This document shows, piece after piece, positions 1-64,000 of a stretch of DNA of 64,000 bases. A program made the translations under genes and the position numbers. The notes beneath the pieces were generated by a model that saw only the letters and a list, made by a program, of their open reading frames with translations, did no database searches and was not told where the DNA came from. This DNA comes from Clostridiales bacterium (lineage in GTDB: Bacteria; Bacillota; Clostridia; UBA1381): the NCBI GenBank assembly GCA_029226975.1, contig JAQXZB010000007.1:1-64000 (forward strand), in the 5' to 3' direction. How positions within the stretch are numbered: position 1 is the stretch's first letter; every line of letters begins with the position of its first letter.

Positions 1-2
1 AA

Positions 3-74
3 GCCGGACAAGGAGCAGCTACAAAAGATGCTGCCGTGGTCAGAGACATTGCCGGAATACTGCAGGATACCTAA
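3..74 (+). CDS. C-terminal end of an unidentified gene (partial)
   Basis: The frame starting at base 3 is open to a TAA at 72-74 and encodes 23 residues ending AGILQDT. The stop codon runs straight into a hairpin resembling a terminator, as expected at the end of a real gene. The fragment is too short to identify; I favour this frame over the other two only because of its composition and the hairpin after its stop. Confidence 0.4.
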   Translation, partial: AGQGAATKDAAVVRDIAGILQDT

Positions 75-113
75 AAGAGCCTGACGATGTCTATGGACTA
101 AGTCAAGCTCTTT
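72..113 (+). repeat. terminator-like hairpin, copy 1 of a repeated module
   Basis: AAGAGC-CTGAC on the left pairs with GTCA-A-GCTCTT on the right, and the left arm begins inside the TAA of the preceding frame. About 30 of 35 bases match a second copy after the stop of the ApbE gene (55440-55474, minus strand). In both copies the element begins at the TAA of the gene it follows. Probably a rho-independent terminator shared by the two sites. Confidence 0.6.
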
Positions 114-991
114 GGACGTGGGTTAGTTGAGCGGATACTTAAGTTGCTGCAATAACTAAATGCCTCATTACCAATATTTGTTACGCTGTTAGGTATGGAA
201 TAACCCGTTGCTACATTTTTAACAGGATATTTAATTAATCTTGATTTGTTTTTATTAAACAAAACGCCAAAATCATCTGACGAATAATAGTTATTATTCA
301 TATCAATATTTATACTTGTTAGATTACTGCAACCAGAAAACACATAATCACCAATGCTTGTTACACTGCCTGGTATATTTATGCTTGTTAGACCTTCGCA
401 ATCAGAAAACGCATGATTACCAATGCTTGTAACGCCATTGAGTATGGTTATGCCTGTTAAACTTCTACAACCTGCAAATGCACCATAACCAATACTTGTA
501 ACACTGCCCGGTATATTTATGCCCGTTAGGCTGCTGCAATATTCAAATGCCCAATCGCCAATGTTTGTTACGCTGCCTGGTATATTTATGCTTGTTAGGT
601 TGAAGCATGACCTAAACGCTAACTTACCAATGCTTATTACGCTGTCTGGTATGTTTATGCTTGTTAGGCTTGTGCAATTTTCAAATGCCTGATTACCAAT
701 GCTTGTTAGGCTTACGCAATCTTTAAATGCCTCATTACAAATGTTTGTGACACCATTATCTATAATTACATTTAAAATACTGCCCCTTGATGAATACCAT
801 GGCGAATTCCAATTATAAATCCAATTCCACATATCTCCCGTACCGCTTATGGTAAGAGTGCCGTTGTCATCAAGCGTCCAGTTCACATTACTCCCGCATT
901 GACTGCTTGTTACCGCGCTTGCGGGGAGGGCGGTTATTATGCCGGATAGCATACACAGTACCACGATTAGGCTTAAAATTTTCTTCTTCAT
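98..991 (-). CDS. BspA-like leucine-rich repeat secreted protein, probably 3'-truncated
   Basis: 297 residues with a signal peptide (KKK, hydrophobic core, cut after ASA near residue 26). A short N-terminal domain of the SSQCGSNVNWTLDDNGTLTI type follows, then about eight LRR_5 repeats of 23 residues (pattern SLTSINIPGSVTSIG). Such proteins are surface adhesins or binders in gut Firmicutes. The last repeat breaks after AFSYCSNL into an unrelated tail (STNPRPKSLT), and the stop lies inside the hairpin module at 72-113, so the gene looks cut off. The family is often longer and carries a further C-terminal region, which is missing. RBS AAAGAGG precedes the ATG. A structured leader and terminator lie upstream, so expression may be attenuated. 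Confidence 0.8.
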   Translation of the reverse strand: MKKKILSLIVVLCMLSGIITALPASAVTSSQCGSNVNWTLDDNGTLTISGTGDMWNWIYNWNSPWYSSRGSILNVIIDNGVTNICNEAFKDCVSLTSIGNQAFENCTSLTSINIPDSVISIGKLAFRSCFNLTSINIPGSVTNIGDWAFEYCSSLTGINIPGSVTSIGYGAFAGCRSLTGITILNGVTSIGNHAFSDCEGLTSINIPGSVTSIGDYVFSGCSNLTSINIDMNNNYYSSDDFGVLFNKNKSRLIKYPVKNVATGYSIPNSVTNIGNEAFSYCSNLSIRSTNPRPKSLT

Positions 992-1017
992 TTCGTATAC
1001 CTCTTTCCCTGTAATTC

Positions 1018-1046
1018 AAAAAATGCGCCGACCGTAGCCGACGCAT
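1018..1046 (-). terminator. intrinsic terminator between leader RNA and LRR gene
   Basis: Read on the minus strand, ATGCGTCGGC, loop TACG and GTCGGCGCAT form a 10-bp stem (two G-U pairs) followed by six T. It sits about 30 nt upstream of the LRR start codon and downstream of the gene's promoter, so it can only act as an attenuator or as the end of a small RNA. An upstream AGCCG could pair with CGGCT in the 5' arm, a possible antiterminator. Confidence 0.65.
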
Positions 1047-1070
1047 GAAAAACGCGGCTCCGATACTGTT

Positions 1071-1162
1071 GCAACGCAGTTCATATCGCTATAGATATAA
1101 CAAACAAAGCCTGCGTTTTTACCAAACGCAAACTATAGCGATACAATATTAAACTACGTTGC
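1071..1162 (-). ncRNA. candidate structured leader RNA (riboswitch-like), family unknown
   Basis: Three stacked helices: P1 pairs 1071-1081 with 1152-1162 (11 bp), P2 pairs 1084-1094 with 1133-1143 (11 bp), P3 pairs 1112-1118 with 1124-1130 (7 bp, 5-nt loop). The one imperfect position in P1 (1077/1156) is G-U in minus-strand RNA but C-A in plus-strand RNA, which points to the minus strand. A 17-nt one-sided internal loop separates P2 and P3. A promoter ends just upstream (1169-1197) and a terminator follows (1018-1046). I do not recognise the family; a small RNA is the alternative. Confidence 0.5.
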
Positions 1163-1168
1163 TACTCT

Positions 1169-1197
1169 ATTTTAACATAAAATTTCCTTTTTGTCCA
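1169..1197 (-). promoter_or_regulatory. promoter of the LRR leader transcript
   Basis: On the minus strand TGGACA (1192-1197) and TAAAAT (1169-1174) are 17 bp apart, each one base from consensus. The expected start point falls near 1162, exactly where the first helix of the leader begins. Confidence 0.6.
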
Positions 1198-1290
1198 TAG
1201 GCTTTTTACGTTTTCTTCCAAAAAATGCGTTTTGCGGCGCTTTTTTGGGCTTGTTCATTTTTTGTTAATTTTTCACTTGAGAAAAAGACC

Positions 1291-1319
1291 TTGATTATTC
1301 ATTGCAAGTATGTTATAAT
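1291..1319 (+). promoter_or_regulatory. promoter of the 1353-5723 gene cluster
   Basis: TTGATT (1291-1296), 17-bp spacer, perfect TATAAT (1314-1319), about 34 bp upstream of the ATG at 1353. The next four genes follow closely on the same strand with no internal terminator visible. Confidence 0.75.
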
Positions 1320-1352
1320 AAAAGCAGTATAACTTAATAAGGACTGATGTAA

Positions 1353-2012
1353 ATGGCTGAAAAATACGGAACGGTCCCTAAACGCTTTACCTCGGCTTGG
1401 TGGGGCTATTTCTGGGATTATTACAAATGGCAGACTATCGGCATCGCTTTTGCGGCGCTACTTGTGGTTGTGACGCTTGTTCAGTGCGCTACGAGAGAAA
1501 AATACGATATGACCGTTACATATGCCGGCGGGCTTATCTTTGATGAGGAAAATACAAATGTTATGGAGAGTATTTTTGAGGAAAACAGCTCGGACGTTGA
1601 CGAAAACGGCGAAACCAATGTGTTTTTCTTAAACTGCGTGCTTTCCGACACGCCCGGCAGTGAGGAATATACCTATGCGATGCGTACAAAGCTTGACCTT
1701 ACGCTTCAGGACGAAACCGCTTACCTCTTTATCTTCGATAAGACGGAGCTTGACACCATGCTTTCAAGAGAGGGCTTGGCGGATACCTTTGTTCCTGTTT
1801 CGGAGTGGGTCGATAATCCGGATGATGCCTGCGTTGTAAATGCCGGCGGCGGGGATTATGCATACAGCCTGCAAAACTCCAAGCTTTTAAACGATGCCGG
1901 AATAAAATGCTCGGATATGTACATGGTGATAAAGCAGTGCTTTAAGGACAAGCCCAATGCCAAGGCTGTCTTTGAAAGCTCAAAGGAGCTTGCGCGCTCA
2001 CTTGCACAATAG
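1353..2012 (+). CDS. single-pass membrane protein of unknown function
   Basis: 219 residues. The N-terminus is rich in aromatic residues (SAWWGYFWDYYKW), followed by one membrane segment at about residues 29-45 (IGIAFAALLVVVTLVQC). The remaining ~170 residues, presumably extracytoplasmic, are acidic. I recognise no domain. The gene is first in a cluster with a sigma factor starting 31 bp after its stop, so a sensor or anti-sigma-like role is conceivable, but nothing in the sequence shows a sigma-binding domain. RBS is weak (AAGGACTG, 9 nt before the ATG). Confidence 0.7.
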   Translation: MAEKYGTVPKRFTSAWWGYFWDYYKWQTIGIAFAALLVVVTLVQCATREKYDMTVTYAGGLIFDEENTNVMESIFEENSSDVDENGETNVFFLNCVLSDTPGSEEYTYAMRTKLDLTLQDETAYLFIFDKTELDTMLSREGLADTFVPVSEWVDNPDDACVVNAGGGDYAYSLQNSKLLNDAGIKCSDMYMVIKQCFKDKPNAKAVFESSKELARSLAQ

Positions 2013-2043
2013 CTTTAAATTAGATATGAAAGGAGCGGTAGGA

Positions 2044-2781
2044 ATGGCCGTTGTTATTTCTGATCCCGCCCGAAGTGAATATGAGATGTTTTCCCGCTAC
2101 CGCGCCGGGCATGACCCTGCGCTTCGGGATGAGATAGTGGAAAATTACATATATATAGCCGAAATACTTTCAAGGCGCTTTTCAAACCGGGGCGCGGAGT
2201 ATGACGATATATATCAAATGGCGTGTATGGGGCTTCTGAGCGCAGTGGAGCGTTTCGACCCCGAACGGGGCGTTAAGTTCGCTACATTTGCCACACCTAC
2301 GGTGCTGGGCGAGATACGCCGGTATCTGCGCGACAAGGGCGGTATTATACGAGTTCCCCGCAGGCTTTATGAGATTTTTTACAGGGCGGAGAAAATCAAA
2401 CGCTCTCACGCACAGGCAACCGGCGATGAGATTGCGCGTATTTTGGAAATTCCCAAGGAAACTGTGGAGGAAGCGTACTGCGCGGGGGATACGGCGTTTA
2501 TACATTCTCTGGAAAACGAAGCCTTTGCGGACGGGGAGCTTAACCTTATCGATACGGTGGGCGTTGAGGACAACAGCTTCTTAATGATAGAAAACCGCGA
2601 TATGCTGCGTTATCTCATGGAGAACATGAACGATGAGGAGAAAAAATTCATAGAGCTTAGGTATGACAAGGAGTTTACTCAGCGTCAGATTGCCCAGATT
2701 ATGGGCGTTTCGCAGATGTATATATGCAGATTTGAAAAAAAGCTTTTAAAAAAGCTCAGAAAACTATATTTCGAGAAATAA
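2044..2781 (+). CDS. RNA polymerase sigma factor, SigB/SigF/SigG-like
   Basis: 245 residues, starting at the ATG that follows AAGGAGCGGTAGGA; an upstream in-frame ATG at 1957 lies inside the previous gene and lacks an RBS. Region 2 is clear (ENYIYIAEILSRRF, then YDDIYQMACMGLLSAVERFD and FATFATPTVLGEIRRYLRD), as are region 3 and a region-4 helix-turn-helix at the C-terminus (TQRQIAQIMGVSQMYICRFE). Region 1.1 is absent, as in stress and sporulation sigma factors. In those systems an anti-sigma and anti-anti-sigma pair normally sits alongside; here the neighbours are an unknown membrane protein and pyrE. Probably directs a surface or stress regulon, which is inference. Confidence 0.88.
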   Translation: MAVVISDPARSEYEMFSRYRAGHDPALRDEIVENYIYIAEILSRRFSNRGAEYDDIYQMACMGLLSAVERFDPERGVKFATFATPTVLGEIRRYLRDKGGIIRVPRRLYEIFYRAEKIKRSHAQATGDEIARILEIPKETVEEAYCAGDTAFIHSLENEAFADGELNLIDTVGVEDNSFLMIENRDMLRYLMENMNDEEKKFIELRYDKEFTQRQIAQIMGVSQMYICRFEKKLLKKLRKLYFEK

Positions 2782-2794
2782 GGAGGAAAATAAA

Positions 2795-3454
2795 ATGAAT
2801 AAGGCAAAGAAGGAATTTATAGAATTTATGATGGAGGCGGATGTGCTTCGCTTCGGTGATTTTGTTACAAAAAGCGGCAGACGCACACCCTATTTCGTAA
2901 ACACCGGAAACTACAAAACCGGAAAGCAGATTGCGGGCTTGGGCAAGTTTTATGCGGCTTTGGTAAACGAGGTATGCGGCTGTGAGTTTGACTGTATGTT
3001 CGGTCCGGCGTACAAGGGCATTCCCCTGGCGGCAGCGGCGGCGGCATCGCTTTATAACGAATACGGCATTGACAAGCCTTATTTCTTCAACCGCAAGGAG
3101 GAAAAGGACCATGGCGAGGGCGGCTCCATTGTGGGCTACAAGCCCCAGGACGGCGACAGAGTAATCATCATCGAGGACGTTATAACCGCCGGAACGGCCG
3201 TAAGGGAAACCATGCCTGTTTTAAAGGGTGCGGCAGATGTTAATGTAGAGGATATGTTCATCTCGGTAAACCGCTGTGAGGTGGGCAAAACTCCCGGCAA
3301 GACCGCCGTTATGGAGGTAATGGACGATTTCGGAATTAAAGTTCATTCCATAGTAACCGCGGCGGACATATGCGAATACTTAAGAGAAAGCGGCGAATAT
3401 GACGATGTTTTAAAGAGAATGGAAGAGTACATGGACAAATACTGTATATTCTGA
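2795..3454 (+). CDS. pyrE: orotate phosphoribosyltransferase
   Basis: 219 residues. Transfers orotate to PRPP to give OMP, step five of pyrimidine synthesis. The PRPP-binding motif is present (VIIIEDVITAGTAVRET, about residues 124-140), as is the substrate-binding N-terminus GDFVTKSGRRTPYFVNTGNY. Length fits the long clostridial form. It starts 13 bp after the sigma-factor stop with a clear AAGGAGG. No other pyr gene is in the window, so this pyrE is separated from the usual pyr operon and tied to surface-protein genes. Confidence 0.93.
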   Translation: MNKAKKEFIEFMMEADVLRFGDFVTKSGRRTPYFVNTGNYKTGKQIAGLGKFYAALVNEVCGCEFDCMFGPAYKGIPLAAAAAASLYNEYGIDKPYFFNRKEEKDHGEGGSIVGYKPQDGDRVIIIEDVITAGTAVRETMPVLKGAADVNVEDMFISVNRCEVGKTPGKTAVMEVMDDFGIKVHSIVTAADICEYLRESGEYDDVLKRMEEYMDKYCIF

Positions 3455-3468
3455 TTGGAGGAATGACT

Positions 3469-4653
3469 ATGAAAAAGCTATTGTCGGCACTTGCCGTTTC
3501 GGCGCTGCTTGTTTTGGGCGCGGCGGCAAGTGCGCAGGCGGACGATATAACCGTTATGCTTGACAACGAGGCTGTGGAATTTGACCAGCAGCCGATTATC
3601 ACCGACAACCGCACGCTTGTGCCGGTAAGAGCGGTGTTTGAGAAAGCGGGCGCCTTGGTGGAATGGGATCAGGCAAGCCTTGTGGCGACCATCACAAAGG
3701 GCAATTACACAATACGCATAAGCCCCGACAGCGACGTTATGTACAAAAACGGACGCTCCATTGCCCTTGACGTGCCGGCGCAGATTATAAACAACAGAAT
3801 TTTAATCCCGGTAAGGGCAATTTCCGAAGCTATGGATTTTAAGGTTACCTGGAACGGGTATTTAACCACAGTTTTAATCTCAACGGACTCAGTTCCCTAC
3901 AGAGCCTTTGCGGGAGTTAAGCGGGGCTTTAGGGATATGCGCGACATTGCGGATTTATACATAGAAACCGACGGCAAAGGCTTCTCGGATTTGGACGGGG
4001 ACGGGTCTTTGGAAACCATCGAGTTTAAGAAAATGACCGAAAACGAGGGTCAGGACGGTGTTCTTGTAATAAACGGCACAGACTACACCTCGGCACTTTC
4101 TCACATGGCATCGGCAGGCTCTGTTGCGGCGATAAACATTAACAACGCTTCAACCGACCGTCAGCTTGTAGTGGTGGAAAACGGCGATGTGAACACAGCA
4201 CATTTCTTCACCTTTGACGGAAGCGCGCTTACCGAATGTGAATACTCAAAGCCGGTAAGCTTTTCGACCAGGCTGCTCTTTGACGAGAAGAAATACATTC
4301 TCTCGGATCTGCACGGCTTTTTATTCACCGATATTATGGTAACGGGCAGTTATTACGAATTTAACGATAATGATTTCGGTTACTACCGCACCGGCGCAAG
4401 CGTAAGGGAAATTGCGCCCAGAACTCTCACCAACGTATATGATGACGGTATGCTCTACCGCATGATTGTGACCGACAAGTATGACGAGGGCGCGTACAAG
4501 AATGCGGCAACATATGAAAAGGTATATTCCCAGACCTTTGAAACCTTTAACCTGTTAAACATTTACGTTGATGACAACGACCCCTCCTACTTTGAATTTT
4601 ACATTGAGATGGAGGACGGAACAAAGGCGGTAATCATGCCGTATACCGCATAA
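3469..4653 (+). CDS. secreted protein with copper-amine-oxidase N-terminal-like (stalk) domain
   Basis: 394 residues from the ATG at 3469, preferred over 3463 because GGAGG lies 7 nt upstream of it and only 1 nt from the other. Signal peptide about residues 1-24. Residues ~25-135 form two beta-rich halves with repeated TLVPVRAVFE and ILIPVRAISE motifs, the signature of the CuAO_N1 stalk domain found on many clostridial surface proteins; the enzyme domain of amine oxidase is absent. The C-terminal ~250 residues (rich in D, N and Y) match nothing I know. Followed 23 bp later by an SLH protein, so probably cell-wall associated. Confidence 0.82.
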   Translation: MKKLLSALAVSALLVLGAAASAQADDITVMLDNEAVEFDQQPIITDNRTLVPVRAVFEKAGALVEWDQASLVATITKGNYTIRISPDSDVMYKNGRSIALDVPAQIINNRILIPVRAISEAMDFKVTWNGYLTTVLISTDSVPYRAFAGVKRGFRDMRDIADLYIETDGKGFSDLDGDGSLETIEFKKMTENEGQDGVLVINGTDYTSALSHMASAGSVAAININNASTDRQLVVVENGDVNTAHFFTFDGSALTECEYSKPVSFSTRLLFDEKKYILSDLHGFLFTDIMVTGSYYEFNDNDFGYYRTGASVREIAPRTLTNVYDDGMLYRMIVTDKYDEGAYKNAATYEKVYSQTFETFNLLNIYVDDNDPSYFEFYIEMEDGTKAVIMPYTA

Positions 4654-4676
4654 TTTTTTGAAAGGACTTTGAGCAG

Positions 4677-5723
4677 ATGAAAAAAATTACAGCCGCGCTT
4701 GTGACTCTGTTTATGTCGTTTTCGGTTTGCGCTCACGCCTATGACGTGGTAAACCTACCCAAATCCATGCCGCTTTCGGACGCTATGGGAATTTTCGACA
4801 GCTCGGAAATTACCTATGCGACCGTTTCCGACGTGGCGGACGGCAGATTTATAGAGCTTGGAGCAGAGCAGATAAAGGAATTTTTCGACAGGGCGGAAAA
4901 TATCGAGGTTTACAGAGCGATAAACCCGACGCCCTTTAGAGGTACGGCGATAAATCTTTACACCTCAAACGGTGTAATGAGCTATTATCCCGCATCAGGA
5001 GTACAGATAGGGCTTTACGGCTCAAACAATTACATATGCTACAAGGCGAAGGACGAGGGCGAAGCGTATCTGACAATTATCGATTCATGGTATCGGGACG
5101 CCGAGCAGACCTATCCCGGCGAGGAAATACACCGAAACACGCTCTATGACTTTTTAAAGCTGCCCCAAGGCGGCTGGGCGGTTGATTATGTTAAAAATGC
5201 CGCCGCAAAGTCAATCCTTCCCTATGAGCTGACGAGCCGATACGGGAACTACATTTCCCGGGAGGAGTTCTGTGTGCTTGTGGGACAGCTTATAACGGTT
5301 GTGGAGGGCTATCCGAATTTGGAAACATATGTGCAGAAGAAAAACGGCGCATATCTTAAGAATATATTCACCGACTGCGTGGGAGCGGACGAGTCGATAG
5401 ATATGCTCTATGCTCTTGGGGTTGTAACGGGAAAGAGCGATACGGAATTTATGCCGGACGCGACCCTGACCCGCGAGGAGGCGGCGACCATTTTAATGCG
5501 CGCGGCAGGGCTTATGTGCTATGTGGGAATTACCGTTTCGTCAACGGCGTTCTCGGATAAGCAGAGCATTTCGCCCTGGGCGGACTATGCGGTTACATGG
5601 GTAAGCGAAAAGGGGATAATGAACGGAGTGGAGGACAACCGCTTTGACCCCCATTCGGCCTACACCGTTGAACAGGCGGTTACAACCGTTGACAGGCTTT
5701 ATGATTATATCGCATCTCTATGA
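4677..5723 (+). CDS. S-layer homology (SLH) domain protein
   Basis: 348 residues. Signal peptide to about residue 21 (VCAHA). Residues ~22-160 are an unassigned domain. The C-terminal ~180 residues contain three SLH repeats, the second and third well conserved (IDMLYALGVVTGKSDTEFMP with TREEAATIL; WVSEKGIMNGVEDNRFDP). SLH repeats bind pyruvylated secondary cell-wall polysaccharide, placing the protein on the surface. Last gene of the cluster, followed at once by a strong terminator. Confidence 0.87.
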   Translation: MKKITAALVTLFMSFSVCAHAYDVVNLPKSMPLSDAMGIFDSSEITYATVSDVADGRFIELGAEQIKEFFDRAENIEVYRAINPTPFRGTAINLYTSNGVMSYYPASGVQIGLYGSNNYICYKAKDEGEAYLTIIDSWYRDAEQTYPGEEIHRNTLYDFLKLPQGGWAVDYVKNAAAKSILPYELTSRYGNYISREEFCVLVGQLITVVEGYPNLETYVQKKNGAYLKNIFTDCVGADESIDMLYALGVVTGKSDTEFMPDATLTREEAATILMRAAGLMCYVGITVSSTAFSDKQSISPWADYAVTWVSEKGIMNGVEDNRFDPHSAYTVEQAVTTVDRLYDYIASL

Positions 5724-5724
5724 T

Positions 5725-5791
5725 AAAAAAGCGTTAAAATGCATCAACCCCCTAACCCCCAATCTTGGGGGCAAAGAGGTACGCTTTTTTT
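5725..5791 (+). terminator. terminator of the 1353-5723 cluster
   Basis: AAAAAAGCGT (5725-5734) pairs with ACGCTTTTTT (5781-5790). Inside it CCCCC and GGGGG (5756-5771) form a second stem around AATCTT. Confidence 0.75.
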
Positions 5792-5800
5792 GAACAAGCA

Positions 5801-5916
5801 AAATTGCTCACTCAAAATGAGCAATTTCCTATGTTATAAAAAAGCTTTTGACAAAGCTGCGCCTTTGGCGCAAAGTAAGCTTTTTTGCTAATAGGAAATT
5901 GAGAAATTTCCTATTA
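5801..5916. repeat. row of three further perfect hairpins
   Basis: Three inverted repeats: 5801-5810/5818-5827 (10 bp), 5838-5847/5877-5886 (10 bp, enclosing a TGCGCC/GGCGCA stem), and 5889-5900/5905-5916 (12 bp). With the terminators on either side there are five hairpins in about 225 bp between convergent genes. No coding frame is visible in this stretch. Confidence 0.6.
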
Positions 5917-5917
5917 G

Positions 5918-5950
5918 ATAAAAAAAGGACCCCGCAAGGTCCTTTTTTTT
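5918..5950. terminator. bidirectional terminator after the DUF1540 gene
   Basis: AAGGACC (5925-5931) and GGTCCTT (5938-5944) with a 6-nt loop, flanked by A7 on the left and T8 on the right, so it can stop transcription from both sides. It directly follows the minus-strand stop at 5958. Confidence 0.75.
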
Positions 5951-5957
5951 AAGCTTT

Positions 5958-6131
5958 TTATGACTTTAATTTAAACGAAGTGCAGTCCGTACATTCAATC
6001 ATTGTCGGATTTGCCTCGTGGGTGCCCACCTGAATACTTGAAAGCGAGCAGTAATCCTTGGACTGGCAATGATGCTGACATTGTACCACCGTACATCTTA
6101 TGCTCTTGTTCTCGTTAGTGCAATTACTCAT
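5958..6131 (-). CDS. DUF1540 domain small cysteine-rich protein
   Basis: 57 residues, starting 8 nt after GGAGG and ending with TAA. The pattern C-T-V-x-x-C near residues 13-18, C-x5-C at 22-28 followed by S-I-Q-V, and C-x-x-C-x-x-F near the end matches DUF1540 (two short Cys-rich modules, probably metal binding). The function of the family is unknown; these peptides are common in Clostridia and some are linked to sporulation. It has its own promoter and terminator and is a single-gene unit. Confidence 0.8.
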   Translation of the reverse strand: MSNCTNENKSIRCTVVQCQHHCQSKDYCSLSSIQVGTHEANPTMIECTDCTSFKLKS

Positions 6132-6180
6132 TTTGCAATACCTCCGTTAATTTAATTAAGGGGACGCTGCCCTTGCACTT

Positions 6181-6209
6181 ATTATATCCCAAGGATTTTT
6201 TTATATTCA
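6181..6209 (-). promoter_or_regulatory. promoter of the DUF1540 gene
   Basis: Minus-strand TGAATA (6204-6209), 17-bp spacer, perfect TATAAT (6181-6186), about 50 bp upstream of the start codon. The -35 is weak. Confidence 0.5.
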
Positions 6210-6213
6210 TTTT

Positions 6214-7695
6214 TTAAAACGGGTTTTCCGTCGGGTACCTGTCATTTTTCGGATGGTTATAGCCTATATCCTCCACAGGAACGCCTATATATTTGAATAC
6301 CTCAAAAAGCGTCCTGCCATGGTGTCCGAAAGCAACCGCACCATGGTGGGGGAAATTGCCCTCGATAAGCACATGACGGTAGAAGCGTCCCATTTCGGGA
6401 ATTGCGAACACTCCTATTCCGCCGAAGGACTGCGACGCTACCGGCAGCACCTCGCCGTTTGCGATATACGCCCGAAGCTTTGTATCCGCTGTGGACTGAA
6501 GCCTAAAGAATGTAATATCACCGGGGATAATATCGCCCTCAAGAGTGCCGTTGGTTACTTCAATCGGCAGTGAACGCGCCATAATCTTCTGATACTTCAT
6601 CGAATATGAGCAAAGCTTTGAGGTGCAGGTGTTTCCGCAGTGGAAGCCCATAAAGGTATCCTTTATGGTATAGGGATACTTCCCGGCAATGCTTTTTGCG
6701 AACATATCCTTTGGTACGGAGTTGTTTATATCCAGAAGCGTTACCGCGTCCTCGGACACGCATACGCCGATATACTCCGACAAACAGCCGTAAATATCCA
6801 CCTCACAGGAAACCGGGATTCCGGCGCCGGTAAGCCGCGAATTTACATAGCAGGGCACAAACCCGAACTGGGTCTGGAACGCCGGCCAGCACTTGCCTGC
6901 CAGGGCAACGTATTTTTTCGAGCCTTTGTGAGCTTCAATCCAGTCAAGCAGAGTAAGCTCATACTGGGCAAGCTTCTCCAAAACCTCCGGCTTTTTATTG
7001 CCCTCTCCAAGCTCGGCTTCCATTTCCTTGGCCTTTTGCGGTATTCTTTTATCACCGGCATGGGCGTTAAACGCCTCGAACAGGTCAAGCTCCGAATTTT
7101 CCTCAATCTCCACGCCCAGTCTGTAAAGCTGATATATGGGCGCGTTGCAGGCGAGGAAGTTTAAGGGACGCGGACCGAAGGATATTATCTTTAAATCCTT
7201 TAAGCCTACAACCGCTCTTGCGATTGGCACGAACTCGTTAATCATGTCCGCACATTCCTCCGCGTCGCCTACGGGGTATTCGGGTATGTAGGCTCTCACG
7301 CCCCGAAGCTTCAGATTATAGCTTGCGTTTAACATACCGCAGTAAGCGTCGCCCCTGTCATCCGACAGACAGCCGACATTTTCTTCCGCTGCGGCAATGA
7401 ACATCTTGGGGCCGTCAAATTCCTGAGCAAGCATTGTTTCTGAAATTTCGGGACCGAAGTTGCCCAAATACACGCACAGCGCATTGCAGCCCGCCGCCTT
7501 AATATCGGCAAGAGCCTGCTTCATATGCAGCTCGCTCTCCACAATACAGACGGGACATTCATATATATCCTGCGGGTTGTATTTTTTCGTATACGCTTCC
7601 ACAAGCGCTTTTCTTCTGTTTACGGACAGCGATTCGGGAAAGCAGTCCCTCGAAACCGCCACTATGCCGATTTTTACCTTTGGAATATTGTTCAT
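6214..7695 (-). CDS. L-fucose/L-arabinose isomerase family protein
   Basis: 493 residues, cytoplasmic. Resembles the L-fucose isomerase fold: N-terminal sugar-binding domains (CNALCVYLGNFGPE), a central region with SCEVDIYGCLSEY, and a C-terminal part with GFHCGNTC, GDITFFRLQS and FPHHGAVAFGHHG. The family interconverts aldoses and ketoses using Mn2+ held by Glu, Asp and His. True FucI is nearer 590 residues, so this is a related shorter isomerase and the substrate is uncertain. It starts 26 bp after the purine permease stop and shares that gene's transcript, an unusual pairing; no fucose kinase or aldolase is nearby. Confidence 0.75.
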   Translation of the reverse strand: MNNIPKVKIGIVAVSRDCFPESLSVNRRKALVEAYTKKYNPQDIYECPVCIVESELHMKQALADIKAAGCNALCVYLGNFGPEISETMLAQEFDGPKMFIAAAEENVGCLSDDRGDAYCGMLNASYNLKLRGVRAYIPEYPVGDAEECADMINEFVPIARAVVGLKDLKIISFGPRPLNFLACNAPIYQLYRLGVEIEENSELDLFEAFNAHAGDKRIPQKAKEMEAELGEGNKKPEVLEKLAQYELTLLDWIEAHKGSKKYVALAGKCWPAFQTQFGFVPCYVNSRLTGAGIPVSCEVDIYGCLSEYIGVCVSEDAVTLLDINNSVPKDMFAKSIAGKYPYTIKDTFMGFHCGNTCTSKLCSYSMKYQKIMARSLPIEVTNGTLEGDIIPGDITFFRLQSTADTKLRAYIANGEVLPVASQSFGGIGVFAIPEMGRFYRHVLIEGNFPHHGAVAFGHHGRTLFEVFKYIGVPVEDIGYNHPKNDRYPTENPF

Positions 7696-7721
7696 TTTCT
7701 ATAACTCTCCCTCTTTTATAT

Positions 7722-9071
7722 TTAAAGCAGTGCGTACTTTAAAATAAACAGTATCGCCAGCACATACATAAGCGGTGTAATCTTCTGTCTGTTCTTCTTT
7801 CCTGTTACAAGGTTGATGATAACATATGAGATTACTCCGAAGAAGATACCCTCCGAAATGCTGTAAGCAAAGGGCATCATTATCATTGCCAAGAACGCCG
7901 GAACGCCCTCGGAGAAGTCGCTGAAGTCTACCTTTACGATTGAGCCTATCATGTATACACCCACAACGATAAGCGCCGGAGCGGTAGCAAAGGTCGGGAT
8001 TGCGATAAACAGCGGAGCAAGCACAAGCGCGATTATAAACAATACGCCCGTAGTCGCGGCCGCAAGACCGGTTCTTCCGCCCTCGGAAACGCCTGAGGAG
8101 CTTTCAACATAGGTGCTGATTGTCGATGTACCCAAAACCGCACCGACGGTTGTGCCGACAGCGTCCGCCAAAAGCGCGCCCTTAATTCTGGGAAGCTTGC
8201 CGTCCTTGTCCAAAAATCCTGCCTTTGTGGATACGCCGATAAGCGTTCCCAAGGTATCGAACAGGTCAATGAACAGGAATGTAAACATGATTACCAAAAA
8301 GTCTATAAGCTTTATTGATGAGAAGTCAAAGGTGAAGCACTGACCGAATACTTCCTTTATCGAACCGAACTGATAGCCTGTCCATGCCGGGATACATGAA
8401 ATTGCGGGCTGATAAATTCCGGTAAGCTCAAGAATGATACCCAGTATCCATGTAATTACGATACCCAATAAAATTCCGCCCTTAACTCTTTTAAATATCA
8501 GAGCCGCCATGATGATAATTCCCGCAAGTGCGATAAGCGCGGTCATAGCGGTGTTGTTGAAGTCCTCGCTAAAGGACCCCAAAGCCAAGAATGTTGATTC
8601 GTTTGAAACAACGATACCCGCGCCCTTAAAGCCGATAAATGCGATAAACAGACCGATGCCGGCGCTTATCGAATACTTCAGGGACTGGGGAATGGCGTTA
8701 AAGATTGCTTCGCGAACATTTATAAGCGAGAGGATTATAAATATAATACCCTCAACAAATACCGCAAACAGCGCAAGCTGCCAGGGAACGCCCATACCCA
8801 TTACGAAGGTATAGGTAAATGTCGCGTTAATGCCCATTGCGGGGGCAAGCGCAAACGGATAGTTTGCAAAGAATGCCATGCAGAAGCAGGCGATTGCCGA
8901 GCCGATGGCGGTCGCCATCAAAACGCCGTTGGCGTTCATGCCCGTTTCGGAAAGAATGGAGGGGTTTACCGCAAGTATGTACGCCATTGTCATAAATGTC
9001 GTAATTCCCGCCATTACCTCGGTTTTCACGTTGGTGTTGTTTTCCTTCAGTTTGAATAATTTTTCGAACAT
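7722..9071 (-). CDS. NCS2-family purine permease (guanine/hypoxanthine type)
   Basis: 449 residues with about 12-14 membrane segments. N-terminal NTNVKTEVMAGITTFMTMAYI, NPSILSETGM, and the mid-protein FIDLFDTLGTLIGVSTKAG are hallmarks of the AzgA/PbuG branch of the NCS2 transporters, which import hypoxanthine, guanine or adenine with protons. Clear AAGGAGG before the ATG. Transcribed from the promoter at 9181-9210 with a leader of about 100 nt containing a small hairpin but no purine riboswitch I can recognise. The isomerase gene follows in the same unit. Confidence 0.9.
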   Translation of the reverse strand: MFEKLFKLKENNTNVKTEVMAGITTFMTMAYILAVNPSILSETGMNANGVLMATAIGSAIACFCMAFFANYPFALAPAMGINATFTYTFVMGMGVPWQLALFAVFVEGIIFIILSLINVREAIFNAIPQSLKYSISAGIGLFIAFIGFKGAGIVVSNESTFLALGSFSEDFNNTAMTALIALAGIIIMAALIFKRVKGGILLGIVITWILGIILELTGIYQPAISCIPAWTGYQFGSIKEVFGQCFTFDFSSIKLIDFLVIMFTFLFIDLFDTLGTLIGVSTKAGFLDKDGKLPRIKGALLADAVGTTVGAVLGTSTISTYVESSSGVSEGGRTGLAAATTGVLFIIALVLAPLFIAIPTFATAPALIVVGVYMIGSIVKVDFSDFSEGVPAFLAMIMMPFAYSISEGIFFGVISYVIINLVTGKKNRQKITPLMYVLAILFILKYALL

Positions 9072-9180
9072 ATTGTTCCTCCTTATGTTGCTTTAAAGTA
9101 TTTCCCAACCGCACCGCCGCTTCCCGTAACGCCGGATACGGAATAAGACTTTTTTATTGTTCCCTACTCTCCTATATGGA

Positions 9181-9210
9181 ATTATACCAAAAATTCACCC
9201 CGTTTGTCAA
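9181..9210 (-). promoter_or_regulatory. promoter of the purine permease-isomerase unit
   Basis: Minus-strand perfect TTGACA (9205-9210) and TATAAT (9181-9186), 18-bp spacer. The transcribed leader (about 9072-9174) holds an imperfect hairpin, TTCCGTA with TACGGGAA, whose role I cannot assign. Confidence 0.75.
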
Positions 9211-9261
9211 TAAAAATAAGTAAACTCTGTAAAAAATATCCCATAATTTTACCAAATGCGC

Positions 9262-9768
9262 CTACATCATAATCCGCACCGCCGCCGCGGCGGCAATAAT
9301 CCCGGCAATATCCCCCGCAATTGCGGCGGGCAGGGCCCTTATAGCGTTTTTTGAACGCACACCGGCAAAGTATATCATCACGCAGTAAAAGGTGGTTTCC
9401 GTTGAAGCGCATATCACCGAAGCGAGCCTGCCCTCAATGCTGTCGGGTCCGAAGCGGGATAAAATATCGCTCAAAAGCCCCAAAGAGCCGCTTCCCGAAA
9501 CCGGGCGCAGTGCGATAAGGGGCATAACCCCATGGGGAATACCAAAAAAATCCGCCAAGGGTGCGGCGGCGGAGCAAAGCATATCCATCGCGCCCGATTC
9601 CCGAAGCATTGCCGCCGCCACAAGCATTGCCAAAAGCGGCGGATAGATACGCGCCGCAATTTTCATTCCGTCCTCCGCTCCCTCCAAAAACATATCGTAA
9701 GCGCTCTTTTTTGCGGCAAGGGCAAAAATTACAATTGCCGCAATTATCCCCGGAACAATGTATGCCAC
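9262..9768 (-). CDS. spmB: SpmB-like spore maturation membrane protein
   Basis: 168 residues with four to five membrane segments. GTG start 8 nt after GGAG. The motifs AAKKSAYDMFLEGAEDGM and ALRPVSGSGSLGLL with ASTETTFYCVMIYF are typical of SpmB (nucleoside-recognition/Gate domain). In Bacillus, SpmA and SpmB together promote dehydration of the spore core. No spmA is adjacent: the upstream neighbour is a divergent acyltransferase, so the pair is split or SpmA is lost. Placement with purine transport is probably coincidental. Confidence 0.85.
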   Translation of the reverse strand: MAYIVPGIIAAIVIFALAAKKSAYDMFLEGAEDGMKIAARIYPPLLAMLVAAAMLRESGAMDMLCSAAAPLADFFGIPHGVMPLIALRPVSGSGSLGLLSDILSRFGPDSIEGRLASVICASTETTFYCVMIYFAGVRSKNAIRALPAAIAGDIAGIIAAAAAVRIMM

Positions 9769-9812
9769 CTTTATATTCTCCTTTCATTTTGAATTTAATT
9801 CTGTTACAAACG

Positions 9813-9841
9813 TTGATTTATTTAATGATTTGTGATATAAT
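9813..9841 (+). promoter_or_regulatory. promoter of the MBOAT-DHHW-radical SAM unit
   Basis: TTGATT (9813-9818), 17-bp spacer, TATAAT (9836-9841), 31 bp upstream of the ATG at 9873. Confidence 0.75.
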
Positions 9842-9872
9842 ATCTTGAATAGTGTAAATTCGGAGGATAGTC

Positions 9873-11261
9873 ATGGTATTTTCAAGCCTTATGTTTTTGT
9901 GTGTATTTGGGCCTCTTGTGCTGATTTTATACAATTTGTCAAAAAACATAACCTATAAAAATATAATACTGGTTGCGGCGTCGCTGTTTTTCTATGCCTG
10001 GGGCGAGGCGATGTACATACCGCTTTTGCTGTTTGCCGTTTTGGCAGGCTACGGGGCGGGGCTTGTTATCGACCGTTATTATGCGCGCCCGGCTGCAACG
10101 GCGGCGATGATTTTGGCGGTTATTGTAAACCTGGGACTTTTGGGCGTGTTTAAATATGCGGACTTTTTTGTGGATATTGTAAACAATGCTCTTTCCCTCA
10201 CACTTAAAAAGCCCTCCCTTGCACTGCCTTTGGGAATTTCGTTTTTCACGTTCCAGACTCTTTCCTATATAATAGATGTCTACCGGGGCAGAGTTCGGGT
10301 GCAGCGTTCCCTTTTGAAATTTGCGGCGTATGTTTCGATGTTTCCCCAGCTTGTGGCAGGGCCAATTGTTCGATACACCGATATTGCCGGCTCGCTTTCA
10401 ATGCGAAGGGTTAGTGCCAAAAATTTCTCGGCGGGAGCGAAGCGGTTTGCGGCAGGGCTTTGCAAAAAGGTTGTGCTTGCCAACAATGCCGGCGAGATAT
10501 GCACAATGCTCTTGGGCGGTCCTGTGTATACAACCGCGTCCTCATGGCTTGGGATAATCATGTACACCTTTCAGATTTATTTCGATTTTTCGGGTTATTC
10601 GGATATGGCTATCGGGCTTGGGAAAATGCTTGGCTTTGATTTCCCCGAAAACTTTGAATATCCGTATATTTCAAAGAACATAACCGAATTTTGGCGCAGG
10701 TGGCATATTTCCCTAAGCTCCTTTTTCAGGGATTATGTATACATTCCCTTGGGCGGAAACCGCCGCAGTGCGGTAAGAAACCTGTTTGTTGTATGGGCGC
10801 TTACCGGGCTTTGGCATGGTGCAAGCTGGAATTTCATAATATGGGGTTTGTTTTACGGAGTGCTTCTGTTTTTGGAAAAATTCCCGCTAAAGCGCGTTAT
10901 TCCGAAGCTTATATCACCCTTTTGCCATATTTATACGATGTTTTTCGTGATAATGGGCTGGGGAATATTCTATTTTACGGACATAGGCGAGCTTTGGCTG
11001 TTTTTGCAGCATGCTTTCGGAGTGGGCTGTGACCTTTACGATTTGACAACCGTATCCACACTTTGCACCAATCTGTGGTTTATTGTGCTGTGCCTGATTG
11101 CCATGACGCCGATACCGTCCGTAGTATTTAATTATATGTGCAAAAAATCGAAAATATTCGCAGTGGTGTTTGAGCCGCTGGTGGTAATAATCGGCTTTGC
11201 GCTGAGCTTTGTGCTGCTTGTGGGCAACACATACAACCCGTTTTTATATTTCAGATTTTAG
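9873..11261 (+). CDS. MBOAT family O-acyltransferase (AlgI/PatA-like)
   Basis: 462 residues, about 11 membrane segments. Contains the MBOAT core: PLGISFFTFQTLSYIIDVYRG, IYFDFSGYSDMAIGLGKMLGF, FWRRWHISLSSFFRDYVYIP and the catalytic His in LTGLWHGASWNF. These proteins pass acyl (usually acetyl) groups across the membrane to a partner that acetylates an extracellular glycan. The gene 11 bp downstream encodes a DHHW protein, the usual partner, so the pair probably O-acetylates a wall or exported polysaccharide. Confidence 0.93.
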   Translation: MVFSSLMFLCVFGPLVLILYNLSKNITYKNIILVAASLFFYAWGEAMYIPLLLFAVLAGYGAGLVIDRYYARPAATAAMILAVIVNLGLLGVFKYADFFVDIVNNALSLTLKKPSLALPLGISFFTFQTLSYIIDVYRGRVRVQRSLLKFAAYVSMFPQLVAGPIVRYTDIAGSLSMRRVSAKNFSAGAKRFAAGLCKKVVLANNAGEICTMLLGGPVYTTASSWLGIIMYTFQIYFDFSGYSDMAIGLGKMLGFDFPENFEYPYISKNITEFWRRWHISLSSFFRDYVYIPLGGNRRSAVRNLFVVWALTGLWHGASWNFIIWGLFYGVLLFLEKFPLKRVIPKLISPFCHIYTMFFVIMGWGIFYFTDIGELWLFLQHAFGVGCDLYDLTTVSTLCTNLWFIVLCLIAMTPIPSVVFNYMCKKSKIFAVVFEPLVVIIGFALSFVLLVGNTYNPFLYFRF

Positions 11262-11272
11262 GAGGAAACCCA

Positions 11273-12442
11273 ATGAAGGACAGAATTGTTACGGCTGTAT
11301 TTATACTGCTCCTCGCCTGTTCGGCGGCGCTTTTTCTCATGCCCCGGGACGAGGCAAGCTTTAAAAGCGAAAACCGCACCGGTGCTAAGCTGCCCGGCAT
11401 ATCGGACATTCAATCGGGGGAATTTCCCTCAAAATTTGAAAGCTTTGTTGACGACAATATCTCATTCCGTTCGCATATAACGGAGCTGTCCTCGTTTTTA
11501 AACTCCTCGCGGGGCATAGAACCGCCGGACGGAAAGCTTGTTTACACCCAAAAGGACATCGGAACCAAAACCGTAAAAAAAGCGTCCCTTCTTGTTCTTG
11601 ACCGCCGGGTCATGGAGGTGTTTAACAAGGACGAGGAAGCGGAGGACGCGTATATAAGCTGTCTTAACAAAATCGCACTTTCTGTACCGGATAACGTAAA
11701 GCTCTATTCGATGCTCATTCCCACAGCCCTCGAATTTACCGACCCGGTTTACAGAAATATTCAGTCCTCGCAAAAGAGGACCATTGATCACATATACGAG
11801 GCTCTTAACCCGAAATTTACAACCGTAGACGCTTATTCGACCCTTGCAAACCACAGTGACGAATACATTTATTTCGGCACAGACCACCACTGGACAATGC
11901 TGGGCTCCTATTACGGCTACAGCGCGTTTATAAAAGCCGCCGGCACCGCGCCGGTGAGCCTGTCGGGCTTTAAGAAAAATACGGTAGAAAGCTTCTTCGG
12001 ACCATTAAGCGCCGAGGTCGACCCCGGCGATATAGACCCGGACACGATAGAATGGTGGGACACCGAGGAGGTAAACGATATAGAAACCGTCATGTACGGT
12101 TTTTCAAACGGCAAGCCCCAGGAATACCACGCTCCGCTTCTTGACAAGGAAAAGGAGGATTATTCGCTGTTCCTCTCCTCCGACCACCCGCTTGCCCTAA
12201 TAAAAAACAACAGCATTTTAAACGACCGCACTCTTGTTATAATAAAGGACTCCTATGCAAACGATTTTGTTCCCTGGCTTGTAAACAACTACCGAAGGGT
12301 GGTTATGATAGACCCCAGGGGCTTTGAGGGGAGTATAGCGGATATTGTGAAGGATTACAATGCGGACGAGCTGCTTGTGATGAATTATATATTCACCCCC
12401 ACATTTACAGATTATTCCGACCTTTTGGAGGAGATAATGTGA
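11273..12442 (+). CDS. DHHW family protein (AlgJ/AlgX-like acetylation partner)
   Basis: 389 residues with an N-terminal membrane anchor (residues ~5-22) and an extracytoplasmic SGNH-like domain. The family signature is intact: YFGTDHHWTMLGSYYGY (about residue 200), and a later IKDSYANDF that supplies the Ser. RBS AGGAGG 7 nt before the ATG. Coupled to the MBOAT gene, it would receive the acetyl group and transfer it to polysaccharide. Its TGA lies inside the first stem of the interspersed element at 12434. Confidence 0.9.
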   Translation: MKDRIVTAVFILLLACSAALFLMPRDEASFKSENRTGAKLPGISDIQSGEFPSKFESFVDDNISFRSHITELSSFLNSSRGIEPPDGKLVYTQKDIGTKTVKKASLLVLDRRVMEVFNKDEEAEDAYISCLNKIALSVPDNVKLYSMLIPTALEFTDPVYRNIQSSQKRTIDHIYEALNPKFTTVDAYSTLANHSDEYIYFGTDHHWTMLGSYYGYSAFIKAAGTAPVSLSGFKKNTVESFFGPLSAEVDPGDIDPDTIEWWDTEEVNDIETVMYGFSNGKPQEYHAPLLDKEKEDYSLFLSSDHPLALIKNNSILNDRTLVIIKDSYANDFVPWLVNNYRRVVMIDPRGFEGSIADIVKDYNADELLVMNYIFTPTFTDYSDLLEEIM

Positions 12443-12570
12443 AAAATAAGCTGCGCATCTCATCTCGAAAGTCTGCCTTGAAGTATACACATACGTCGGC
12501 GGCAGCCTTTCGAGCGACCTGCTTGCTTCTTTTCCACATTATGATTTGTGCCAACGCATGGCGGCGGAAT
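12434..12570 (+). repeat. interspersed structured element, copy A
   Basis: Outer stem ATAATGTG (12434-12441) with CACATTAT (12535-12542); inner stem CTCGAAAG with CTTTCGAG; then CTGCC with GGCAG; apical GTATACACATAC. Conserved single strands GCATCTCA and GACCTGCT flank the inner stem. A 28-nt tail continues to the RBS of the radical SAM gene. Two other copies are at 49922-50043 and 59860-59997 on the minus strand, oriented with their downstream genes. An ATG at 12439 opens a frame through this element, but it has no RBS and that extension is not like protein. Confidence 0.7.
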
Positions 12571-12582
12571 GGAGGAGATACT

Positions 12583-13521
12583 GTGAGCTTTAAATACAGT
12601 GACGACAACAAGCTTTATCATACCTGGAACTATCATCTTAGGCATAAATTCGGGCAGAAGGTATTTAAGGTATCCTTAAATGCCGGATTTACCTGTCCCA
12701 ACATAGACGGGACAAAGGGTGTCGGCGGCTGCACCTATTGCTCGGCTTTGGGGAGCGGTGATTTTGCCGGCTCTGCGGCAAAGCCCATAGGCGAGCAGTT
12801 TGAGGAGGTAAAGGCGCAGCTTCACAAAAAATGGCCGGACGCAAAATACATTGCCTATTTTCAGGCCCATACCAATACCTACGCACCTGCCGGGGTGTTA
12901 AGGGAGCGCTTTGAGAGCGCCCTTTGCAAGGAAAACGTTGTGGGCATAAGCATTGCCACCCGGGCGGACTGCTTAGAGGAGGATGTGCTTGATTATTTAT
13001 CGGAGCTTAACGAAAGAACATATCTCATTGTTGAGTTGGGGCTTCAGACAATCTTTGACGAAACGGGCAAAAAAATCAACCGCTGTCACACCTACGGCGA
13101 ATTTTTAGAGGGCTATATCAAGCTTCGGGAGCGCAAAATCAACACCTGTGTGCATTTGATAAACGGACTTCCCGGAGAGAGCAGGGACATGATGATAAAA
13201 AGCGCAGAAGCGATTGGTGCGCTTCGTCCCCACTGCGTAAAGCTGCATCTGCTCCATGTGCTGAAAAACACCGAAATGGCGCGCCAATACGAAAGGGGCG
13301 AATTTGGGCTTTTGAGCCTTGAGGAATATGTGGATATTATAATAAGCCAGCTTGAACGCTTTCACGAGGACACCGTAATTCAGCGGCTCACCGGCGACGG
13401 CGCCAAGGACGAGCTTATCGGTCCTTTGTGGAGCCTTAAAAAGTTTGTGGTTTTAAACGAAATTGACAAGGAAATGAAACGCCGCGGCACTTATCAGGGA
13501 CGGCTGTTTAAAGAAAATTGA
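12583..13521 (+). CDS. TIGR01212/YhcC family radical SAM protein
   Basis: 312 residues from the GTG at 12583, chosen because GGAGGAGA lies just upstream and because the frame upstream is the repeated element. Cys cluster FTCPNIDGTKGVGGCTYCSA binds the 4Fe-4S cluster; GLQTIFDETGKKINR and LINGLPGESRDMMIKSA are typical of this radical SAM family. The reaction is not firmly known to me. Probably in the same transcript as the acyltransferase pair; the next gene starts 14 bp on. Confidence 0.88.
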   Translation: MSFKYSDDNKLYHTWNYHLRHKFGQKVFKVSLNAGFTCPNIDGTKGVGGCTYCSALGSGDFAGSAAKPIGEQFEEVKAQLHKKWPDAKYIAYFQAHTNTYAPAGVLRERFESALCKENVVGISIATRADCLEEDVLDYLSELNERTYLIVELGLQTIFDETGKKINRCHTYGEFLEGYIKLRERKINTCVHLINGLPGESRDMMIKSAEAIGALRPHCVKLHLLHVLKNTEMARQYERGEFGLLSLEEYVDIIISQLERFHEDTVIQRLTGDGAKDELIGPLWSLKKFVVLNEIDKEMKRRGTYQGRLFKEN

Positions 13522-13535
13522 TGAGGAGGATTATC

Positions 13536-13910
13536 ATGAAAATAAAAGAATCTGCCGAAAATTATCTTGAAGCGATACTTATGCTTAAACAAAAAAACGG
13601 AAACGTGCGCAGCATCGACATAGCCCGCGAGCTTTCCTTTACCAAGGCAAGCGTTTCTGTGGCGATGAAATCCTTTCGTGAGGAGGGATACATCACCGTA
13701 GACGAGGACGGACTTATTTCCCTTACGGACAAGGGTCTTGACATTGCAAGCCGTATATATGAGCGTCATGAGATAATAGCCAAGGCGCTTATGGCTTTGG
13801 GCGTGGACGAAAAAACCGCCTATGAGGACAGCTGTAAGATAGAGCATGACATAAGCTGCGAAAGCTTTGACGCGCTCAAACACCATCTGCACGAAAAAGG
13901 AATAATTTAA
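13536..13910 (+). CDS. DtxR/MntR-like metal-dependent transcription regulator
   Basis: 124 residues, starting at the ATG 6 nt after AGGAGG. Residues ~1-60 form the DtxR winged helix (ENYLEAILMLKQKNGNVRSIDIARELSFTKASVSVAMKSF), and residues ~65-124 the helical dimerisation region with metal ligands (IYERHEIIAKALMALG, CKIEHDISCESFDALKHHL). The SH3-like third domain is absent, as in MntR. Likely represses Mn or Fe uptake genes; none is adjacent. Confidence 0.87.
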   Translation: MKIKESAENYLEAILMLKQKNGNVRSIDIARELSFTKASVSVAMKSFREEGYITVDEDGLISLTDKGLDIASRIYERHEIIAKALMALGVDEKTAYEDSCKIEHDISCESFDALKHHLHEKGII

Positions 13911-13913
13911 TAT

Positions 13914-13953
13914 AAAAGCGAAAAGGAACTGTAAAAGCTTCTTTTCGCTTTTT
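13914..13953. terminator. terminator between convergent regulator and bioB remnant
   Basis: AAAAGCGAAAAG (13914-13925) pairs with CTTTTCGCTTTT (13941-13952). The T run continues on the plus strand; on the minus strand TTTTATA follows, so it may work both ways. Confidence 0.7.
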
Positions 13954-13956
13954 ATT

Positions 13957-14229
13957 TTATGGCAATTTTCTTAGGGAAAATCCCAGCTGCGTGAGCATTT
14001 CCCTGTCCTTTGCGGCGGTTATTCCGCTTGTGGTGAGCATATCACCGGAAATGGCGGCGTTTGCGCCGCTTTCAAACACGCTTTTTCCGTTTATAATGGA
14101 ACAGCGGTCAAAATCATCGGAGCAGAACTTTTTGCGTATACGCTCCGCATTAGCGGCAAGATTATCGTCATTTAACAAAGAAAGGGCTTCTTCCTTTGTT
14201 ATGCCGTTCATTACCTTTTCAAATATCAT
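13957..14229 (-). pseudogene. bioB: bioB remnant: biotin synthase with an in-frame internal deletion
   Basis: 90 residues. Residues 1-49 match the start of clostridial BioB, ending RIRKKFCSDDFDRCSIINGKS. The next residues are VFESGANAAISGDMLTTSGI and a GF-x-L end, which belong to the last 40 residues of BioB. About 220 residues are missing, including the CxxxCxxC cluster ligands and the whole radical SAM barrel, yet the frame is intact. It cannot make biotin. Its ATG overlaps the bioY stop, so it was once the second gene of a bioY-bioB operon. An assembly collapse is the alternative. Confidence 0.8.
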
Positions 14230-14771
14230 ACCGGCATACCTGCCTTTGTAAGAGCGCGGCGCACCTCAAATGCCAAATAGCTCGTTATAAGCGCCTTTAT
14301 AATGTCAAAGGGAACAAAGGGGAACACGCAAAGCCCCAGTGACTCCCAAACTCCCATGTGCTGAACGAACATAAACTGCAATGTTCCGAAGAAATAGCAT
14401 ACAACAATTCCTAAAACCGAAGCGCCGAAAATCTGCGCCATTGCCAAAAGCTTCTTTCCTGCCAAGCGTCTTGTAAGCAGACCCACTATAATCGACACAA
14501 GTATATATGAGCTTATGTATCCGCCGGTAGGTCCCAAAATCACTTGAATACCGCCCTTAAAGCCGGAAAAAATCGGCAGTCCCACTGCGCCCAGCAGAAT
14601 ATACACCAATACGGAAATCGTGCCGCGCTTCCAGCCCAAAATCGATGCTGTAAGCAGCACTCCCAAAATCCCCATGGTAATCGGAACGGGTCCGATGGGA
14701 ACCGTAATAACCGAAAAGACGCACAATGCCGCCGCGAAAATCGCGCAGAGTACCATATTTTTTGTTTTCAT
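14226..14771 (-). CDS. bioY: BioY biotin transporter (ECF S-component)
   Basis: 181 residues with about six membrane segments, starting at the ATG after AGGAGGAATTTTT. Contains the BioY features PITMGILGVLLTASILGWKRG, VYILLGAVGLPIFSG and GPTGGYISSYI. BioY binds biotin and works with a shared ECF energising module, not encoded here. The promoter overlaps a BirA-type operator, so uptake should be repressed when biotin is plentiful. Together with the ruined bioB this suggests the cell imports biotin rather than making it. Confidence 0.93.
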   Translation of the reverse strand: MKTKNMVLCAIFAAALCVFSVITVPIGPVPITMGILGVLLTASILGWKRGTISVLVYILLGAVGLPIFSGFKGGIQVILGPTGGYISSYILVSIIVGLLTRRLAGKKLLAMAQIFGASVLGIVVCYFFGTLQFMFVQHMGVWESLGLCVFPFVPFDIIKALITSYLAFEVRRALTKAGMPV

Positions 14772-14805
14772 AAAAATTCCTCCTAAAAACCAAAATCCGA
14801 CAGTT

Positions 14806-14834
14806 ATTTTACCACATAAAAAAGCAATTGTCAA
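14806..14834 (-). promoter_or_regulatory. bioY promoter
   Basis: Minus-strand perfect TTGACA (14829-14834), 17-bp spacer, TAAAAT (14806-14811). The -35 lies inside the left arm of the BirA-type operator. Confidence 0.75.
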
Positions 14835-14866
14835 CCCCTATTTCATAAAAAGGTTGACAATTGCTT
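14815..14866 (-). terminator. terminator of the thi operon, sharing DNA with the BirA operator
   Basis: The dyad extends to 15 bp (14822-14836 with 14852-14866). In the minus-strand transcript it forms a hairpin followed by six U, immediately after the thiE stop at 14868. The same bases thus serve as terminator, operator and -35 box. Confidence 0.7.
14828..14860. promoter_or_regulatory. BirA-type biotin operator
   Basis: TTGTCAACC, 15-bp spacer, GGTTGACAA: a perfect 9-bp dyad with the spacing known for Gram-positive BirA boxes (TTGTTAACC-N15-GGTTAACAA type). It overlaps the bioY -35 hexamer, so bound BirA would block polymerase. Confidence 0.8.
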
Positions 14867-14867
14867 A

Positions 14868-15434
14868 TTATCCGAAAAAACCGCCGATAAATTCCTCTAT
14901 ATTCGAGCAGGTCATTGCCGAACTCATAACGCACACTCCGTCCGCACCGGACGCGATAACGCTTTTTGCATTTTGGGGAGTTATGCCGCCTATGGCAAAG
15001 ACCGGGATTGTGACCGAGTGCCTGACATTTTCGATAAAATCCAAGCCGCGGCCGGCAAGCCCTTTTTTGCAGTCGGTTTCAAACACATGACCGGCAATCA
15101 CCCACGCCGCGCCCATTTCCTGCGCCTGCCGCGCTTCGTCGGGGGAATGTACGGACACACCCACCTCAAATTCATGAGCAAGACTTTTAGTGTCCCTTAA
15201 AATTCCCATGGGAAGCTGTATTCTTTTACAGCCCGCATTTTTCGCCGCCCCAAAAAAGCTGTGGGCAATTATATGGGGACAGTAAACCTGTTTTAAAAGC
15301 CTTTCATATTCACTCTCCGAAAGGTCCTTTTCCCGAAGAATTACATCTGCGCCCAATTGAGTTATTTTTTTTATTCGTTCCTCAAAGTCCCCGGCGCACA
15401 AGGCTCTGTTTGATACCGCAATCAGCCTACACAT
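14868..15434 (-). CDS. thiE: thiamine phosphate synthase (ThiE/TenI family)
   Basis: 188 residues from the ATG at 15434, which overlaps the thiH stop by 8 nt. A TIM-barrel protein with ILREKDLSESEYERLL near the N-terminus (substrate phosphate side), GVSVHSPDEARQAQEMGAAWVIAGHVFET and FAIGGITPQNAKSVIASGADGVCVMSS, all ThiE/TenI motifs. ThiE joins the thiazole and pyrimidine phosphates to form thiamine phosphate. Being last in thiSFGH fits either that role or TenI-type thiazole aromatisation; HVFETDCKKG is compatible with both. Confidence 0.85.
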   Translation of the reverse strand: MCRLIAVSNRALCAGDFEERIKKITQLGADVILREKDLSESEYERLLKQVYCPHIIAHSFFGAAKNAGCKRIQLPMGILRDTKSLAHEFEVGVSVHSPDEARQAQEMGAAWVIAGHVFETDCKKGLAGRGLDFIENVRHSVTIPVFAIGGITPQNAKSVIASGADGVCVMSSAMTCSNIEEFIGGFFG

Positions 15435-16599
15435 AGATATAATCACTCATTACCGGCTGAAGTCCGGCGTCCTCAATTGCCTTGTAGACCTCCTCAACGC
15501 TTCTGCCGTCGGAGATTTCAAACTGCTCGTCGCCCTTCTTTTCGCCGTCTCTGCCGCCTATGCCCACATCCACGCCGCCGGAGATTTTTGTTGCGGCAAT
15601 TTTTATAACGTTGTTTCTGAAGCGTTCGCATTCCCTTGTGGAAATGGTAATGCTTGCAAAGGGCATAAACAGCCGATATGCGCATATAACCTGCAAAAGC
15701 TGTGCTTCATGGACGTCCTTGGGATTTATTTTATCGTTATTTATTATGGGTCTTAAACGGGGACAGGAAAACGCAATTTCCGCATGGGGATATTTTCTCT
15801 GCAGTAAATATGCGTGCATGCCCGTTGCAAAAGCGTCCTTTCTAAAATCCGAAAGTCCCAAAAGCGCCGCAAAGCCCACGCCCCGCATACCGCCCAAAAT
15901 TGCCCGTTCCTGCGCATAGAAGCGGTAAGGGAAAATTCTTTTGTGTCCCGCAAGATGCAGGGTTTCGTACTTGTCGCTGTTGTAGGTTTCCTGGAACACC
16001 GTCACATAGTCCGCACCGCATTTATGCAGATACGCGTACTCGTCACTGTTCATGGGATAGACCTCAACGCCTATCACCTTAAAATATTTCTTTGCCAAGG
16101 CACAGGCTTCTCCGATATACTTAACATCGGACATTTTCCTGCTTTCGCCGGTCAGAATGAGAACTTCCTGAAGCCCGGTTTTTGCGATTGCCTGCATTTC
16201 ATGCTCAATCTCGTCCCTTGTGAGCCTTGCACGATGTATGCTGTTATGGCAGTTAAAGCCGCAGTAAATGCAGTAATTTTCACAGTAATTGGCAATGTAT
16301 AAGGGCGTGAACATCATTATCGAGTTTCCGAAATGCTTTCTCGTTTCCTCCTGTGCCCGCTGTGCGATTTCCTCCAAAAAGGGCAGTGCCGCCGGGGACA
16401 GTAAAGCCTTAAAATCCTCCGGCGTTACCGTATCGTGATTAAGCGCCGCTTTCACATCGGCATCGGTGTATTTGTCATAATCATATTCTTCCATTAGCTC
16501 CGTTACCTGCAAAAGCATATCCGAGTCGATAACCTCCATGCCCGGCATATATTCCATATGATTTACCCTGTTTTTAGGGTCAAGCTCTTTTATTTCCAT
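15427..16599 (-). CDS. thiH: 2-iminoacetate synthase ThiH (radical SAM)
   Basis: 390 residues. Splits tyrosine to give dehydroglycine for the thiazole ring of thiamine, with p-cresol as by-product; used by anaerobes in place of ThiO. Cluster motif CENYCIYCGFNC (CxxxCxxC) at about residue 105, then EVLILTGESR and TVFQETYNSDKYETLH, typical of ThiH. RBS AAGGGG, 8 nt before the ATG. Follows thiG by 12 bp. Confidence 0.95.
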   Translation of the reverse strand: MEIKELDPKNRVNHMEYMPGMEVIDSDMLLQVTELMEEYDYDKYTDADVKAALNHDTVTPEDFKALLSPAALPFLEEIAQRAQEETRKHFGNSIMMFTPLYIANYCENYCIYCGFNCHNSIHRARLTRDEIEHEMQAIAKTGLQEVLILTGESRKMSDVKYIGEACALAKKYFKVIGVEVYPMNSDEYAYLHKCGADYVTVFQETYNSDKYETLHLAGHKRIFPYRFYAQERAILGGMRGVGFAALLGLSDFRKDAFATGMHAYLLQRKYPHAEIAFSCPRLRPIINNDKINPKDVHEAQLLQVICAYRLFMPFASITISTRECERFRNNVIKIAATKISGGVDVGIGGRDGEKKGDEQFEISDGRSVEEVYKAIEDAGLQPVMSDYIYV

Positions 16600-16611
16600 T
16601 TTAGTGTCCCC

Positions 16612-17379
16612 TTAATCTCTCAAAAATCCCGTAAGCGGCGAGGACGCGCTGGCTTTTCCCTCAACAACTCGTCCCATTCCGCAAAGGTATGCGCTTCTTC
16701 CGGCTTCTATCGCCTTTTTAAACGCCTGCGCCATGACCGCAACGTCACCGGCGGTGGCAATAGCGGTGTTTGCCATAACCGCCGCCGCGCCCATTTCCAT
16801 TGCCTCACAGGCCTGGGAGGGCTTGCCTATTCCGGCGTCAACGATTATCGGTAAATCAATTTCATCAATGAGGATTTTTATAAAATCCTTGGTGCAAAGT
16901 CCCTTGTTTGTGCCTATGGGCGCGCCCAAGGGCATAATGCACGCCGCGCCGGCATTTGCCATATCCCGCGCCGCGTTTAAATCCGGGTACATATAGGGCA
17001 TTACCACAAAGCCCTCCTTTGCAAGCTGTTCCGTTGCCTTGGCGGTTTCATAATTATCGGGCAGAAGGTATTTTGAATCCCTGATGCACTCTATCTTTAT
17101 AAAATCACCGCAGCCCAGCTCCCGCGCCAAATGCGCAATGCGCACCGCCTCCTCGGCGTTTCTTGCACCGGAGGTATTGGGCAGAAGGGTCACGCCCTTT
17201 GGAATATAATCCAAAATATTTGCCACATCACCCGTTGCCGCCCGGCGAAGCGCCAGGGTTATTATCTGCGCCCCCGCCTGCTCTACGGCAGCCTTAATCA
17301 AATCCAGTGAATATTTCCCGGAGCCTAAAATAAATCTCGATGTAAATTCATGTCCCTTTAAAATAAGCTTATCTTCCAT
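16612..17379 (-). CDS. thiG: thiazole synthase
   Basis: 255 residues, ThiG family TIM barrel. [35 protein letters not shown] holds the N-terminal signature, [20 protein letters not shown] and [13 protein letters not shown] the middle, and [24 protein letters not shown] the phosphate site. ThiG combines deoxyxylulose phosphate, dehydroglycine from ThiH and sulfur from ThiS thiocarboxylate. Second ring-forming enzyme of the thiSFGHE operon. Confidence 0.95.
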
Positions 17380-17393
17380 TTATATACTTCCTT

Positions 17394-18032
17394 TCAATCC
17401 GTATCCCGCTCTCCCAAAAGCAGTCTTATTATCATGTTCGCCTGATGCGCCGCGCATACCGTAACCCGCGGGGACATTAAACCGTTAGTGTCCCCCGAAT
17501 CCGTTACTCTGTCGCCGCATATATAAAAGTTATCGGACAGGCGTTTTGTTGTTATCGAGTTTGCGCCAAGGTAACCTGCCATGCCGGAGCCGCACACAAC
17601 CGTTTTACCCTCCTCAAGCATGGCATTTACAAGCAGAGCCTTATTTTCGGGGCGGTCAAAGGCTTCGCACACAAGCTCATAGCCCGAAAATACCTCCGAT
17701 ACATTCTCTGCCGTTACCCGAAGGGTTTTTATTTCAATATCCGCATAAGGATTTATCTGCCACATAAGCTCCCGCGCCGCCTCGGTCTTTTTTTTGCCCA
17801 AATGCTTTATATAATAATTCTGGCGGTTTAAATTGGTAATATCCACCTCGTCAAAATCCACCAGCAAAAGCCGTCCCACACCGGCGCGCACAAGCATCAT
17901 TGCGATGTTGGAGCCAAGGCCCCCAAGCCCCGCAACGGCAACCCGCGCGTTTTTTAAGGTATTGTAAACCTCCTCGCCGTGGCGCTCGATAAGCGCCGAT
18001 TTAATCATTTCAAAATCAACCGCCACCGACAA
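17394..18032 (-). CDS. thiF: ThiS adenylyltransferase
   Basis: 212 residues. E1-like fold: [37 protein letters not shown] forms the ATP-binding Rossmann part, and later ECA-like segments match ThiF of thiSF-type operons. It activates the C-terminal glycine of ThiS. The start is taken as TTG at 18032, 9 nt after GGAGG and overlapping thiS by 17 nt out of frame; an ATG at 18008 is possible. No zinc CxxC pairs are seen, as in short clostridial ThiF. Confidence 0.9.
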
Positions 18033-18213
18033 AGCTTACCACCTCCAGCTTGTCCCCGTCCTTTAAGACGGTGCTTTCATACTCCGCCCGCGGAACAATT
18101 TTTCCGTTTAATTCAACGGCAACAAAGGCGGTTTTGTATTTCCTTTTTTCAATCAGCTCCAAAACGCTCACGCCCTCAAAGCCCGAAAGCTCCTCACTGT
18201 TTACGAAAATCAT
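18016..18213 (-). CDS. thiS: sulfur carrier protein ThiS
   Basis: 65 residues from the ATG at 18213, preceded by GGGAGG; upstream in-frame ATGs belong to the leader. Beta-grasp ubiquitin-like protein: [46 protein letters not shown]. It ends in GGG rather than exactly GG, the glycine tail being where sulfur is carried. First gene of the thiamine operon. Confidence 0.93.
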
Positions 18214-18234
18214 GTTGCACCTCCCAAAATAAAA

Positions 18235-18280
18235 GGTCACGAAGAAGCCTACACCCGCGGTGGTGTACCCCTTCGTGACC
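18235..18280 (-). promoter_or_regulatory. strong hairpin in the thi operon leader
   Basis: GGTCACGAAG pairs perfectly with CTTCGTGACC, with an inner TACACC/GGGTGTA stem. It fills nearly the whole leader between promoter and the thiS RBS and is followed by TTTTATTTT. It is not a TPP riboswitch: the conserved CTGAGA and related segments are absent. Either an attenuator or a 5' stabiliser. I recall a proposed thiS leader motif in Firmicutes but cannot check a match. Confidence 0.55.
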
Positions 18281-18295
18281 GAACACTCTTTTTGT

Positions 18296-18324
18296 ATTAT
18301 AATACAATCATCTCAATTTGTCAA
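18296..18324 (-). promoter_or_regulatory. thiSFGHE promoter
   Basis: Minus-strand perfect TTGACA (18319-18324), 17-bp spacer, perfect TATAAT (18296-18301). The -35 overlaps the stop of the upstream GyrI-like remnant. Confidence 0.85.
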
Positions 18325-18491
18325 GCGTTTATGGGAAAAAATATTTTTGTTTCCCACTGCTCGACGGGAATTTTATCAAAATGGGAGGTAATGTATATTT
18401 CATAGGGCGCGCCCATGTTCTGCCTGCACGAAATAACCTGCCTGTTTGGGGCTTGCTCCAAGGTCACCCCGTAATTATTTTGATAGCTCAT
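18321..18491 (-). pseudogene. GyrI-like effector-binding domain remnant
   Basis: 56 residues. The start (VTLEQAPNRQVISCRQ) looks like the first strand of a GyrI-like/BltR-type drug-binding domain, and the end (GAPYEIYITSHFDKIPVEQW-ETKIFFPI) like its last strands, but about 100 residues between are missing. No RBS is visible, and the ATG overlaps the -10 of a MerR-type promoter by two bases, so it may not be translated. It could be the tail of a MerR-family regulator gene or of a stand-alone GyrI protein. Confidence 0.55.
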
Positions 18492-18520
18492 AATAGCACC
18501 TGCCCTTAGGGGAGAGTCAA
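18490..18520 (-). promoter_or_regulatory. MerR-type promoter with 19-bp spacer
   Basis: Minus-strand TTGACT (18515-18520) and TATTAT (18490-18495) are separated by 19 bp carrying the dyad CTCCCCTAAGGGcAG. Overlong spacers with a central dyad are the hallmark of promoters twisted into shape by MerR-family activators. No intact MerR gene is in the window. Confidence 0.65.
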
Positions 18521-18537
18521 GGGCTTTTTTTAAAAAA

Positions 18538-19887
18538 TTACAAATATGCACCCTGTTCCAGAAGTTTTTTTCTAAGCGATTTCGCGTCAAGCTGCAAAGC
18601 GTCTGTCCCCGATAAGGCACACATTGCCGCCGCTGTGCCTGCCGCATGTCCCGTTGCCGCGGCATTGGGCGATACCCGAACTGCCGCCTGCGCTTCAAAA
18701 TCCGCACTTATGCACCGTCCGGCGCAGAGCAGATTTTTTATGTCCCTGCTCACAAGAGCGCGATAGGGTATGGAATATATTCCCCCGTACCTTAACGAGT
18801 GTCCCTTCGCATAAACATTATCGTCCTGACCGTCCGGGGAATGAACATCTATGGGGTATCCGCCCTTTGATATCGTATCCGAAAACTCCCTCTCGCTTAT
18901 AATATCCTTGGCACTTAGGGTGTAAGCCCCCTTTATCTGCCTTGAGGAACGCACACCGATAAAAGGCCCCGTAAACTCAACCTGCGCTTTTTTAAAACCC
19001 GGTATCCGCGTCCTTAACAGCTCTGCCACCTCCGCTGCCTGCCGCCTTCCCTCAATCTCCGCTCTTGTAAGTTCCTCGGCGTTTGTCGGGTCGGCACCGG
19101 TAATTCTGGTGGTATTTACTATAAATTCACCTCTTCTGTCCGTTTCAAAAATCAGAATGTCCTCTCTTTTAAAGGTTATTCTGCCCTCATTTTGAGCGGA
19201 TTTTAATGTCCCCGAAAATCCGCCTACAGAAAGTCTCTCGGCTTTATCTGCAATTTTTATGTCCCCTTTTAATCTGGGGAACTCGTCCGGGTTTTCCTTT
19301 ATGTATTTTTTTACCGCGGCGGTATCTACGCCCGTAAGCTTGAAATTCATTGTAAGCGGCTGGCATTTACCGTCGCTCTCTCTGCCCTTTGTAAATCCCG
19401 CACCGGCAATAAAAGCAAGCTGTGCGTCCCCGGTTGCGTCTACAAATAATTTTGCCGAAAGCTGCGCTTTTCCTCCTTTGTTATATATTTCTACAGATTT
19501 TAGTGTCCCCTCATACACCTGTGCATCGGTTATCACCGTATGATACAGAAGCTCTGCTCCGCTTTCAAGACACATTTCCTCAAGCTCCGTTTTCATTCCC
19601 TCCGCGTTAAAGGGCGTTACTGTGTAGGTATAGCCTGTGGTATCGAATATATGTCCGGCACAAAGCCCTTTGTTTTTCAATCGTTCTGTAAGCTCTGCGC
19701 CTATTCCGCGTATTACCTGAATTTCACCGGCGTGAAAGGTCATCATGGGTCCCGTACCGCAGGCGGTAAGCGTACCGCCCAAAAAGCCGTACTGCTCGAT
19801 AAGCAAAGTCCTCGCTCCCGTACGCGCAGCGGCTATGGCGGCGCAGGCTCCGGCAATCCCTCCTCCGGCAATAATTACGTCATACAT
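18538..19887 (-). CDS. FAD-dependent oxidoreductase (FAD_oxidored family)
   Basis: 449 residues, no signal peptide. N-terminal dinucleotide site GGGIAGACAAIAAARTGARTLLIEQYGFLGGT, then TGPMMTF, and a C-terminal GRCISADFEAQAAVRVSPNAAATGHAAGTAA, the pattern of the PF12831 family common in polysaccharide loci. The substrate is unknown; in such loci a role in oxidising a released sugar or uronate derivative is plausible. Its start overlaps the PL8 stop by 13 nt, so it belongs to the lyase operon. Confidence 0.85.
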   Translation of the reverse strand: MYDVIIAGGGIAGACAAIAAARTGARTLLIEQYGFLGGTLTACGTGPMMTFHAGEIQVIRGIGAELTERLKNKGLCAGHIFDTTGYTYTVTPFNAEGMKTELEEMCLESGAELLYHTVITDAQVYEGTLKSVEIYNKGGKAQLSAKLFVDATGDAQLAFIAGAGFTKGRESDGKCQPLTMNFKLTGVDTAAVKKYIKENPDEFPRLKGDIKIADKAERLSVGGFSGTLKSAQNEGRITFKREDILIFETDRRGEFIVNTTRITGADPTNAEELTRAEIEGRRQAAEVAELLRTRIPGFKKAQVEFTGPFIGVRSSRQIKGAYTLSAKDIISEREFSDTISKGGYPIDVHSPDGQDDNVYAKGHSLRYGGIYSIPYRALVSRDIKNLLCAGRCISADFEAQAAVRVSPNAAATGHAAGTAAAMCALSGTDALQLDAKSLRKKLLEQGAYL

Positions 19888-21464
19888 ATCTTAATTTCTC
19901 CCCTCTTGCGGCTCACCTCATAAAGCCTTTGCTTATATATGACCGACTGCACATTTTTGCAGTTGCTTTTTATTATAATTTCGTCCGTTTTCGGCTCTTT
20001 ATGCGCGGGAAAAAGCATATATGCATACTCACCCTTTGTCTTATGCTCCTTGATTAAGGTTAAAAACTCTCCGCAATATCTTTTTTTGTCGGTATTCGAT
20101 GAAACATTTTCCCAACCGCCTTCGCGGATTTCCCGAATTACTTTTATGTCCCCGTCAGGGATATAAATACACAAGCCGCAGTCGTTTTTACCGCTTTTTA
20201 CATAAATCTGTCTGTCCGATATGCTTACCTCAGCGTCCTCGTGAAGCAGGATATTTTCAATAATTGTTTCACTGCCGCCCGTCATGTCCGCACCCAAACA
20301 CACGATTATATCCCCCAAAAAGAACCAAGCTTTTTTTCCTATATCGTTTATGTCCATGGCGCATACGCCGTTTTCTCCGAACATTTTGCCGGCGCATAAA
20401 TCCTTGGTGCTTACAAAATTGGGCTTCGGATATATTCCTCTTATAACGGTTGTCCCCGGCAGACGCTCCATATCCACACAGGGAAAATACGCTCCCGAAA
20501 ACCGAAATGGGTCGGTGTATAGATACAACATTCCGTCCGAGGTGTGCCATGCGGTTTGATTTTCGTTGTTTATGGACTCGAAATTTGCACTGCGCTTAGA
20601 ATGCATCGCAAGCCCTGCCGCAAAGTCGTCTCGGCGCATAACCGCCCTGTCCATGGCTTTGAAATAATAAAAACCGTTTTTAATTTTAGTGTCCCCATAT
20701 AGCCGCCGTATAAAATGCTCCGCTTTTTTATAGGCACTTTGCGCGGTTGAATAATACCTCGACATCTCTCTTCCGCGCACCATATCCATAAAAATACCCC
20801 GGTACATAAAGGGCAAAAAGGCTTTCTCGATTATTTTACCTATATTTTCCGTACCTTTTATGTCCCCGAAAAGCGCAAGCATATCCGACAGCCCGGCAAG
20901 CAATGAAAGCCCGTATCCGCCGTTATAGGGAATGTTTTTATGCTGTATAAAGGAACCGTCCTCATAAAATCCGTCTCCCTCACTCACCGTTTTTAAAATC
21001 GGTGCAATTTGGGTCTTTGCCATGTTAATCTCGTCCTCATTGCCGCATAAAATGCCGCGCAGAGCAAAAATCTCACATTCCCAAAGACGGTTTGCTCCCG
21101 TAAGAATTATTTCCCTGTGAAAATGCCGCTGTGCGCTCATATACTCTGCCAAAAGTTCAGCAGGTACGGTATCGTAAATCAATGTAAAAATCTGATTTAA
21201 GCTTCTCGGTATTCCTATTTCCCAAAACCACCAGTTTCCGAAAGGCTCGGTTTTATCGTTATAGAGGGGCAAAAGCTCATAAAGCTTACCTGTCGCCTCC
21301 CCGGCATCGCCGCCCTCCAAAAGCTCGGATAAAATCTTTGAAAAGGCAGCGTTTAAAGAATCATCGTCATAGGGCTTGGAGGTATTTTCACCGAAATAAT
21401 GCACTGCCCCGGCAGCATAGTTTTCCCTTATTATTTTTTCGTATTTTTTTATAAGCTCTTTCAT
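19875..21464 (-). CDS. polysaccharide lyase family 8 (PL8), intracellular
   Basis: 529 residues without a signal peptide, shorter than the usual 650-1000. Alpha/alpha barrel signature NWWFWEIGIPRSLNQIF, then TGANRLWE (Asn125), DGSFIQHKNIPYNGGYG (His175, Tyr184) and RGREMSR (Arg232, Arg236), matching the Asn-His-Tyr-Arg set of PL8, followed by SANFESINNENQTAW. PL8 enzymes cleave glucuronate-linked polymers (hyaluronan, chondroitin, xanthan) by beta-elimination, leaving an unsaturated uronate. Neighbouring GH88 would remove that. Cytoplasmic location means it acts on imported oligosaccharides. Overlaps its neighbours on both sides. Confidence 0.87.
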   Translation of the reverse strand: MKELIKKYEKIIRENYAAGAVHYFGENTSKPYDDDSLNAAFSKILSELLEGGDAGEATGKLYELLPLYNDKTEPFGNWWFWEIGIPRSLNQIFTLIYDTVPAELLAEYMSAQRHFHREIILTGANRLWECEIFALRGILCGNEDEINMAKTQIAPILKTVSEGDGFYEDGSFIQHKNIPYNGGYGLSLLAGLSDMLALFGDIKGTENIGKIIEKAFLPFMYRGIFMDMVRGREMSRYYSTAQSAYKKAEHFIRRLYGDTKIKNGFYYFKAMDRAVMRRDDFAAGLAMHSKRSANFESINNENQTAWHTSDGMLYLYTDPFRFSGAYFPCVDMERLPGTTVIRGIYPKPNFVSTKDLCAGKMFGENGVCAMDINDIGKKAWFFLGDIIVCLGADMTGGSETIIENILLHEDAEVSISDRQIYVKSGKNDCGLCIYIPDGDIKVIREIREGGWENVSSNTDKKRYCGEFLTLIKEHKTKGEYAYMLFPAHKEPKTDEIIIKSNCKNVQSVIYKQRLYEVSRKRGEIKICMT

Positions 21465-23086
21465 AATATTTTAAACGTAAGCTCAAAATCTCCGTCCGTT
21501 TCATAATCCACAAAATACAAAACATCCTCCGAAGCGTCATGAGCTTTTAGTGTCTCCTTACTTATTTTTGGTGTTATATCACATTCGAGCACCGCATTTT
21601 TTATAACCGCCTTGCCGTCCTTTATACAGGGCTTTATCACCGAAACAAATCTTTCGGTTATTTTATGGCATTTAGTGTCCCCAAATACAAATTTATCCTT
21701 TAATTCCACATAATCCTCTCCGACCTCAAAGCTTCTTTTAAGGGATTTAAGTGTCTTAATATCATATGCGGCGCAAAGCTCCGTTTCAAAACAACCGTTT
21801 TCGCTTTTTATTACCGGCGCAATTTTATCTCCGCCCTCGGCTTGGAGTTGTCCGTCAATTATGGGAACGCTGTGTCCTTTTGAGGAACAGCACAATTCCT
21901 CATAACGCTTTTCGGTAAAATAGTCATGGGTATACTCCCCCGCACCGTAATCGGCAAGAAGCTGATTATCCTTGTCGGCAATTATAAAGCTGCCCAAATC
22001 GTTGTGGTTGTGGCTTTCGCCGTTTGAGCCGCCCTTTGCGGAAAAGGCAAATTTTTTGCCTCGCTCAACGTACCAGCAGCAGTCGGCAAAAAAGCTTTCC
22101 TTTTGGGGCTCTTCCTTTATGCCCAAAAGTCCCTCGTCAAGGTAGAGAATTGACCTTAGGGCAGTGGCAAATCGGAAGCAATTGTCCACACCGTCCGAAA
22201 TTTCATCGCTTATAAGCCGCACCTCGGCGCCGAAGCGGTTTCTGTAATAATGCGCCAGACCGGAATTAAAATGCGCGCTTCTTGAACAGTCGCTGTAGCT
22301 TATAACTGTATCCCCTGCCAAAAACAAATTCTGCTGACACCGGGCAATGGCTCTGACCTTGGGATTTTTGGTTAAATCAACACCGCACTTTTCCTTATAC
22401 AAATCGGCAAACGCCGTAAAATACCAAAATCCGTAATTCCAATAGCCCAAGCCCTCCGGGCATATACCGTCATCGCCGAAGCCCGAAAGATAATTTTCCA
22501 TAGCCGATAATATTCTGTCCTCTATTTGCTCAAACTCCGTCGGGAACTCGTAAAGAAACGCCATTCCCACCGACCCGGCGCATACCGCCGCCCAGTTATT
22601 TGTAATGCTTTCCCAGTTATAAACCTCCTCAATAAAGGGGCGCACCGTTCTTCTTTCGATTTCTTCGTGTATTTTTTGGCGCGTTTTTTGGGGAATTTCA
22701 ATGCGTGTGCAGATTTCCGCCAATGCCTGTGCGGTTTCGGCGGCGAACAGGTCTATGACCCTCTCCGGCGCGGGATTGGATTTTTCCATATGTGCCGGCA
22801 GTGCCCAGGTAAACTCATCGCATATAACGTCAATCACACGCACCAACTCGTCCAAATGTTCCTTTTCGCCGTAAATAAGACACATCAGCGCCGACATAAG
22901 CAGTGCGCCGCGTCTTGTAAAATATACGTCCTCGTATTCCTTTCGCGAGCCGGTTTCATAGAAAATATCAAACAGCTCCCGCGTAAGCGGCAAAAACTCC
23001 CTGCCCCGGTATTCCTCATATCTTTTTTTCAGGTTTATAAGCTGTGCTTCAAAGGCTCTTAGCTCCTTTATTCTTTTAAAATCCAT
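21461..23086 (-). CDS. heparinase II/III-like family protein
   Basis: 541 residues, no signal peptide. N-terminal alpha-helical toroid (SITNNWAAVCAGSVGMAFLYE, CPEGLGYWNYGFWYFTAFADLY) and a C-terminal beta-sandwich starting with KGGSNGESHNHNDLGSFI, the heparinase II/III signature with catalytic His and metal-binding residues, followed by LLADYGAGEYTHDYF. The fold is shared by PL12, PL15, PL21 and PL33 (gellan-lyase-type) enzymes, so the exact substrate is open. First gene of the lyase operon, with its own promoter; its stop overlaps the PL8 start by 4 nt. Confidence 0.82.
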   Translation of the reverse strand: MDFKRIKELRAFEAQLINLKKRYEEYRGREFLPLTRELFDIFYETGSRKEYEDVYFTRRGALLMSALMCLIYGEKEHLDELVRVIDVICDEFTWALPAHMEKSNPAPERVIDLFAAETAQALAEICTRIEIPQKTRQKIHEEIERRTVRPFIEEVYNWESITNNWAAVCAGSVGMAFLYEFPTEFEQIEDRILSAMENYLSGFGDDGICPEGLGYWNYGFWYFTAFADLYKEKCGVDLTKNPKVRAIARCQQNLFLAGDTVISYSDCSRSAHFNSGLAHYYRNRFGAEVRLISDEISDGVDNCFRFATALRSILYLDEGLLGIKEEPQKESFFADCCWYVERGKKFAFSAKGGSNGESHNHNDLGSFIIADKDNQLLADYGAGEYTHDYFTEKRYEELCCSSKGHSVPIIDGQLQAEGGDKIAPVIKSENGCFETELCAAYDIKTLKSLKRSFEVGEDYVELKDKFVFGDTKCHKITERFVSVIKPCIKDGKAVIKNAVLECDITPKISKETLKAHDASEDVLYFVDYETDGDFELTFKIL

Positions 23087-23112
23087 TTTCTTCCTCCAAA
23101 ATTTTTTAGTAT

Positions 23113-23141
23113 ATTATATCATATCCGCAAATGCATTTCAA
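23113..23141 (-). promoter_or_regulatory. promoter of the intracellular lyase operon
   Basis: Minus-strand TTGAAA (23136-23141), 17-bp spacer, perfect TATAAT (23113-23118), about 27 bp upstream of the heparinase-like start. Confidence 0.7.
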
Positions 23142-23166
23142 GCTCTTTATCCATAGGTTCCTGTTG

Positions 23167-23194
23167 AAAAAGGGGATGCCGAAAAACATCCCCT
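23167..23194 (-). terminator. terminator after the 54-aa peptide gene
   Basis: Minus-strand GGGGATG and CATCCCC with an 8-nt loop, followed by five T. It separates the small secreted-protein unit from the lyase operon. Confidence 0.8.
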
Positions 23195-23225
23195 CCGTTG
23201 GCTTAAAAATATTTTTAAATCAATG

Positions 23226-23390
23226 TCACTGCTTAAACGCCGCCATATAATCGATTGACTGAACCGATGTGCCGACCACGCCCGCATCGGCAAGCGCAAG
23301 CTTTGCTTCCTGTATGCCGCTGCTTGTGATGACCTTCTCTTTGGAAAAGCGCGAGATATTCATTGACGGATCCGTATACTGCATTTTCAT
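23226..23390 (-). CDS. 54-residue peptide of unknown function
   Basis: Open from ATG at 23390 (GGGGGT upstream) to TGA at 23226, with the terminator following. No signal peptide or membrane segment. The last ~30 residues (SGIQEAKLALADAGVVG..., ending DYMAAF) line up with the extreme C-terminus of the GH5 protein at 28288 (DGLEDAKDALLNMGVSQSG..., ending DYNSVF), with 11 of 29 identical. It could be a small partner or a detached copy of that tail. It lies 14 bp after the 339-residue secreted protein and shares its transcript. Confidence 0.6.
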   Translation of the reverse strand: MKMQYTDPSMNISRFSKEKVITSSGIQEAKLALADAGVVGTSVQSIDYMAAFKQ

Positions 23391-23404
23391 AATGAATACC
23401 CCCT

Positions 23405-24424
23405 TTATTCGGATTTCGGCGCAAACACAACGTTTACTTTATCCGCAAGCTCTGACGGAACATTGTATATGATTACGCCAAACTTTGCATTACCCTGTAT
23501 AGAGCCAAACACCGTTTCGTCAACAGCAATCTCTGCTGTTTCAGTACCGTTTGAAAGCTTCCAGACATAGCTTTTACCTGCTTCTACAATAACCGAGTCA
23601 AACACAGCGCCTACGGAGCATATACCGTCCGTGTCACTCTCCTCGTTTCCGTATACTGCTTTGGAGGTAGGTGAAACATCACCCGACACCGGAGTGTCCG
23701 CTGTTGTACGGGTTACGTCAACCCTGGCAAGCATCGTTTTTGCAAGAACACCATTATCTGACGAATCAACCATCTGTTCAAAAACCAAATATCCATCAGT
23801 TTTTATATCTATATCTTTTATTTCTACTGATGTTAGTGTTTTGTATTGTACGGTTGATATTTTTTCCTTTCTTATCGGTGTTATTTCTGCCAACTTTTTA
23901 TAAGTATTGCCTGCTTTAATTTGTGATTTATCGGTAATCTTTATGTCATTTAGCTGCTCTTGTGTTAATACATATACATTGAAATAATTTATTCCTTTGG
24001 AATCATTCGCAGACTTACCGCCTTTATATTCTAATCCATAATATACCTTTAAAGAAACCTTATCTCCGGCTTTAACACTTCCTATAGCTGTAGCTGATGA
24101 ATTGTTTGTATCTTCTGACGGATAAAGTCCCATACATTTAACACTGCTTTTTACGTTTCCAAAAAAATCAGCCATATTGCCTTTTTCCGAAGTGCAGTTG
24201 ATTTCGGCAAACCCGCTTGTTGTATTATTGCCGATTACATCAGATGCTATTGCACTCTGCGAAAAATTAACATCTTCACTGGGTGTGACTGCTATTTTTG
24301 TAATTGTCTGTTCTATAGGCAAATATATTTCCGTTGTGGTAGTGTCTGCCAAGGCTGTTATGCCCATTGCCGCTGCGGTCATTACCGCCGCTGCCGCTAT
24401 TGAAATTAGCTTTTTAAACCTCAT
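23405..24424 (-). CDS. secreted protein of unknown function
   Basis: 339 residues. Signal peptide (RFKK, AAAAVMTAAAMGITALA, cut near residue 27). The mature part looks all-beta; residues ~30-235 read like one domain (KAGDKVSLKVYYGLEYKGGK) and ~245-339 like a second (VFDSVIVEAGKSYVWKLSNG). No catalytic motif or anchor is visible, so it may be a freely secreted or associated binding protein. It follows a terminator and so must have its own promoter, which I could not place. RBS GAGAGGAG. Confidence 0.75.
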   Translation of the reverse strand: MRFKKLISIAAAAVMTAAAMGITALADTTTTEIYLPIEQTITKIAVTPSEDVNFSQSAIASDVIGNNTTSGFAEINCTSEKGNMADFFGNVKSSVKCMGLYPSEDTNNSSATAIGSVKAGDKVSLKVYYGLEYKGGKSANDSKGINYFNVYVLTQEQLNDIKITDKSQIKAGNTYKKLAEITPIRKEKISTVQYKTLTSVEIKDIDIKTDGYLVFEQMVDSSDNGVLAKTMLARVDVTRTTADTPVSGDVSPTSKAVYGNEESDTDGICSVGAVFDSVIVEAGKSYVWKLSNGTETAEIAVDETVFGSIQGNAKFGVIIYNVPSELADKVNVVFAPKSE

Positions 24425-24504
24425 TTTTAATTCTCCTCTCTTTTTTTATGTTTCTGATTTGTATTCTTTTGTACTCACCCTTTCCCCCTTTCATGAGAAT
24501 ACGC

Positions 24505-24568
24505 AAAAAAGATACATATTCTGTATCTTATAAACGGCTTGCCCCAAAGCCCCGTCGGGGGGCTTTGG
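24505..24568 (-). terminator. double hairpin ending the main polysaccharide operon
   Basis: In the minus-strand transcript a perfect 10-bp stem (CCAAAGCCCC/GGGGCTTTGG, 24544-24568) comes first, then AGATACA/TGTATCT (24510-24528) followed by six U. The second is the terminator; the first may protect the mRNA 3' end. Confidence 0.78.
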
Positions 24569-24589
24569 ACATTACCCGTTATTGCTTAT

Positions 24590-27500
24590 TTAAAATGCGG
24601 CACAGAGGGCTTTCATGTCCTCCCATACAAACGCCTTGTATTTTGCCGCGCCCGAAACCGCTTCAAATTCACGGATTTTTGCCGGGGTGGTCTTGTAAAC
24701 GCTGATTAGTCTGCCGTCCGCGTCATATGCCGCCAGATACAGCACCGCATTGGGGTTTTGGGTGTCGGGAATTTGTATGCTTACCGTTACCTTGTCACCT
24801 GCGTTTACATCGGTTATTTTGTAATCCGTCACCACCGGAGCGTCACCCAAGACATATGCGCTCTCCGTTACCGTCAGATTATCGAAATATGTCGCGTTTT
24901 CTATGCCCTCATTGTTTGCAGATGAGGCGTGATACAGTTTAACGGCGGTTATACCCTCCTTTAAACGGTCAAAGAGATACTTGTTTTTCTCGTAGTCCTT
25001 TGCTTCGTAGACATAGTTGTAATTATCATACTGCAAAACATCGTCAAGCCACATCGAGAATGTTCCGGCGTTGGGGTTTATGCTGATTTTCACATTATAC
25101 CACCTGTTATTTTCAATACCGGGCTTTATCTCGTAATAATTTCCGCAAAATCTCATGGATGTGAGCGTTACATACAGAAGCGGAATTTCTTTTCCGTCCT
25201 TTGTAACGGCGTTTACGCCTCTTGCGGCTCTTATTGCACTGTCGCCGCCCTCGAACATCATATCAAAGCTGATTGTGACATTGCTCTGAGGATTTTGTGC
25301 ATCAAGCACCGGCAATACGGCATTTACGCTCTTGCCGCCGGTGGCTGCACCGAGCCTTAACGATTGTGATGTTTCGCCCGCGGGCACTGCCGCCGCCGCA
25401 GTGGTGTTTTCACCGTCCGCATCGACTGACGCCGCGCTCATAAGCTTTGCTCCGTTGTCAAAGGCTGCGGAGCTTGTTACGGTTTTATATGATGTATTCA
25501 CATAATCCTTATGGGCAGGTCTTGTTACGGTGTATGTTGCACCGTCGTTTGCAAGGCTTGTCAAGCCGTCATTATCGGTAACAACCGCGTACATTGTGTG
25601 CACACCCGGCTCCGTATCGGGAGCAAATGTCCATATATCTCCGCTTTTTTGGGCTTGACCGCACAGGGTATCGTCAACATACACCTGCACACTCTCAACC
25701 GTACCGTCCGTATCATAGGCGCGGATTGTAATTTTTCCGTTTTCGTCCGCGTCCATTTGGGTTATATACGGAATGAATTTATAACAGTCGGTTTTTTTCG
25801 TTAAATCGGTATAGAAATAGTTTTCCCTCTCGTCCGTCTTAAACGGCGCCATGGGAAGCGATTTTACATTTACCAGATTAACTGCCGCCGGCGCTGCGGT
25901 CTGGGTTTCCACAAGCGCCCTGTCAACGCCCGGCGTATCGCTCCATGCGTATCTTACCTGCGGATTTTCTATTCCGGTTACATTTATTTCTATTTTATCA
26001 CCCGAAATATTTACCTGCGCGTCACTATACACGCCGTTATCATCTCTTATTTCAAAGCCCCTCGGCGCTTCACCGTCCGTTGTGGAAAGAGCGCCGCCGG
26101 TATTTTTAAATCTTAAAACAAGAGTATCTCCCTCTCTTGTCATGCCTGCAAAGGAGGGGCTGTCGATTTGGCTGTCGGTTTCGTTTATGAAATCCGACAC
26201 AAACGCCGCCGCTCTGTCGGCAATAGGCTGCTTATCCTGGGGATGCACATCGTTTGTGTTTCCCGTATCGATGCTTACAACGGTTTTTACATTGTCAAGC
26301 CTTTCGGATACATTCCACTGACCGGCTCTTACCCCAACGCCTATGCGCCCGGAATTGTAAATCTTTGCAAAGTTTGCCGTAGGAAGCTGGACTACCACAA
26401 AGGGCAGATTTTCGTCCCCGAAAACCTCTCTCCAGTTATTTATCAGAGAAACCATTGCCTTTTCATAGTTATTGTTCACATACCATGTATTGCCCTCGCC
26501 CTGGTACCATACCGCCGCGGCAAAGGACATATCCCTTACGGGCGAAATCCTCGAATAGAAATAGGTTGACTGAGAGGATTTTGCACCGGCGAACATACTT
26601 CTCATATCCGCGTCCCAGTTAAAGGCATAGTTGCCCGTCCATGCGGTTATGGCAGAGCCGTCAAAGCTTGCTCTTACAACGCCCACAGGGACATCGGGGT
26701 TTTCGTTTAAGACCCTCTTTCCTATCATATATCCCAAAGCCGAGAAGTAATAGGAGCCATCAACCGTTGCCGTTTTCCAGCCGGAGGTGTCCTCTGTGAT
26801 AAAGAGCCTTAAATCCTCATAATCCTTATCTCTTTCGCTTCTCAGCTGTGAGAATGCCGAGAAGGTTCTGTTCATGTTCGACTGTCCGGCACACAGTATC
26901 ACATCGCCCACAGCCACGTTTTTAAGGGTTATCACTCCGCCGCCGGAGCCGGTCAAAACCAAATCCGCGGACTTTAACGCATTCTGTGCGGGGAGGGTTA
27001 TCGCCCATTTCCCATGCTCTGCCGTACAGGAGGCGGCAGTGCCGTTAAAGCTTGCGGTTATAACCTCGCCGCTTTTGCCGCTGCCCTTTATTACAATGGG
27101 CTTTCCCCTTTGGAAAATCATGTTATCCGAATATATGTAATCCGTTAAAAACGTACTTACCAAAACCTTATCCGAGGCTTCGCCGGTATTGCCGTTGGAA
27201 TTTTCGGCAACCGCCTTTACCGTATATTCGCCCTGTTCCAAAGCATTTAGTGTATACTCATAGGGCGCTTCGGTATCGGTAAAAACAAGGGTATCGTTTA
27301 AGTAAAACTCCACCGAATTTATCTCACGGTCCAAGGAGTCGGTTACGGAAGCCGTATATTGAAGCTCCGTACCGACAGTAACCGCCGCGTCCGAGGGTGT
27401 TCTCGAAAGGGTTGTTGTCACCACCGAATCCGGCTCCTTTGCGACCGTTGAAGAAAAGAGGCTGACATTGTCATAGAAAATATAATCATCGCTCCACTCG

Positions 27501-28273
27501 GTCTGAGTCTGCTCAAGGGTTATGCTCTTTAAATTATCAAGAGTGAACTTTACGGGCAGAGCCTGTGAATTTGCTATCTGTACTCCGTCAAGATAGGTTT
27601 CCACAATGCCGTTGTAGAAGTCCGCAATGATTTCTATATTATACCAGTTTTCGTAATCTATGGTTGTTCCCGAATATACCGTCTGTGATTTCCCGTCATA
27701 GGAATATATATTTTTTCCCGTAAGGGCGGTTTCTGCATTTGTCATAATCGGACAGTATTGACCCCCGTCCGTACTTGTAAGCTTTACGGCATAGGAGGGT
27801 ACCTTCTTCCTCACCGTACCCAAATCATGCAGGGCAAAATCGAAAGAAAGCTTAAGCTTTGTTGTGTCCCCACCTGCCTCCGTTTCGGGAACTCTGTAAA
27901 CCTCAATGCTCCTTGCGCCGCCCTTGTTTGTCGGTGTTCCCGAAGCGAGAATTTTCCCCGATGGAGCGGCCTTGCCGCCGGAGTTTCCTATGCTTTTTAC
28001 CATGTCGTCGGTCACGCTCATATTTGACAGGGGCGAGGTATCGTCATTTCTGTAAATAAATCTAAGACTGTCCTCACCGCTTTGCAAATCAGGATAAAGA
28101 GCGTCCGTATTCCCCAGTGAAGAAGCGTTATCCCCCGAAAGCGACCACGCCTGTGCTTCAAAATCAAAGGTATGAAGCTTTGTCCATTCCTCCTGCGCCA
28201 GCGCGGGTGCGCCCGAAAGGGACGCTCCAAAAGCCGCCGCCGCAAAAAGTGCCGTTAATCTTTTAAGTTTCAT
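24590..28273 (-). CDS. secreted sialate-O-acetylesterase-like protein, multidomain
   Basis: 1227 residues from the ATG at 28273 (AGAAAGGAG upstream; a TTG 18 nt earlier is less likely). Signal peptide to about residue 26. In order: LamG-like domain (~30-280), Ig-like domain (~285-375), catalytic SGNH esterase (~380-815) with CAGQSNMNRT (nucleophile Ser near 465), WYQGEGN, and VHPQDKQPIADRAA (His), second Ig-like and LamG-like domains, and a C-terminal module ending VSGAAKYKAFVWEDM also found in the GH5 at 28288. Such enzymes remove acetyl groups from glycans. Here it fits de-acetylation of the locus substrate. No anchor is visible. Confidence 0.88.
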   Translation of the reverse strand: MKLKRLTALFAAAAFGASLSGAPALAQEEWTKLHTFDFEAQAWSLSGDNASSLGNTDALYPDLQSGEDSLRFIYRNDDTSPLSNMSVTDDMVKSIGNSGGKAAPSGKILASGTPTNKGGARSIEVYRVPETEAGGDTTKLKLSFDFALHDLGTVRKKVPSYAVKLTSTDGGQYCPIMTNAETALTGKNIYSYDGKSQTVYSGTTIDYENWYNIEIIADFYNGIVETYLDGVQIANSQALPVKFTLDNLKSITLEQTQTEWSDDYIFYDNVSLFSSTVAKEPDSVVTTTLSRTPSDAAVTVGTELQYTASVTDSLDREINSVEFYLNDTLVFTDTEAPYEYTLNALEQGEYTVKAVAENSNGNTGEASDKVLVSTFLTDYIYSDNMIFQRGKPIVIKGSGKSGEVITASFNGTAASCTAEHGKWAITLPAQNALKSADLVLTGSGGGVITLKNVAVGDVILCAGQSNMNRTFSAFSQLRSERDKDYEDLRLFITEDTSGWKTATVDGSYYFSALGYMIGKRVLNENPDVPVGVVRASFDGSAITAWTGNYAFNWDADMRSMFAGAKSSQSTYFYSRISPVRDMSFAAAVWYQGEGNTWYVNNNYEKAMVSLINNWREVFGDENLPFVVVQLPTANFAKIYNSGRIGVGVRAGQWNVSERLDNVKTVVSIDTGNTNDVHPQDKQPIADRAAAFVSDFINETDSQIDSPSFAGMTREGDTLVLRFKNTGGALSTTDGEAPRGFEIRDDNGVYSDAQVNISGDKIEINVTGIENPQVRYAWSDTPGVDRALVETQTAAPAAVNLVNVKSLPMAPFKTDERENYFYTDLTKKTDCYKFIPYITQMDADENGKITIRAYDTDGTVESVQVYVDDTLCGQAQKSGDIWTFAPDTEPGVHTMYAVVTDNDGLTSLANDGATYTVTRPAHKDYVNTSYKTVTSSAAFDNGAKLMSAASVDADGENTTAAAAVPAGETSQSLRLGAATGGKSVNAVLPVLDAQNPQSNVTISFDMMFEGGDSAIRAARGVNAVTKDGKEIPLLYVTLTSMRFCGNYYEIKPGIENNRWYNVKISINPNAGTFSMWLDDVLQYDNYNYVYEAKDYEKNKYLFDRLKEGITAVKLYHASSANNEGIENATYFDNLTVTESAYVLGDAPVVTDYKITDVNAGDKVTVSIQIPDTQNPNAVLYLAAYDADGRLISVYKTTPAKIREFEAVSGAAKYKAFVWEDMKALCAAF

Positions 28274-28287
28274 TTTTTTCTCCTTTC

Positions 28288-31200
28288 TCAAAATACTGAA
28301 TTATAGTCCGTTATCTGAATACCGCTTTGGGAAACGCCCATATTAAGGAGCGCGTCCTTGGCATCTTCCAGTCCGTCATCTTGTGCAATGCGAAGCTTGT
28401 AAAGGGGCTTCATCTCATTCCAGATAAATATTTTATACTCCGCCGCACCGGATATTGCCGCAAAGGAAGCTCTTCCCTCCTCTGCGGGCTGCTTATAAAC
28501 CTTTGCAAGAGTTTTATCCGCATTATACGCCGCCAAATACAGTTCGTCACCGCTTCTCGCATCACCCGAAAGAGTAAAGCTTATTGTATCTCCCGCTTCT
28601 ATATCCGAAACCGTCCAGCTTCTCGGAGCCGGGGTTGGTGTCGGCGTTGGTGTGGGGGTAGGTGTCGGGGCGGGAGTAGGTGTCGGTGTGGGTGTCGGTT
28701 CGGTCTGAGTTGTTTGGAAACCGAAATTATCCATTTTAAACGCCGCCGCCGAGGTTGACAAATCGGGATATATGCGCACCTGCACAATATCGCCGAGCGG
28801 TGCATTGTTTCCGTTTTCGTCCTTAAAGCTGTCCAATGCTAAGGTATATTCCTTTTGGGCACTTGTATCGAGAGTTACCTCGCTTTTGTATTCTCTGCCG
28901 TACTTATCCGCCAGTACAATTGGCAGTGTAAGGGTTTCATTACAGTATTCGTCCGAATATCCCACACTGTTTTTGCTCTGCCAATAACCACTCACACTCG
29001 GATCGGTCATGAGCCACGCCGTCATTTTAAGATATTCGGCACGGGTAAGATCCCATGATGAGGGCAGTGAGGAATACAGATAAGGAGCGTTGTCCATGGT
29101 ATAGCTCTCCTTAAATATATACTGTATATCGTTGCCGCCGTCATTTATACAGCCCTTTGTGTCCACAATTTTAAAATACTCGTCCTCCGCGGTCGTAAGT
29201 CCGCCGTTTGCAAAGCTCATGCCGGTACCCTCAAAGGTTTCGGTGTAATTGACCTCATCTGTTATCTCGCCGGTCTTTTCAACAGGCATATACGAGAAGG
29301 TCAAATCGTCCACTACAAGCTCCGATGCCTGTGCATCGGACATATATATAACTATCGTGTCCGAGCCGGCAATGGTTTCTTGGCTGTTTTCTATCTTTGT
29401 GTTAAGGGAAAGCTGCGCACTGCTTACGCCCCAGTTTCCCAATGACGCGTCAAGGGTCGCCTGTCCGGTCATAACATCACCGTTATAAAGACAAACCACA
29501 AATTTCGAGGTCTGCGGATAACGCCTTGAGCCGTGGGAAATGGAATTTGCCTTTGTCTTTGCGCTTACCGCAAGCGCCTTGCTCATATCCCAATCCTCCA
29601 AAATCGCTCCGCTTATTTTCACGCTCTGGGCTGAAGTTCCCCAGTAATTATTGATTTTAAGAGCCGCACTGCCGTCATAGCCCGTGCCCTCGCTTATCTG
29701 TGCTGTGAAATACTTCGATTCGCTCTGATCTCCCTGTGCTTCGATTGTCATATCCGTCACATTATTATCAAAATCTGTCACAAAAACGGTCTTATAGTCC
29801 TCATTTGTGTCAATTTCGGGCTTGTTTGTGACATTTATATCATCTACAATAAAGGTTCCCGCGCTGTTTTTCTCGGCTCCGCCGAAGCGTATACCCCTCA
29901 TTCTGCCCGCCTGCATAGGTGCACCGCAGTCTAAGAGATAAAACTCCGATATGGGTATGCGGTATTCTCTAAAGCCCATGCCTTCGAGATGCACTTCCAC
30001 TTCATTTGTGTAGGTTTCATAAACCGGGTCTATTAAAGAAACGCTTATATCCTGTTCCCCGGTTAAGGTCTTTGCATAAAATACCAGCTCCGTACCATAG
30101 GACATATCGTCCTTTATGGCGGGACGGGATTTAAAGAAGTCGGAGGACGCCTGATAATCAACAACCGCTCTTGACATTTGCCCCTCGCCTCTTTTATAGG
30201 TAACGGCATAGCCGTTGGGCGAGCGGTAACCGTCCTGGGTAATTGCCGCGCTCATTTTCTCGTCCTTGGCGCCCTCAAGCACCGACAGCACCGGATAACG
30301 CTTCCAGCTCCACTCCCGCTCAAAGCCGTATTTTGCTTCCCGATACTGATACGCCGCGGTCTTTTCGGGATAATCCTTGGTAAATGAAATATTATCTATC
30401 CAAAATTCATCTTCCAATTTATATCCGGTATTTATTACCATTGAGCTCATCTCGTCCGGGTTTAAAAGCTCATCGCCCAAATCAAAGATATACTGCCGCC
30501 AAGAGCTGTCGCCCTCTTGGGTTATTATCCGCACACCCGTTCCGCCGACGCTTATATCAAGCCTTTGCGACGTTCCCGGAGTTTTTACGCATATGGAGAA
30601 ATATTTAGTGTCCCTCGGCACTCGTATGTCCCCGAAGCTTAATGTGGTGCTTCCGCCCCAAAGTCCGTCCTTTCGGTTATAGGAAATTTTTATTGCATTT
30701 GTCATTTCCCCATCAACGCCCTCGGTTTGCTCTAAGGACGAGTGGAAATATGAGGTTGACGAAGGTCCCTGATAATCCTTCATTCCCGCAAAGGAAACAT
30801 TATCACTGTCAAAAACCGTATATTCGCCCTTGTCGATATAGGTGTATTCGGGTGCGGCAAGGGTTGGATTTTGGCTTTTTTCAAGCTTTACATTATCTAT
30901 GCTAAGCTCTCCGTCCTGTGTTGTCGAGCCTTTAAGGGCAATGGCATAAATGCCCTTTAAAAGACCGTCCGTATTGGGATTGCCCTCAATATTAAGCTCA
31001 TCAACGCCTATGGAGATATGCTGCCCCTCTCCCGAAAGCACAATCTCCTTTGTCCAATATTCTGTATCCGTACAGTAAAAGCCTATACTTATCTTATCTC
31101 CCTCTCTGCCCGAAATATCCATTGAAAGCTTTTGTATACCGTTTAAATCCCATTCAAGCGGCAGATACATCAAAGTCGAATAATCCGCCTTATAGGTCAT

Positions 31201-32430
31201 TTTAAGCGCTCCGTCCGAAACGGCGGTTGTTGTACGGTTTAAGGCATAGCCCCTGAATTTGTCCTCGGTAAAATCGTTTATATACTCTCCCTCTGTATTG
31301 TCCGCCGTTTGCGGGAAGCTTAAAAGATGCTTCTTTATATATGCGCCGTTAAAGACGGTGGTTTTAAAATCCCAGTCTGTTATCATTCTCGGCGTTGATT
31401 TCATATGCAAATTCCATGCGGTATAATTTACGGGCACATCATATCCGCCGTAACCGCCGTCCATCCATTTTATAAGCTGACGCATCCAAATTCCGCTTGT
31501 TGAGGAGGTGTTTCCTGTTACGATACCGTCCGAACCGTCCCAGCCCCATTCCCCGGAAATTACCGGAGCGATTTTCCTCACCTGACCGACATAATAATCC
31601 CAGCTGTCGCGGTTGCCCTTGCCGGGGTATATGTGGGTATCGTAAATGATGCCAAGCCCCGACTTTGACGTATCATTACCGCTGCCGCAGTCCGAAAGCG
31701 CGTAGCCGTTCGCTACTCCCGATATGTCATATGCCCAGTTCTGACCGCCGGCGGCAAGAATATTTTTCGCGCCCGCGTCTCTTATTGCTTCGACAAGCTC
31801 CTGGTGTCCGTAGGCTCTTACCACTTGGCCGTCCTTTGAGATATAACCGCCGTTTCGCCATACCTCCCAGGTATTTGTTTGACTGTCGCTTTCCCATTCG
31901 CCGGATTCCTCGTTGTATTTTTGAGGCTTGATGTCATGAGGCTCGTTTAAAAGCCCGAAAAGCACTGTCGGGTTATTGCCGTATGTTTGGGCAATATCCA
32001 CCCAGAAATTATAGGTTTCTTCAACGGGCATTACATATGTATGGCAGTCCAAAAGCACATACTTCCCTCTTGAAGCGGCAAGGCTTATGAGGTTATCCAC
32101 ATATTCCCTGTACTGCTCCTTTGTAAGTCCGCCGGCCTTGCCCGCAGCTTCAAACTCGCCCTTTGAGCCGTTGTTCCAATACTTGGGCAAAACAGCCACT
32201 CTTATGATATTGGCATTCCATGAATCGAACATTTCTATCGCCGATTCGTAAATATGCTCCGCCATGCCCCAGCCAAGGCTGGGAACGTTCACTCCTCGAA
32301 GCGTTATATCACCGTCCTCCGTTACAAGGCGGTTTCCCTCGACATGAATTTCACTGCTTTTTGCAAGGCTGCTTGCCGGCAGTGCCGCAAGCATCAGTAT
32401 AAGCAAAAATAATCCCGATAGCTTTTTCAT
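28288..32430 (-). CDS. secreted multidomain GH5 endo-beta-glucanase-type enzyme
   Basis: 1380 residues. Signal peptide ~1-22, GH5 barrel ~25-375 with acid/base Glu163 in LLNEPHD and nucleophile Glu294 in VISGEWGW. Then four or more beta-sandwich domains resembling carbohydrate-binding modules (~395-1230), a Pro-Thr linker (coding bases about 28622-28710), a module YLAAYNADKTLAKVYK...SGAAEYKIFIWNEM shared with the esterase, and a short tail ending ITDYNSVF. GH5 cleaves beta-linked backbones such as 1,4-glucan. Several glucan-binding modules point to an insoluble or branched polymer. Stop and RBS of the next gene overlap, so the two are coupled. Confidence 0.9.
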   Translation of the reverse strand: MKKLSGLFLLILMLAALPASSLAKSSEIHVEGNRLVTEDGDITLRGVNVPSLGWGMAEHIYESAIEMFDSWNANIIRVAVLPKYWNNGSKGEFEAAGKAGGLTKEQYREYVDNLISLAASRGKYVLLDCHTYVMPVEETYNFWVDIAQTYGNNPTVLFGLLNEPHDIKPQKYNEESGEWESDSQTNTWEVWRNGGYISKDGQVVRAYGHQELVEAIRDAGAKNILAAGGQNWAYDISGVANGYALSDCGSGNDTSKSGLGIIYDTHIYPGKGNRDSWDYYVGQVRKIAPVISGEWGWDGSDGIVTGNTSSTSGIWMRQLIKWMDGGYGGYDVPVNYTAWNLHMKSTPRMITDWDFKTTVFNGAYIKKHLLSFPQTADNTEGEYINDFTEDKFRGYALNRTTTAVSDGALKMTYKADYSTLMYLPLEWDLNGIQKLSMDISGREGDKISIGFYCTDTEYWTKEIVLSGEGQHISIGVDELNIEGNPNTDGLLKGIYAIALKGSTTQDGELSIDNVKLEKSQNPTLAAPEYTYIDKGEYTVFDSDNVSFAGMKDYQGPSSTSYFHSSLEQTEGVDGEMTNAIKISYNRKDGLWGGSTTLSFGDIRVPRDTKYFSICVKTPGTSQRLDISVGGTGVRIITQEGDSSWRQYIFDLGDELLNPDEMSSMVINTGYKLEDEFWIDNISFTKDYPEKTAAYQYREAKYGFEREWSWKRYPVLSVLEGAKDEKMSAAITQDGYRSPNGYAVTYKRGEGQMSRAVVDYQASSDFFKSRPAIKDDMSYGTELVFYAKTLTGEQDISVSLIDPVYETYTNEVEVHLEGMGFREYRIPISEFYLLDCGAPMQAGRMRGIRFGGAEKNSAGTFIVDDINVTNKPEIDTNEDYKTVFVTDFDNNVTDMTIEAQGDQSESKYFTAQISEGTGYDGSAALKINNYWGTSAQSVKISGAILEDWDMSKALAVSAKTKANSISHGSRRYPQTSKFVVCLYNGDVMTGQATLDASLGNWGVSSAQLSLNTKIENSQETIAGSDTIVIYMSDAQASELVVDDLTFSYMPVEKTGEITDEVNYTETFEGTGMSFANGGLTTAEDEYFKIVDTKGCINDGGNDIQYIFKESYTMDNAPYLYSSLPSSWDLTRAEYLKMTAWLMTDPSVSGYWQSKNSVGYSDEYCNETLTLPIVLADKYGREYKSEVTLDTSAQKEYTLALDSFKDENGNNAPLGDIVQVRIYPDLSTSAAAFKMDNFGFQTTQTEPTPTPTPTPAPTPTPTPTPTPTPAPRSWTVSDIEAGDTISFTLSGDARSGDELYLAAYNADKTLAKVYKQPAEEGRASFAAISGAAEYKIFIWNEMKPLYKLRIAQDDGLEDAKDALLNMGVSQSGIQITDYNSVF

Positions 32431-32467
32431 TTCAATCCTCCTCCATGTTAATATTTTACAATATTTT

Positions 32468-32492
32468 TCTCCGATATTAAACAGGAGAAACT
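32468..32492 (-). other. hairpin in the GH94-GH5 intergenic gap
   Basis: Minus-strand TTTCTCC pairs with GGAGAAA across a 10-11-nt loop in the 80-bp gap before the GH5 start. No U run follows directly and no convincing promoter is seen; it may be an mRNA processing or stability site. Confidence 0.4.
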
Positions 32493-32510
32493 TTTAATAA
32501 GGGGGGGTTT

Positions 32511-34925
32511 TTATGGCAATGTAACATATACCTCACAAATATCCGAATTTGCGTTTACCACATTCCCCTCTGCGCTCCCGCCGCTGACTTTAAGAGAGCT
32601 TTGACCGGTGCGTTTTACATTTATTTTATACAGTGCGTTTTTGTATTTTCTGTTTACGGTAAATTCCTTTATATCCGAGGGTATGCAAGGCTCAATCCGA
32701 AGCCCGTCAAATTCCGGGCGTATACCGAGAATATATTGGGTTATTGCATAGTAATTCCATGCGGCAGTGCCGGTAAGCCAGGAGTTTTTTGCCTCGCCGG
32801 GTCTTTTTGCGTCCCTGCCCGCAATCATTTGTGCATACACATAAGGCTCTGTGCGGTGAATATCGCAAATATCCTCCAAATATGCCGGCGCGATTTTTCG
32901 GTACAGCGCCCCGGCTCTGTCGCCGTTTCCCAAAACCGTTTCGGCAATCATTATCCAGGGATTGTTGTGACAGAAAATCCCGGCGTTTTCTTTATATCCC
33001 GGCGGATATGAGGAAATCTCTCCAAGCTCGGTATGATACCTTGAATAAGGCGGCTGATTAAGGATTATGCCGTAATCACATTCTAAGTATTTTCTCACGC
33101 TCTCCAGTGCTTTTTTTGCTTTGCCGTCCTCTTTGCCGATACCCGCCATAACACAAAATCCGTTTGACTCTATAAATATTTTCCCCTCGTCACATTCCCT
33201 TGAGCCGACCTTGTTCCCGAAGGCGTCATAGGCTCTTAAAAACCATTCTCCGTCCCAGCCGTATTTGTCAACGGCAGCGGTCATTTTTTCCACATGGGAC
33301 ATAATTTCCTCCGCTCTCTTATCATTGCCCAGTGCCTTGTATAAATCGGCAAACTGCCTGCCTATAAACACGAACATTCCGGCAATAAGCACCGATTCGG
33401 CAACCGCGCCCTCAGCATTGCCGTAGGTCTGAAAGGACTCGTCCGGCTCCGTTGAGAAGCAGTTTAAATTCAGGCAGTCGTTCCAGTCCGCCCGTCCGAT
33501 AAGCGGCAGGGAATGGGGTCCTATATTATTTATAACATGGGCAAAGGAGCGGTCAAGATGTCCCAAAAGGGTATCGGTGTTTTCCGGGTCATTGTCAAAG
33601 GGCACACTTTCATCCAAAATACCGAAATCCCCGGTTTCCTTTATATATGCCATTGTGCCTAAAATAAGCCACAGCGGGTCATCGTTAAAGCCGGAGCCTA
33701 TCTCGTTGTTTCCCCGCTTTGTCAGCGGCTGATACTGATGATAAGCGCTTCCGTCCTCAAACTGCGTTGAAGCAATGTCAATTATTCTCTCCCTCGCCCT
33801 TTCGGGTATCTGATGCACAAAGCCCAAAAGGTCCTGATTTGAGTCCCGAAATCCCATGCCGCGCCCTATGCCGGATTCGTAATAGGACGCACTTCTGGAC
33901 ATATTAAAGGTCACCATGCACTGATACGGATTCCAGATATTCACCATTCTGTCAAGCTTCTCGTCCCCGGTTTTTACGGTAAAGACCGAAAGAAGCCTGT
34001 CCCAGTATTTTTTAAGCTCAAAAAACGCCCTTTCGCATTTTTGGGAAGTGTTGTATTTTTCAATCAGCTCATGGGCAGGGGTCTTGTTTATCACATTTTT
34101 TGCACTGAATTTATCCTCATCTTCGTTTTGCGCATAGCCCAAATTAAATATCAGCTCCCGCTCCTCACCCGGCATAAGGGCAAGGCGTATTTGATGGGAA
34201 GCGATGGGGTACCAGCCCGAAGCCAAAGAATTACCCGCCTTATCCTCATACACCGCCGCCGGAGTGTCAAAGCCGTTAAAGGCGCCCAAGAAGCTGTCGC
34301 GGTCGGTATCAAAGCCGTCAATTTCTGTGTTTACATTATAAAATGCATAATGGTTTCTTCTTTCCCTGTATTCGGTCTTGTGGTATATTGTCGAGCCTTC
34401 AACCTCAACCTCGGCAGTGTTTAAGTTCCGCTGATAGTTAAGCATATCGTCCTGAGCGTTCCAAAGACAAAATTCCACAAAGGAAAACAGACTTATTTCC
34501 TTTTTGACCGCCGATGTATTTTTAACGCATATTCTGTGCAGCTCGCAGCTTCCGTCCACAGGCACAAACGCTGTCTGAGATACTCTTATTCCCCCTCTTT
34601 CGCCGGTGATTTTCGTATAGCCCATGCCATGACGGCATTCATAGAAGTCAAGCTCCTTTTTTACGGGCATAAACGAATGTGTCCAAACATCGCCGCCGTC
34701 ATTTATGTAAAAATACCTGCCGCCGTTATCCGCCGGAACATTATTGTAGCGGTAGCGCAGTATTCTTCTGTGCTTTGCGTCCTTATAGAAGCAGTATCCG
34801 CCGGAGGTGTTCGAGATAAGCGAAAACAATCCGTCCGTTCCCAGATAGTTTATCCAAGGCAGCGGTGTTTTCGGCTCGGTTATCACATATTCCCTGTTTT
34901 TGTCGTCAAAGTATCCGTATTTCAT
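32511..34925 (-). CDS. GH94 cellobiose/cellodextrin phosphorylase family protein
   Basis: 804 residues, no signal peptide, near the ~810 of cellobiose phosphorylases. N-terminal beta domain ([27 protein letters not shown]), then the barrel with [31 protein letters not shown][11 protein letters not shown] and the catalytic-acid motif [10 protein letters not shown], and C-terminal [21 protein letters not shown]. It splits beta-glucosidic disaccharides with phosphate, giving glucose 1-phosphate and saving ATP. This indicates that the backbone of the substrate yields cellobiose-like units inside the cell. Confidence 0.92.
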
Positions 34926-34938
34926 GTTATTCCTCTCC

Positions 34939-36039
34939 TTACCAATATTTTTTCCATTCCGGATTTTCCGCCCTCATAAGCGCCTCGGCAAAGAAGTAAT
35001 CGCCCCAGGTGTTGCACTCGCTTTTGTGTCCGTGCTTTTTGGAGTACATTCCTTCCTTTAATATGCCGTTGCTGTCCATACCCTCGGTAGTGTACGCTTC
35101 GCACAAAGCGCAAAGCATTTTGTCGGCGGCGGCTTTAAAATCACCGCGGGGACGGTGCTTTTCCATTTCCAGTATTCCGCATACGGCAACGGCGGCGGCT
35201 GAGGTGTCGCGCTCCTCACCGCTTCCGTCCGTAAATATCAAATCCCAGTAGGGAACGTAATTTTTCGGCAGATGCGAGATGAAATACTCCGTTACGCCGT
35301 CAAAATATTCAAGCAGTCCCTCGTCGCGGGTATAGGCATAGCACAGGGCAAGCCCGTACACCGCCCATGCCTGACCTCTCGCCCATGCGCTCGTATCTGA
35401 ATATCCCTGATGGGTTTCGCCCCTTAAGGGCAGCTTTGTTTTCGGGTCGAAGAAGAAGGTGTGATGCGTGGAAAAGTCGGGACGTATTATATATTTTACC
35501 GCCGTATTCATGTGATTTACCGCCGCGTCACGATATTTAGTGTCCCCCGTGATCTCGCCTGCCCAGAAAAGCAGCGGGATATTTAAAAGGCAGTCCACAA
35601 TAAACCGACAGCTTTTGGGGTCTTTCATGTCGCCCCATGCCTGAATGAATTTAACATCGGGTCTGTACCTTGCCATAAGCTTATCCGCCGCCCTTATTCC
35701 GTCTTTTTTCGCCGTCTCATCGCCGGTTATTTTATAATCCGCCACAGAGGAAAGCGTGAACAAAAATCCCATATCATGGTGGTCAAGCTCGATATTTTCG
35801 TCAAGCCTTTTTCCAAAAAGCCGCGAATGGTGCTTTGCGCTCTTAAAAATGCTCTCATTCCCCGTCCATTCGTAAGCCAGCCACAAAAGCCCCTCGTAAA
35901 AGCCCGTTGTCCACGAAACATTTTTGAATTTTTTATAAATATAATTTTCGCTCTGCTCCGAGGGGAAGCAGTCATAGAAATAATCAAGAGTTTCCTTTAC
36001 CCTCTTTATCGTAAATTCCCGCGCCTGATGAATGTTCAT
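34939..36039 (-). CDS. GH88 unsaturated glucuronyl hydrolase
   Basis: 366 residues, cytoplasmic, (alpha/alpha)6 barrel. Asp89 (DHHDMGF) and Asp149 (IVDC) correspond to the catalytic pair Asp88/Asp149 known in the Bacillus GL1 enzyme of xanthan/gellan metabolism; [18 protein letters not shown] is the other signature. It hydrates and releases the unsaturated glucuronate that a lyase such as PL8 leaves at the non-reducing end. Sits between GH94 (14 bp away) and the 988-residue surface protein (17 bp), so it is co-expressed with them. Confidence 0.94.
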
Positions 36040-36055
36040 GTTAATCCTCCGATTT

Positions 36056-39022
36056 TTATTTTGCTCTCTTTACTATTATAAGTTCTCTTTGCTTGCCGCC
36101 CTCGGTATGCATAATTATCCTCGATGCGTCATCTCCCGCGCCGGCTTCGCTTATAAGCTCGTCTTGGGTGGGAACATATACCCTGTCCGCCGCCTCGTCT
36201 ATGCAAAGTACGTTAAAGCCCATAAAATCCGCTATCTCAGTGCTTTGGATCTGACCGTAGGCGGTGTCTATCATGGTTCTTAAAACAAGGTTTGCTCCGT
36301 TTTTATACGCCAGTGTCGCATATACCACTCTGTAGCTTGCGCCGAAGTTATAGCTGCCCTTTGAATCGTATATATGCGGTGTGTTGTGTCCGTTGGCAGA
36401 ATATTTTCCGTCCGATACCGCCAAAAGCGTGTTGTTTAAGGCTGACGGATCCGCACCGCTGCCAAACTCGTTTCCGACCTTTATGTATTCGGGATCGTCC
36501 TCGTCCCTTAGGGAGAACACCTTGACCCAGTCCGCTATCTCGCCCTTTGAATTGGTTACATAGCGTATTATATCCCCGGTTTTTACCGTTGTTGTCACTT
36601 GCTTTCCCTCCGGGCCGTTGTATGCTTTTGTAAGATACACACCCTCTGCCAAATCCGCCCAAATCTCGGAGTTTCCCTGAAATCCCCAAAGCCTTGTCAC
36701 CTGCCTGCCGTCGCTGTCCATTGCCTTTTCAATTTTGGAAACCACCGTAAGCGGTACGGTTTTGTCCAATGTTTCGCTCACGTCAACGGACTTGCTGTAG
36801 ACGATTACACCCGCCACGCGCTCCTCGTTTAAATTATACGCGTCTATGCGGTTTGGCTCAGTGTATTGATCCCCTGTTTCCGGGTAGCTTCTCCAGTCCT
36901 TAAAATACGCAAGATTGCTCTTTATATAATTGTCGCGGTTTCTTATGCGGCCTATATCGTTGGTTACGGGAACAACAAACACCTTTGTGCCGTTATCCAC
37001 CGCCACTGCCGAGCCGTAGTTATTGGAAAATGCCATAAGGTTTCTTAAAAACGTTCCGCCCGCTTTTGCCCCGTCGGTTTTTGAAAAATCCGGGTAGTAG
37101 GTCATGGTTTTTCTTTTAAACAAATCCGCTCCGCCGTTCTCTGCCTCGGCTTCCTTGGGGGTGTCTATATAGGTTATTTCTCCCGCGTCATTGGTCTTAT
37201 ACAAAATCGGCTCTCTTACATACAAAGCGGTTCCGTCATATAAATTCGGATAATTGTAATTGGGGTCAACCGCCTTTTTCGCTTCATGACACTCATATGC
37301 CGCTGTTTCAAGAGCGTACAGTATCTGCGCCGGAGATGAGCAGGAAGTACCGTCCACCGTAACGCGCTTTGCGCTCTTAAAATCGTCAAGCTCGCCCACA
37401 TACGGCAGCATGCGCATAAGTACGCAGTCCTCGCCGTATTCCTCGAAGCCGTCAACGGCGCGGATAAGATACCCGTATTTTATCTCGTCGGGCATTTCCT
37501 CCCTTGCGGCGGCAATGCGGCGCATATAGTCAAGATACACCGTATATTTTTTTCCGGCGCTCATTTTGATATTATCGCCGTTTGTGCTCATGCGGTAGCT
37601 TCTGTCCGCAAATTTGACCCTGCCGGTTTTATAGCCCTCGCCTGAAAGGGACTCAACCTTTGCGCTGTAGGCAAGATTGCTTATTATTATCCTTGTTTTT
37701 TTGCCGCTGCTTGCAACGGAAAGCACCGAATCGGCTGTGATATAATAGCTTTCAACGGGATTTTCGTTCCTGTCGAAAAGCTGTGTATCCGCGCTGTTAA
37801 AATCCACCTCAAGGGTGTAATTTTCCTCGCCGTTAAAGCTGCCGAAAAGCTTGTTTTCGTTTATTGCCGCCCTATTGACTACCATAATATCGTATTTAAA
37901 CACAAATATCACATCATAGCGGTTATCATCGTTGTTGTCAACGGCAGTTATGTAATCGCATTTTTCCAAATCCGCAAAATCAAAGCTTTTGCTCGTCATG
38001 TAATTTAAAACCTCGACCGCGTTGGGGTCAATGCTTATGGATTTATCGTCTCCGTAGCTTATGCGCGAATTTGTGTATTTGTATATGTCCCTGCCCTCAA
38101 TGTCCGCGGTTTTGTTTTCGCCTGTGGGAGCAAGGTATACAAGGGACATATCCTCGCTTTTATAATACGCCTTTACCCTGTATCCCAGTCTTTTTAAATA
38201 ATCCGTTTCGCCGGCGGCAAAATACTGATTATCTATTCTTATATGAGCGCCGGTAAAGGAATTGTCAAGACTGTATTCGCCGGCAGAGCGGACTATGCCC
38301 TTTGTATATTTTATATCCTTAAAATAATCTATCGCCTCTCTTGCGGAGCTTTGATATTGGGCATTGTTTCCTTTATAGGTTTTTTCATAGACCTCAGTTT
38401 CGAGAATACCGTCCATAAGCTGTGCCGCGTCAAGCAGGGTAAGCTTATACGAAGGAGCAGCCGAAAAGGGAGCAAGCTTGTACTGTGACCATACCGCAAG
38501 ATACGCGTTGTCGTCACCGCCCCTGTCCGCGGCAAAAACGCCGTAGCCTAAAGCGTTTACAAGTATTTTTACCCCTTCGATAAATGCTGCCGGCTCATTT
38601 TCGCCGCCCATGTTGATGTGGGGGTACAGTGCGCGTATGGTATTATAAGCGTCCGTCTGCTGCATATTCATCAGTCCGCATACCAAAGCGCACAGCTCGC
38701 CCTCGCTTATATAATCCGTATGCTCGCCCTCTATTTCACCATACCAAATCCCCAAAGCCGTAAGCTTGGCGACCGTTTCGTTGTACGCGGTTTTAAGCCT
38801 TATATACTCCTTGTATTCCAAATCCTCCGTATACGCATTTTCGGGATTGTCCAGTTCATGCTCCGGATGGCTCTGATTGGGGTCTTGCGCACCCTCGGGA
38901 AGCTCCTCCTCGGTACGGTTTCCGTCATCGTCAAAGTTCGGTGCCGCCCATGCCGCGGCAAGCGGCACGGCAAGTATCGATACTGTCAAAAGCACCGCCG
39001 CCAGCTTCTTTAATATTTTCAT
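36056..39022 (-). CDS. large secreted protein, paralogue of the C-terminal half of the next gene
   Basis: 988 residues. Signal peptide to ~27, an acidic linker (~28-65), degenerate SLH-like repeats (~70-220: NETVAKLTALGIWYGEIEG, KILVNALGYGVF), then ~700 residues of a domain I do not recognise. That domain aligns throughout with the C-terminal part of the 1873-residue protein: LGYRVKAYYKSEDMSLVYLAP against LGYEVKAYYSEDDEVLKYVEP, and ends RIIMH...LIIVKRAK against RIIAE...VIIVKRR. No catalytic motif is apparent. Surface scaffold, S-layer-like or glycan-binding roles are all possible. Starts 4 bp after the upstream gene's stop. Confidence 0.78.
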   Translation of the reverse strand: MKILKKLAAVLLTVSILAVPLAAAWAAPNFDDDGNRTEEELPEGAQDPNQSHPEHELDNPENAYTEDLEYKEYIRLKTAYNETVAKLTALGIWYGEIEGEHTDYISEGELCALVCGLMNMQQTDAYNTIRALYPHINMGGENEPAAFIEGVKILVNALGYGVFAADRGGDDNAYLAVWSQYKLAPFSAAPSYKLTLLDAAQLMDGILETEVYEKTYKGNNAQYQSSAREAIDYFKDIKYTKGIVRSAGEYSLDNSFTGAHIRIDNQYFAAGETDYLKRLGYRVKAYYKSEDMSLVYLAPTGENKTADIEGRDIYKYTNSRISYGDDKSISIDPNAVEVLNYMTSKSFDFADLEKCDYITAVDNNDDNRYDVIFVFKYDIMVVNRAAINENKLFGSFNGEENYTLEVDFNSADTQLFDRNENPVESYYITADSVLSVASSGKKTRIIISNLAYSAKVESLSGEGYKTGRVKFADRSYRMSTNGDNIKMSAGKKYTVYLDYMRRIAAAREEMPDEIKYGYLIRAVDGFEEYGEDCVLMRMLPYVGELDDFKSAKRVTVDGTSCSSPAQILYALETAAYECHEAKKAVDPNYNYPNLYDGTALYVREPILYKTNDAGEITYIDTPKEAEAENGGADLFKRKTMTYYPDFSKTDGAKAGGTFLRNLMAFSNNYGSAVAVDNGTKVFVVPVTNDIGRIRNRDNYIKSNLAYFKDWRSYPETGDQYTEPNRIDAYNLNEERVAGVIVYSKSVDVSETLDKTVPLTVVSKIEKAMDSDGRQVTRLWGFQGNSEIWADLAEGVYLTKAYNGPEGKQVTTTVKTGDIIRYVTNSKGEIADWVKVFSLRDEDDPEYIKVGNEFGSGADPSALNNTLLAVSDGKYSANGHNTPHIYDSKGSYNFGASYRVVYATLAYKNGANLVLRTMIDTAYGQIQSTEIADFMGFNVLCIDEAADRVYVPTQDELISEAGAGDDASRIIMHTEGGKQRELIIVKRAK

Positions 39023-39026
39023 GCCG

Positions 39027-42000
39027 CTACCTCCTTTTTACAATTATTACGCAGGACGCCACATCACTGTGTCTTTCTGCAATTATGCGGCTTGCGTTCT
39101 CCTCTCCGGCATACTGTGCGGAAATTATATCCTCCGGTGTGCCGAGCTTTATTTCATCGTTTACTTCGTCTATTATGTACACACGCCTGTTATTAAGCTT
39201 TATATACCTGTCCGCACTGCCCTTGTTGTCCGCAAGAGAGCCGGGATAGGGAGCCATTATAATTGTATTGTTGTGTACCTCCTTGGCATATCCCATTTCC
39301 ATGGAGAACTTAACTCCGGGGAACCATGCGCTGTTGCCGTCTCCCTGCCAGATACGTCCGCACAGCACGTCATCATTACCGTTTTCGGCATTTTTATAAT
39401 AAGCGATAAGGGTATGCTTCGAGCCGTCATACTCCTTTTGACCCTCGCTTTCCATACCTCTGTTTATAATTGCGGGATCGTCGCTATTGTCCAGGTCAAA
39501 AACCTTGTGGTAATCGCATATTTCCTCATTGCCGTTTATGGCGGCTCTTATAATATCACCCTTTGACAGCACGCTTGCAGCGCTTACTCCGCCGCTTGTG
39601 TAATACCGCTCAATCGAGCAGTCCTGCGCCATATTATAATCCCTCTCGATACCGTTATGAAGCACTGTAAGCCGCTTTCTTGTCTCACCGTCAATCAAAA
39701 CATCGCTTATGCTCTTTATTACCATTGCGGTCGAGTTTGCGTTAAGCGCCGAGCCGGCTGACGAGTCTGAGTGAATTACCGCAACTCCGGCGGTCTTGTC
39801 CTCGGACATATTGTATATCTCAACCTTGCTGTGCGTTCCCGAGCCGAGTTTTTCAAAGGGCGTAACGGAATACGCACTTTCGCGCCCCGCCTTTGCCTCA
39901 TCCTCCGGTACGGTTATAATTATCGTATCCGGCGCCATTCTCACATATCCCACATATGCCTTGTAAAGACTGTGATAATAAGACTCCTCAAGGTCATGAT
40001 ACCGGGTAAAATCCGCCGAGCTTGTATAAAGGTCAATATCGTCCACATAAGCGGCGGTTTTTATCTCGTTTATCTCGCCTTGGGCATTGGTCTTAAAGCG
40101 GATAAGCTGATTTACGGAAGACGTGTCAATGTTTGCGTTCTTTAAAACCGCGTCAAGCTCACCCGCTGTGCTTATCCTTTCGCCGTCGGCGCTTGCTTTT
40201 GTGGCGAGCTTTAAGGTCGTTAAAGCCCCCTCGTCTGTATAAAGCTTAATAACCGGCATATCCGAGCCTTCGTCAAGGGCGGTTTTTACCACATAGCCGT
40301 AATTAAAATCCGAGAACTTATGGTTATACAGCACATGAGCAATTTTCCCTCTGTGGCTTAAATAAACCGTAACGCCGTTTCCCGGCGAAAGCTTTTTTAA
40401 GGACCGTAAATCCATATTATCCGCCGCAAAATATTTAGTGTCCCCGACTGTAACAAAGGCTTCGCCGTTCTCCTCTCCCGATGCGCTTATAAGTCCCTCA
40501 TCTCTTTGGCGGGACACATAAATTACATAATTTTCACCTTTAGTGTCCCCCAAAACCGACAGCACATCGTTTACGGCAATATCGCTTATTTTCATTGCAG
40601 CGCCGTTTATGTCATAAACATTAAAAGTCATGTCATGCTCCGGCTTTATGGATTTTTGTCCGTAATAATCATATATTGTGCCGGTATCCGATGAGATTTG
40701 GTTTACAAAATAAACGTCCTCGTCTATTAAGTTTACCGTTTCCCATTTTCCGTCACCGTTGTTATCGGTCAGAATGATTTCCTCCGCGCCCTCGTAATCC
40801 GCAATGTCAAGAACGCTTACATAATTATAGTTTTTCATAAGCCTTGCGCTTTTTGGAATTTCCTCGCTGCGCTTTGATGAGGAGGTTTTATCGGCAAAGT
40901 AATAAATCGCCGAATTTTCAAACCTGTCCGTAAGCGAACCGTCAATATGCAAAACCTTGTTTTTCTCTGTAGGCTCAACGTACTTTAATACCTCGTCATC
41001 TTCGCTGTAATACGCCTTTACCTCATATCCCAGGTATTTGTAAGCCTCCGGGTCGGCGTAGGTATAAAAAACCTTTCCTATTCCCACAGAGTCCGAAGCC
41101 GACATACTGCCCGCATCTGCGGCACGATTGCCTGCGCTCCTTAAAATATCCTTTATCGTCACGATTTTATGGTAGTAATAAATCGCCGATTGGTCGGTCA
41201 TTATGTATTCGGGCGGTGTTTTTGACAAATCCGCCTTTACAATGTCCGCGTCCTTTGCATAATCGATAAGCTTCATCACCATATCGAGGCTCATAGGTGC
41301 GGTTCTGTCCTCCAAGCCCTCACAAAGCAGCTTGTGTTTTACCGCGGCGGCATAGTAATCCTCCACGCCCTCCGCATTCATCACCGCTCCGTAGCCCAAA
41401 GCCTTTACCAAAAGCTCCGCCGCATACTCTGCCGTTACGGGGTCGCCCGGACGAAAAACTCCGTCCTCCGCGCTTATAATGTTCATGCCGTAAAGGAACA
41501 TCACCTCGTTATAATACGCGCTGTTTTGCGGCACGTCCGCAAATACCGCGCTTTCGGATACTGCGTTGTTTTTCATGCCCGCAAACGCCGACATTATTTT
41601 GGCAAACTCGCCCCTGGTTACGGTGTCTGACGCGTTCTTTTTTATGTTCATAAGCCCCAGTGCCGAAAGCTTTTTATACAGCGTGCCGTAGGCTTCAAGC
41701 TCCTCCTTGGCGCTGCCGTTTATATAGGAATAAACATCGTATAAAAGCTTTGCGCTCTGGGCTCTTGTTGCGCTGTCTTTAGGTCTGAAGCTGCCGTCGT
41801 CCATGCCGGAGATAAGCCCCAGGGCATACAGCCCGTACACGCTCTTTTTTGCGTAATCGGAAATATCCCCGTCATCTTCAAATTTACCGGTTCTATCAGG
41901 TACGGATGCGCCCATTTTTCGAAGCGCTCTTGCTATAAGCACAGCCATGTCCTGACGTGTTATTTTTGCACCCACGCCGAATTTATTGTCCTCAATTCCC

Positions 42001-44648
42001 TCGACTATGCCTAAATATGCCGCCGTACTTACATACGGCTCGTACCACTCGCCCTCTGAAACGTCCTCAAATTTGTTCTTTGCTTCCTCAACGGGACTTT
42101 GGGAAAGCGCGCCCATAAGAATTTTTACAAACTGCTCCCTTGTAACCGGCACTTCCGCTCCGAACACGCCCTCGGAAATTCCGTCTATAATATTTAAAAC
42201 ATACAGAGCCTGCACCGAGGAATACGCCCAGTGCGAGGAGGGAACGTCCGAAAATACCGTCTTTTTAAGCGGCTCGCCCGACGGGCTGTTTACCTCGCCG
42301 GAGACAATTATATTCCCCGCTCCGCTGCTGCCGCTTCCGGTTATGCCGGAGGTCTGTACATTTTCGCGCCACGCCGACATTAGCTTGTTAAAGTCCGAAA
42401 ACGCATTTATTGTGTTTTGTGAAACATAGGCTAAAAAGTCTGTTTTCTCGTTTTGGGAAAGTGCGGCGTATTTGTCCGTATCAAAGCCCTTTGATATTCT
42501 CGCCGCGTTATTTTCCATAAGCTCCTTTATTTTTGAATAGTTTGGAACATTGTTTATCGCATATATTAAGCACTCATCCAAAAAGCTCTCGTTTGCCTCC
42601 TCAAGGGTTTGGTATGTACCATTTGAAACCCGCTCCAATACCGCCTTTGCCGAGCCGCTTACATATTCCTTATAATAATCCGCTGAGGTGTCAAAGCCCA
42701 GTATATCGTTATAGCCGTTAAAGAGCAGCAAAAGCACCTCTGCGTCATTTTTGTTTACAAGAGCCAGCGCCGTTTCGCGCTCTATTGCATTTCTTACCTC
42801 GTCTATACATGAAACGTTCTTGTCCGCCTTAACAAGGACCTCGCTCTGCTCAGCCGCGCCAAGTCTTTCCCAAAGCCGGGCAGGTACGGACAGTAGCTTT
42901 TCATATGTTTTGTAAAAGCCGGCTGCCGAGGACGGGGAAAGAGCCTTGTAATCCTTTATACACTCCGCCGTTTCCTCCTCGGAAGCATTGTAGAAGCTGC
43001 GCTCGGTCAGTTCCGCGCCGTAGGAAATTAAAACGCTCATTTCGCCGGTGTTTTTATCGCCCAGAAAAACGCTCTCGCTGATTTTTCCATCCACAGCATT
43101 TGCCGAACGCACACAGATAATTCCGGAAGCGTTTTTAATGATTATAAGTGCCGCGCCGTCATAGGCATCCGCGCTTATATTCAAAGTATCCGTTTCCTGC
43201 GAAAACCTTGCCGAAAGTCCCGAAAGCGCACCACCGCTCGGTACTGCGCCTATTTCCTTATAGGGCAGCTCAAAGGGCGCTGCGATAAGCTCAAAGTCCG
43301 AAAAATCCTTTACAACAAACACCTGAGCGCTTTTGTTTTGGGCGTTTATGTCAAGGGTAAATTCCTTTGTCTGTCCCGCCGCAATGCTCACAGGCGCCGC
43401 GCTTACGCATCCTGCAGGCTCGCCGGTGGTTTTGTCCGTCAATGACACCAAAACTCCCGCGCGCATTTGACCATTACGGCTTTCGTTTATAACGGGAATT
43501 GTCACAGAGGAGGAAATATCGCCTTTTATATCGTCCTTTACCACTCTTATGCCATCGCGGAGTGTAAAGCTTATTTTATAGGTTTTTCTCACCTTGCCCG
43601 ATGCGCTTGTCACTGTGATAAAACCCTGACCCGGCAGGGCTTCGGGTACGGCAAGGGTGTATTTTGCGCCGGAGGTTGGTTGGTTTACGTTGGTTTTTTG
43701 TATTTCGGGAGCTTCGAGATTTACCGTCAAATGCTCCGAAATATCACCCGGCTCAATATATCCGGGCACTGCAACCTCATTTATATCCGCCGACGGGTCA
43801 AAGCCCGAAACCTCGGCTCCGTCCACTGCTATGGATTTTATATTGGCGTTTTCATGATACAGCTCCTCTCCGGCAGAGGGCGGATTTATTGCCGGCTCAT
43901 CCTCGGAGGAACGGTCAAATAGCACCTCGTCTATAATAAGCGGCTCTGTCCAGGGCGTTTCCCATGTGGAGTCATCGGGATTTGCGCCGAAGTAATCCTT
44001 ATAGGGAAACACAAAGGACATTGACTTTACCGAGGTGTAGCTCTCGTCCGAAATACCGTCATACATATTCGTGCCGTTTCCGGTAAAGGCATTGGTCGGA
44101 ATACTTATGTATGCCCACTCGCCGGTATTGGGAAGCTGAAACTTTTTTGAATATTTCTTTTCGCCCCCGGTTGTGTTAAACTTGAAAATCATCTCAAGAG
44201 TACGGCTCTGTGCCGCGCCAAGACCCGTATGGTCAACGGTTTTGGGCGTATATACATACATCGACACAGTCTTTGTATCACGCATAACATCAAGAAGTCT
44301 TGTACTTTGTCCGCCTACGGTTATATCGGAATTTTTAAAATTAAACACATATTCGTTATAGCGCATTGCGGCATTGGCTATTTTAAAGCCGTAATAGGTT
44401 ATCTGCGTTGCCCTGCCGAATTTGCCCTCCACATAGGATTTTGACAAATTGGGCTGCGGGGGAGTTTGGCTTGTGCCGCCGCTGTAGCCCCACATGGAAT
44501 CAAACAGCGAATCGGAGTCCATGCCCAGCTTGTAATTAAACTTCGCCGCACCCTCCTCGGCATACACCGCAGCAGGCATATATATCCCTACGGTCACAAC
44601 CGCCAAAATCAGCGATAAAAGCCGTTTTATATAATTATTCTTGTTCAT
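39027..44648 (-). CDS. 1873-residue surface protein with central SLH repeats and novel C-terminal domain
   Basis: Signal peptide to ~30. Residues ~35-255 form a CBM-like beta-sandwich (KFGRATQITYYGFKIANAAM), ~265-365 a cadherin-like beta-sandwich, ~370-560 further beta structure, ~565-800 a helical region. SLH repeats follow at ~835-1015 (SSHWAYSSVQALYVLNIIDG, TREQFVKILMG, EGEWYEPYVSTAAYLGIVEG, GLYALGLISGMDDGSFRP) and a weaker set to ~1165. The last ~700 residues are the unknown domain shared with the 988-residue neighbour. SLH repeats in mid-protein rather than at an end are unusual. It lies directly behind GH5 and two sugar permeases, so capture of polysaccharide at the surface is a reasonable but unproved role. 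Confidence 0.82.
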   Translation of the reverse strand: MNKNNYIKRLLSLILAVVTVGIYMPAAVYAEEGAAKFNYKLGMDSDSLFDSMWGYSGGTSQTPPQPNLSKSYVEGKFGRATQITYYGFKIANAAMRYNEYVFNFKNSDITVGGQSTRLLDVMRDTKTVSMYVYTPKTVDHTGLGAAQSRTLEMIFKFNTTGGEKKYSKKFQLPNTGEWAYISIPTNAFTGNGTNMYDGISDESYTSVKSMSFVFPYKDYFGANPDDSTWETPWTEPLIIDEVLFDRSSEDEPAINPPSAGEELYHENANIKSIAVDGAEVSGFDPSADINEVAVPGYIEPGDISEHLTVNLEAPEIQKTNVNQPTSGAKYTLAVPEALPGQGFITVTSASGKVRKTYKISFTLRDGIRVVKDDIKGDISSSVTIPVINESRNGQMRAGVLVSLTDKTTGEPAGCVSAAPVSIAAGQTKEFTLDINAQNKSAQVFVVKDFSDFELIAAPFELPYKEIGAVPSGGALSGLSARFSQETDTLNISADAYDGAALIIIKNASGIICVRSANAVDGKISESVFLGDKNTGEMSVLISYGAELTERSFYNASEEETAECIKDYKALSPSSAAGFYKTYEKLLSVPARLWERLGAAEQSEVLVKADKNVSCIDEVRNAIERETALALVNKNDAEVLLLLFNGYNDILGFDTSADYYKEYVSGSAKAVLERVSNGTYQTLEEANESFLDECLIYAINNVPNYSKIKELMENNAARISKGFDTDKYAALSQNEKTDFLAYVSQNTINAFSDFNKLMSAWRENVQTSGITGSGSSGAGNIIVSGEVNSPSGEPLKKTVFSDVPSSHWAYSSVQALYVLNIIDGISEGVFGAEVPVTREQFVKILMGALSQSPVEEAKNKFEDVSEGEWYEPYVSTAAYLGIVEGIEDNKFGVGAKITRQDMAVLIARALRKMGASVPDRTGKFEDDGDISDYAKKSVYGLYALGLISGMDDGSFRPKDSATRAQSAKLLYDVYSYINGSAKEELEAYGTLYKKLSALGLMNIKKNASDTVTRGEFAKIMSAFAGMKNNAVSESAVFADVPQNSAYYNEVMFLYGMNIISAEDGVFRPGDPVTAEYAAELLVKALGYGAVMNAEGVEDYYAAAVKHKLLCEGLEDRTAPMSLDMVMKLIDYAKDADIVKADLSKTPPEYIMTDQSAIYYYHKIVTIKDILRSAGNRAADAGSMSASDSVGIGKVFYTYADPEAYKYLGYEVKAYYSEDDEVLKYVEPTEKNKVLHIDGSLTDRFENSAIYYFADKTSSSKRSEEIPKSARLMKNYNYVSVLDIADYEGAEEIILTDNNGDGKWETVNLIDEDVYFVNQISSDTGTIYDYYGQKSIKPEHDMTFNVYDINGAAMKISDIAVNDVLSVLGDTKGENYVIYVSRQRDEGLISASGEENGEAFVTVGDTKYFAADNMDLRSLKKLSPGNGVTVYLSHRGKIAHVLYNHKFSDFNYGYVVKTALDEGSDMPVIKLYTDEGALTTLKLATKASADGERISTAGELDAVLKNANIDTSSVNQLIRFKTNAQGEINEIKTAAYVDDIDLYTSSADFTRYHDLEESYYHSLYKAYVGYVRMAPDTIIITVPEDEAKAGRESAYSVTPFEKLGSGTHSKVEIYNMSEDKTAGVAVIHSDSSAGSALNANSTAMVIKSISDVLIDGETRKRLTVLHNGIERDYNMAQDCSIERYYTSGGVSAASVLSKGDIIRAAINGNEEICDYHKVFDLDNSDDPAIINRGMESEGQKEYDGSKHTLIAYYKNAENGNDDVLCGRIWQGDGNSAWFPGVKFSMEMGYAKEVHNNTIIMAPYPGSLADNKGSADRYIKLNNRRVYIIDEVNDEIKLGTPEDIISAQYAGEENASRIIAERHSDVASCVIIVKRR

Positions 44649-44675
44649 ATTATAACCATCCCTTCGTTCAAGGAT

Positions 44676-47228
44676 TTATTTAACCGTCAGCTTATACGTC
44701 ATCGGTTCTATTCCGTTACCCGACTCATCTTTTACAGTGACATAGTAAACGCCCTTTTTATCCTTCGGGATATTTAAGGCAAAGTTGGTAAGAGAATAGC
44801 TTCGCCACGGGTAATGGGGATAGGAAACGTAACCGCCGTAGCAGTCGTATTTTGCATTTTTCACATCATCTGTCGGCAGACCCGAAATACTCATTTCACC
44901 CTCAACATGGCGGTCGGTTTTGTTCATAAGATGAATACTTATATGCTCCTCTTTGCCCGCCTCTATTTCAAACTCCTTGGGTATCTGTAATATCACGTTG
45001 TCAGGGTATTTGGTTTGTACGGTGCTTATTTGGGGACTTTCTTTCGGCTCCTTATGAGATGTGTAATCCGCCTTTAGTTCTTCACCCTCGTTGGTAAAGG
45101 CAAAGTCCGAAATAACAACACTGCCGCTGCTTTCCAGGGTCAGATTAAACAGACTTATAAACCTGAGCCGCTGCATATGCAGTATATCGCTCATTCCCAA
45201 ATCGGAAATTCTGAATTTATACTGCTTCCACTCGGTCGAATTAACGTCAAAGGCTATGGTAAAACGTTCCAGCTCACGCTTTTTGAAATTACTTCTCTGT
45301 TCGTTTTTATTGGTACCCTTCTCCTCCTCGAAACGGAGCATAAATTTCTGCTTTGAGCCGTCGCCCTTTGCCCAGAAGGTGAAATAGGTCGCGTCATTTA
45401 TATCCCATGATGCGGGAATTGTTGCTCTTGCCTGCCCGCCGTAGGAATTTTGGGGACAGTTGTAGTAGAACTTAACCGCCGAGCCGCCGCTGTGTGAGGG
45501 AACGTTTTGGGAAACATATGTAAAGGAGTCGCCGACGCTGTTTTCATCGTCCTCCCATGCGTTCCATGTCATTTTGTCCTTTTGGGTCTTGTCGCTTACG
45601 GTAAAGACCTCTTTTTCCTCATAGGGCAGACCGCCTATTGTAATATTATCCACCGAAAAACTTCCTCTGCCCTCCTCTAAGGAAGTAAACATTACCGACT
45701 CAATCATGTCTGTGTCCAAAAGTCCCGTATTGCCCTTAAACACATCAAGGGGCAGGTAATAGTTTTTCCAGTTCGTATGCAAATCAAGCGGCATATATGT
45801 TGTAAACTGTCTGCCGTCCTTAAGCTCTATGCCTATTCCTATTTTGCGCATATCTCCGTCGCCTTTAACGTCAAAGGCAAGCCATGACGCACCGCTAAGA
45901 TCCCAATCAAGCTTTGCCGATGCGGCACTGTCCCAGAAATCTCCCTCCTCGTCATGGGCGCTTCTGTCAAAGGCAACAAGCAGTCCGCCGCTTTCGTCTT
46001 TGCCGTAATTTCCACTCTCGCAGCGCACCTCATCTCCGTAAACCTTAAAATCCGCCGCCGTATCGTCAAAATCAACCGTCCTCTCCCATGTGGACAGGGG
46101 CGAGGGGTCCTCATAGCTTCTGTACCGTTCCTCGGGACGGGTTTCGGGGTTGTGAAGCAGACGGTATTTCATATACTGCCCGGAGTATTTTGTCGGGTAA
46201 AAGGTTTCATAATCAATAAACATCGCCGGATTTGCACCTATATGAAAGGACCAGCAGGTGTAGTTAAGCTCATTTCTTTCTATATAATCATGTATTTCGT
46301 TCATCCATACATGGGGGTATTCGCATATGTAATTATCGTACCAGTCAAAAAGCCGCTCACCCCAGTGTCCGTATTCGCCCACAAGAATGGGAACATCATC
46401 AACAACGCAGTCTAACGCCTTTTCCACCGGATTGTACTCCGGCTTCATGGGGTAAATATGGGTATCGTAAATTATACCGTTGCCCTCCATGCCCTTTGGC
46501 TCCTCAAGGCGGTAGCCATGCTCAAGCCCGTCATAGCCGTCCTCTATTCCGTTTAAGTAATACGCCCAGTCCAGACCTCCGGCAATAACGATATTCCTTG
46601 CGCCAAAGCTCCTTATCATATCGAGTATCTGCTGATGTCCCCAGATTTTTATGGTCTTTTCGCCGTAGGCATCCGAGGTCTGAAGCGTGCCGCCGTTTTT
46701 CCACTGATCCCATGAAATATCATGGGGCTCGTTTAAAAGTCCGAATATTACGCCGGGATTGTTCTTATAAATCTGCACCGCGTCCTCCCAAAAACGCTTG
46801 TTCTGGTCGGTTATGGCGTAAAATTCATGAAGATTTAAAATAACATACTTGCCCCGCGAGGTCACCTGCTGTATTATATCGTCAACCTTTCGTCTGTAAT
46901 CGCTGTAGTTGCCGTTTTGGTACCATTCCTGACCGAACCAGAATTTCGAGTGAACGCACAGCCTTACACAGTTGGCGTTCCACTGGTCGAGAAGTATTCC
47001 CAAACGTCTGTTAAGGTCGTTGTCACCGCCGGTTGCCCACTGCAGGTCGGGGATATTCGCACCCATAAGCCGAACCCGCTCACCCTCGGCATTTACTATA
47101 TATCGTCCCTCAACATGAAGCTCCGAGGGTGTCTGATTTTTAAAGTCGCTACCCGAGGATACCGCCGCCGAGGCGCCTAAACCCAAAACCAGGGACAGCG
47201 ACAGCAAAAAAGCAAAAAGTTTTTTCAT
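44676..47228 (-). CDS. secreted GH5 enzyme with C-terminal binding domains
   Basis: 850 residues. Signal peptide ~1-21; GH5 barrel ~35-370 with Glu167 in GLLNEPHD and Glu285 in ILVGEYGHWG; then two CBM-like beta-sandwiches (~385-545 and ~550-730) and a C-terminal Ig-like domain (~750-850). The catalytic part is a clear paralogue of the GH5 at 28288 (ELHVEGRYIV and VRLMGANIP against EIHVEGNRLV and ITLRGVNVP), but without its long module array. Third gene of the main operon, right after the permeases, so probably an endo-acting enzyme that supplies them. Confidence 0.9.
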   Translation of the reverse strand: MKKLFAFLLSLSLVLGLGASAAVSSGSDFKNQTPSELHVEGRYIVNAEGERVRLMGANIPDLQWATGGDNDLNRRLGILLDQWNANCVRLCVHSKFWFGQEWYQNGNYSDYRRKVDDIIQQVTSRGKYVILNLHEFYAITDQNKRFWEDAVQIYKNNPGVIFGLLNEPHDISWDQWKNGGTLQTSDAYGEKTIKIWGHQQILDMIRSFGARNIVIAGGLDWAYYLNGIEDGYDGLEHGYRLEEPKGMEGNGIIYDTHIYPMKPEYNPVEKALDCVVDDVPILVGEYGHWGERLFDWYDNYICEYPHVWMNEIHDYIERNELNYTCWSFHIGANPAMFIDYETFYPTKYSGQYMKYRLLHNPETRPEERYRSYEDPSPLSTWERTVDFDDTAADFKVYGDEVRCESGNYGKDESGGLLVAFDRSAHDEEGDFWDSAASAKLDWDLSGASWLAFDVKGDGDMRKIGIGIELKDGRQFTTYMPLDLHTNWKNYYLPLDVFKGNTGLLDTDMIESVMFTSLEEGRGSFSVDNITIGGLPYEEKEVFTVSDKTQKDKMTWNAWEDDENSVGDSFTYVSQNVPSHSGGSAVKFYYNCPQNSYGGQARATIPASWDINDATYFTFWAKGDGSKQKFMLRFEEEKGTNKNEQRSNFKKRELERFTIAFDVNSTEWKQYKFRISDLGMSDILHMQRLRFISLFNLTLESSGSVVISDFAFTNEGEELKADYTSHKEPKESPQISTVQTKYPDNVILQIPKEFEIEAGKEEHISIHLMNKTDRHVEGEMSISGLPTDDVKNAKYDCYGGYVSYPHYPWRSYSLTNFALNIPKDKKGVYYVTVKDESGNGIEPMTYKLTVK

Positions 47229-47244
47229 TTTTCTCTCCTCTTTC

Positions 47245-48129
47245 TTATTCCTTAACCGCTCCTACCGTTAAGCCCTGTATAAAGTATTTCTGGAAGAAGG
47301 GATATACTATAAGTATGGGTCCCGTAGCTATAATACACAGAGCCATTCTCGCGCCCTCCTTCGGCACGTTCGCCAGCAGACTTGCAGAGCCCATAAGTGC
47401 CGAATTTTCACTGAGCATCTGTATATTTGAAATCATGCTCTGTAAAAGGAACTGTAAATTATACATTTTAGGCTCCGTTACAAAATACAGAGGAAGCGTC
47501 CAGTCATTCCAGTAGGTCAGTGTCGCAAACAATCCTATTGTCGCAAGCCCCGGCACCGCCAAAGGCATTACAAGATTAAAGAATATCCTCCATTCTCCCG
47601 CACCGTCTATTTTTGCCGACTCGATAATCGCCGCAGGTATCGACATGGAGAAGAACGAGCGCATTACTATAACGTGCCATGCGTTCATAACATACGGTAA
47701 AATCATTGCCCATACAGAGTTTTTAAGATGAAGCATATTTGTACATATCATGTACCAGGAAACCACACCGCCGGAAAAGAGCATTGTAAAGAACGCCAAG
47801 AACATGAACAGCTTTCTGTAGGCAAAGTCCTTTCTTGAAAGCGGGTAGGCATAAAGTGCCACAACAAGCGTTGAAGTCACCGCGCCTATAACGGTTACGA
47901 TTATTGTTACGCCGTAGGCACGGACTATTGTCGCGCCGGTGGAAACTATGTAGCGGTAAGCGTCAACGGACCATACCTTGGGTATTACGTTAAAGCCGTA
48001 TTCGGCAAGCGCCGTTTCGTCGGTAAGGGATATTCCGATTACCAAAAGCACCGGGTACACGCACACAACCGCTATTATTACAAACAGAATATCCAGCAGG
48101 ATATTGGTAAGATTGAATTTTCTTTTCAT
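47245..48129 (-). CDS. carbohydrate ABC transporter permease (LplC/YtcP type)
   Basis: 294 residues, six membrane segments. The loop that contacts the ATPase is present (ESAKIDGAGEWRIFFNLVMPLAVPG, about residues 188-212), as is the C-terminal QKYFIQGLTVGAVKE typical of LplC/YtcP permeases for uronate-containing oligosaccharides. Inner-membrane half of a heterodimer with the next upstream gene. No ATPase or solute-binding gene is alongside. Confidence 0.93.
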   Translation of the reverse strand: MKRKFNLTNILLDILFVIIAVVCVYPVLLVIGISLTDETALAEYGFNVIPKVWSVDAYRYIVSTGATIVRAYGVTIIVTVIGAVTSTLVVALYAYPLSRKDFAYRKLFMFLAFFTMLFSGGVVSWYMICTNMLHLKNSVWAMILPYVMNAWHVIVMRSFFSMSIPAAIIESAKIDGAGEWRIFFNLVMPLAVPGLATIGLFATLTYWNDWTLPLYFVTEPKMYNLQFLLQSMISNIQMLSENSALMGSASLLANVPKEGARMALCIIATGPILIVYPFFQKYFIQGLTVGAVKE

Positions 48130-48143
48130 TTTTCGTATCCTCC

Positions 48144-49073
48144 TTAGAACAATGCGCTGTCGGGGTCAATTTTTCTTACAATCAGATTTGTTGTCATAAC
48201 AAGCACAAAGCCCACAATCGACTGATAGAATGACGCCGCCGAAGCCATACCCACGCTTCCCGTACCCGCCGAGGTCAGCATATTATATACATAAGTGCTT
48301 ATTACGTTTGTTGCGGGATAAAGCGCACCGGTATTTAAGGGAACCTGATAGAACAGCCCGAAGTCCGCGCTGAATATCTTGCCCACATTCATTATTGTAA
48401 GAATTATCATAAGCGGCACAAGAGCGGGAATGGTTATGTAGCGTATTCTCTGCCATCTTGACGCACCGTCAATCTGCGCCGCCTCATAGAGCTGAGTATC
48501 GATACCGGCTATCGCGGCAAGGTACACAACACTGCCGTAGCCCGTACTTTTCCAGAAATTTACGAATACCAAAATCCAAGGCCAAGCCCCCACCGTTGCG
48601 TACCAATCTATAGGCTCAAAGCCCAAAGCCGGAAGCACCGCCCGGTTTAAAACACCGTTTTCAACGTGCAAAAACGCCAGAACAAGATAGCTTACTATTA
48701 CATAAGAAAGAAAATGCGGCATTAAAACAATGGTCTGACACACCTTTGAAAACATCTTGCTACGAAGCTCGTTAAGCCCCACCGCCATGGCAACGTTTAA
48801 TACCAGTCCGCCGAATATAAACAGCAGATTATATAAAATTGTATTTCGCGTGATTACCCATGCGTCGGGACTGGAGAACATGAACTCAAAGTTCTTAAGT
48901 CCGTTCCATGGACTTCCCCATATTCCCTGGGCAAAATTATATTTTTTAAACGCGATAATTATGCCGAACATCGGCAGATATGAAAACAACAGCAAAAACA
49001 CCGTACCGGGAAGCACCATCATAAGCAACGGTGTATTGTTTTTTAAGGTTTTTAAATACCTGTGATTTTTCAT
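48144..49073 (-). CDS. carbohydrate ABC transporter permease (LplB/YtcO type)
   Basis: 309 residues, six membrane segments. FSYLPMFGIIIAFKKYNFAQGIWGSPWNGLKNF is the LplB-type N-terminus and LYEAAQIDGASRWQRIRYITIPALVP the ATPase-contact loop. First gene of the main polysaccharide operon, with a promoter 35-60 bp upstream; its partner permease starts 14 bp after its stop. In related systems an extracellular lipoprotein binder is encoded next to these genes; it is absent here. Confidence 0.93.
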   Translation of the reverse strand: MKNHRYLKTLKNNTPLLMMVLPGTVFLLLFSYLPMFGIIIAFKKYNFAQGIWGSPWNGLKNFEFMFSSPDAWVITRNTILYNLLFIFGGLVLNVAMAVGLNELRSKMFSKVCQTIVLMPHFLSYVIVSYLVLAFLHVENGVLNRAVLPALGFEPIDWYATVGAWPWILVFVNFWKSTGYGSVVYLAAIAGIDTQLYEAAQIDGASRWQRIRYITIPALVPLMIILTIMNVGKIFSADFGLFYQVPLNTGALYPATNVISTYVYNMLTSAGTGSVGMASAASFYQSIVGFVLVMTTNLIVRKIDPDSALF

Positions 49074-49107
49074 GTGATTTCACTCCCATAATAATTTTTT
49101 CAATAAA

Positions 49108-49136
49108 ATTATAGCATGGGGGGATTTTGGTGTAAA
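49108..49136 (-). promoter_or_regulatory. promoter of the main polysaccharide operon
   Basis: Minus-strand TTTACA (49131-49136), 17-bp spacer, perfect TATAAT (49108-49113). Overlapping the -35 is a direct repeat GTTTAC-CTC-GTTTAC, a possible regulator site. Confidence 0.7.
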
Positions 49137-49171
49137 CGAGGTAAACTTTAATAAGCGTCGGTTTTCTTAAC

Positions 49172-49193
49172 AAAAAAATAAGGACCGCAGTCC
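49172..49193 (-). terminator. terminator of pflBA
   Basis: Minus-strand GGAC-TGCG-GTCC, TTA and seven T, starting at the pflA stop codon. Confidence 0.75.
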
Positions 49194-49910
49194 CTATTTC
49201 TCTATCAGTCTGTCGGCAAGGCTTTGAAGCTTCAAAAGCCGGTCCTTGTCCATCGCTTCCGCTCCCGCAAGGGGGTTTTTTATTCCCAGAGCTTCGTACT
49301 TGAAAAATCCCATGGTATGAAAGCCCAAAAGCTTATACCTGATAACGCATTGCTTTTTTCTTATAATATCCGCATAGCGTTCTATGTATTCCTCACTGTC
49401 ATTTATGCCGGGAACTATCACAGTTCGTACCCAGACGCGCTTTTTTTCCTTTTCGAGATAATCGAAAAATTCCATGACTTTTTCAAAATCTCCGCCGGTA
49501 TAGCGCTTATAATCCTCGGCATTGGGGAATTTTATATCCAAAATCACAAGCTCCGCGCCCGAAACCGCGCGCTTTACTTCCTCGTTAAGCTCCACACAGC
49601 CGCAGGTGTCCAAATCGTAGTTTATGCCGTATTTTTTAAGAAGCTTTGCCGTTTCGTTTATGAACGGCGCGCTCAAAAGCGGCTCACCGCCGGAAAAAAC
49701 CGCGCCGCCCTTATCCTTAAAATACGGCTTGTACCGGCGTATTTTCTCCGCAAGCCGCACCGGCGTGTACACCTCTCCCGTATCAAACCATGTGTCGGGA
49801 TTGTGGCAGTACACGCAGCGCAGCGGACAGCCGGTAAAAAACACTCCGTAGCGTATGCCCTCGCCGTCCAAGGCGGCGAGGCTTTCAAATGAATGTATTT
49901 TTGTTTCCAT
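49194..49910 (-). CDS. pflA: pyruvate formate-lyase activating enzyme
   Basis: 238 residues. Radical SAM enzyme that installs the glycyl radical on PflB. The motif GCPLRCVYCHNPDTW (CxxxCxxC, about residues 30-44), GGAVFSGGEPLLSAPF, and VWVRTVIVPGINDSEEY are all standard. The ATG follows GGAGAATAA. It is separated from pflB by copy B of the interspersed element rather than by a plain spacer. Confidence 0.96.
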   Translation of the reverse strand: METKIHSFESLAALDGEGIRYGVFFTGCPLRCVYCHNPDTWFDTGEVYTPVRLAEKIRRYKPYFKDKGGAVFSGGEPLLSAPFINETAKLLKKYGINYDLDTCGCVELNEEVKRAVSGAELVILDIKFPNAEDYKRYTGGDFEKVMEFFDYLEKEKKRVWVRTVIVPGINDSEEYIERYADIIRKKQCVIRYKLLGFHTMGFFKYEALGIKNPLAGAEAMDKDRLLKLQSLADRLIEK

Positions 49911-49921
49911 ATTTATTCTCC

Positions 49922-50043
49922 AACGGGCATTTCGTCCTTCGGACGAGCTAATCTAAGCAGGTCGCCCTTTACAGCGAGTGTGCTGTATGTGTATACCGCC
50001 GCGAGCGAAAAAGGGTGAGATGCGACGAGTATTTTGTCCGTTA
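49922..50043 (-). repeat. interspersed structured element, copy B
   Basis: Lies between pflB and pflA. Inner stem CCCTTT/AAAGGG (50010-50015 with 49965-49970), apical GTATACACATAC, then ACAGC/GCTGT; GCATCTCA and GACCTGCT flank the inner stem as in the other copies. The outer part differs (AACGG/CCGTT or CGGAC/GTCCG, plus a local CGTCC-GAA-GGACG hairpin) and the 28-nt tail of copies A and C is missing. Confidence 0.65.
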
Positions 50044-52269
50044 CATAGAGTGGTGGAAGGTTCTTGCTATTACCTCTTCCTGCTTCTCTCGGGTCAGCTT
50101 GTTGAAGTTTACCGCATAGCCGCTCACACGAATGGTCAAAGACGGGTAAAGGGTGGGGTCATTCATGGCGTCTATCAGCTTTTGACGGTTCAGTACGTTT
50201 ACATTTAAGTGGTGAGCGTCCTGGGCAAAATAGCCGTCAAGCATGGTTGTTAAATTATCCACGCGGTTATCATCGTCCTCTCCCAACGCGTCGGGCGTTA
50301 TGGAGAAGGTGTTGGAAATTCCGTCCTGGCAGCAGTTATAGTTAAGCTTTGCAACCGAGTTAAGGCTTGCCAGTGCACCCTCGCTGTCTCTGCCGTGCAT
50401 CGGGTTTGCACCCGGCGCAAACGGCTCTCCTGCCTTTCTTCCGTCGGGGGTGGAGCCGGTCTTTTTGCCGTACATTACATTCGATGTAATCGTCAAAATC
50501 GAAAGCGTATGCTTCGCGCCCCTGTATGCCTTGGTCTTGCACAGCTCGTTATAGAAGAACTCAACCGCCCACTTGGCAATATCGTCAACCCTGTCATCGT
50601 CATTGCCGTATTTGGGGAAATCGCCCTCGGTCTTGAAGTCGGTTATAATTCCGCGTTCATCCTTAATGGGTGTTACCTTTGCATACTTTATCGCGCTTAA
50701 GCTGTCGGCAAGCACACTCATTCCGCTTATACCGAACGCCATAAGTCTTTCCACGTCCGTATCGTGCAGCGACATCATAAGTCTTTCGTAAGCGTACTTG
50801 TCATGCATATAGTGAATTACGTTCATGGTGTTTACATACAGCTTCGCCATCCATGACGCGTACTTCTTAAAGGCTTCTATAACCTCGTTGTAGTTTAAAG
50901 GCTTTTCGTCAAAAACTCTGCCCTCCGGCGCAATCTGTGAGCCGTAAATTTCGTCCTTGCCGCCGTTTAGCGCCATTAAAAGAGTCTTTGCCAAATTGCA
51001 TCTTGCGCCGAAGAACTGCATCTGCTTTCCTACCTTCATGGCGGATACGCAGCAGGCGATAGCGTAGTCATCGCCGTACATTTCACGCATTACGTCATCG
51101 TTTTCATACTGTATCGAATCGGTGTCTATCGAAACCTTGGCGCAGAAATCCTTAAACGCCTTGGGCAGTCCCTGTGACCACAAAACCGTCAGGTTAGGCT
51201 CCGCACTGGGTCCCAAATTGTAGAGCGTCTGCAAAAAGCGGTAACAGGTCTTTGTTACCATTGTTCTGCCATCCTCGCACATTCCGCCCAGTGAACAGGT
51301 TACCCATACCGGGTCGCCCGCAAATAAATCATTGTATTCGGGAGTTCTCAAATGCCTTACCAATCTCAGCTTCAGCACCAAATCGTCAATAAGCTCCTGA
51401 GCATGAGCCTCGTCAAGAGTACCCTCGGCAATGTCACGCTGCATATAAATATCCAAAAATGTTGAAATTCTGCCTATGCTGTTAGCGGCGCCGTTTTGCT
51501 CCTTTATGGCGCCCAAATATCCGAAATACAGCCACTGCACCGCCTCATAAGCGTTCTTTGCCGGCTCGGATATATCGCAGCCGTACTGTGCTGCCATTTC
51601 CTTTAGCTGTACCATAAATTCAATCTGCTTTGCCAGCTCCTCCAAAAGCCTTATGGTATCCTCGCTCATATCGCCTTCGCCCAAAATGCGCTTGTCCTCT
51701 TTTTTCTTTTCGATGAGGAAATCCATTCCGTAAAGGGCAACACGCCTGTAATCGCCGATAATTCTGCCGCGGGCGTAAGCGTCGGGCAGACCGGTAAGTA
51801 TGCCGGCATGGCGCGCCTTTTTCATTGTGTCGGTATAAACTCTGAACACTCCGGTATTGTGGGTAGTTCTGTAGGTAAACTCGTCCTTTACCTTGTCGCC
51901 TATCTCGTAACCGTATGCCTCACAAGCCTGAACGGCGTTTCTGTAGCCCGCAAAGGGGTTTACCGCTCTCTTTAAGGGCGCGTCCGTCTGAAGTCCTAAA
52001 ATTATATCGTAGCCCTTTGCCACATAGCCCGGCTCATAGGTTAAAAGCGAGGACACATGCTCCGTATCAACGTCCAGCACGCCGCCCTTTTCATTCTCGG
52101 CGATAAGCAGATTTTTAACCTTATTGCTTACCGTAACGGTTCTGGGCGTACAGCCCTCCAGAAAGTCAGCCTCGCCCTCATAGGGTTCATAGTTAAGACG
52201 TATAAACTCATTTACGTTTATATTCTCGTTCCATTCTCCGATTTTGAAGCCTCTCCATGCATTGTTCAT
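50041..52269 (-). CDS. pflB: formate C-acetyltransferase (pyruvate formate-lyase)
   Basis: 742 residues from the ATG at 52269, 9 nt after GGAGG; the ATG at 52278 touches the RBS. Converts pyruvate and CoA to acetyl-CoA and formate. The Cys-Cys pair is in [11 protein letters not shown] and the glycyl-radical loop near the C-terminus is RVSGYAVNF. Formate feeds one-carbon folate metabolism, which fits the ZTP riboswitch in its leader. Oxygen-sensitive enzyme, so the host is an anaerobe. Confidence 0.97.
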
Positions 52270-52349
52270 AATAATCATCCTCCATTCCGACGTCTTTTCG
52301 GGTCATTGATATTCTTGCCTGAAATTGTTAATTTCAAGCATTTTAAATC

Positions 52350-52455
52350 AAAAAAACCGCAGGACACCCGTATAAACAACAGCGCCCAGACGGTCGGCAA
52401 AAATTAAGTTTCGGCTCCCCTATAGTGCTCTATACTCCGTCAGTCGCCGAAAATT
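52350..52455 (-). ncRNA. ZTP riboswitch (pfl motif) upstream of pflB
   Basis: P1 TTTCGGC/GCCGAAA (52446-52452 with 52409-52415) encloses GACTGACGG, a TATAG/CTATA hairpin and GGGGA. It is followed by GCCGACCGTCTGGGC, the conserved 3' half of the ZTP aptamer. The GGGC that forms the pseudoknot is also the 5' arm of a terminator: CCG-TCT-GGGCGC pairs with GTGTCC-TG-CGG, then seven U ending at 52350. ZTP binding would hold GGGC and let pflB be read, raising formate when 10-formyl-THF is short. Confidence 0.85.
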
Positions 52456-52491
52456 TATATATAAAAGCCGATTATCCGGCTCATTACGGTC

Positions 52492-52520
52492 ATTATAACA
52501 TGAGAGTCCGCTATCGTCAA
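52492..52520 (-). promoter_or_regulatory. pflB promoter
   Basis: Minus-strand TTGACG (52515-52520), 17-bp spacer, perfect TATAAT (52492-52497), about 35 bp ahead of the riboswitch. Confidence 0.75.
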
Positions 52521-52570
52521 GACGGTAATTTCTACAAAAAATAATATTTTTTTAGGTTTCGTCTTGGCAG

Positions 52571-52831
52571 TTATTTGAATTTGTTTGCAATATAATGCCA
52601 TTCTTCCATCGCCGCAAGGGTTGCCGCCGCGCAAACGGGCACCGCGCTGTATGAAAGCTTAACAAACGCAAGTGTCAGCGGCAGCAAAAACAGCAAAAAT
52701 CCCGTAAGCTTATTCATAGCGGTATGCACCGCCGCAAACCGTCTGCGGCATACAAAGCAAAAAACAATATTGACAAGCTTGACCGCCCCAATACCCCCAA
52801 TCCATATCCAAAGCGGGTCATATTTGCTCAT
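52571..52831 (-). pseudogene. C-terminal piece of a CDP-alcohol phosphatidyltransferase
   Basis: 86 residues, two to three membrane segments. LWIWIGGIGAVKLVNIVFC, FAAVHTAMNKLTGFLLFLLPLTL and the end MEEWHYI resemble the second half of the clostridial CDP-alcohol phosphatidyltransferases. The first half, with the catalytic D-G-x2-A-R-x8-G-x3-D motif, is absent, so it cannot be active. An ATG exists 3 bp after the upstream stop, so a short membrane protein could still be made. Confidence 0.6.
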
Positions 52832-52834
52832 AAG

Positions 52835-53380
52835 TCACTTCAATTCTTTCTTACGCAACGCCTCCAACGTCAGTCTGAAAACAAGCTTATTGGGACAATA
52901 TCGGTCATCGGCAAAAATCTCGATACCGTCTTTGTAAAAGTATTCCCTAACAGCGGCAGCCACCGCCGCGCTTCTCGACTGCCCGTATTCGCATTGACAA
53001 ATAATTTTTTCGGCTTTGTCACAAACATCGGCAACAAAATCCGCAATTTTTTGTGCCGCTTCTTTAATTCTCTGTTCCTCTTTTTCTTTGGAGAATGTAA
53101 AATCCTCCTCATAATCATCGATTTCGTCCCAATATATATCATCAAAAGCAACGGAAAGCATCCATTGAGGTCTATTCTTTAGGCGAATCGCTTCTGCGTC
53201 CGTATCCCGTATGCTTATCAGTGCGGTATTGGGAGAAAAGGGCGACAGCGCAAGCTTTTCGGCAGCCTTGCGGCTTAAAATTTCGGGCTTCGGCACTTTT
53301 GGGGTGTTTTTTATATACTCACGAATTTCTTCGGGAACTTCCATATTATCCAAGTCAAAATTTTCTTTCAAGCTATTCAT
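52835..53380 (-). CDS. tyrosine/dual-specificity phosphatase-like protein
   Basis: 181 residues, soluble. The C-terminal half holds a CX5R loop, IICQCEYGQSRSAAVAAAVRE (Cys and Arg of CEYGQSR, about residues 129-135), the signature of Cys-based phosphatases. The general acid Asp is not certain, and the Glu and Tyr in the loop differ from the common CHAGxxR, so substrate may be unusual. Stands alone with the remnant downstream and the MATE gene 47 bp upstream. Confidence 0.7.
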   Translation of the reverse strand: MNSLKENFDLDNMEVPEEIREYIKNTPKVPKPEILSRKAAEKLALSPFSPNTALISIRDTDAEAIRLKNRPQWMLSVAFDDIYWDEIDDYEEDFTFSKEKEEQRIKEAAQKIADFVADVCDKAEKIICQCEYGQSRSAAVAAAVREYFYKDGIEIFADDRYCPNKLVFRLTLEALRKKELK

Positions 53381-53427
53381 TTTATACCTCCCGCATTATC
53401 AAAAGCATCCTGAGAACAAGTGGTTTT

Positions 53428-54777
53428 TTAGCAAAGCGGTTTTATCAGCTTGTGGTATATATGCCTGAATAAAATCAGCGTCAATGTGATTGAAGCCAGC
53501 TCCGCAATGGGAAAGGACCACCACACAAGGTCGATATTATGGAAGCGGGAGAGTACATATGCCACCGGCACAAGAACAATAATCTGTCTTGTAAAGCTTA
53601 CGAGCATACTTAACACACCCTTTCCCAAGGCCTGGAACACAGAAATAATAACCACACAGCCCCCGGCAAGAAGGAAGCTTATGCTTATAATCCTAAGAGC
53701 GGGAACGCCGATGGAAAGCATGTCCGCCGACGCGTTAAAGAGCATGAACAGTCCCTGAGGGAATATCTGCATAACCAAAAATCCCAGAAACATTATCCCA
53801 AAGGCGTAGCACAGGCTGTATTTTACGGTCTGCATAATTCTGTGCCTTTCCCTTGCGCCGTAGTTAAAGGAAACGATCGGCACCATGCCGTTGTTTAAGC
53901 CGAACACCGGCATGAATATGAAGCTTTGCAGCTTGAAATACACGCCGAATACCGCAACCGCGGTTGAGCTGAACACGATAAGTATTTTGTTAAGGCAAAA
54001 GGTCATAACCGAGCTTACCGATGCCATAAGCATTGACGGTATGCCGACGGACAAAATCGTCCGTATAACACCGCCATCGGGACGAAAGCCCCGAATTTTA
54101 AAGGTAACATCAGGATTTTTCTTATGGTTTATGATAACGGCGATAATTCCGGCAACGATTTGTCCGATTACCGTAGCCACCGCCGCTCCCGCAACGCCCA
54201 GCTTCGGAAAACCCAGAAGCCCGAAAATCATAATCGGGTCAAGGATTATATTTATAACCGCGCCGGTGCCCTGTGTAATCATGGTATACACTGTTCTGCC
54301 GGTTGCCTGCAAAACCCTCTCAAAGCCGATCTGCACAAACAAGCCCAGGGAACAGCCGGTAACAATGGAAAGATACTGTACACCAAGCTCCGTTATTTCA
54401 CCCTCGCCGGACTGGGTTATGTAAAAGGGACGTATCACTGTAAAGGACAGTATAAGGAATATAAAAAAAGCAATAAGCTCTATAAATACGCCGTTTACCG
54501 CCGTTTTATCCGCCTTTTCGTAATCACGCTGACCAAGCGAGCGGGACAAAAGGGCGTTAATGCCGACACCGATACCCACAGCGGTGCTTATCATGAGGTT
54601 TTGCATGGGGAAAGCGAGGGACACCGCGGTAAGAGCATTTTCGGAAAGCTTTGCGACAAACATACTGTCCACAACATTATAAAGCGCCTGCACCAGCATA
54701 GAAATCATCATGGGCAGTGCCATGGAAATAAGCAATTTGTTTATGGGCATAACACCCATTTTATTTTCTTTTTTCAT
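53428..54777 (-). CDS. MATE family efflux transporter
   Basis: 449 residues, twelve membrane segments in two halves. LLISMALPMMISMLVQALYNVVDSMFVA and the later FGLLGFPKLGVAGAAVATVIGQ are typical of the MepA/DinF branch, which export drugs or metabolites using H+ or Na+. AAAGGAG precedes the ATG. Two TTTTAGCT direct repeats flank the -35 of its promoter and could be a repressor site. Confidence 0.92.
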   Translation of the reverse strand: MKKENKMGVMPINKLLISMALPMMISMLVQALYNVVDSMFVAKLSENALTAVSLAFPMQNLMISTAVGIGVGINALLSRSLGQRDYEKADKTAVNGVFIELIAFFIFLILSFTVIRPFYITQSGEGEITELGVQYLSIVTGCSLGLFVQIGFERVLQATGRTVYTMITQGTGAVINIILDPIMIFGLLGFPKLGVAGAAVATVIGQIVAGIIAVIINHKKNPDVTFKIRGFRPDGGVIRTILSVGIPSMLMASVSSVMTFCLNKILIVFSSTAVAVFGVYFKLQSFIFMPVFGLNNGMVPIVSFNYGARERHRIMQTVKYSLCYAFGIMFLGFLVMQIFPQGLFMLFNASADMLSIGVPALRIISISFLLAGGCVVIISVFQALGKGVLSMLVSFTRQIIVLVPVAYVLSRFHNIDLVWWSFPIAELASITLTLILFRHIYHKLIKPLC

Positions 54778-54801
54778 TAAAAAACTCCTTTCAACTATTC
54801 A

Positions 54802-54830
54802 ATTATATAACAAAGCTAAAATAAATGCAA
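54802..54830 (-). promoter_or_regulatory. MATE transporter promoter
   Basis: Minus-strand TTGCAT (54825-54830), 17-bp spacer, TATAAT (54802-54807). TTTTAGCT occurs on both sides of the -35. Confidence 0.65.
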
Positions 54831-54871
54831 TAGCTAAAATATTTCAAATATATTACATTGAAAATTAGGGG

Positions 54872-54900
54872 TTGATTTTTCAAAGAAAGTGTGGTATAAT
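54872..54900 (+). promoter_or_regulatory. tRNA-Leu promoter
   Basis: TTGATT (54872-54877), 17-bp spacer, TATAAT (54895-54900), 13 bp before the tRNA. Confidence 0.75.
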
Positions 54901-54913
54901 AGTCGTTGTTAAT

Positions 54914-55000
54914 GCGGATATGGCGGAATTGGCAGACGCGCTAGATTCAGGTTCTAGTGAAGGTTCCTTCATGCAGGTTCAAGTCCTGTTATCCGCACCA
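54914..55000 (+). tRNA. tRNA-Leu (CAG)
   Basis: 87 nt including an encoded CCA. Acceptor GCGGATA pairs with the 3' TATCCGC; the anticodon stem CTAGA/TCTAG holds loop TTCAGGT, anticodon CAG. A long variable arm (GAAGGTTCCTTC) and GGTTCAAGTCC T-arm confirm a class II leucine tRNA. Confidence 0.96.
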
Positions 55001-55004
55001 TTAC

Positions 55005-55052
55005 GAGTGTTCTTACAGGATTTTGGATGTTCTGTAAAGACACTCTTTTTTT
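55005..55052 (+). terminator. terminator of tRNA-Leu
   Basis: GAGTGT-TC-TTACAG pairs with CTGTAA-A-GACACTC, then a T run. Confidence 0.8.
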
Positions 55053-55103
55053 GTCCGATGTCAAAATATAGTCAGCGGGGAAAATTAAAATATTCAAATA
55101 TGC

Positions 55104-55141
55104 AAAAACGGCTCAAAACCATAGGTTTTAAGCCGTTTTTT
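55104..55141. terminator. terminator between convergent tRNA genes
   Basis: AAAAACGGCT pairs with AGCCGTTTTTT, with inner AACC/GGTT. It immediately follows the 3' end of tRNA-Lys and can act in both directions. Confidence 0.75.
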
Positions 55142-55142
55142 C

Positions 55143-55218
55143 TGGTACGCGATCAGGGGCTCGAACCCTGGACACCCTGATTAAGAGTCAGGTGCTCTAC
55201 CAACTGAGCTAATCACGC
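55143..55218 (-). tRNA. tRNA-Lys (CTT)
   Basis: 76 nt with encoded CCA. Acceptor GCGTGAT with ATCGCGT-A; D-arm AGCTCAGTTGGTAGAGC; anticodon stem CCTGA/TCAGG with loop CTCTTAA, anticodon CTT; T-arm GGGTTCGAGCCC. Confidence 0.95.
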
Positions 55219-55245
55219 ATATGCTCTCTTCCGAACACAAGAGTT

Positions 55246-55274
55246 ATTATACCATATACCCGGACGCTTGTCAA
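55246..55274 (-). promoter_or_regulatory. tRNA-Lys promoter
   Basis: Minus-strand perfect TTGACA (55269-55274), 17-bp spacer, perfect TATAAT (55246-55251). Confidence 0.85.
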
Positions 55275-55311
55275 GTGTTTTTTTGAATTTTATTTATCTT
55301 TATACTTTCCT

Positions 55312-55443
55312 ATGATTATTAAGATTGCCGATTTATTTCACACCTCTATTGACAGCCTGTTGTCCGGCGATGATACAGAAATCCCAAATACCGATGACAA
55401 CAATCTGATGTCACTTATAAACAGTCTGTCTGCCGATAACTGA
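55312..55443 (+). pseudogene. fragment of an XRE-family regulator
   Basis: 43 residues. IIKIADLFHTSIDSLLSG resembles the last helix of a Cro/CI-type helix-turn-helix domain (usually LIKIADFFNVSLDYLLG); the rest is acidic and not recognised. There is no RBS and the DNA-binding helices before it are absent, so this is probably a leftover 3' end. It stops inside the repeated hairpin at 55440. Confidence 0.5.
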
Positions 55444-55474
55444 CTAAGTCCACAGACCTTGTCAGGCTCTTTTA
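55440..55474 (-). repeat. terminator-like hairpin, copy 2 of the repeated module
   Basis: Begins at the TAA of the ApbE gene: CTGACAAGGTC, loop TGTG, GACTT-AGTCAG. About 30 of 35 bases match copy 1 at 72-106. It lacks the GCTCTT right arm present in copy 1. Confidence 0.6.
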
Positions 55475-56446
55475 TTTAATCACCGTATATTCACTTTGGC
55501 AGGTAAAATCCTCCTCTAAGGCGGGAGTGATGTATATCTCGTTTTCCTCCGTTACAAAAACCGCCTCGAAATCGTTCCTTTGCTCATAAATGCGCGCGCC
55601 CTCGTCAAGTCCCGTTACAAACAGCGCTGTGGACAGGGCATCGGCAAGCAGGCCGCTTTTTGCGATTACCGTTACCGAACTTAGTCCGCTTTGGGCGGGG
55701 AAGCCGGTTTTGGGGTCTATTATATGATGATATTTTTTTCCGTTTTCTTCAAAATAACGCTGATAGCTTCCGGCGGTTACCACCGCCGCATTATAAACGT
55801 TTACCGCCGCGATGTATTTACTTGGGTCAAGAGGGTTTTGTATGCCCACCGACCACTTCTTTGTGCCGTTTTTTTTGCCTAAGGTCTGCACGTTGCCGCC
55901 CAAAGAAACAATCGCCGAGGATGCGTTATGCTCACTCATGGTCTTTATCACCGCGTCCGAGGCAAAGCCCTTGGCAACGGCGCCCAAATCCAATGACGCG
56001 TCCTTATCTATTGTCACATTATTCCCCGACACGCTTATTTTCGAGCAGTCCACACTGTTTAGGGCTTCTTTAATCTCCTCCATATCCGCAACCCGGTATT
56101 CTCCTTTTCCGAAGCCCCACAAATCCATTACCGGGGCAATGGTAATATCCATTGCACCGCCCGTTTCCTCGCCTATATGGGCGGCGGTTTTTATGAGCTG
56201 TGCGCTGTCTGAAGAAACCGTATAGGATTTTTGGGTGTTTAATTTATATATATCGCTTTCGGGGTCAAAGCGGTCAAAAAGCTTTTCCAGTCTTTTAATT
56301 TCCGCCTGTGCCGCATCGATTGCGCCGGCATTGTCAGCCGTTATATCCATGATTGTATCCATCGCGTATATTGTGCGCGTCTGCATCGGTTTTTGACAGG
56401 ATGTGAGCAGACACGCAAGCAAAAGCGCCGCAAGAGCTAATCTCAT
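55472..56446 (-). CDS. apbE: FAD:protein FMN transferase (ApbE), lipoprotein
   Basis: 324 residues. Lipoprotein signal with Cys at LLTSC (residue 17). ApbE motifs: YAMDTIMDITADN, FDPESDIYKLN, GGAMDITIAPVMDLWGFG, SLDLGAVAKGFASD, SLGGNVQTLG and HHIIDPKTGFPAQ, with the metal and FAD sites intact. It attaches FMN to Thr or Ser of extracytoplasmic flavoproteins. Its start overlaps the Gx gene stop, so the two are coupled. No FMN-binding-domain substrate is in the window. Confidence 0.94.
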   Translation of the reverse strand: MRLALAALLLACLLTSCQKPMQTRTIYAMDTIMDITADNAGAIDAAQAEIKRLEKLFDRFDPESDIYKLNTQKSYTVSSDSAQLIKTAAHIGEETGGAMDITIAPVMDLWGFGKGEYRVADMEEIKEALNSVDCSKISVSGNNVTIDKDASLDLGAVAKGFASDAVIKTMSEHNASSAIVSLGGNVQTLGKKNGTKKWSVGIQNPLDPSKYIAAVNVYNAAVVTAGSYQRYFEENGKKYHHIIDPKTGFPAQSGLSSVTVIAKSGLLADALSTALFVTGLDEGARIYEQRNDFEAVFVTEENEIYITPALEEDFTCQSEYTVIK

Positions 56447-56958
56447 TTTTTTATATCCTTTATATATTTTTGTTTTTTTAGGGCGAAAAACACATATTTT
56501 GCCGCCATGCCGGTAAAAAGCCCCGTAACAACCCCGCTTATTAAAAGCACCGGCAGATAATATATTACCTGCCTTACTCCCGTAAGCACAAACGCCGCGG
56601 CTATCTGTCCCATATTATGCGCCGCCGCGCCCAAAATGCTTACAAGCCACATATTTTTTTCGTCAAGCCAATAAGAAGCAAGGCTCATCGCCAAAAAGCA
56701 CATAAGCCCCCCGGCGGCGCTGTAGCACAGGGCAAACAGGTTTCCGGTAAAGATACTTCCCAGTAAAATCCGAAGCGCAAGTATCAAAAACGCTTCTTTT
56801 CTGCCGAGAATATATATTGCCTCTAAGGTTATCACATTGGCAAGCCCCAACTTTACTCCGGGAATTGGCACAAGGGGAGGAAGCTGAGCTTCTATCACGA
56901 AAATTGTCAGTGCCGCCGCTAAAAGCAGTGCCGACAGCGTAAGTCGTTTTGTTCTCAT
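56443..56958 (-). CDS. Gx transporter family protein (EetB-like)
   Basis: 171 residues, five to six membrane segments. VPIPGVKLGLANVITLEAIYILG and GSIFTGNLFALCYSAAGGL are typical of PF07456, once annotated as heptaprenyl diphosphate synthase component I. From memory, the Listeria extracellular electron-transfer locus encodes such a protein (EetB) beside a NusG-domain-II protein (EetA) and an ApbE. Start overlaps the NusG-II gene stop by one base and its stop overlaps apbE. Confidence 0.83.
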   Translation of the reverse strand: MRTKRLTLSALLLAAALTIFVIEAQLPPLVPIPGVKLGLANVITLEAIYILGRKEAFLILALRILLGSIFTGNLFALCYSAAGGLMCFLAMSLASYWLDEKNMWLVSILGAAAHNMGQIAAAFVLTGVRQVIYYLPVLLISGVVTGLFTGMAAKYVFFALKKQKYIKDIKK

Positions 56959-57317
56959 TACATACCTCCGGTCGCCGCGTCCGGCTCTTCATTGCCCTCA
57001 ATCGATACGGAAAGCTCATGGGGCAGACAAACAATGGGCAAAGAGCCGCCGGATATATAACCGCGCTTTTGACATATTTTATCGGGGCAGTCCGCTTCAA
57101 TAACGCAAATTCTGCCCTTTTCCACGCGTATTACATTCATTCCTTTTTCGCTCTTTACCGTAAACTCATAAGGCTCGCTCACCTTGTCAAGGTCGATTTT
57201 TCTTATTACCTCATTCCCCCGGCGCACCAGGGCGATTGTGCCGCCCTTGGGGCGAAAAATCACCGCCAAGGCAAGGACAAAAATCACCGCCGCTAAGATT
57301 ATTACCGCTTTTTTCAT
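56958..57317 (-). CDS. NusG domain II-containing protein (EetA-like)
   Basis: 119 residues: one N-terminal membrane segment (VIILAAVIFVLALAVIF), then a small beta domain (IRVEKGRICVIEADCPDKICQKRGYI, GGSLPIVCLPHELSVSIEG). The conserved DCPDKxCxxxG stretch is typical of these extracytoplasmic NusG-II proteins. Function is not established; the family travels with Gx and ApbE proteins and is proposed to help flavin-based electron export. Start overlaps the upstream glycosyltransferase stop by 4 nt. Confidence 0.82.
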   Translation of the reverse strand: MKKAVIILAAVIFVLALAVIFRPKGGTIALVRRGNEVIRKIDLDKVSEPYEFTVKSEKGMNVIRVEKGRICVIEADCPDKICQKRGYISGGSLPIVCLPHELSVSIEGNEEPDAATGGM

Positions 57318-59341
57318 TTATTCAAAATCCCCAAATGGGCAAATTTATTCAAAAACTCCTGTTCCTCCGCTTCGGTTATATCCCGCGTCTTTTCATAGAT
57401 ATACACGCTTATCGAGCCGTCCCAGCCCACCCGGAAAACCTCGTCACGCTTTACATAGGCGTTTGCAATATCCTCGCCATTTAAAAAGGTTTCGGCGGGA
57501 ATGGTTACCACCGTCTGGTTTTCGGGGGAAAGATGCGTTTGTATGGGGTCGGCGACAATCACATAATCCGCATTTAAGATTTCATAGGGAATATCGTCCC
57601 TGCCGTCCACCTGGGGAAGCCAGGGCAGATACTCGTCACGATCGGAGCTTGAGCTTCGGCTCAAATTTAGGGACGCTTCGGCGTTAAAGAGTACCTCCCG
57701 GTTAAAGGTCAGCGATGAGGCTATTACCGCCGCCTTTTTGCCCTTATCTCCCACATTTTCGTCAAGCCAGCCCGTCAGAGCAAGAATTTGATCCACGTCC
57801 CCACGCTTTTGCGGCATACAGGATATGCATGGCTCAAGGGTTATTATATCTGTTCCCACCTTGCTGTTGTCGGCGGTTACGGCGCAAACCACCGGTGCGG
57901 CGCTTACTGCGGCGGCAAGAGCGCACAGCGCGACGGTTTTTTTATTGTTTATCACATAGGCAAAGCCCTCGCATACAAGGCAGAAAAACGCGGGCATATA
58001 CAGCATTAAATGCTGTTCGCCATGACTTTGAATTTTTACAAACACCAAAAAGCACACCCCCAAAAGCAGCAGCATGAACACGCCCGTACGCCGCCGTTTT
58101 TTGCTTATGAGCATAATCGCCAAGGGTATTAGGGCGGCAAGCATGGGGATTACTCCCATATAATGGATAAAGGTGAACAAATCCGTTTTAAGTCCCAAAT
58201 CGTATGCCGAATACATTCCCGAATAATTCGCCATGAGCCTTACCGTCACATAGGGCTGGAACAAAAACAGCAGTCCGAAGGCAAGTGCAAAAAGAAGCCA
58301 CACAAGCGGCGAAATGCGGCGGCGGTATACAAAGGAGTCTATGGCATATGCGATGATATAGGCAATGGCAAAGAACACAAGCCATCGGCGAAGTATCATT
58401 GCCGCGGCAAGAACAAGCCCAATTATTATGGCTCTTTCGGGGCTTATATCGTCCCTTTTTGAATACCACAGCCACAGTGCAAGACACGCCGCCAAAACCG
58501 CGCCCGCGTCTATATAGCCCTGTGTGCTTACAAAGAACATAAACGGAAACGCCGCAATCGTCAAAACCGCGGCAGCCGCCGGACGGCGGCATATGCGCCT
58601 TGATACGGCGTACACAAACAAGTAAATCGGGTAAAGATACAGGTTTGTCACGCCCAAAATATACACCATACGGCTCTCGCCGAACAAATACGCCAAAAAC
58701 GCCGCGGGCAGAGCGATTATATAATTATAATCCTCCGTAAATACCGAGGAATACGCTGTCCTCAAAACCTCAACAGGTCCGCTTTCTTTTAGCATATCTG
58801 CAAGGTTTCCGGCGCTTATCCAAAAGCCCGCATTGTCCCAGTAGCAAATCATGCGGTTGTTTTTGCAAAACAGCACCACAAGAATGTTCATCACCACAAG
58901 GATTGATATTGCGGTAATTATATCGTACCGGGTTATATGGTATTTCCTTATAAAAGTATATGAAAAGACATGAATAAAATGCAGAATAAAGCTTGCAAGC
59001 AGTATGCCCGCGCCCAAGGATGCCGCAAGGGCGGACAGTCCCGAAATGCTCATATCCGTCTGAAAATCCAAAAGGGCATAACGTCCCCTAAAGCAAAGCC
59101 CCCACATGAGCAGGGCAAGCACCGCCGCCCATGGCTTATCGCCGAAGGCGTGAAGCTTCAAATGCTCATGAGCCTTCTTATAGAACAAAAATCCCGCCGC
59201 TCCCCCGGCGGCAAAAAAAGCCCATGCCGCAAATACCGGCAGCGAAACCGAGAATATCTGCAAAAATGCGCCGATAATTCGTATTCCCAAAAAATATCCG
59301 CAAAATGCGCCCGCGGCGGCATAAATCAATCGTTTAGCCAT
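57314..59341 (-). CDS. GT39-like membrane glycosyltransferase
   Basis: 675 residues with about 12-14 membrane segments and a C-terminal soluble domain (~500-675). WDNAGFWISAGNLADML supplies the acidic residue after the first helices expected of polyprenyl-phosphate-sugar transferases, and RRWLVFFAIAYIIAYAIDSF lies midway. These enzymes add sugars to lipids or proteins on the outer face. Divergent; confidence in the family is moderate. Overlaps the NusG-II gene, so probably one operon. Confidence 0.7.
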   Translation of the reverse strand: MAKRLIYAAAGAFCGYFLGIRIIGAFLQIFSVSLPVFAAWAFFAAGGAAGFLFYKKAHEHLKLHAFGDKPWAAVLALLMWGLCFRGRYALLDFQTDMSISGLSALAASLGAGILLASFILHFIHVFSYTFIRKYHITRYDIITAISILVVMNILVVLFCKNNRMICYWDNAGFWISAGNLADMLKESGPVEVLRTAYSSVFTEDYNYIIALPAAFLAYLFGESRMVYILGVTNLYLYPIYLFVYAVSRRICRRPAAAAVLTIAAFPFMFFVSTQGYIDAGAVLAACLALWLWYSKRDDISPERAIIIGLVLAAAMILRRWLVFFAIAYIIAYAIDSFVYRRRISPLVWLLFALAFGLLFLFQPYVTVRLMANYSGMYSAYDLGLKTDLFTFIHYMGVIPMLAALIPLAIMLISKKRRRTGVFMLLLLGVCFLVFVKIQSHGEQHLMLYMPAFFCLVCEGFAYVINNKKTVALCALAAAVSAAPVVCAVTADNSKVGTDIITLEPCISCMPQKRGDVDQILALTGWLDENVGDKGKKAAVIASSLTFNREVLFNAEASLNLSRSSSSDRDEYLPWLPQVDGRDDIPYEILNADYVIVADPIQTHLSPENQTVVTIPAETFLNGEDIANAYVKRDEVFRVGWDGSISVYIYEKTRDITEAEEQEFLNKFAHLGILNK

Positions 59342-59355
59342 AAATTTCTCCTTAA

Positions 59356-59847
59356 TTATGATTTTCTTACATAGGTAACAAACCGATACGTTAAAGACCC
59401 GTCCTCATAATCCGGCGAGGTCTGTTCCATGTGCCAGTCACTGTCAGAATGCAGGCAGTGCAAAAAGGTGTCCGCTTCCGGCTCGGCATCCACAAGGGTG
59501 ATATACGCCGCATTGCAATAGGGCAAAAGCATGGCATATATCTCGCCGCCGCCTATTACAAATATTTCCCCGTCATCGTAATTTTTAAGCACCGATAACA
59601 GCTCCTCTTTATCATGCACCGCCACTGCGCCCTCGCGCTCAAAGTCCTTATCTCTTGTAAGAACGATGTTTACTCTGTTTTTTAAGGGTTTGCCGCCGGG
59701 GAATGAGTCGAGAGTTTTTCTGCCCATTACCACAACATGACCCGTCGTTAATTCCCTAAAATGCTTCATATCCTGCTTTATGTGAAACAGAAGCTCGTTA
59801 TCCTTGCCCAAGCCCCAGTTCCTGCTTACCGCCGCAATTAAATTCAT
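59356..59847 (-). CDS. folA: dihydrofolate reductase
   Basis: 163 residues from the ATG at 59847, after AGGAGGAATACC; longer frames run through the repeated element. MNLIAAVSRNWGLGKDNELLF, VVMGRKTLDSFPGGKPL, NIVLTRD and FVIGGGEIYAMLLPYCNAAYIT cover the substrate, NADPH and loop motifs. Reduces dihydrofolate to THF. No thyA next to it. Preceded directly by copy C of the interspersed element. Confidence 0.96.
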   Translation of the reverse strand: MNLIAAVSRNWGLGKDNELLFHIKQDMKHFRELTTGHVVVMGRKTLDSFPGGKPLKNRVNIVLTRDKDFEREGAVAVHDKEELLSVLKNYDDGEIFVIGGGEIYAMLLPYCNAAYITLVDAEPEADTFLHCLHSDSDWHMEQTSPDYEDGSLTYRFVTYVRKS

Positions 59848-59859
59848 GGTATTCCTCCT

Positions 59860-59997
59860 ATTCCGCCGCCATACGTCGGCACAAATCATAACGTGGAAAA
59901 GAAGCCAGCAGATTGCCACTTTGCAGCGAGTGGTGCTGTATGAGTATACCGCCCCGAGCAAAAAGTGGTGAGATGCGCAGCTTATTTTTCACGTTAT
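59860..59997 (-). repeat. interspersed structured element, copy C
   Basis: Outer stem ATAACGTG/CACGTTAT (59990-59997 with 59888-59895), inner stem CCACTTT/AAAGTGG, apical GTATACTCATAC, then CAGC/GCTG. GCATCTCA precedes the inner stem. The 28-nt tail to the folA RBS is nearly identical to that of copy A. Relative to copy A the outer stem swaps C-G for T-A and the inner stem is rebuilt, both preserving pairing. Confidence 0.7.
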
Positions 59998-60002
59998 TCC
60001 TA

Positions 60003-61667
60003 TTATTCATAGCTTATGGGCACTTCCGACTGTCCGCTATATATCGGGAAGTCAAAGGTCAGCGCCGCGTTGGGACACGCCTGTGCAAGGGGGCTTATGC
60101 TCCTTGCCTGCTTTATTGCCCATGCCACATCCGTTGCATACTGATGTGTGCCGGGGCTTTTGGGGTTCCAGCGCATTTTATACAATGTATTTTGTCCGTT
60201 ATTTATATAATTTTTGCTTATCCACTCCGCTCCTCCGTAGATTGCCGCATCAATGCTCGTCCAGCCCTTTTCATAGGCATATTTTGCGCCGGCATTTTCC
60301 GGGTCTTGATCCACCGCGCCTATGCCGAACAGGTTATAAACCGTAGTCGAATTGTATTCTGTGCCGGAAGCAAGCTTTGATTTTCCGTTTCCGCTCTCTA
60401 AGGCGGCATGTACGCACAGATAAATCTCGCTTATTCCGTTTGCCAGGGCGGCGTTTTTAAACACCTCGCCTTTGCCTGCCAAAACGCCCTTGCCGGTAAG
60501 ATAAGTATTTAGCATATCCGCGCTCACTCCGTTTGACACGCTCAAATCCAGGAATTGGTATTTGCCGTATCCCTTGGTATAATTTTGCGGATTTAGATAC
60601 TTCTCCACATCCGCGCTTGATGCCGGGGACGCGTTTGTGTCAAAGGTCACAGGCTCTGCCTTCATCTGGGCGGAAACCGCCGCGGACAGGGTATCGGTGT
60701 AATGTGCATAGAACACCGGCATCGACAGCTTGGCTATGCGCTCCTCCACCGGCTCGGAAATTATGTTATAGGAAAAGGGACTGCCGTCGTTTGGAACACA
60801 GCTTATTGTAAAATAATCCTCCGCTCCGTTTTTTGAACGGCAGGTTATAACCGCCATGCCCTCGCCCGCACCATGCATGGTTCCGTCCGCGTCCACCGAA
60901 ACCACCGCCGGGTCGGAGGAGGTGTATTCAAGAGCCTTCTCCCTTGCGTTTTGGGGATAGATATGGGCGCTTAGCTTATATGCCGTACCTGTTTGTATTG
61001 CGTCCGGGGCATTGGTTAAAAACACGCCCCTTACCGGCACGTCATAGACGCTTACCCGCACTATGCAAAATGCCTTAAAACCGCCGTCTGCCGTTTCGGC
61101 AACTATGTTTGCCGTTCCCACTCCGCAGGGGGTAACCGTTCCGTTTTCGTCAACCACCGCAATATCCGTATTCTCGCTTTTCCATTTAACCCGCTTATCG
61201 GTTGCGTCCGCGGGCGAGATAATCGGCTCGATTTTTGCACTTATGGGTCTGTCGGCGTAAAAGAGCATATCCGTCCTTGACAGGGAAAGCCCCGTAACGC
61301 CCCGTATAACCGATACGGTTATCTCCCGCTTTACGCTACCGCAGGAAATTGTGATTGTCACATCTCCCGGCACGTTTTTTGAATACATAACTCCGTTTTT
61401 GTCCACCGAAACAATATCCGGGTTTGAGGAGGTATATTCAAGCTCTTTATCGGTTGTATTTACAGGCATTGCCGCAGCGTTTAAGGGCATACTTACCCCG
61501 TCGCTGTCTAAATGAAATTTCGGCTCCGGATTCTCCACATTTATTTTTTCGCACTCCACCGCATCAAAAAACGAGGTGACGTGCTTTATGTACTTCTCTT
61601 CCTCGGCGTGAGCCGCCGCCGCGAAAAGCAGCATACACAGCAGGGTATATAAAAATATCCGCTTCAC
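60003..61667 (-). CDS. secreted Ig-domain beta-N-acetylglucosaminidase (GH73-like)
   Basis: 554 residues, GTG start. Signal peptide to ~21. Three Big_2-type Ig domains (~45-120, 125-205, 210-290: TSSNPDIVSVDKNGVMYS, NTDIAVVDENGTVTPCGVG, TSSDPAVVSVDADGTMHGAG) and a C-terminal glucosaminidase (~330-554) with catalytic Glu in HAALESGNGKSKLA and YNLFGIGAVDQDP, as in LytG. It cuts the glycan of peptidoglycan and probably acts in wall turnover. Own promoter upstream. Confidence 0.9.
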   Translation of the reverse strand: MKRIFLYTLLCMLLFAAAAHAEEEKYIKHVTSFFDAVECEKINVENPEPKFHLDSDGVSMPLNAAAMPVNTTDKELEYTSSNPDIVSVDKNGVMYSKNVPGDVTITISCGSVKREITVSVIRGVTGLSLSRTDMLFYADRPISAKIEPIISPADATDKRVKWKSENTDIAVVDENGTVTPCGVGTANIVAETADGGFKAFCIVRVSVYDVPVRGVFLTNAPDAIQTGTAYKLSAHIYPQNAREKALEYTSSDPAVVSVDADGTMHGAGEGMAVITCRSKNGAEDYFTISCVPNDGSPFSYNIISEPVEERIAKLSMPVFYAHYTDTLSAAVSAQMKAEPVTFDTNASPASSADVEKYLNPQNYTKGYGKYQFLDLSVSNGVSADMLNTYLTGKGVLAGKGEVFKNAALANGISEIYLCVHAALESGNGKSKLASGTEYNSTTVYNLFGIGAVDQDPENAGAKYAYEKGWTSIDAAIYGGAEWISKNYINNGQNTLYKMRWNPKSPGTHQYATDVAWAIKQARSISPLAQACPNAALTFDFPIYSGQSEVPISYE

Positions 61668-61700
61668 AAAAACACACTCTTTTCATTGATAATTTATACT

Positions 61701-61729
61701 ATTATATATCAATTTTTTTCGTTTTTCAA
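61701..61729 (-). promoter_or_regulatory. promoter of the glucosaminidase gene
   Basis: Minus-strand TTGAAA (61724-61729), 17-bp spacer, TATAAT (61701-61706). Confidence 0.65.
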
Positions 61730-61832
61730 TGTTTTTTGTCAAAAAAATAAATATTTATGGCGCAAAAACACAATGGATTTGGGGGGTGGGCTGTTTATTG
61801 TGACCAATTTGTAATTTTTTTCGGCTTCGCTA

Positions 61833-61861
61833 TTGCATTTTTGCGTATTTTATAATATAAT
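61833..61861 (+). promoter_or_regulatory. purC promoter
   Basis: TTGCAT (61833-61838), 17-bp spacer, TATAAT (61856-61861). A second TATAAT at 61851 would leave only 12 bp. Nothing else is visible in the 247-bp divergent gap apart from this and the glucosaminidase promoter. Confidence 0.7.
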
Positions 61862-61914
61862 ATAACCTGTATGAAAAGGTTTAAACCAAACCAACAGGAA
61901 AGGAACGATTTATA

Positions 61915-62622
61915 ATGGAAAAAAGAGAAATGCTTTATGAAGGCAAGGCAAAAAAGGTTTACAAAACGGACGATGAAAATCTGTATATTGTAGATTACAA
62001 GGATGACGCTACGGCTTTTAACGGCAAAAAGAAGGGTCAGATTGTCGGCAAGGGAGTTATAAACAATAAAATGTCAAACTTCCTTATGCAGATTATGGAG
62101 AAGCACGGCATACCCACTCATTTTGTAGAGGAGCTGTCCGACAGGGAAACCGTTGTTAAGAAGGTTACCATCGTTCCTCTTGAGGTTATTATAAGAAATA
62201 TCGCCGCAGGCTCGTTTTCAAAGCGCTTCGGCGTTGAAGAGGGCAAGGCGCTTTTAAACCCCACCCTTGAATACTGCTTAAAGGATGACGCCTTAGACGA
62301 TCCCATGATTAACGATTACCAGATTACCGCCATAGGCGCGGCAACGGCAGAGGATCTTAAAACAATATCGGAGCTTACCTTTAAGGTAAACGATGTGCTG
62401 AAGGCTTATTTTAAGGAAAAGAACATTGATTTGGTTGATTTTAAGATTGAGTTCGGCAAAACTCCCGACGGAGAGATTATCTTAGCGGACGAAATTTCGC
62501 CCGACACCTGCCGTCTGTGGGACAGCGAAACTCACGAGAAGCTTGACAAGGACCGTTTCCGCCGGGATTTGGGAAATGTTGAGGAAGCATACAACGAGGT
62601 TTCAAGACGCCTCGGACTTTAA
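61915..62622 (+). CDS. purC: SAICAR synthetase
   Basis: 235 residues. Joins CAIR and aspartate with ATP in purine synthesis. [14 protein letters not shown] (N-terminal ATP loop), [34 protein letters not shown] are full family signatures and the length is typical. RBS AGGAAAGGAA. Followed 18 bp later by purB, matching a partial pur operon. ZTP sensed upstream of pflB derives from AICAR, two steps downstream of this enzyme. Confidence 0.97.
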
Positions 62623-62640
62623 AGAAAGGATTTAAAAATC

Positions 62641-64000
62641 ATGACCGACACATACGAAAGTCCCCTAAATTCGCGGTATGCGTCAAAGGAGATGCAGTAC
62701 ATCTTTTCGCCGGACAAGAAGTTTTCCACCTGGAGAAAGCTGTGGATAGCCCTTGCCCAAGCGGAAAAGGAGCTGGGTCTTGACATAAGCGACGAGCAGA
62801 TTGCCGAGATGAAGGAGCATATATATGACATTAACTATGATGTCGCAAAGGAAAGAGAAAAGGAAGTGCGCCATGACGTTATGGCTCATGTTTATGCCTA
62901 CGGCGTTCAATGCCCCAAGGCAAAGGGCATAATACATTTGGGTGCGACAAGCTGTTATGTGGGCGACAACACCGACATAATCATAATGACCGAAGCTTTG
63001 GAGCTTGTAAAAAAGAAGCTGGTAAGCTTAATCGGCGAGCTTTCCAAGTTTGCCGAAGCCAACAAGGATTTGCCCACACTGGCGTTCACGCATTTTCAGC
63101 CGGCACAGCCCACAACCGTTGGCAAGAGAGCCACGCTTTGGCTTGAGGACTTGCTGATGGATTTGGAGGACGTGGAGCATCAGCTTTCAAAGGCGAAGCT
63201 TTTGGGCTGCAAGGGTACCACCGGCACTCAGGCAAGCTTTATGGAGCTTTTCGAGGGCGACCACGAAAAATGCCGGGAGCTTGACAGAAAGATTGCCGAG
63301 AAGATGGGCTTTGACAAAACCTTCCCGGTAAGCGGACAGACCTACCCCAGAAAGCTTGATTCACAGATTTTAAACGTATTAAGTCTTATTGCACAAAGCG
63401 CATACAAGTTCTCAAACGATATACGGCTTTTGCAGCATTTAAAGCAGATTGAGGAGCCTTTTGAAAAGTCGCAGATAGGCTCATCGGCAATGGCATACAA
63501 GCGAAACCCCATGAGAAGCGAGAGAATAGGCTCTTTGGCAAGATATGTTATAGTTGACGCTCTAAACCCCGCCATAACCGCGGCAACACAGTGGTTTGAA
63601 AGAACCCTTGACGACAGCGCCAACAAGAGGATTTCCGTTCCGGAGGCGTTTTTAGCGGTTGACGCGATTTTGAGCCTGTATATAAACGTTGTGGACGGGC
63701 TTGTGGTTTATGACAAGGTAATTTATCAGCAGTTTATGAGAGAAATTCCCTTCATGGCCACCGAGAACATTATGATGGACGCGGTTAAAAAGGGCGGCGA
63801 CAGACAGGAGCTGCACGAGAGAATAAGAGTTCATTCCATGGAAGCGGGCAAGACCGTAAAGCTCGAGGGCAAGGACAATAACTTAGCGGAGCTTATCGCC
63901 GCAGACCCGGCATTTGGACTTACGCTTGAGGAAATAAACGCGGTTATGAAGCCAGAAAATTTTGTAGGCCGCGCGCCCTCGCAGGTGGAGGACTTCCTTG
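62641..64000 (+). CDS. purB: adenylosuccinate lyase (3' end beyond window)
   Basis: 453 codons are visible from the ATG at 62641 with no stop before the edge. Splits SAICAR to AICAR plus fumarate and adenylosuccinate to AMP. N-terminal SPLNSRYASKEMQYIFSP, HLGATSCYVGDNTD, FTHFQPAQPTTVGKR, and the fumarase/lyase signature GSSAMAYKRNPMRSERI are present. Second gene of the pur unit. Confidence 0.96.
   Translation, partial: MTDTYESPLNSRYASKEMQYIFSPDKKFSTWRKLWIALAQAEKELGLDISDEQIAEMKEHIYDINYDVAKEREKEVRHDVMAHVYAYGVQCPKAKGIIHLGATSCYVGDNTDIIIMTEALELVKKKLVSLIGELSKFAEANKDLPTLAFTHFQPAQPTTVGKRATLWLEDLLMDLEDVEHQLSKAKLLGCKGTTGTQASFMELFEGDHEKCRELDRKIAEKMGFDKTFPVSGQTYPRKLDSQILNVLSLIAQSAYKFSNDIRLLQHLKQIEEPFEKSQIGSSAMAYKRNPMRSERIGSLARYVIVDALNPAITAATQWFERTLDDSANKRISVPEAFLAVDAILSLYINVVDGLVVYDKVIYQQFMREIPFMATENIMMDAVKKGGDRQELHERIRVHSMEAGKTVKLEGKDNNLAELIAADPAFGLTLEEINAVMKPENFVGRAPSQVEDFL

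Follow-up and report, generated by a model that had tools for sequence, protein, structure and literature searches.

A predicted structured RNA encoded on the minus strand at positions 1197 to 1018 of a 64,000-nt stretch of a Clostridiales genome (the whole stretch analysed here, referred to below as the window) is a member of a large conserved RNA family that lies outside Rfam. We consider it likely that this family is a widespread cis-regulatory RNA of gut Clostridia that works as a riboswitch-like transcription attenuator, and that the leader probably decides between an early stop and continued transcription through genes that encode secreted and surface proteins.

The element comprises a promoter, the helices P1 and P2 with an apical hairpin, and an intrinsic terminator, followed by a BspA-type leucine-rich-repeat (LRR) gene (Table 1); promoter and terminator fix its orientation on the minus strand. 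A sequence-only reading of the window had proposed this arrangement, with transcription from a TGGACA-N17-TAAAAT promoter starting at the first base of the outer helix, and all of these parts were located: P1 (12 bp, one U-G pair more than the 11 bp given earlier), P2 (11 bp), an apical helix of about 7–8 bp, the 10-bp terminator with its T run, and the LRR gene. The 17-nt one-sided loop of that reading is present at 1111-1095. What the reading did not recognise is that, together with the apical 3' strand, this loop supplies one side of a long-range pairing whose other side is 1062-1048. The LRR protein matches Pfam LRR_5 with E = 4.4e-58 and has a signal-peptide-like N-terminus.

Table 1. Parts of the element and of the gene that follows it; positions are those of the window.
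Feature	Sequence	Position	Strand	Remarks	Basis
Promoter	TGGACA, TAAAAT	1169..1197	-	-35 at 1197-1192; 17-nt spacer with TG; -10 at 1174-1169	sequence
P1 5' strand	GCAACGTAGTTT	1151..1162	-	predicted transcript start ~1162 is its first base	fold
P1 3' strand	GAACTGCGTTGC	1071..1082	-	conserved GCRRCA-type end comes next	
P2 5' strand	TATCGCTATAG	1133..1143	-	inverted repeat I3, 100% complementary	fold
P2 3' strand	CTATAGCGATA	1084..1094	-	inverted repeat I3	fold
L strand of apical hairpin	TTTGCGTTT	1124..1132	-	local partner of pk5	
pk5	AAAAACGCAGGCTTTG	1105..1120	-	apical 3' strand and part of the one-sided loop; partner pk3	
pk3	CGGAGCCGCGTTTTT	1048..1062	-	switching strand; partner pk5 or terminator 5' arm	
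Antiterminator 5' half, inside pk3	AGCCG	1055..1059	-	partner CGGCT 1040-1036, inside terminator	
Intrinsic terminator	stem ATGCGTCGGC/GTCGGCGCAT	1018..1046	-	10-bp stem 1046-1023, loop TACG, T run to 1018	
Shine-Dalgarno-like site of LRR gene	AAGAGG	1000..1005	-		sequence
BspA-type LRR surface protein, putative controlled gene		98..991	-	297 aa, ATG at 991	

Just 5' of the promoter, positions 1218-1248 hold an inverted repeat that is imperfect and carries A/T runs (CCAAAAAATGCGTTTTGCGGCGCTTTTTTGG); it looks like a bidirectional terminator and recalls the GCATTTTTT present in the terminator of the element itself. At the edge of the window, frame 1 of positions 1-84 on the plus strand codes for KPDKEQLQKMLPWSETLPEYCRIPKRA and a stop, which resembles the C-terminus of an IS66-type transposase; this 27-aa piece had no match in Pfam. 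The LRR ORF is shorter than its paralogue on contig C55 of the same genome and stops shortly before the IS66-like piece, and the LRR gene may therefore have been cut short by an insertion.

The whole window was searched against Rfam 15 at gathering scores and gave three matches, none of them over the element; in permissive mode, window positions 900-1300 and 19 homologous loci gave no credible match over it, in agreement with the earlier failure to recognise a known riboswitch. A ZMP/ZTP riboswitch in the window (RF01750, 52377-52457, minus strand, 60.8 bits) is a separate and unrelated element.

The window copy folds with z scores of -5.5 (1018-1197) and -5.9 (1018-1165), none of 200 shuffles being as good, and the opposite strand folds worse (-37.8 vs -58.5 kcal/mol). 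Its apical hairpin, in which L pairs with pk5, is predicted at -8.8 kcal/mol and the pk5:pk3 duplex at -18.5 kcal/mol. The competing AGCCG/CGGCT pairing, which had been suggested as a means of opening the terminator, does exist, as a hairpin of -11.2 kcal/mol compared with -14.3 kcal/mol for the terminator. With the pseudoknot left out, the antiterminator and terminator folds differ by ~0.1 kcal/mol. When intermediates ending at nucleotides 162-175 of the 180-nt stretch were tested, the antiterminator came out as the most stable fold in every case.

A BLAST search with the 180-nt element as query identified a second copy in the same genome (on C55), 90% identical and also located before a BspA-type LRR gene, and 39 of the 101 related genomes also gave matches. 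Scanning named genomes by pattern yielded 68 loci; apart from six, all of these are in Clostridia of the gut or rumen, mostly in MAGs. The six (in Ralstonia, Weissella, Cryobacterium and others) are without a terminator and were discarded as chance matches. R1, a covariance model built on the 3' core of the family, finds six to seven copies in the genome of the window, most of them divergent from one another (the window and C55 copies, at 90% identity, are the exception). The model has matches in 77 of the 95 genomes of the order, representing 25 of 27 genera and with as many as 26 copies in a genome, and in 92 of 391 genomes of the class, in 21 families. Over 398 sampled genomes of the phylum it matches only the genome of the window, apart from two partial and weak matches, and by these searches the family appears to be essentially confined to the class within the phylum. 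Phages, plasmids and a pattern scan of viral contigs gave no match, and carriage by such elements was rejected on these searches.

Copies occur in tandem, as two or more, at about 16 loci (L010, L039, L046, L052, L083, L084, L094, L135, L153, L157, L172, L173, L194, L196, L226 and L227), with two to four within a few hundred bases and often 5' of a single gene. Tandem arrangement before one gene is also known for some riboswitches, and it could sharpen the response.

Conservation of pairing was examined in 197 non-redundant copies (206 were collected) with a swap test, in which the pairing of each strand with its own partner is compared with its pairing to the partners from other copies, and which ignores phylogeny. 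P1 pairs at -19.3 kcal/mol with its own partner and -10.5 kcal/mol with swapped ones (own better in 188/197), and pk3 pairs with upstream sequence at -17.1 vs -13.5 kcal/mol (182/197), its best upstream partner being almost always pk5, the apical 3' strand together with the start of the one-sided loop (1120-1105 in the window). For the 5' half of pk3 (pk3b), the terminator 5' arm of the same copy is the better partner in 170 of the 197 (-9.3 vs -7.3 kcal/mol), which extends the AGCCG/CGGCT pairing to the family, and for L:pk5 the own partner is better in 144 (-8.7 vs -6.0). Pairing of pk3 with downstream sequence served as a control and shows no such preference (-10.91 own vs -10.92 swapped; 92/197). 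Median lengths are 15 bp for both P1 and pk5:pk3, the latter at least 11 bp in all 197 copies and kept, with few exceptions, at another 40 loci that belong to other families within the class. P1 sequences vary freely between copies yet pair, and position tallies show compensatory types of change, such as G-C to A-U or C-G, although the swap test is the fairer measure because the register of the tally was chosen for each sequence.

The terminator stem, in 57 sequences, has 99.3% of cells paired and 5 of its 10 pairs changed on both sides, a result reached by none of 500 shuffles, and the 5' domain by itself has a z score of about -8.5 in 70 copies. Unpaired pieces are conserved as well, among them the UUUGRUAAAA apical loop, the AAUA after P1 and GCRRCA at the 3' end of P1. 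Since the pattern scan chose its loci by the terminator 5' arm and pk3, and the 3' core is what R1 covers, invariance at pk3 and the terminator partly reflects selection. Neither the pattern nor the model includes pk5 or the 5' strand of P1, and the agreement of these two strands is therefore independent of discovery, except that they may have helped to find the minority of copies that were first detected with the 180-nt BLAST query. Covariation among the copies indicates that P1, the terminator and the antiterminator pairing are all kept.

The genes next to the copies have a common theme. Among 110 downstream proteins there are 25 with LRR_5 domains, ten with Cu_amine_oxidN1 and six with SLH, and others carry CHAP, NPCBM, dockerin, Big_2 or lectin domains. 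A simple hydrophobicity rule, applied with no genome baseline, assigns signal- or TM-like N-termini to 71 of the 88 downstream proteins of at least 90 aa, and most of the predicted targets are proteins that are secreted or lie at the surface. A recurrent small protein of about 40-60 aa (M.DYK.LYF.LFN..TDVIEEL...Q...EE.YI) directly follows the RNA in many genomes (L015, L031, L071, L083, L147, L161, L188, L010 and L224), and a recurrent Cys-rich small protein (MIIDGPTGIELIPGN.GKDCPGNGENGNECCCDECNYL...) follows it at L242, L244, L245, L246, L257, L258 and L081. The Cys-rich protein has no Pfam family, and the small downstream proteins of the M.DYK type, those of the type MADYKSLYFQLFNKLTDVIEEL... 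and others have no credible family in Pfam or PHROGs, so they give no clue to the signal.

The two conserved partners of pk3, namely pk5 and the terminator 5' arm, are mutually exclusive, and a strand with two alternative partners is the layout of a transcription attenuator. Transcription would begin at P1, and the 5' domain (P1, P2 and the L:pk5 apical hairpin) would fold first; pk3 would emerge next and could take either partner. If pk3 pairs with pk5, the apical hairpin would be displaced, a pseudoknot would close around P1, and the terminator would form and stop transcription before the gene (OFF). If pk5 is kept in the apical hairpin, pk3 would pair with the terminator 5' arm as an antiterminator and polymerase would enter the gene (ON). 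Expression of the surface protein would then be set by a signal that makes one state of the 5' domain the more stable. We infer both the switching between folds and, because RNAfold cannot score the pseudoknotted state, the assignment of pk5:pk3 to the OFF state.

This layout resembles that of the ZTP (pfl), fluoride and preQ1 riboswitches, in which a pseudoknot has its 3' strand beside an expression platform that leads to a terminator or an alternative pairing. As in those classes, an upstream loop or strand pairs with a 3' strand adjoining the expression platform; unlike them, the switching strands of the present family pair over about 15 bp, and no Rfam model matched. Features of an attenuating riboswitch are found in the family: a conserved structured domain before the expression platform (from the z scores of the 5' domain and the covariation of P1 and pk5:pk3), mutually exclusive terminator and antiterminator pairings (conserved in 170/197, with near-equal energies in the window copy and switching predicted), and a 5'-UTR position before a gene led by a Shine-Dalgarno (SD) sequence (91/194 copies vs 5/186 in the control described below). 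The family appears to work like a pseudoknot-gated riboswitch, and we regard it as a candidate member of that functional kind. Conserved family, covariation, orientation and a leader position with SD and start codon directly past the terminator together strongly support the regulatory RNA leader, of no known class and with an antiterminator alternative, that had been proposed from the window. Fluoride and preQ1 pseudoknots are the subject of PMC8752731 and PMC11625349.

The nature of the signal is less clear than the anatomy. That this is a new class of riboswitch in gut Clostridia, sensing a signal molecule and setting the secreted and surface proteome through exchange among pk5, pk3 and the terminator, is a proposal on which we are evenly divided; a small ligand is presumed in it, and a protein or physical signal is possible. 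It is conceivable, if somewhat doubtful, that an RNA-binding protein or a trans-acting RNA stabilises one fold in place of a small molecule: such an attenuator would have the same anatomy as is seen here, no ligand is obvious, and the regulon is a broad one of surface genes without metabolic genes; the targets do not indicate a metabolite. No accompanying regulator gene was identified, however, and the conserved unpaired UUUGRUAAAA loop and AAUA suit ligand and protein equally.

Position relative to genes bears on whether the RNA is instead a free-standing small RNA that acts in trans, with its neighbour incidental. The copies have their own promoters and a strong terminator: a TATAAT-like box (at least 5/6) is present within 25 nt 5' of P1 in 178/196 copies, mostly at 7-11 nt, compared with 98/196 after shuffling. 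In about half of the copies no start codon was called within 60 nt, and some copies are without a same-strand gene nearby, as a free-standing RNA could be. Yet an SD-led ORF start lies within 60 nt past the terminator in 91 of 194 copies, clustered at 15-35 nt, whereas the mirrored 5' side gives 5/186 and sites at 700 nt give 6/174; the first gene is on the same strand in 159 of 206 copies (by a simple gene caller). The antiterminator pairing is conserved, which a plain small RNA does not need, and the adjacent genes share a functional theme. A free-standing RNA, raised as an alternative in the sequence-only reading, is thus improbable as the general rule.

Cyclic di-GMP deserves mention as a possible signal of the attenuator, since c-di-GMP riboswitches often govern adhesion genes, the regulon here consists of adhesins and surface proteins, and GGDEF proteins are present in 62 of the 95 genomes of the order. 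The c-di-GMP-I riboswitch (RF01051) is likewise a leader before surface and adhesion genes in Clostridia, but the present family has another fold without an Rfam match; RF01051 did not match the element, and the known riboswitch occurs as a separate element in 22/95 genomes, including that of the window (G000:C29:1343-1422). Another copy of the family in the same genome (L104, C29:822-908, minus strand) lies ~435 nt from this divergent, plus-strand riboswitch. We consider a c-di-GMP-sensing leader of new fold very unlikely because several near-complete genomes with copies have no detectable GGDEF protein (G004 with eight copies, G039 with six, G033 with three and G027 with two), an absence from HMM searches of incomplete assemblies that counts as evidence and not as proof. 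A transposable, MITE-like palindrome scattered near genes, which long inverted repeats, many copies per genome and diverse neighbours might suggest, is scarcely credible and was rejected, as near-identical copies at unrelated positions were not seen and the copies are instead divergent and at related leader positions, with P1 sequences that differ freely and still pair, a constant spacing and orientation relative to the gene that follows, and no match in phages, plasmids or viral contigs.

Literature searches for the motif found no description of it; because supplements and subscription papers were outside their scope, an earlier listing there as an anonymous motif is possible. PMC8040213 describes candidate structured RNAs of gut microbiomes, and PMC8632094 and PMC11109978 are genome-wide surveys of ncRNAs; their RNAs are likewise computationally found and structured, some of them 5' of genes. 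The main texts of these three papers, as distinct from their supplementary motif lists, contain no LRR-, S-layer- or adhesin-linked motif.

The finding reaches beyond the coordinates of the window to a large riboswitch-like attenuator family that is not in Rfam, with enough members and enough covariation to support structural studies and a direct search for its ligand. In many uncultured Clostridia of gut and rumen, a single shared RNA switch appears to govern adhesins, S-layer-type proteins and further secreted proteins, and its signal could be one that these bacteria use in choosing what to display to the host and to their neighbours.

Follow-up and report, generated by a model that had tools for sequence, protein, structure and literature searches.

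The window, a stretch of 64,000 nucleotides from a Clostridiales bacterium, encodes two giant proteins, P0002 (1873 aa) and P0001 (988 aa), which we interpret with moderate confidence as members of an undescribed surface system of the Clostridia, in which non-enzymatic, wall-anchored proteins of two types, A and B, would serve one glycan per locus. According to this proposal, A would be fixed to the wall via its C-terminal SLH trimer, with a pyruvylated secondary wall polymer as the presumed ligand, and its Ig-like, helical, and sometimes carbohydrate-binding modules would point outward. B would sit beside A, held there by an SLH-like trimer at its own N-terminus, and would expose a beta-rich domain of ~650–700 aa, strongly variable between loci. 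Every polysaccharide operon would have its own A-B pair, which would collect at the wall, beside the ABC importer of the operon, the glycan of the locus, fragments of this glycan, and perhaps also the secreted enzymes. The version in the window would consist of a fused A-B chain (P0002) and an extra B (P0001). The architecture, the pairing, the link to glycan loci, the co-inheritance, and the lack of an enzyme signature come from the computations described below, whereas the binding of a ligand, the contact of A with B, the docking of enzymes, and the substrate are inferred. Much less is understood about how polysaccharides are held at the surface of Gram-positive gut bacteria than about the Sus systems of Bacteroides, in which SusD/SGBP proteins gather glycans at the surface. 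The A-B pair could provide a handle on which glycan each locus serves and on how the wall coat contributes.

The genes of the two proteins lie on the same strand, with 4 bp between them (Table 1). As the initial annotation had claimed, the proteins align in their C-terminal parts (BLASTP: 25% identity over 967 columns, E = 5e-41, residues 79–986 of P0001 against 986–1872 of P0002), and the shared motifs that it had named were found in the forms LGYRVKAYY/LGYEVKAYY and as an IIVKRAK/IIVKRR end. The unknown domain of ~700 aa that it had described is real, and is called “B” here, but the homology begins ahead of this domain. When Pfam was searched with a threshold of E ≤ 0.1, no family was assigned to P0001 and only SLH was assigned to P0002, and neither protein showed homology to SusD. 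The B domain had no match among the NCBIfam or PDB profiles, the profile of the shared domain matched no PDB chain, and single B members gave only scattered weak matches in Pfam. A search for related loci with P0001 alone as the query also returned no match. The statement that no enzyme motif is visible was borne out, in that Pfam, PDB-profile, and fold searches detected no enzyme signature.

Table 1. Features of the P0002/P0001 locus in the window (residue numbers refer to the respective protein; L053, L054, and L055 are orthologous loci in relatives).
Feature	Position	Strand	Basis and remarks
PL8 lyase	19875-21464	-	Pfam; perhaps separate transcript
Heparinase II/III-like protein	21461-23086	-	Pfam; perhaps separate transcript
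Secreted SASA-type esterase	24590..28291	-	Same C-terminal ~90-aa module as in second GH5, at 24593-24832
Second secreted GH5	28288..32430	-	C-terminal ~90-aa module at 28390-28626
GH94 phosphorylase	32511..34925	-	Pfam E 2.8e-173; conserved position
GH88 unsaturated glucuronyl hydrolase	34939..36039	-	Pfam E 9.1e-25; conserved position
P0001, 988 aa: second B protein	36056..39022	-	Alignment to P0002, profile
P0001 ~80-236: degenerate SLH-like trimer	38315..38785	-	Foldseek, SpaA-SLH 6cwn
P0001 237-985: B domain	36068..38314	-	B profile (built partly from P0001 and P0002 themselves), 607 bits
P0002, 1873 aa: A and B fused in one chain	39027..44648	-	Orthologues of 1868-1898 aa in L053, L054, L055
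P0002 ~36-250: beta-rich N-terminal module	43899..44543	-	Weak likeness to CBM11
P0002 ~264-365: Ig/cadherin-like beta-sandwich	43554..43859	-	Model, Ig/FN3-type matches; no Pfam match
P0002 ~470-770: Ig-like and helical region	42339..43241	-	Model: strands then helices
P0002 796-976: SLH trimer	41721..42263	-	Pfam SLH E 8.9e-40, four stretches
P0002 987-1161: second, degenerate SLH-like trimer, start of B half	41166..41690	-	Family profile matches Sap/SpaA SLH
P0002 1162-1871: B domain	39036..41165	-	B profile (built partly from P0001 and P0002 themselves), 628 bits, E 5.9e-189
Secreted GH5 with CBM11-like modules	44676..47228	-	Pfam; kept in L053, L055
Two ABC permease-like genes	47245-48129, 48144-49073	-	Sequence; same place in L053, L055

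P0002 has the order of an A protein followed by that of a B protein in one chain, and P0001 is B alone. The SLH repeats had been placed in the middle of the larger protein; a full trimer was indeed found there (232 bits against the SLH profile of the A proteins of this genome), but a second, degenerate trimer follows it, and SLH is not confined to the larger protein, because P0001 also bears an N-terminal SLH-like trimer that is degenerate in sequence. The model of P0001 resembled the SLH structure of SpaA (6cwn; Foldseek probability 1.00, TMt 0.50), without a Pfam SLH match, and as this part is degenerate, its binding to the wall polymer may be doubtful. On the N-terminal side of P0002, which had been described as CBM-like and cadherin-like, the model is Ig/cadherin-like as claimed, but the CBM likeness is weak: residues ~36–250 aligned with the CBM11-like regions of the same operon over 47 columns with E = 4.6e-4 and a probability of 33% (hhalign), which is suggestive only. 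Residues ~470–770 are the counterpart of a region of the A proteins, and the order of the parts is as in those proteins. Both N-termini are signal peptide-like. The structure models were calculated with 6 and 3 sequences as input and had a pLDDT of ~60; structure prediction, proposed earlier as a check, matched the N-terminus of P0001 to an SLH structure but gave no confident fold for its B domain, which had no significant Foldseek match beyond the SLH part in that model (pLDDT 60).

A profile constructed from 14 B copies identified 20 B genes in this genome. It matched 60 of 61 relatives, in which each of the 27 genera sampled in the order was represented, and B was found in 101 of the 391 genomes sampled across the class, whereas only a few partial matches occurred beyond the class. 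The initial annotation had named a profile search for homologues and their gene neighborhoods as a check, and in these genomes the paired copies lie in glycan loci, as described below. B is present in about a quarter of the class genomes sampled, and the recurring pair could serve as a marker to find and sort glycan loci in uncultured Clostridia. The typical B protein is ~850–950 aa long and consists of an N-terminal SLH-like trimer and the B domain, and the full-length B profile matched the SLH structures of Sap and SpaA with E = 4e-14.

The A proteins contain Ig/CBM-like and helical parts, a Gly-rich linker, and a C-terminal SLH trimer. They are typically 540–600 aa long, with extended forms of 835–1572 aa, some of which include modules of the CBM4_9, laminin-G, or F5/8C type, in several cases with scores under the Pfam curated cut-off. 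B usually lies directly downstream of A: a separate A gene was located upstream of 14 of the 20 B genes of this genome, with two more fused, and upstream of 18 of the 37 scored B copies sampled from other genomes. The gap between A and B was −20 to 44 bp in 38 of the 39 collected pairs. A separate A-B fusion was found as a 1428-aa ORF on contig C114. The earlier suggestion of paired surface proteins was thus correct as to a true, wall-anchored pair type, but the basic unit is A then B, and not two B proteins.

We also analyzed whether A and B diverge together. Across the 39 pairs, the distances between A proteins and those between B proteins were correlated, with r = 0.64 for the SLH part of A and r = 0.75 for its helical part, and r was 0.45 (SLH) and 0.38 (helical part) after the close pairs were removed (permutation p = 0.0005 each). 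Within this genome alone, the correlation was not significant, with r = 0.22 (p = 0.07) for the SLH part and r = 0.00 for the helical part. When B proteins of different genomes were close, A was also close in six of six cases and the other genes of the locus matched. Families f1 and f13 share eight neighboring genes in the same order with 63–85% identity, and A and B are kept together where whole loci recur in other families.

The neighborhoods were compared by tallying the 25 commonest families near each group of genes, with the window locus and its orthologues left out of the tallies for paired B. The same-strand neighbors, which include those of a few unpaired B genes, comprised sugar SBPs, permeases, GH10, GH38, GH65, GH130, and trehalase (GH37) in this genome, and GH39, GH20, heparinase II/III, CBM9, and F5/8C in other genomes. 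In 18 further paired loci, for which both strands were counted, GH42, GH88, GH43, GH32, GH106, GH38, and GH130 were found, together with heparinase II/III, CBM4_9, and CBM9. These tallies indicate that the tie to carbohydrate loci, claimed for the window, holds also for copies far from it. Near the B genes without a partner (solo B), also counted on both strands, the commonest families were housekeeping ones (SMC, ABC ATPases, sigma factors, and SRP), and no glycoside hydrolase or solute-binding family was among the 25 commonest. Random ORFs of this genome were likewise mostly housekeeping genes, without glycan enrichment among the commonest families, although rarer families may exist in these controls. 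Homologues without a carbohydrate link, which the initial annotation would have counted against its proposal, do exist in the solo clade, whereas the paired copies keep the link. Because this one clade is solo and lies in housekeeping surroundings, we do not regard B as a domain that is glycan-specific in itself.

In a tree of 70 B domains, the solo copies formed a clade (n = 20, SH-aLRT 100) apart from the paired copies. Its branches were mostly short, indicating slow evolution, and broadly tracked taxonomy, whereas the paired copies had long branches and occurred many times per genome. When the labels paired, solo, and window-type were mapped on the tree, 5 changes were required, compared with 25 when they were shuffled. 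The B domains of P0001 and P0002 and their orthologues formed their own clade (95), which joined the solo side weakly (73), and the deep joins are unsure because this was a quick tree with long branches. The solo clade provides an ancestor-like form with which paired B can be compared. In family f19 (L113, L117, L132, and L134), the solo B gene is divergent from a gene for an N-terminal-SLH protein of ~610–630 aa, and the two are possibly a housekeeping S-layer gene pair.

Secreted enzymes of many loci carry an Ig-like C-terminal module of ~90 aa with the pattern LI.A.Yn..g.L ... vk.FvWd.l..m.Pl, for which the copies in the window proteins gave no Pfam match. Among large proteins without SLH, 21 of the 59 encoded in paired loci ended in this module, against 0 of 52 in solo loci. 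Among the 391 genomes, it occurred in 91 of the 101 with B, and B was present in 78 of the 80 genomes that had at least five copies of the module (Fisher p very small, but calculated without regard to shared ancestry). Such counts would be expected if A-B were a docking scaffold that holds SLH-less secreted enzymes via the module in a wall-bound complex, similar to a cellulosome in role but built of unrelated parts. We nevertheless regard this explanation as rather doubtful: the co-occurrence is confounded by ancestry, and the module was also detected on 5 ORFs of control contigs and internally in some A proteins, and may thus have a generic function at the surface or in binding. Furthermore, neither cohesin nor dockerin families turned up in P0001, in P0002, or in the eight A proteins searched. 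The module may mediate docking on A or B, or these bacteria may simply use it as one more surface module.

It is also conceivable, but in our judgment unlikely, that A and B are structural subunits of the S-layer, whose locus-specific isoforms, exchanged according to the glycan on which the cell is growing, alter the porosity of the coat without specific glycan binding. Their SLH trimers and beta-rich modular regions are consistent with such subunits, as are the resemblance of the slow-evolving solo clade to a general wall protein and an N-terminal model of P0002 whose many Ig-type matches include S-layer proteins. The SLH trimers are also homologous, by profile and model, to those of the S-layer proteins Sap (Bacillus anthracis) and SpaA (Paenibacillus alvei). 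A-B differs from these proteins in that no homologue of the B domain could be detected in PDB sequences, and in being paired and multi-copy in glycan operons. The strong divergence of the paired copies, their inheritance with specific enzymes, and the carbohydrate-binding-type modules of A argue for ligand specificity rather than a purely structural role.

The enzyme-rich operons, the size of the B domain, and the lack of a match to a known fold might suggest that B is an unrecognized glycoside hydrolase, lyase, or esterase, but we consider this improbable. The best-conserved columns of the 70 B domains were mostly Gly, Tyr, Asn, and turn Asp; the conserved Asp and Asn positions, including Asn340, Asp498, Asp817, and Asp942 (P0001 numbering), are in turn-like motifs, and no His or Cys was conserved across the 70 domains. 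Neither a catalytic-domain profile nor a catalytic-residue pattern of a known glycoside hydrolase or lyase family was found in B, no enzyme fold matched, and the solo clade extends beyond glycan loci. The calcium-loop motif DxNxDG was rejected as a B-wide trait, because it occurred in only 32 of the 70 sequences.

The genome encodes three PS_pyruv_trans (CsaB-type ketal pyruvyltransferase) genes over the cut-off and, at 98% completeness, gave no match to Omp85/BamA (PF01103), a search for which the control was positive in 7 of 14 genomes. On the basis of these gene contents, the host is most likely a monoderm with an SLH-type wall. With at least 150 SLH matches scored in its 2.8-Mb genome, it is very rich in proteins of this kind. 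The idea that B is of the OmpM type, i.e., SLH followed by the outer-membrane beta-barrel porin of a diderm Firmicute, was prompted by the shared order of an N-terminal SLH part and a beta-rich C-terminal part (PMC10628300) and by a match of the SLH part of the B profile to OmpM-type chains (E ~1e-7), but it is barely credible and was dropped, because the genome lacks Omp85, the alignment was confined to the SLH part, and no porin was among the fold matches listed.

Comparison with known systems suggests that A-B, anchored to the wall, corresponds in role to the SusC/SusD pairs with which Bacteroides capture sugars. Like SusC/SusD and SGBP of the Bacteroidota, it is a recurrent, adjacent surface pair with many divergent copies per genome, with one pair per glycan locus that moves with enzyme and transport genes. 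Unlike them, it has an SLH wall anchor and ABC importers, shares no sequence homology with them, and occurs in a host without a TonB-dependent channel and most likely without an outer membrane. In the SLH-anchored enzymes and cellulosome anchors of Clostridia and Paenibacillus, SLH likewise holds carbohydrate degradation at the cell surface, but A and B have no recognized catalytic, cohesin, or dockerin domain. The B domain and the A-B pair had no description in Pfam, NCBIfam, the PDB, or the open-access papers searched, and an open-access literature search on Monoglobus SLH proteins and on SLH pairs in the glycan loci of Gram-positive bacteria likewise yielded none. What is already known is the SLH part. 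We regard A and B as SLH surface proteins whose genomic organization is Sus-like, with a real chance that they are more than that. More tentatively, Clostridia with SLH-type walls might possess a modular counterpart of SusC/SusD, with a horizontally mobile A-B pair for each polysaccharide, derived from a housekeeping solo B, and a matching enzyme docking module. If this is true, the wall coat itself would be an organelle for glycan capture and enzyme assembly.

The neighbors assigned to the two genes in the initial annotation, GH5 upstream and GH88 and GH94 downstream, were correct according to Pfam. Two relatives of the same family have the tandem together with the operon (permeases, GH5, P0002, P0001, GH88, and GH94), and in a third the tandem and GH88 are present before the contig ends. 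Two of the relatives with the orthologous tandem are rabbit-gut MAGs of uncultured Clostridia. In L053 (968-3184) and L055 (1426-3678), a CBM11/SGBP-B-like secreted protein is encoded upstream of the permeases, and none was seen there in the window. The enzymes resemble those of the R.UCG13 xanthan locus (Ostrowski et al., 2022, as reviewed in PMC10881899), which is reported to contain PL8, two GH5, GH88, GH94, two GH38, two esterases, ABC genes, and CBM11. GH5, PL8, GH88, GH94, esterase, ABC genes, and CBM11 modules were found in the window, but GH38 was not seen in it, and A-B type proteins go unmentioned in the review. By analogy, the window locus perhaps serves an acidic beta-glucan, which may be xanthan-like; this is a guess only, because the close enzyme match lacks GH38. 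The PL8 and heparinase II/III-like proteins (19875-24424 region) look cytoplasmic, with no obvious signal peptide. The same strand of this region also encodes a 339-aa secreted protein without a Pfam match, and the gene group lies upstream of an FAD oxidoreductase on that strand. Beyond the locus, positions 4677-5723 of the window encode a protein of 348 aa whose C-terminal end carries SLH repeats.
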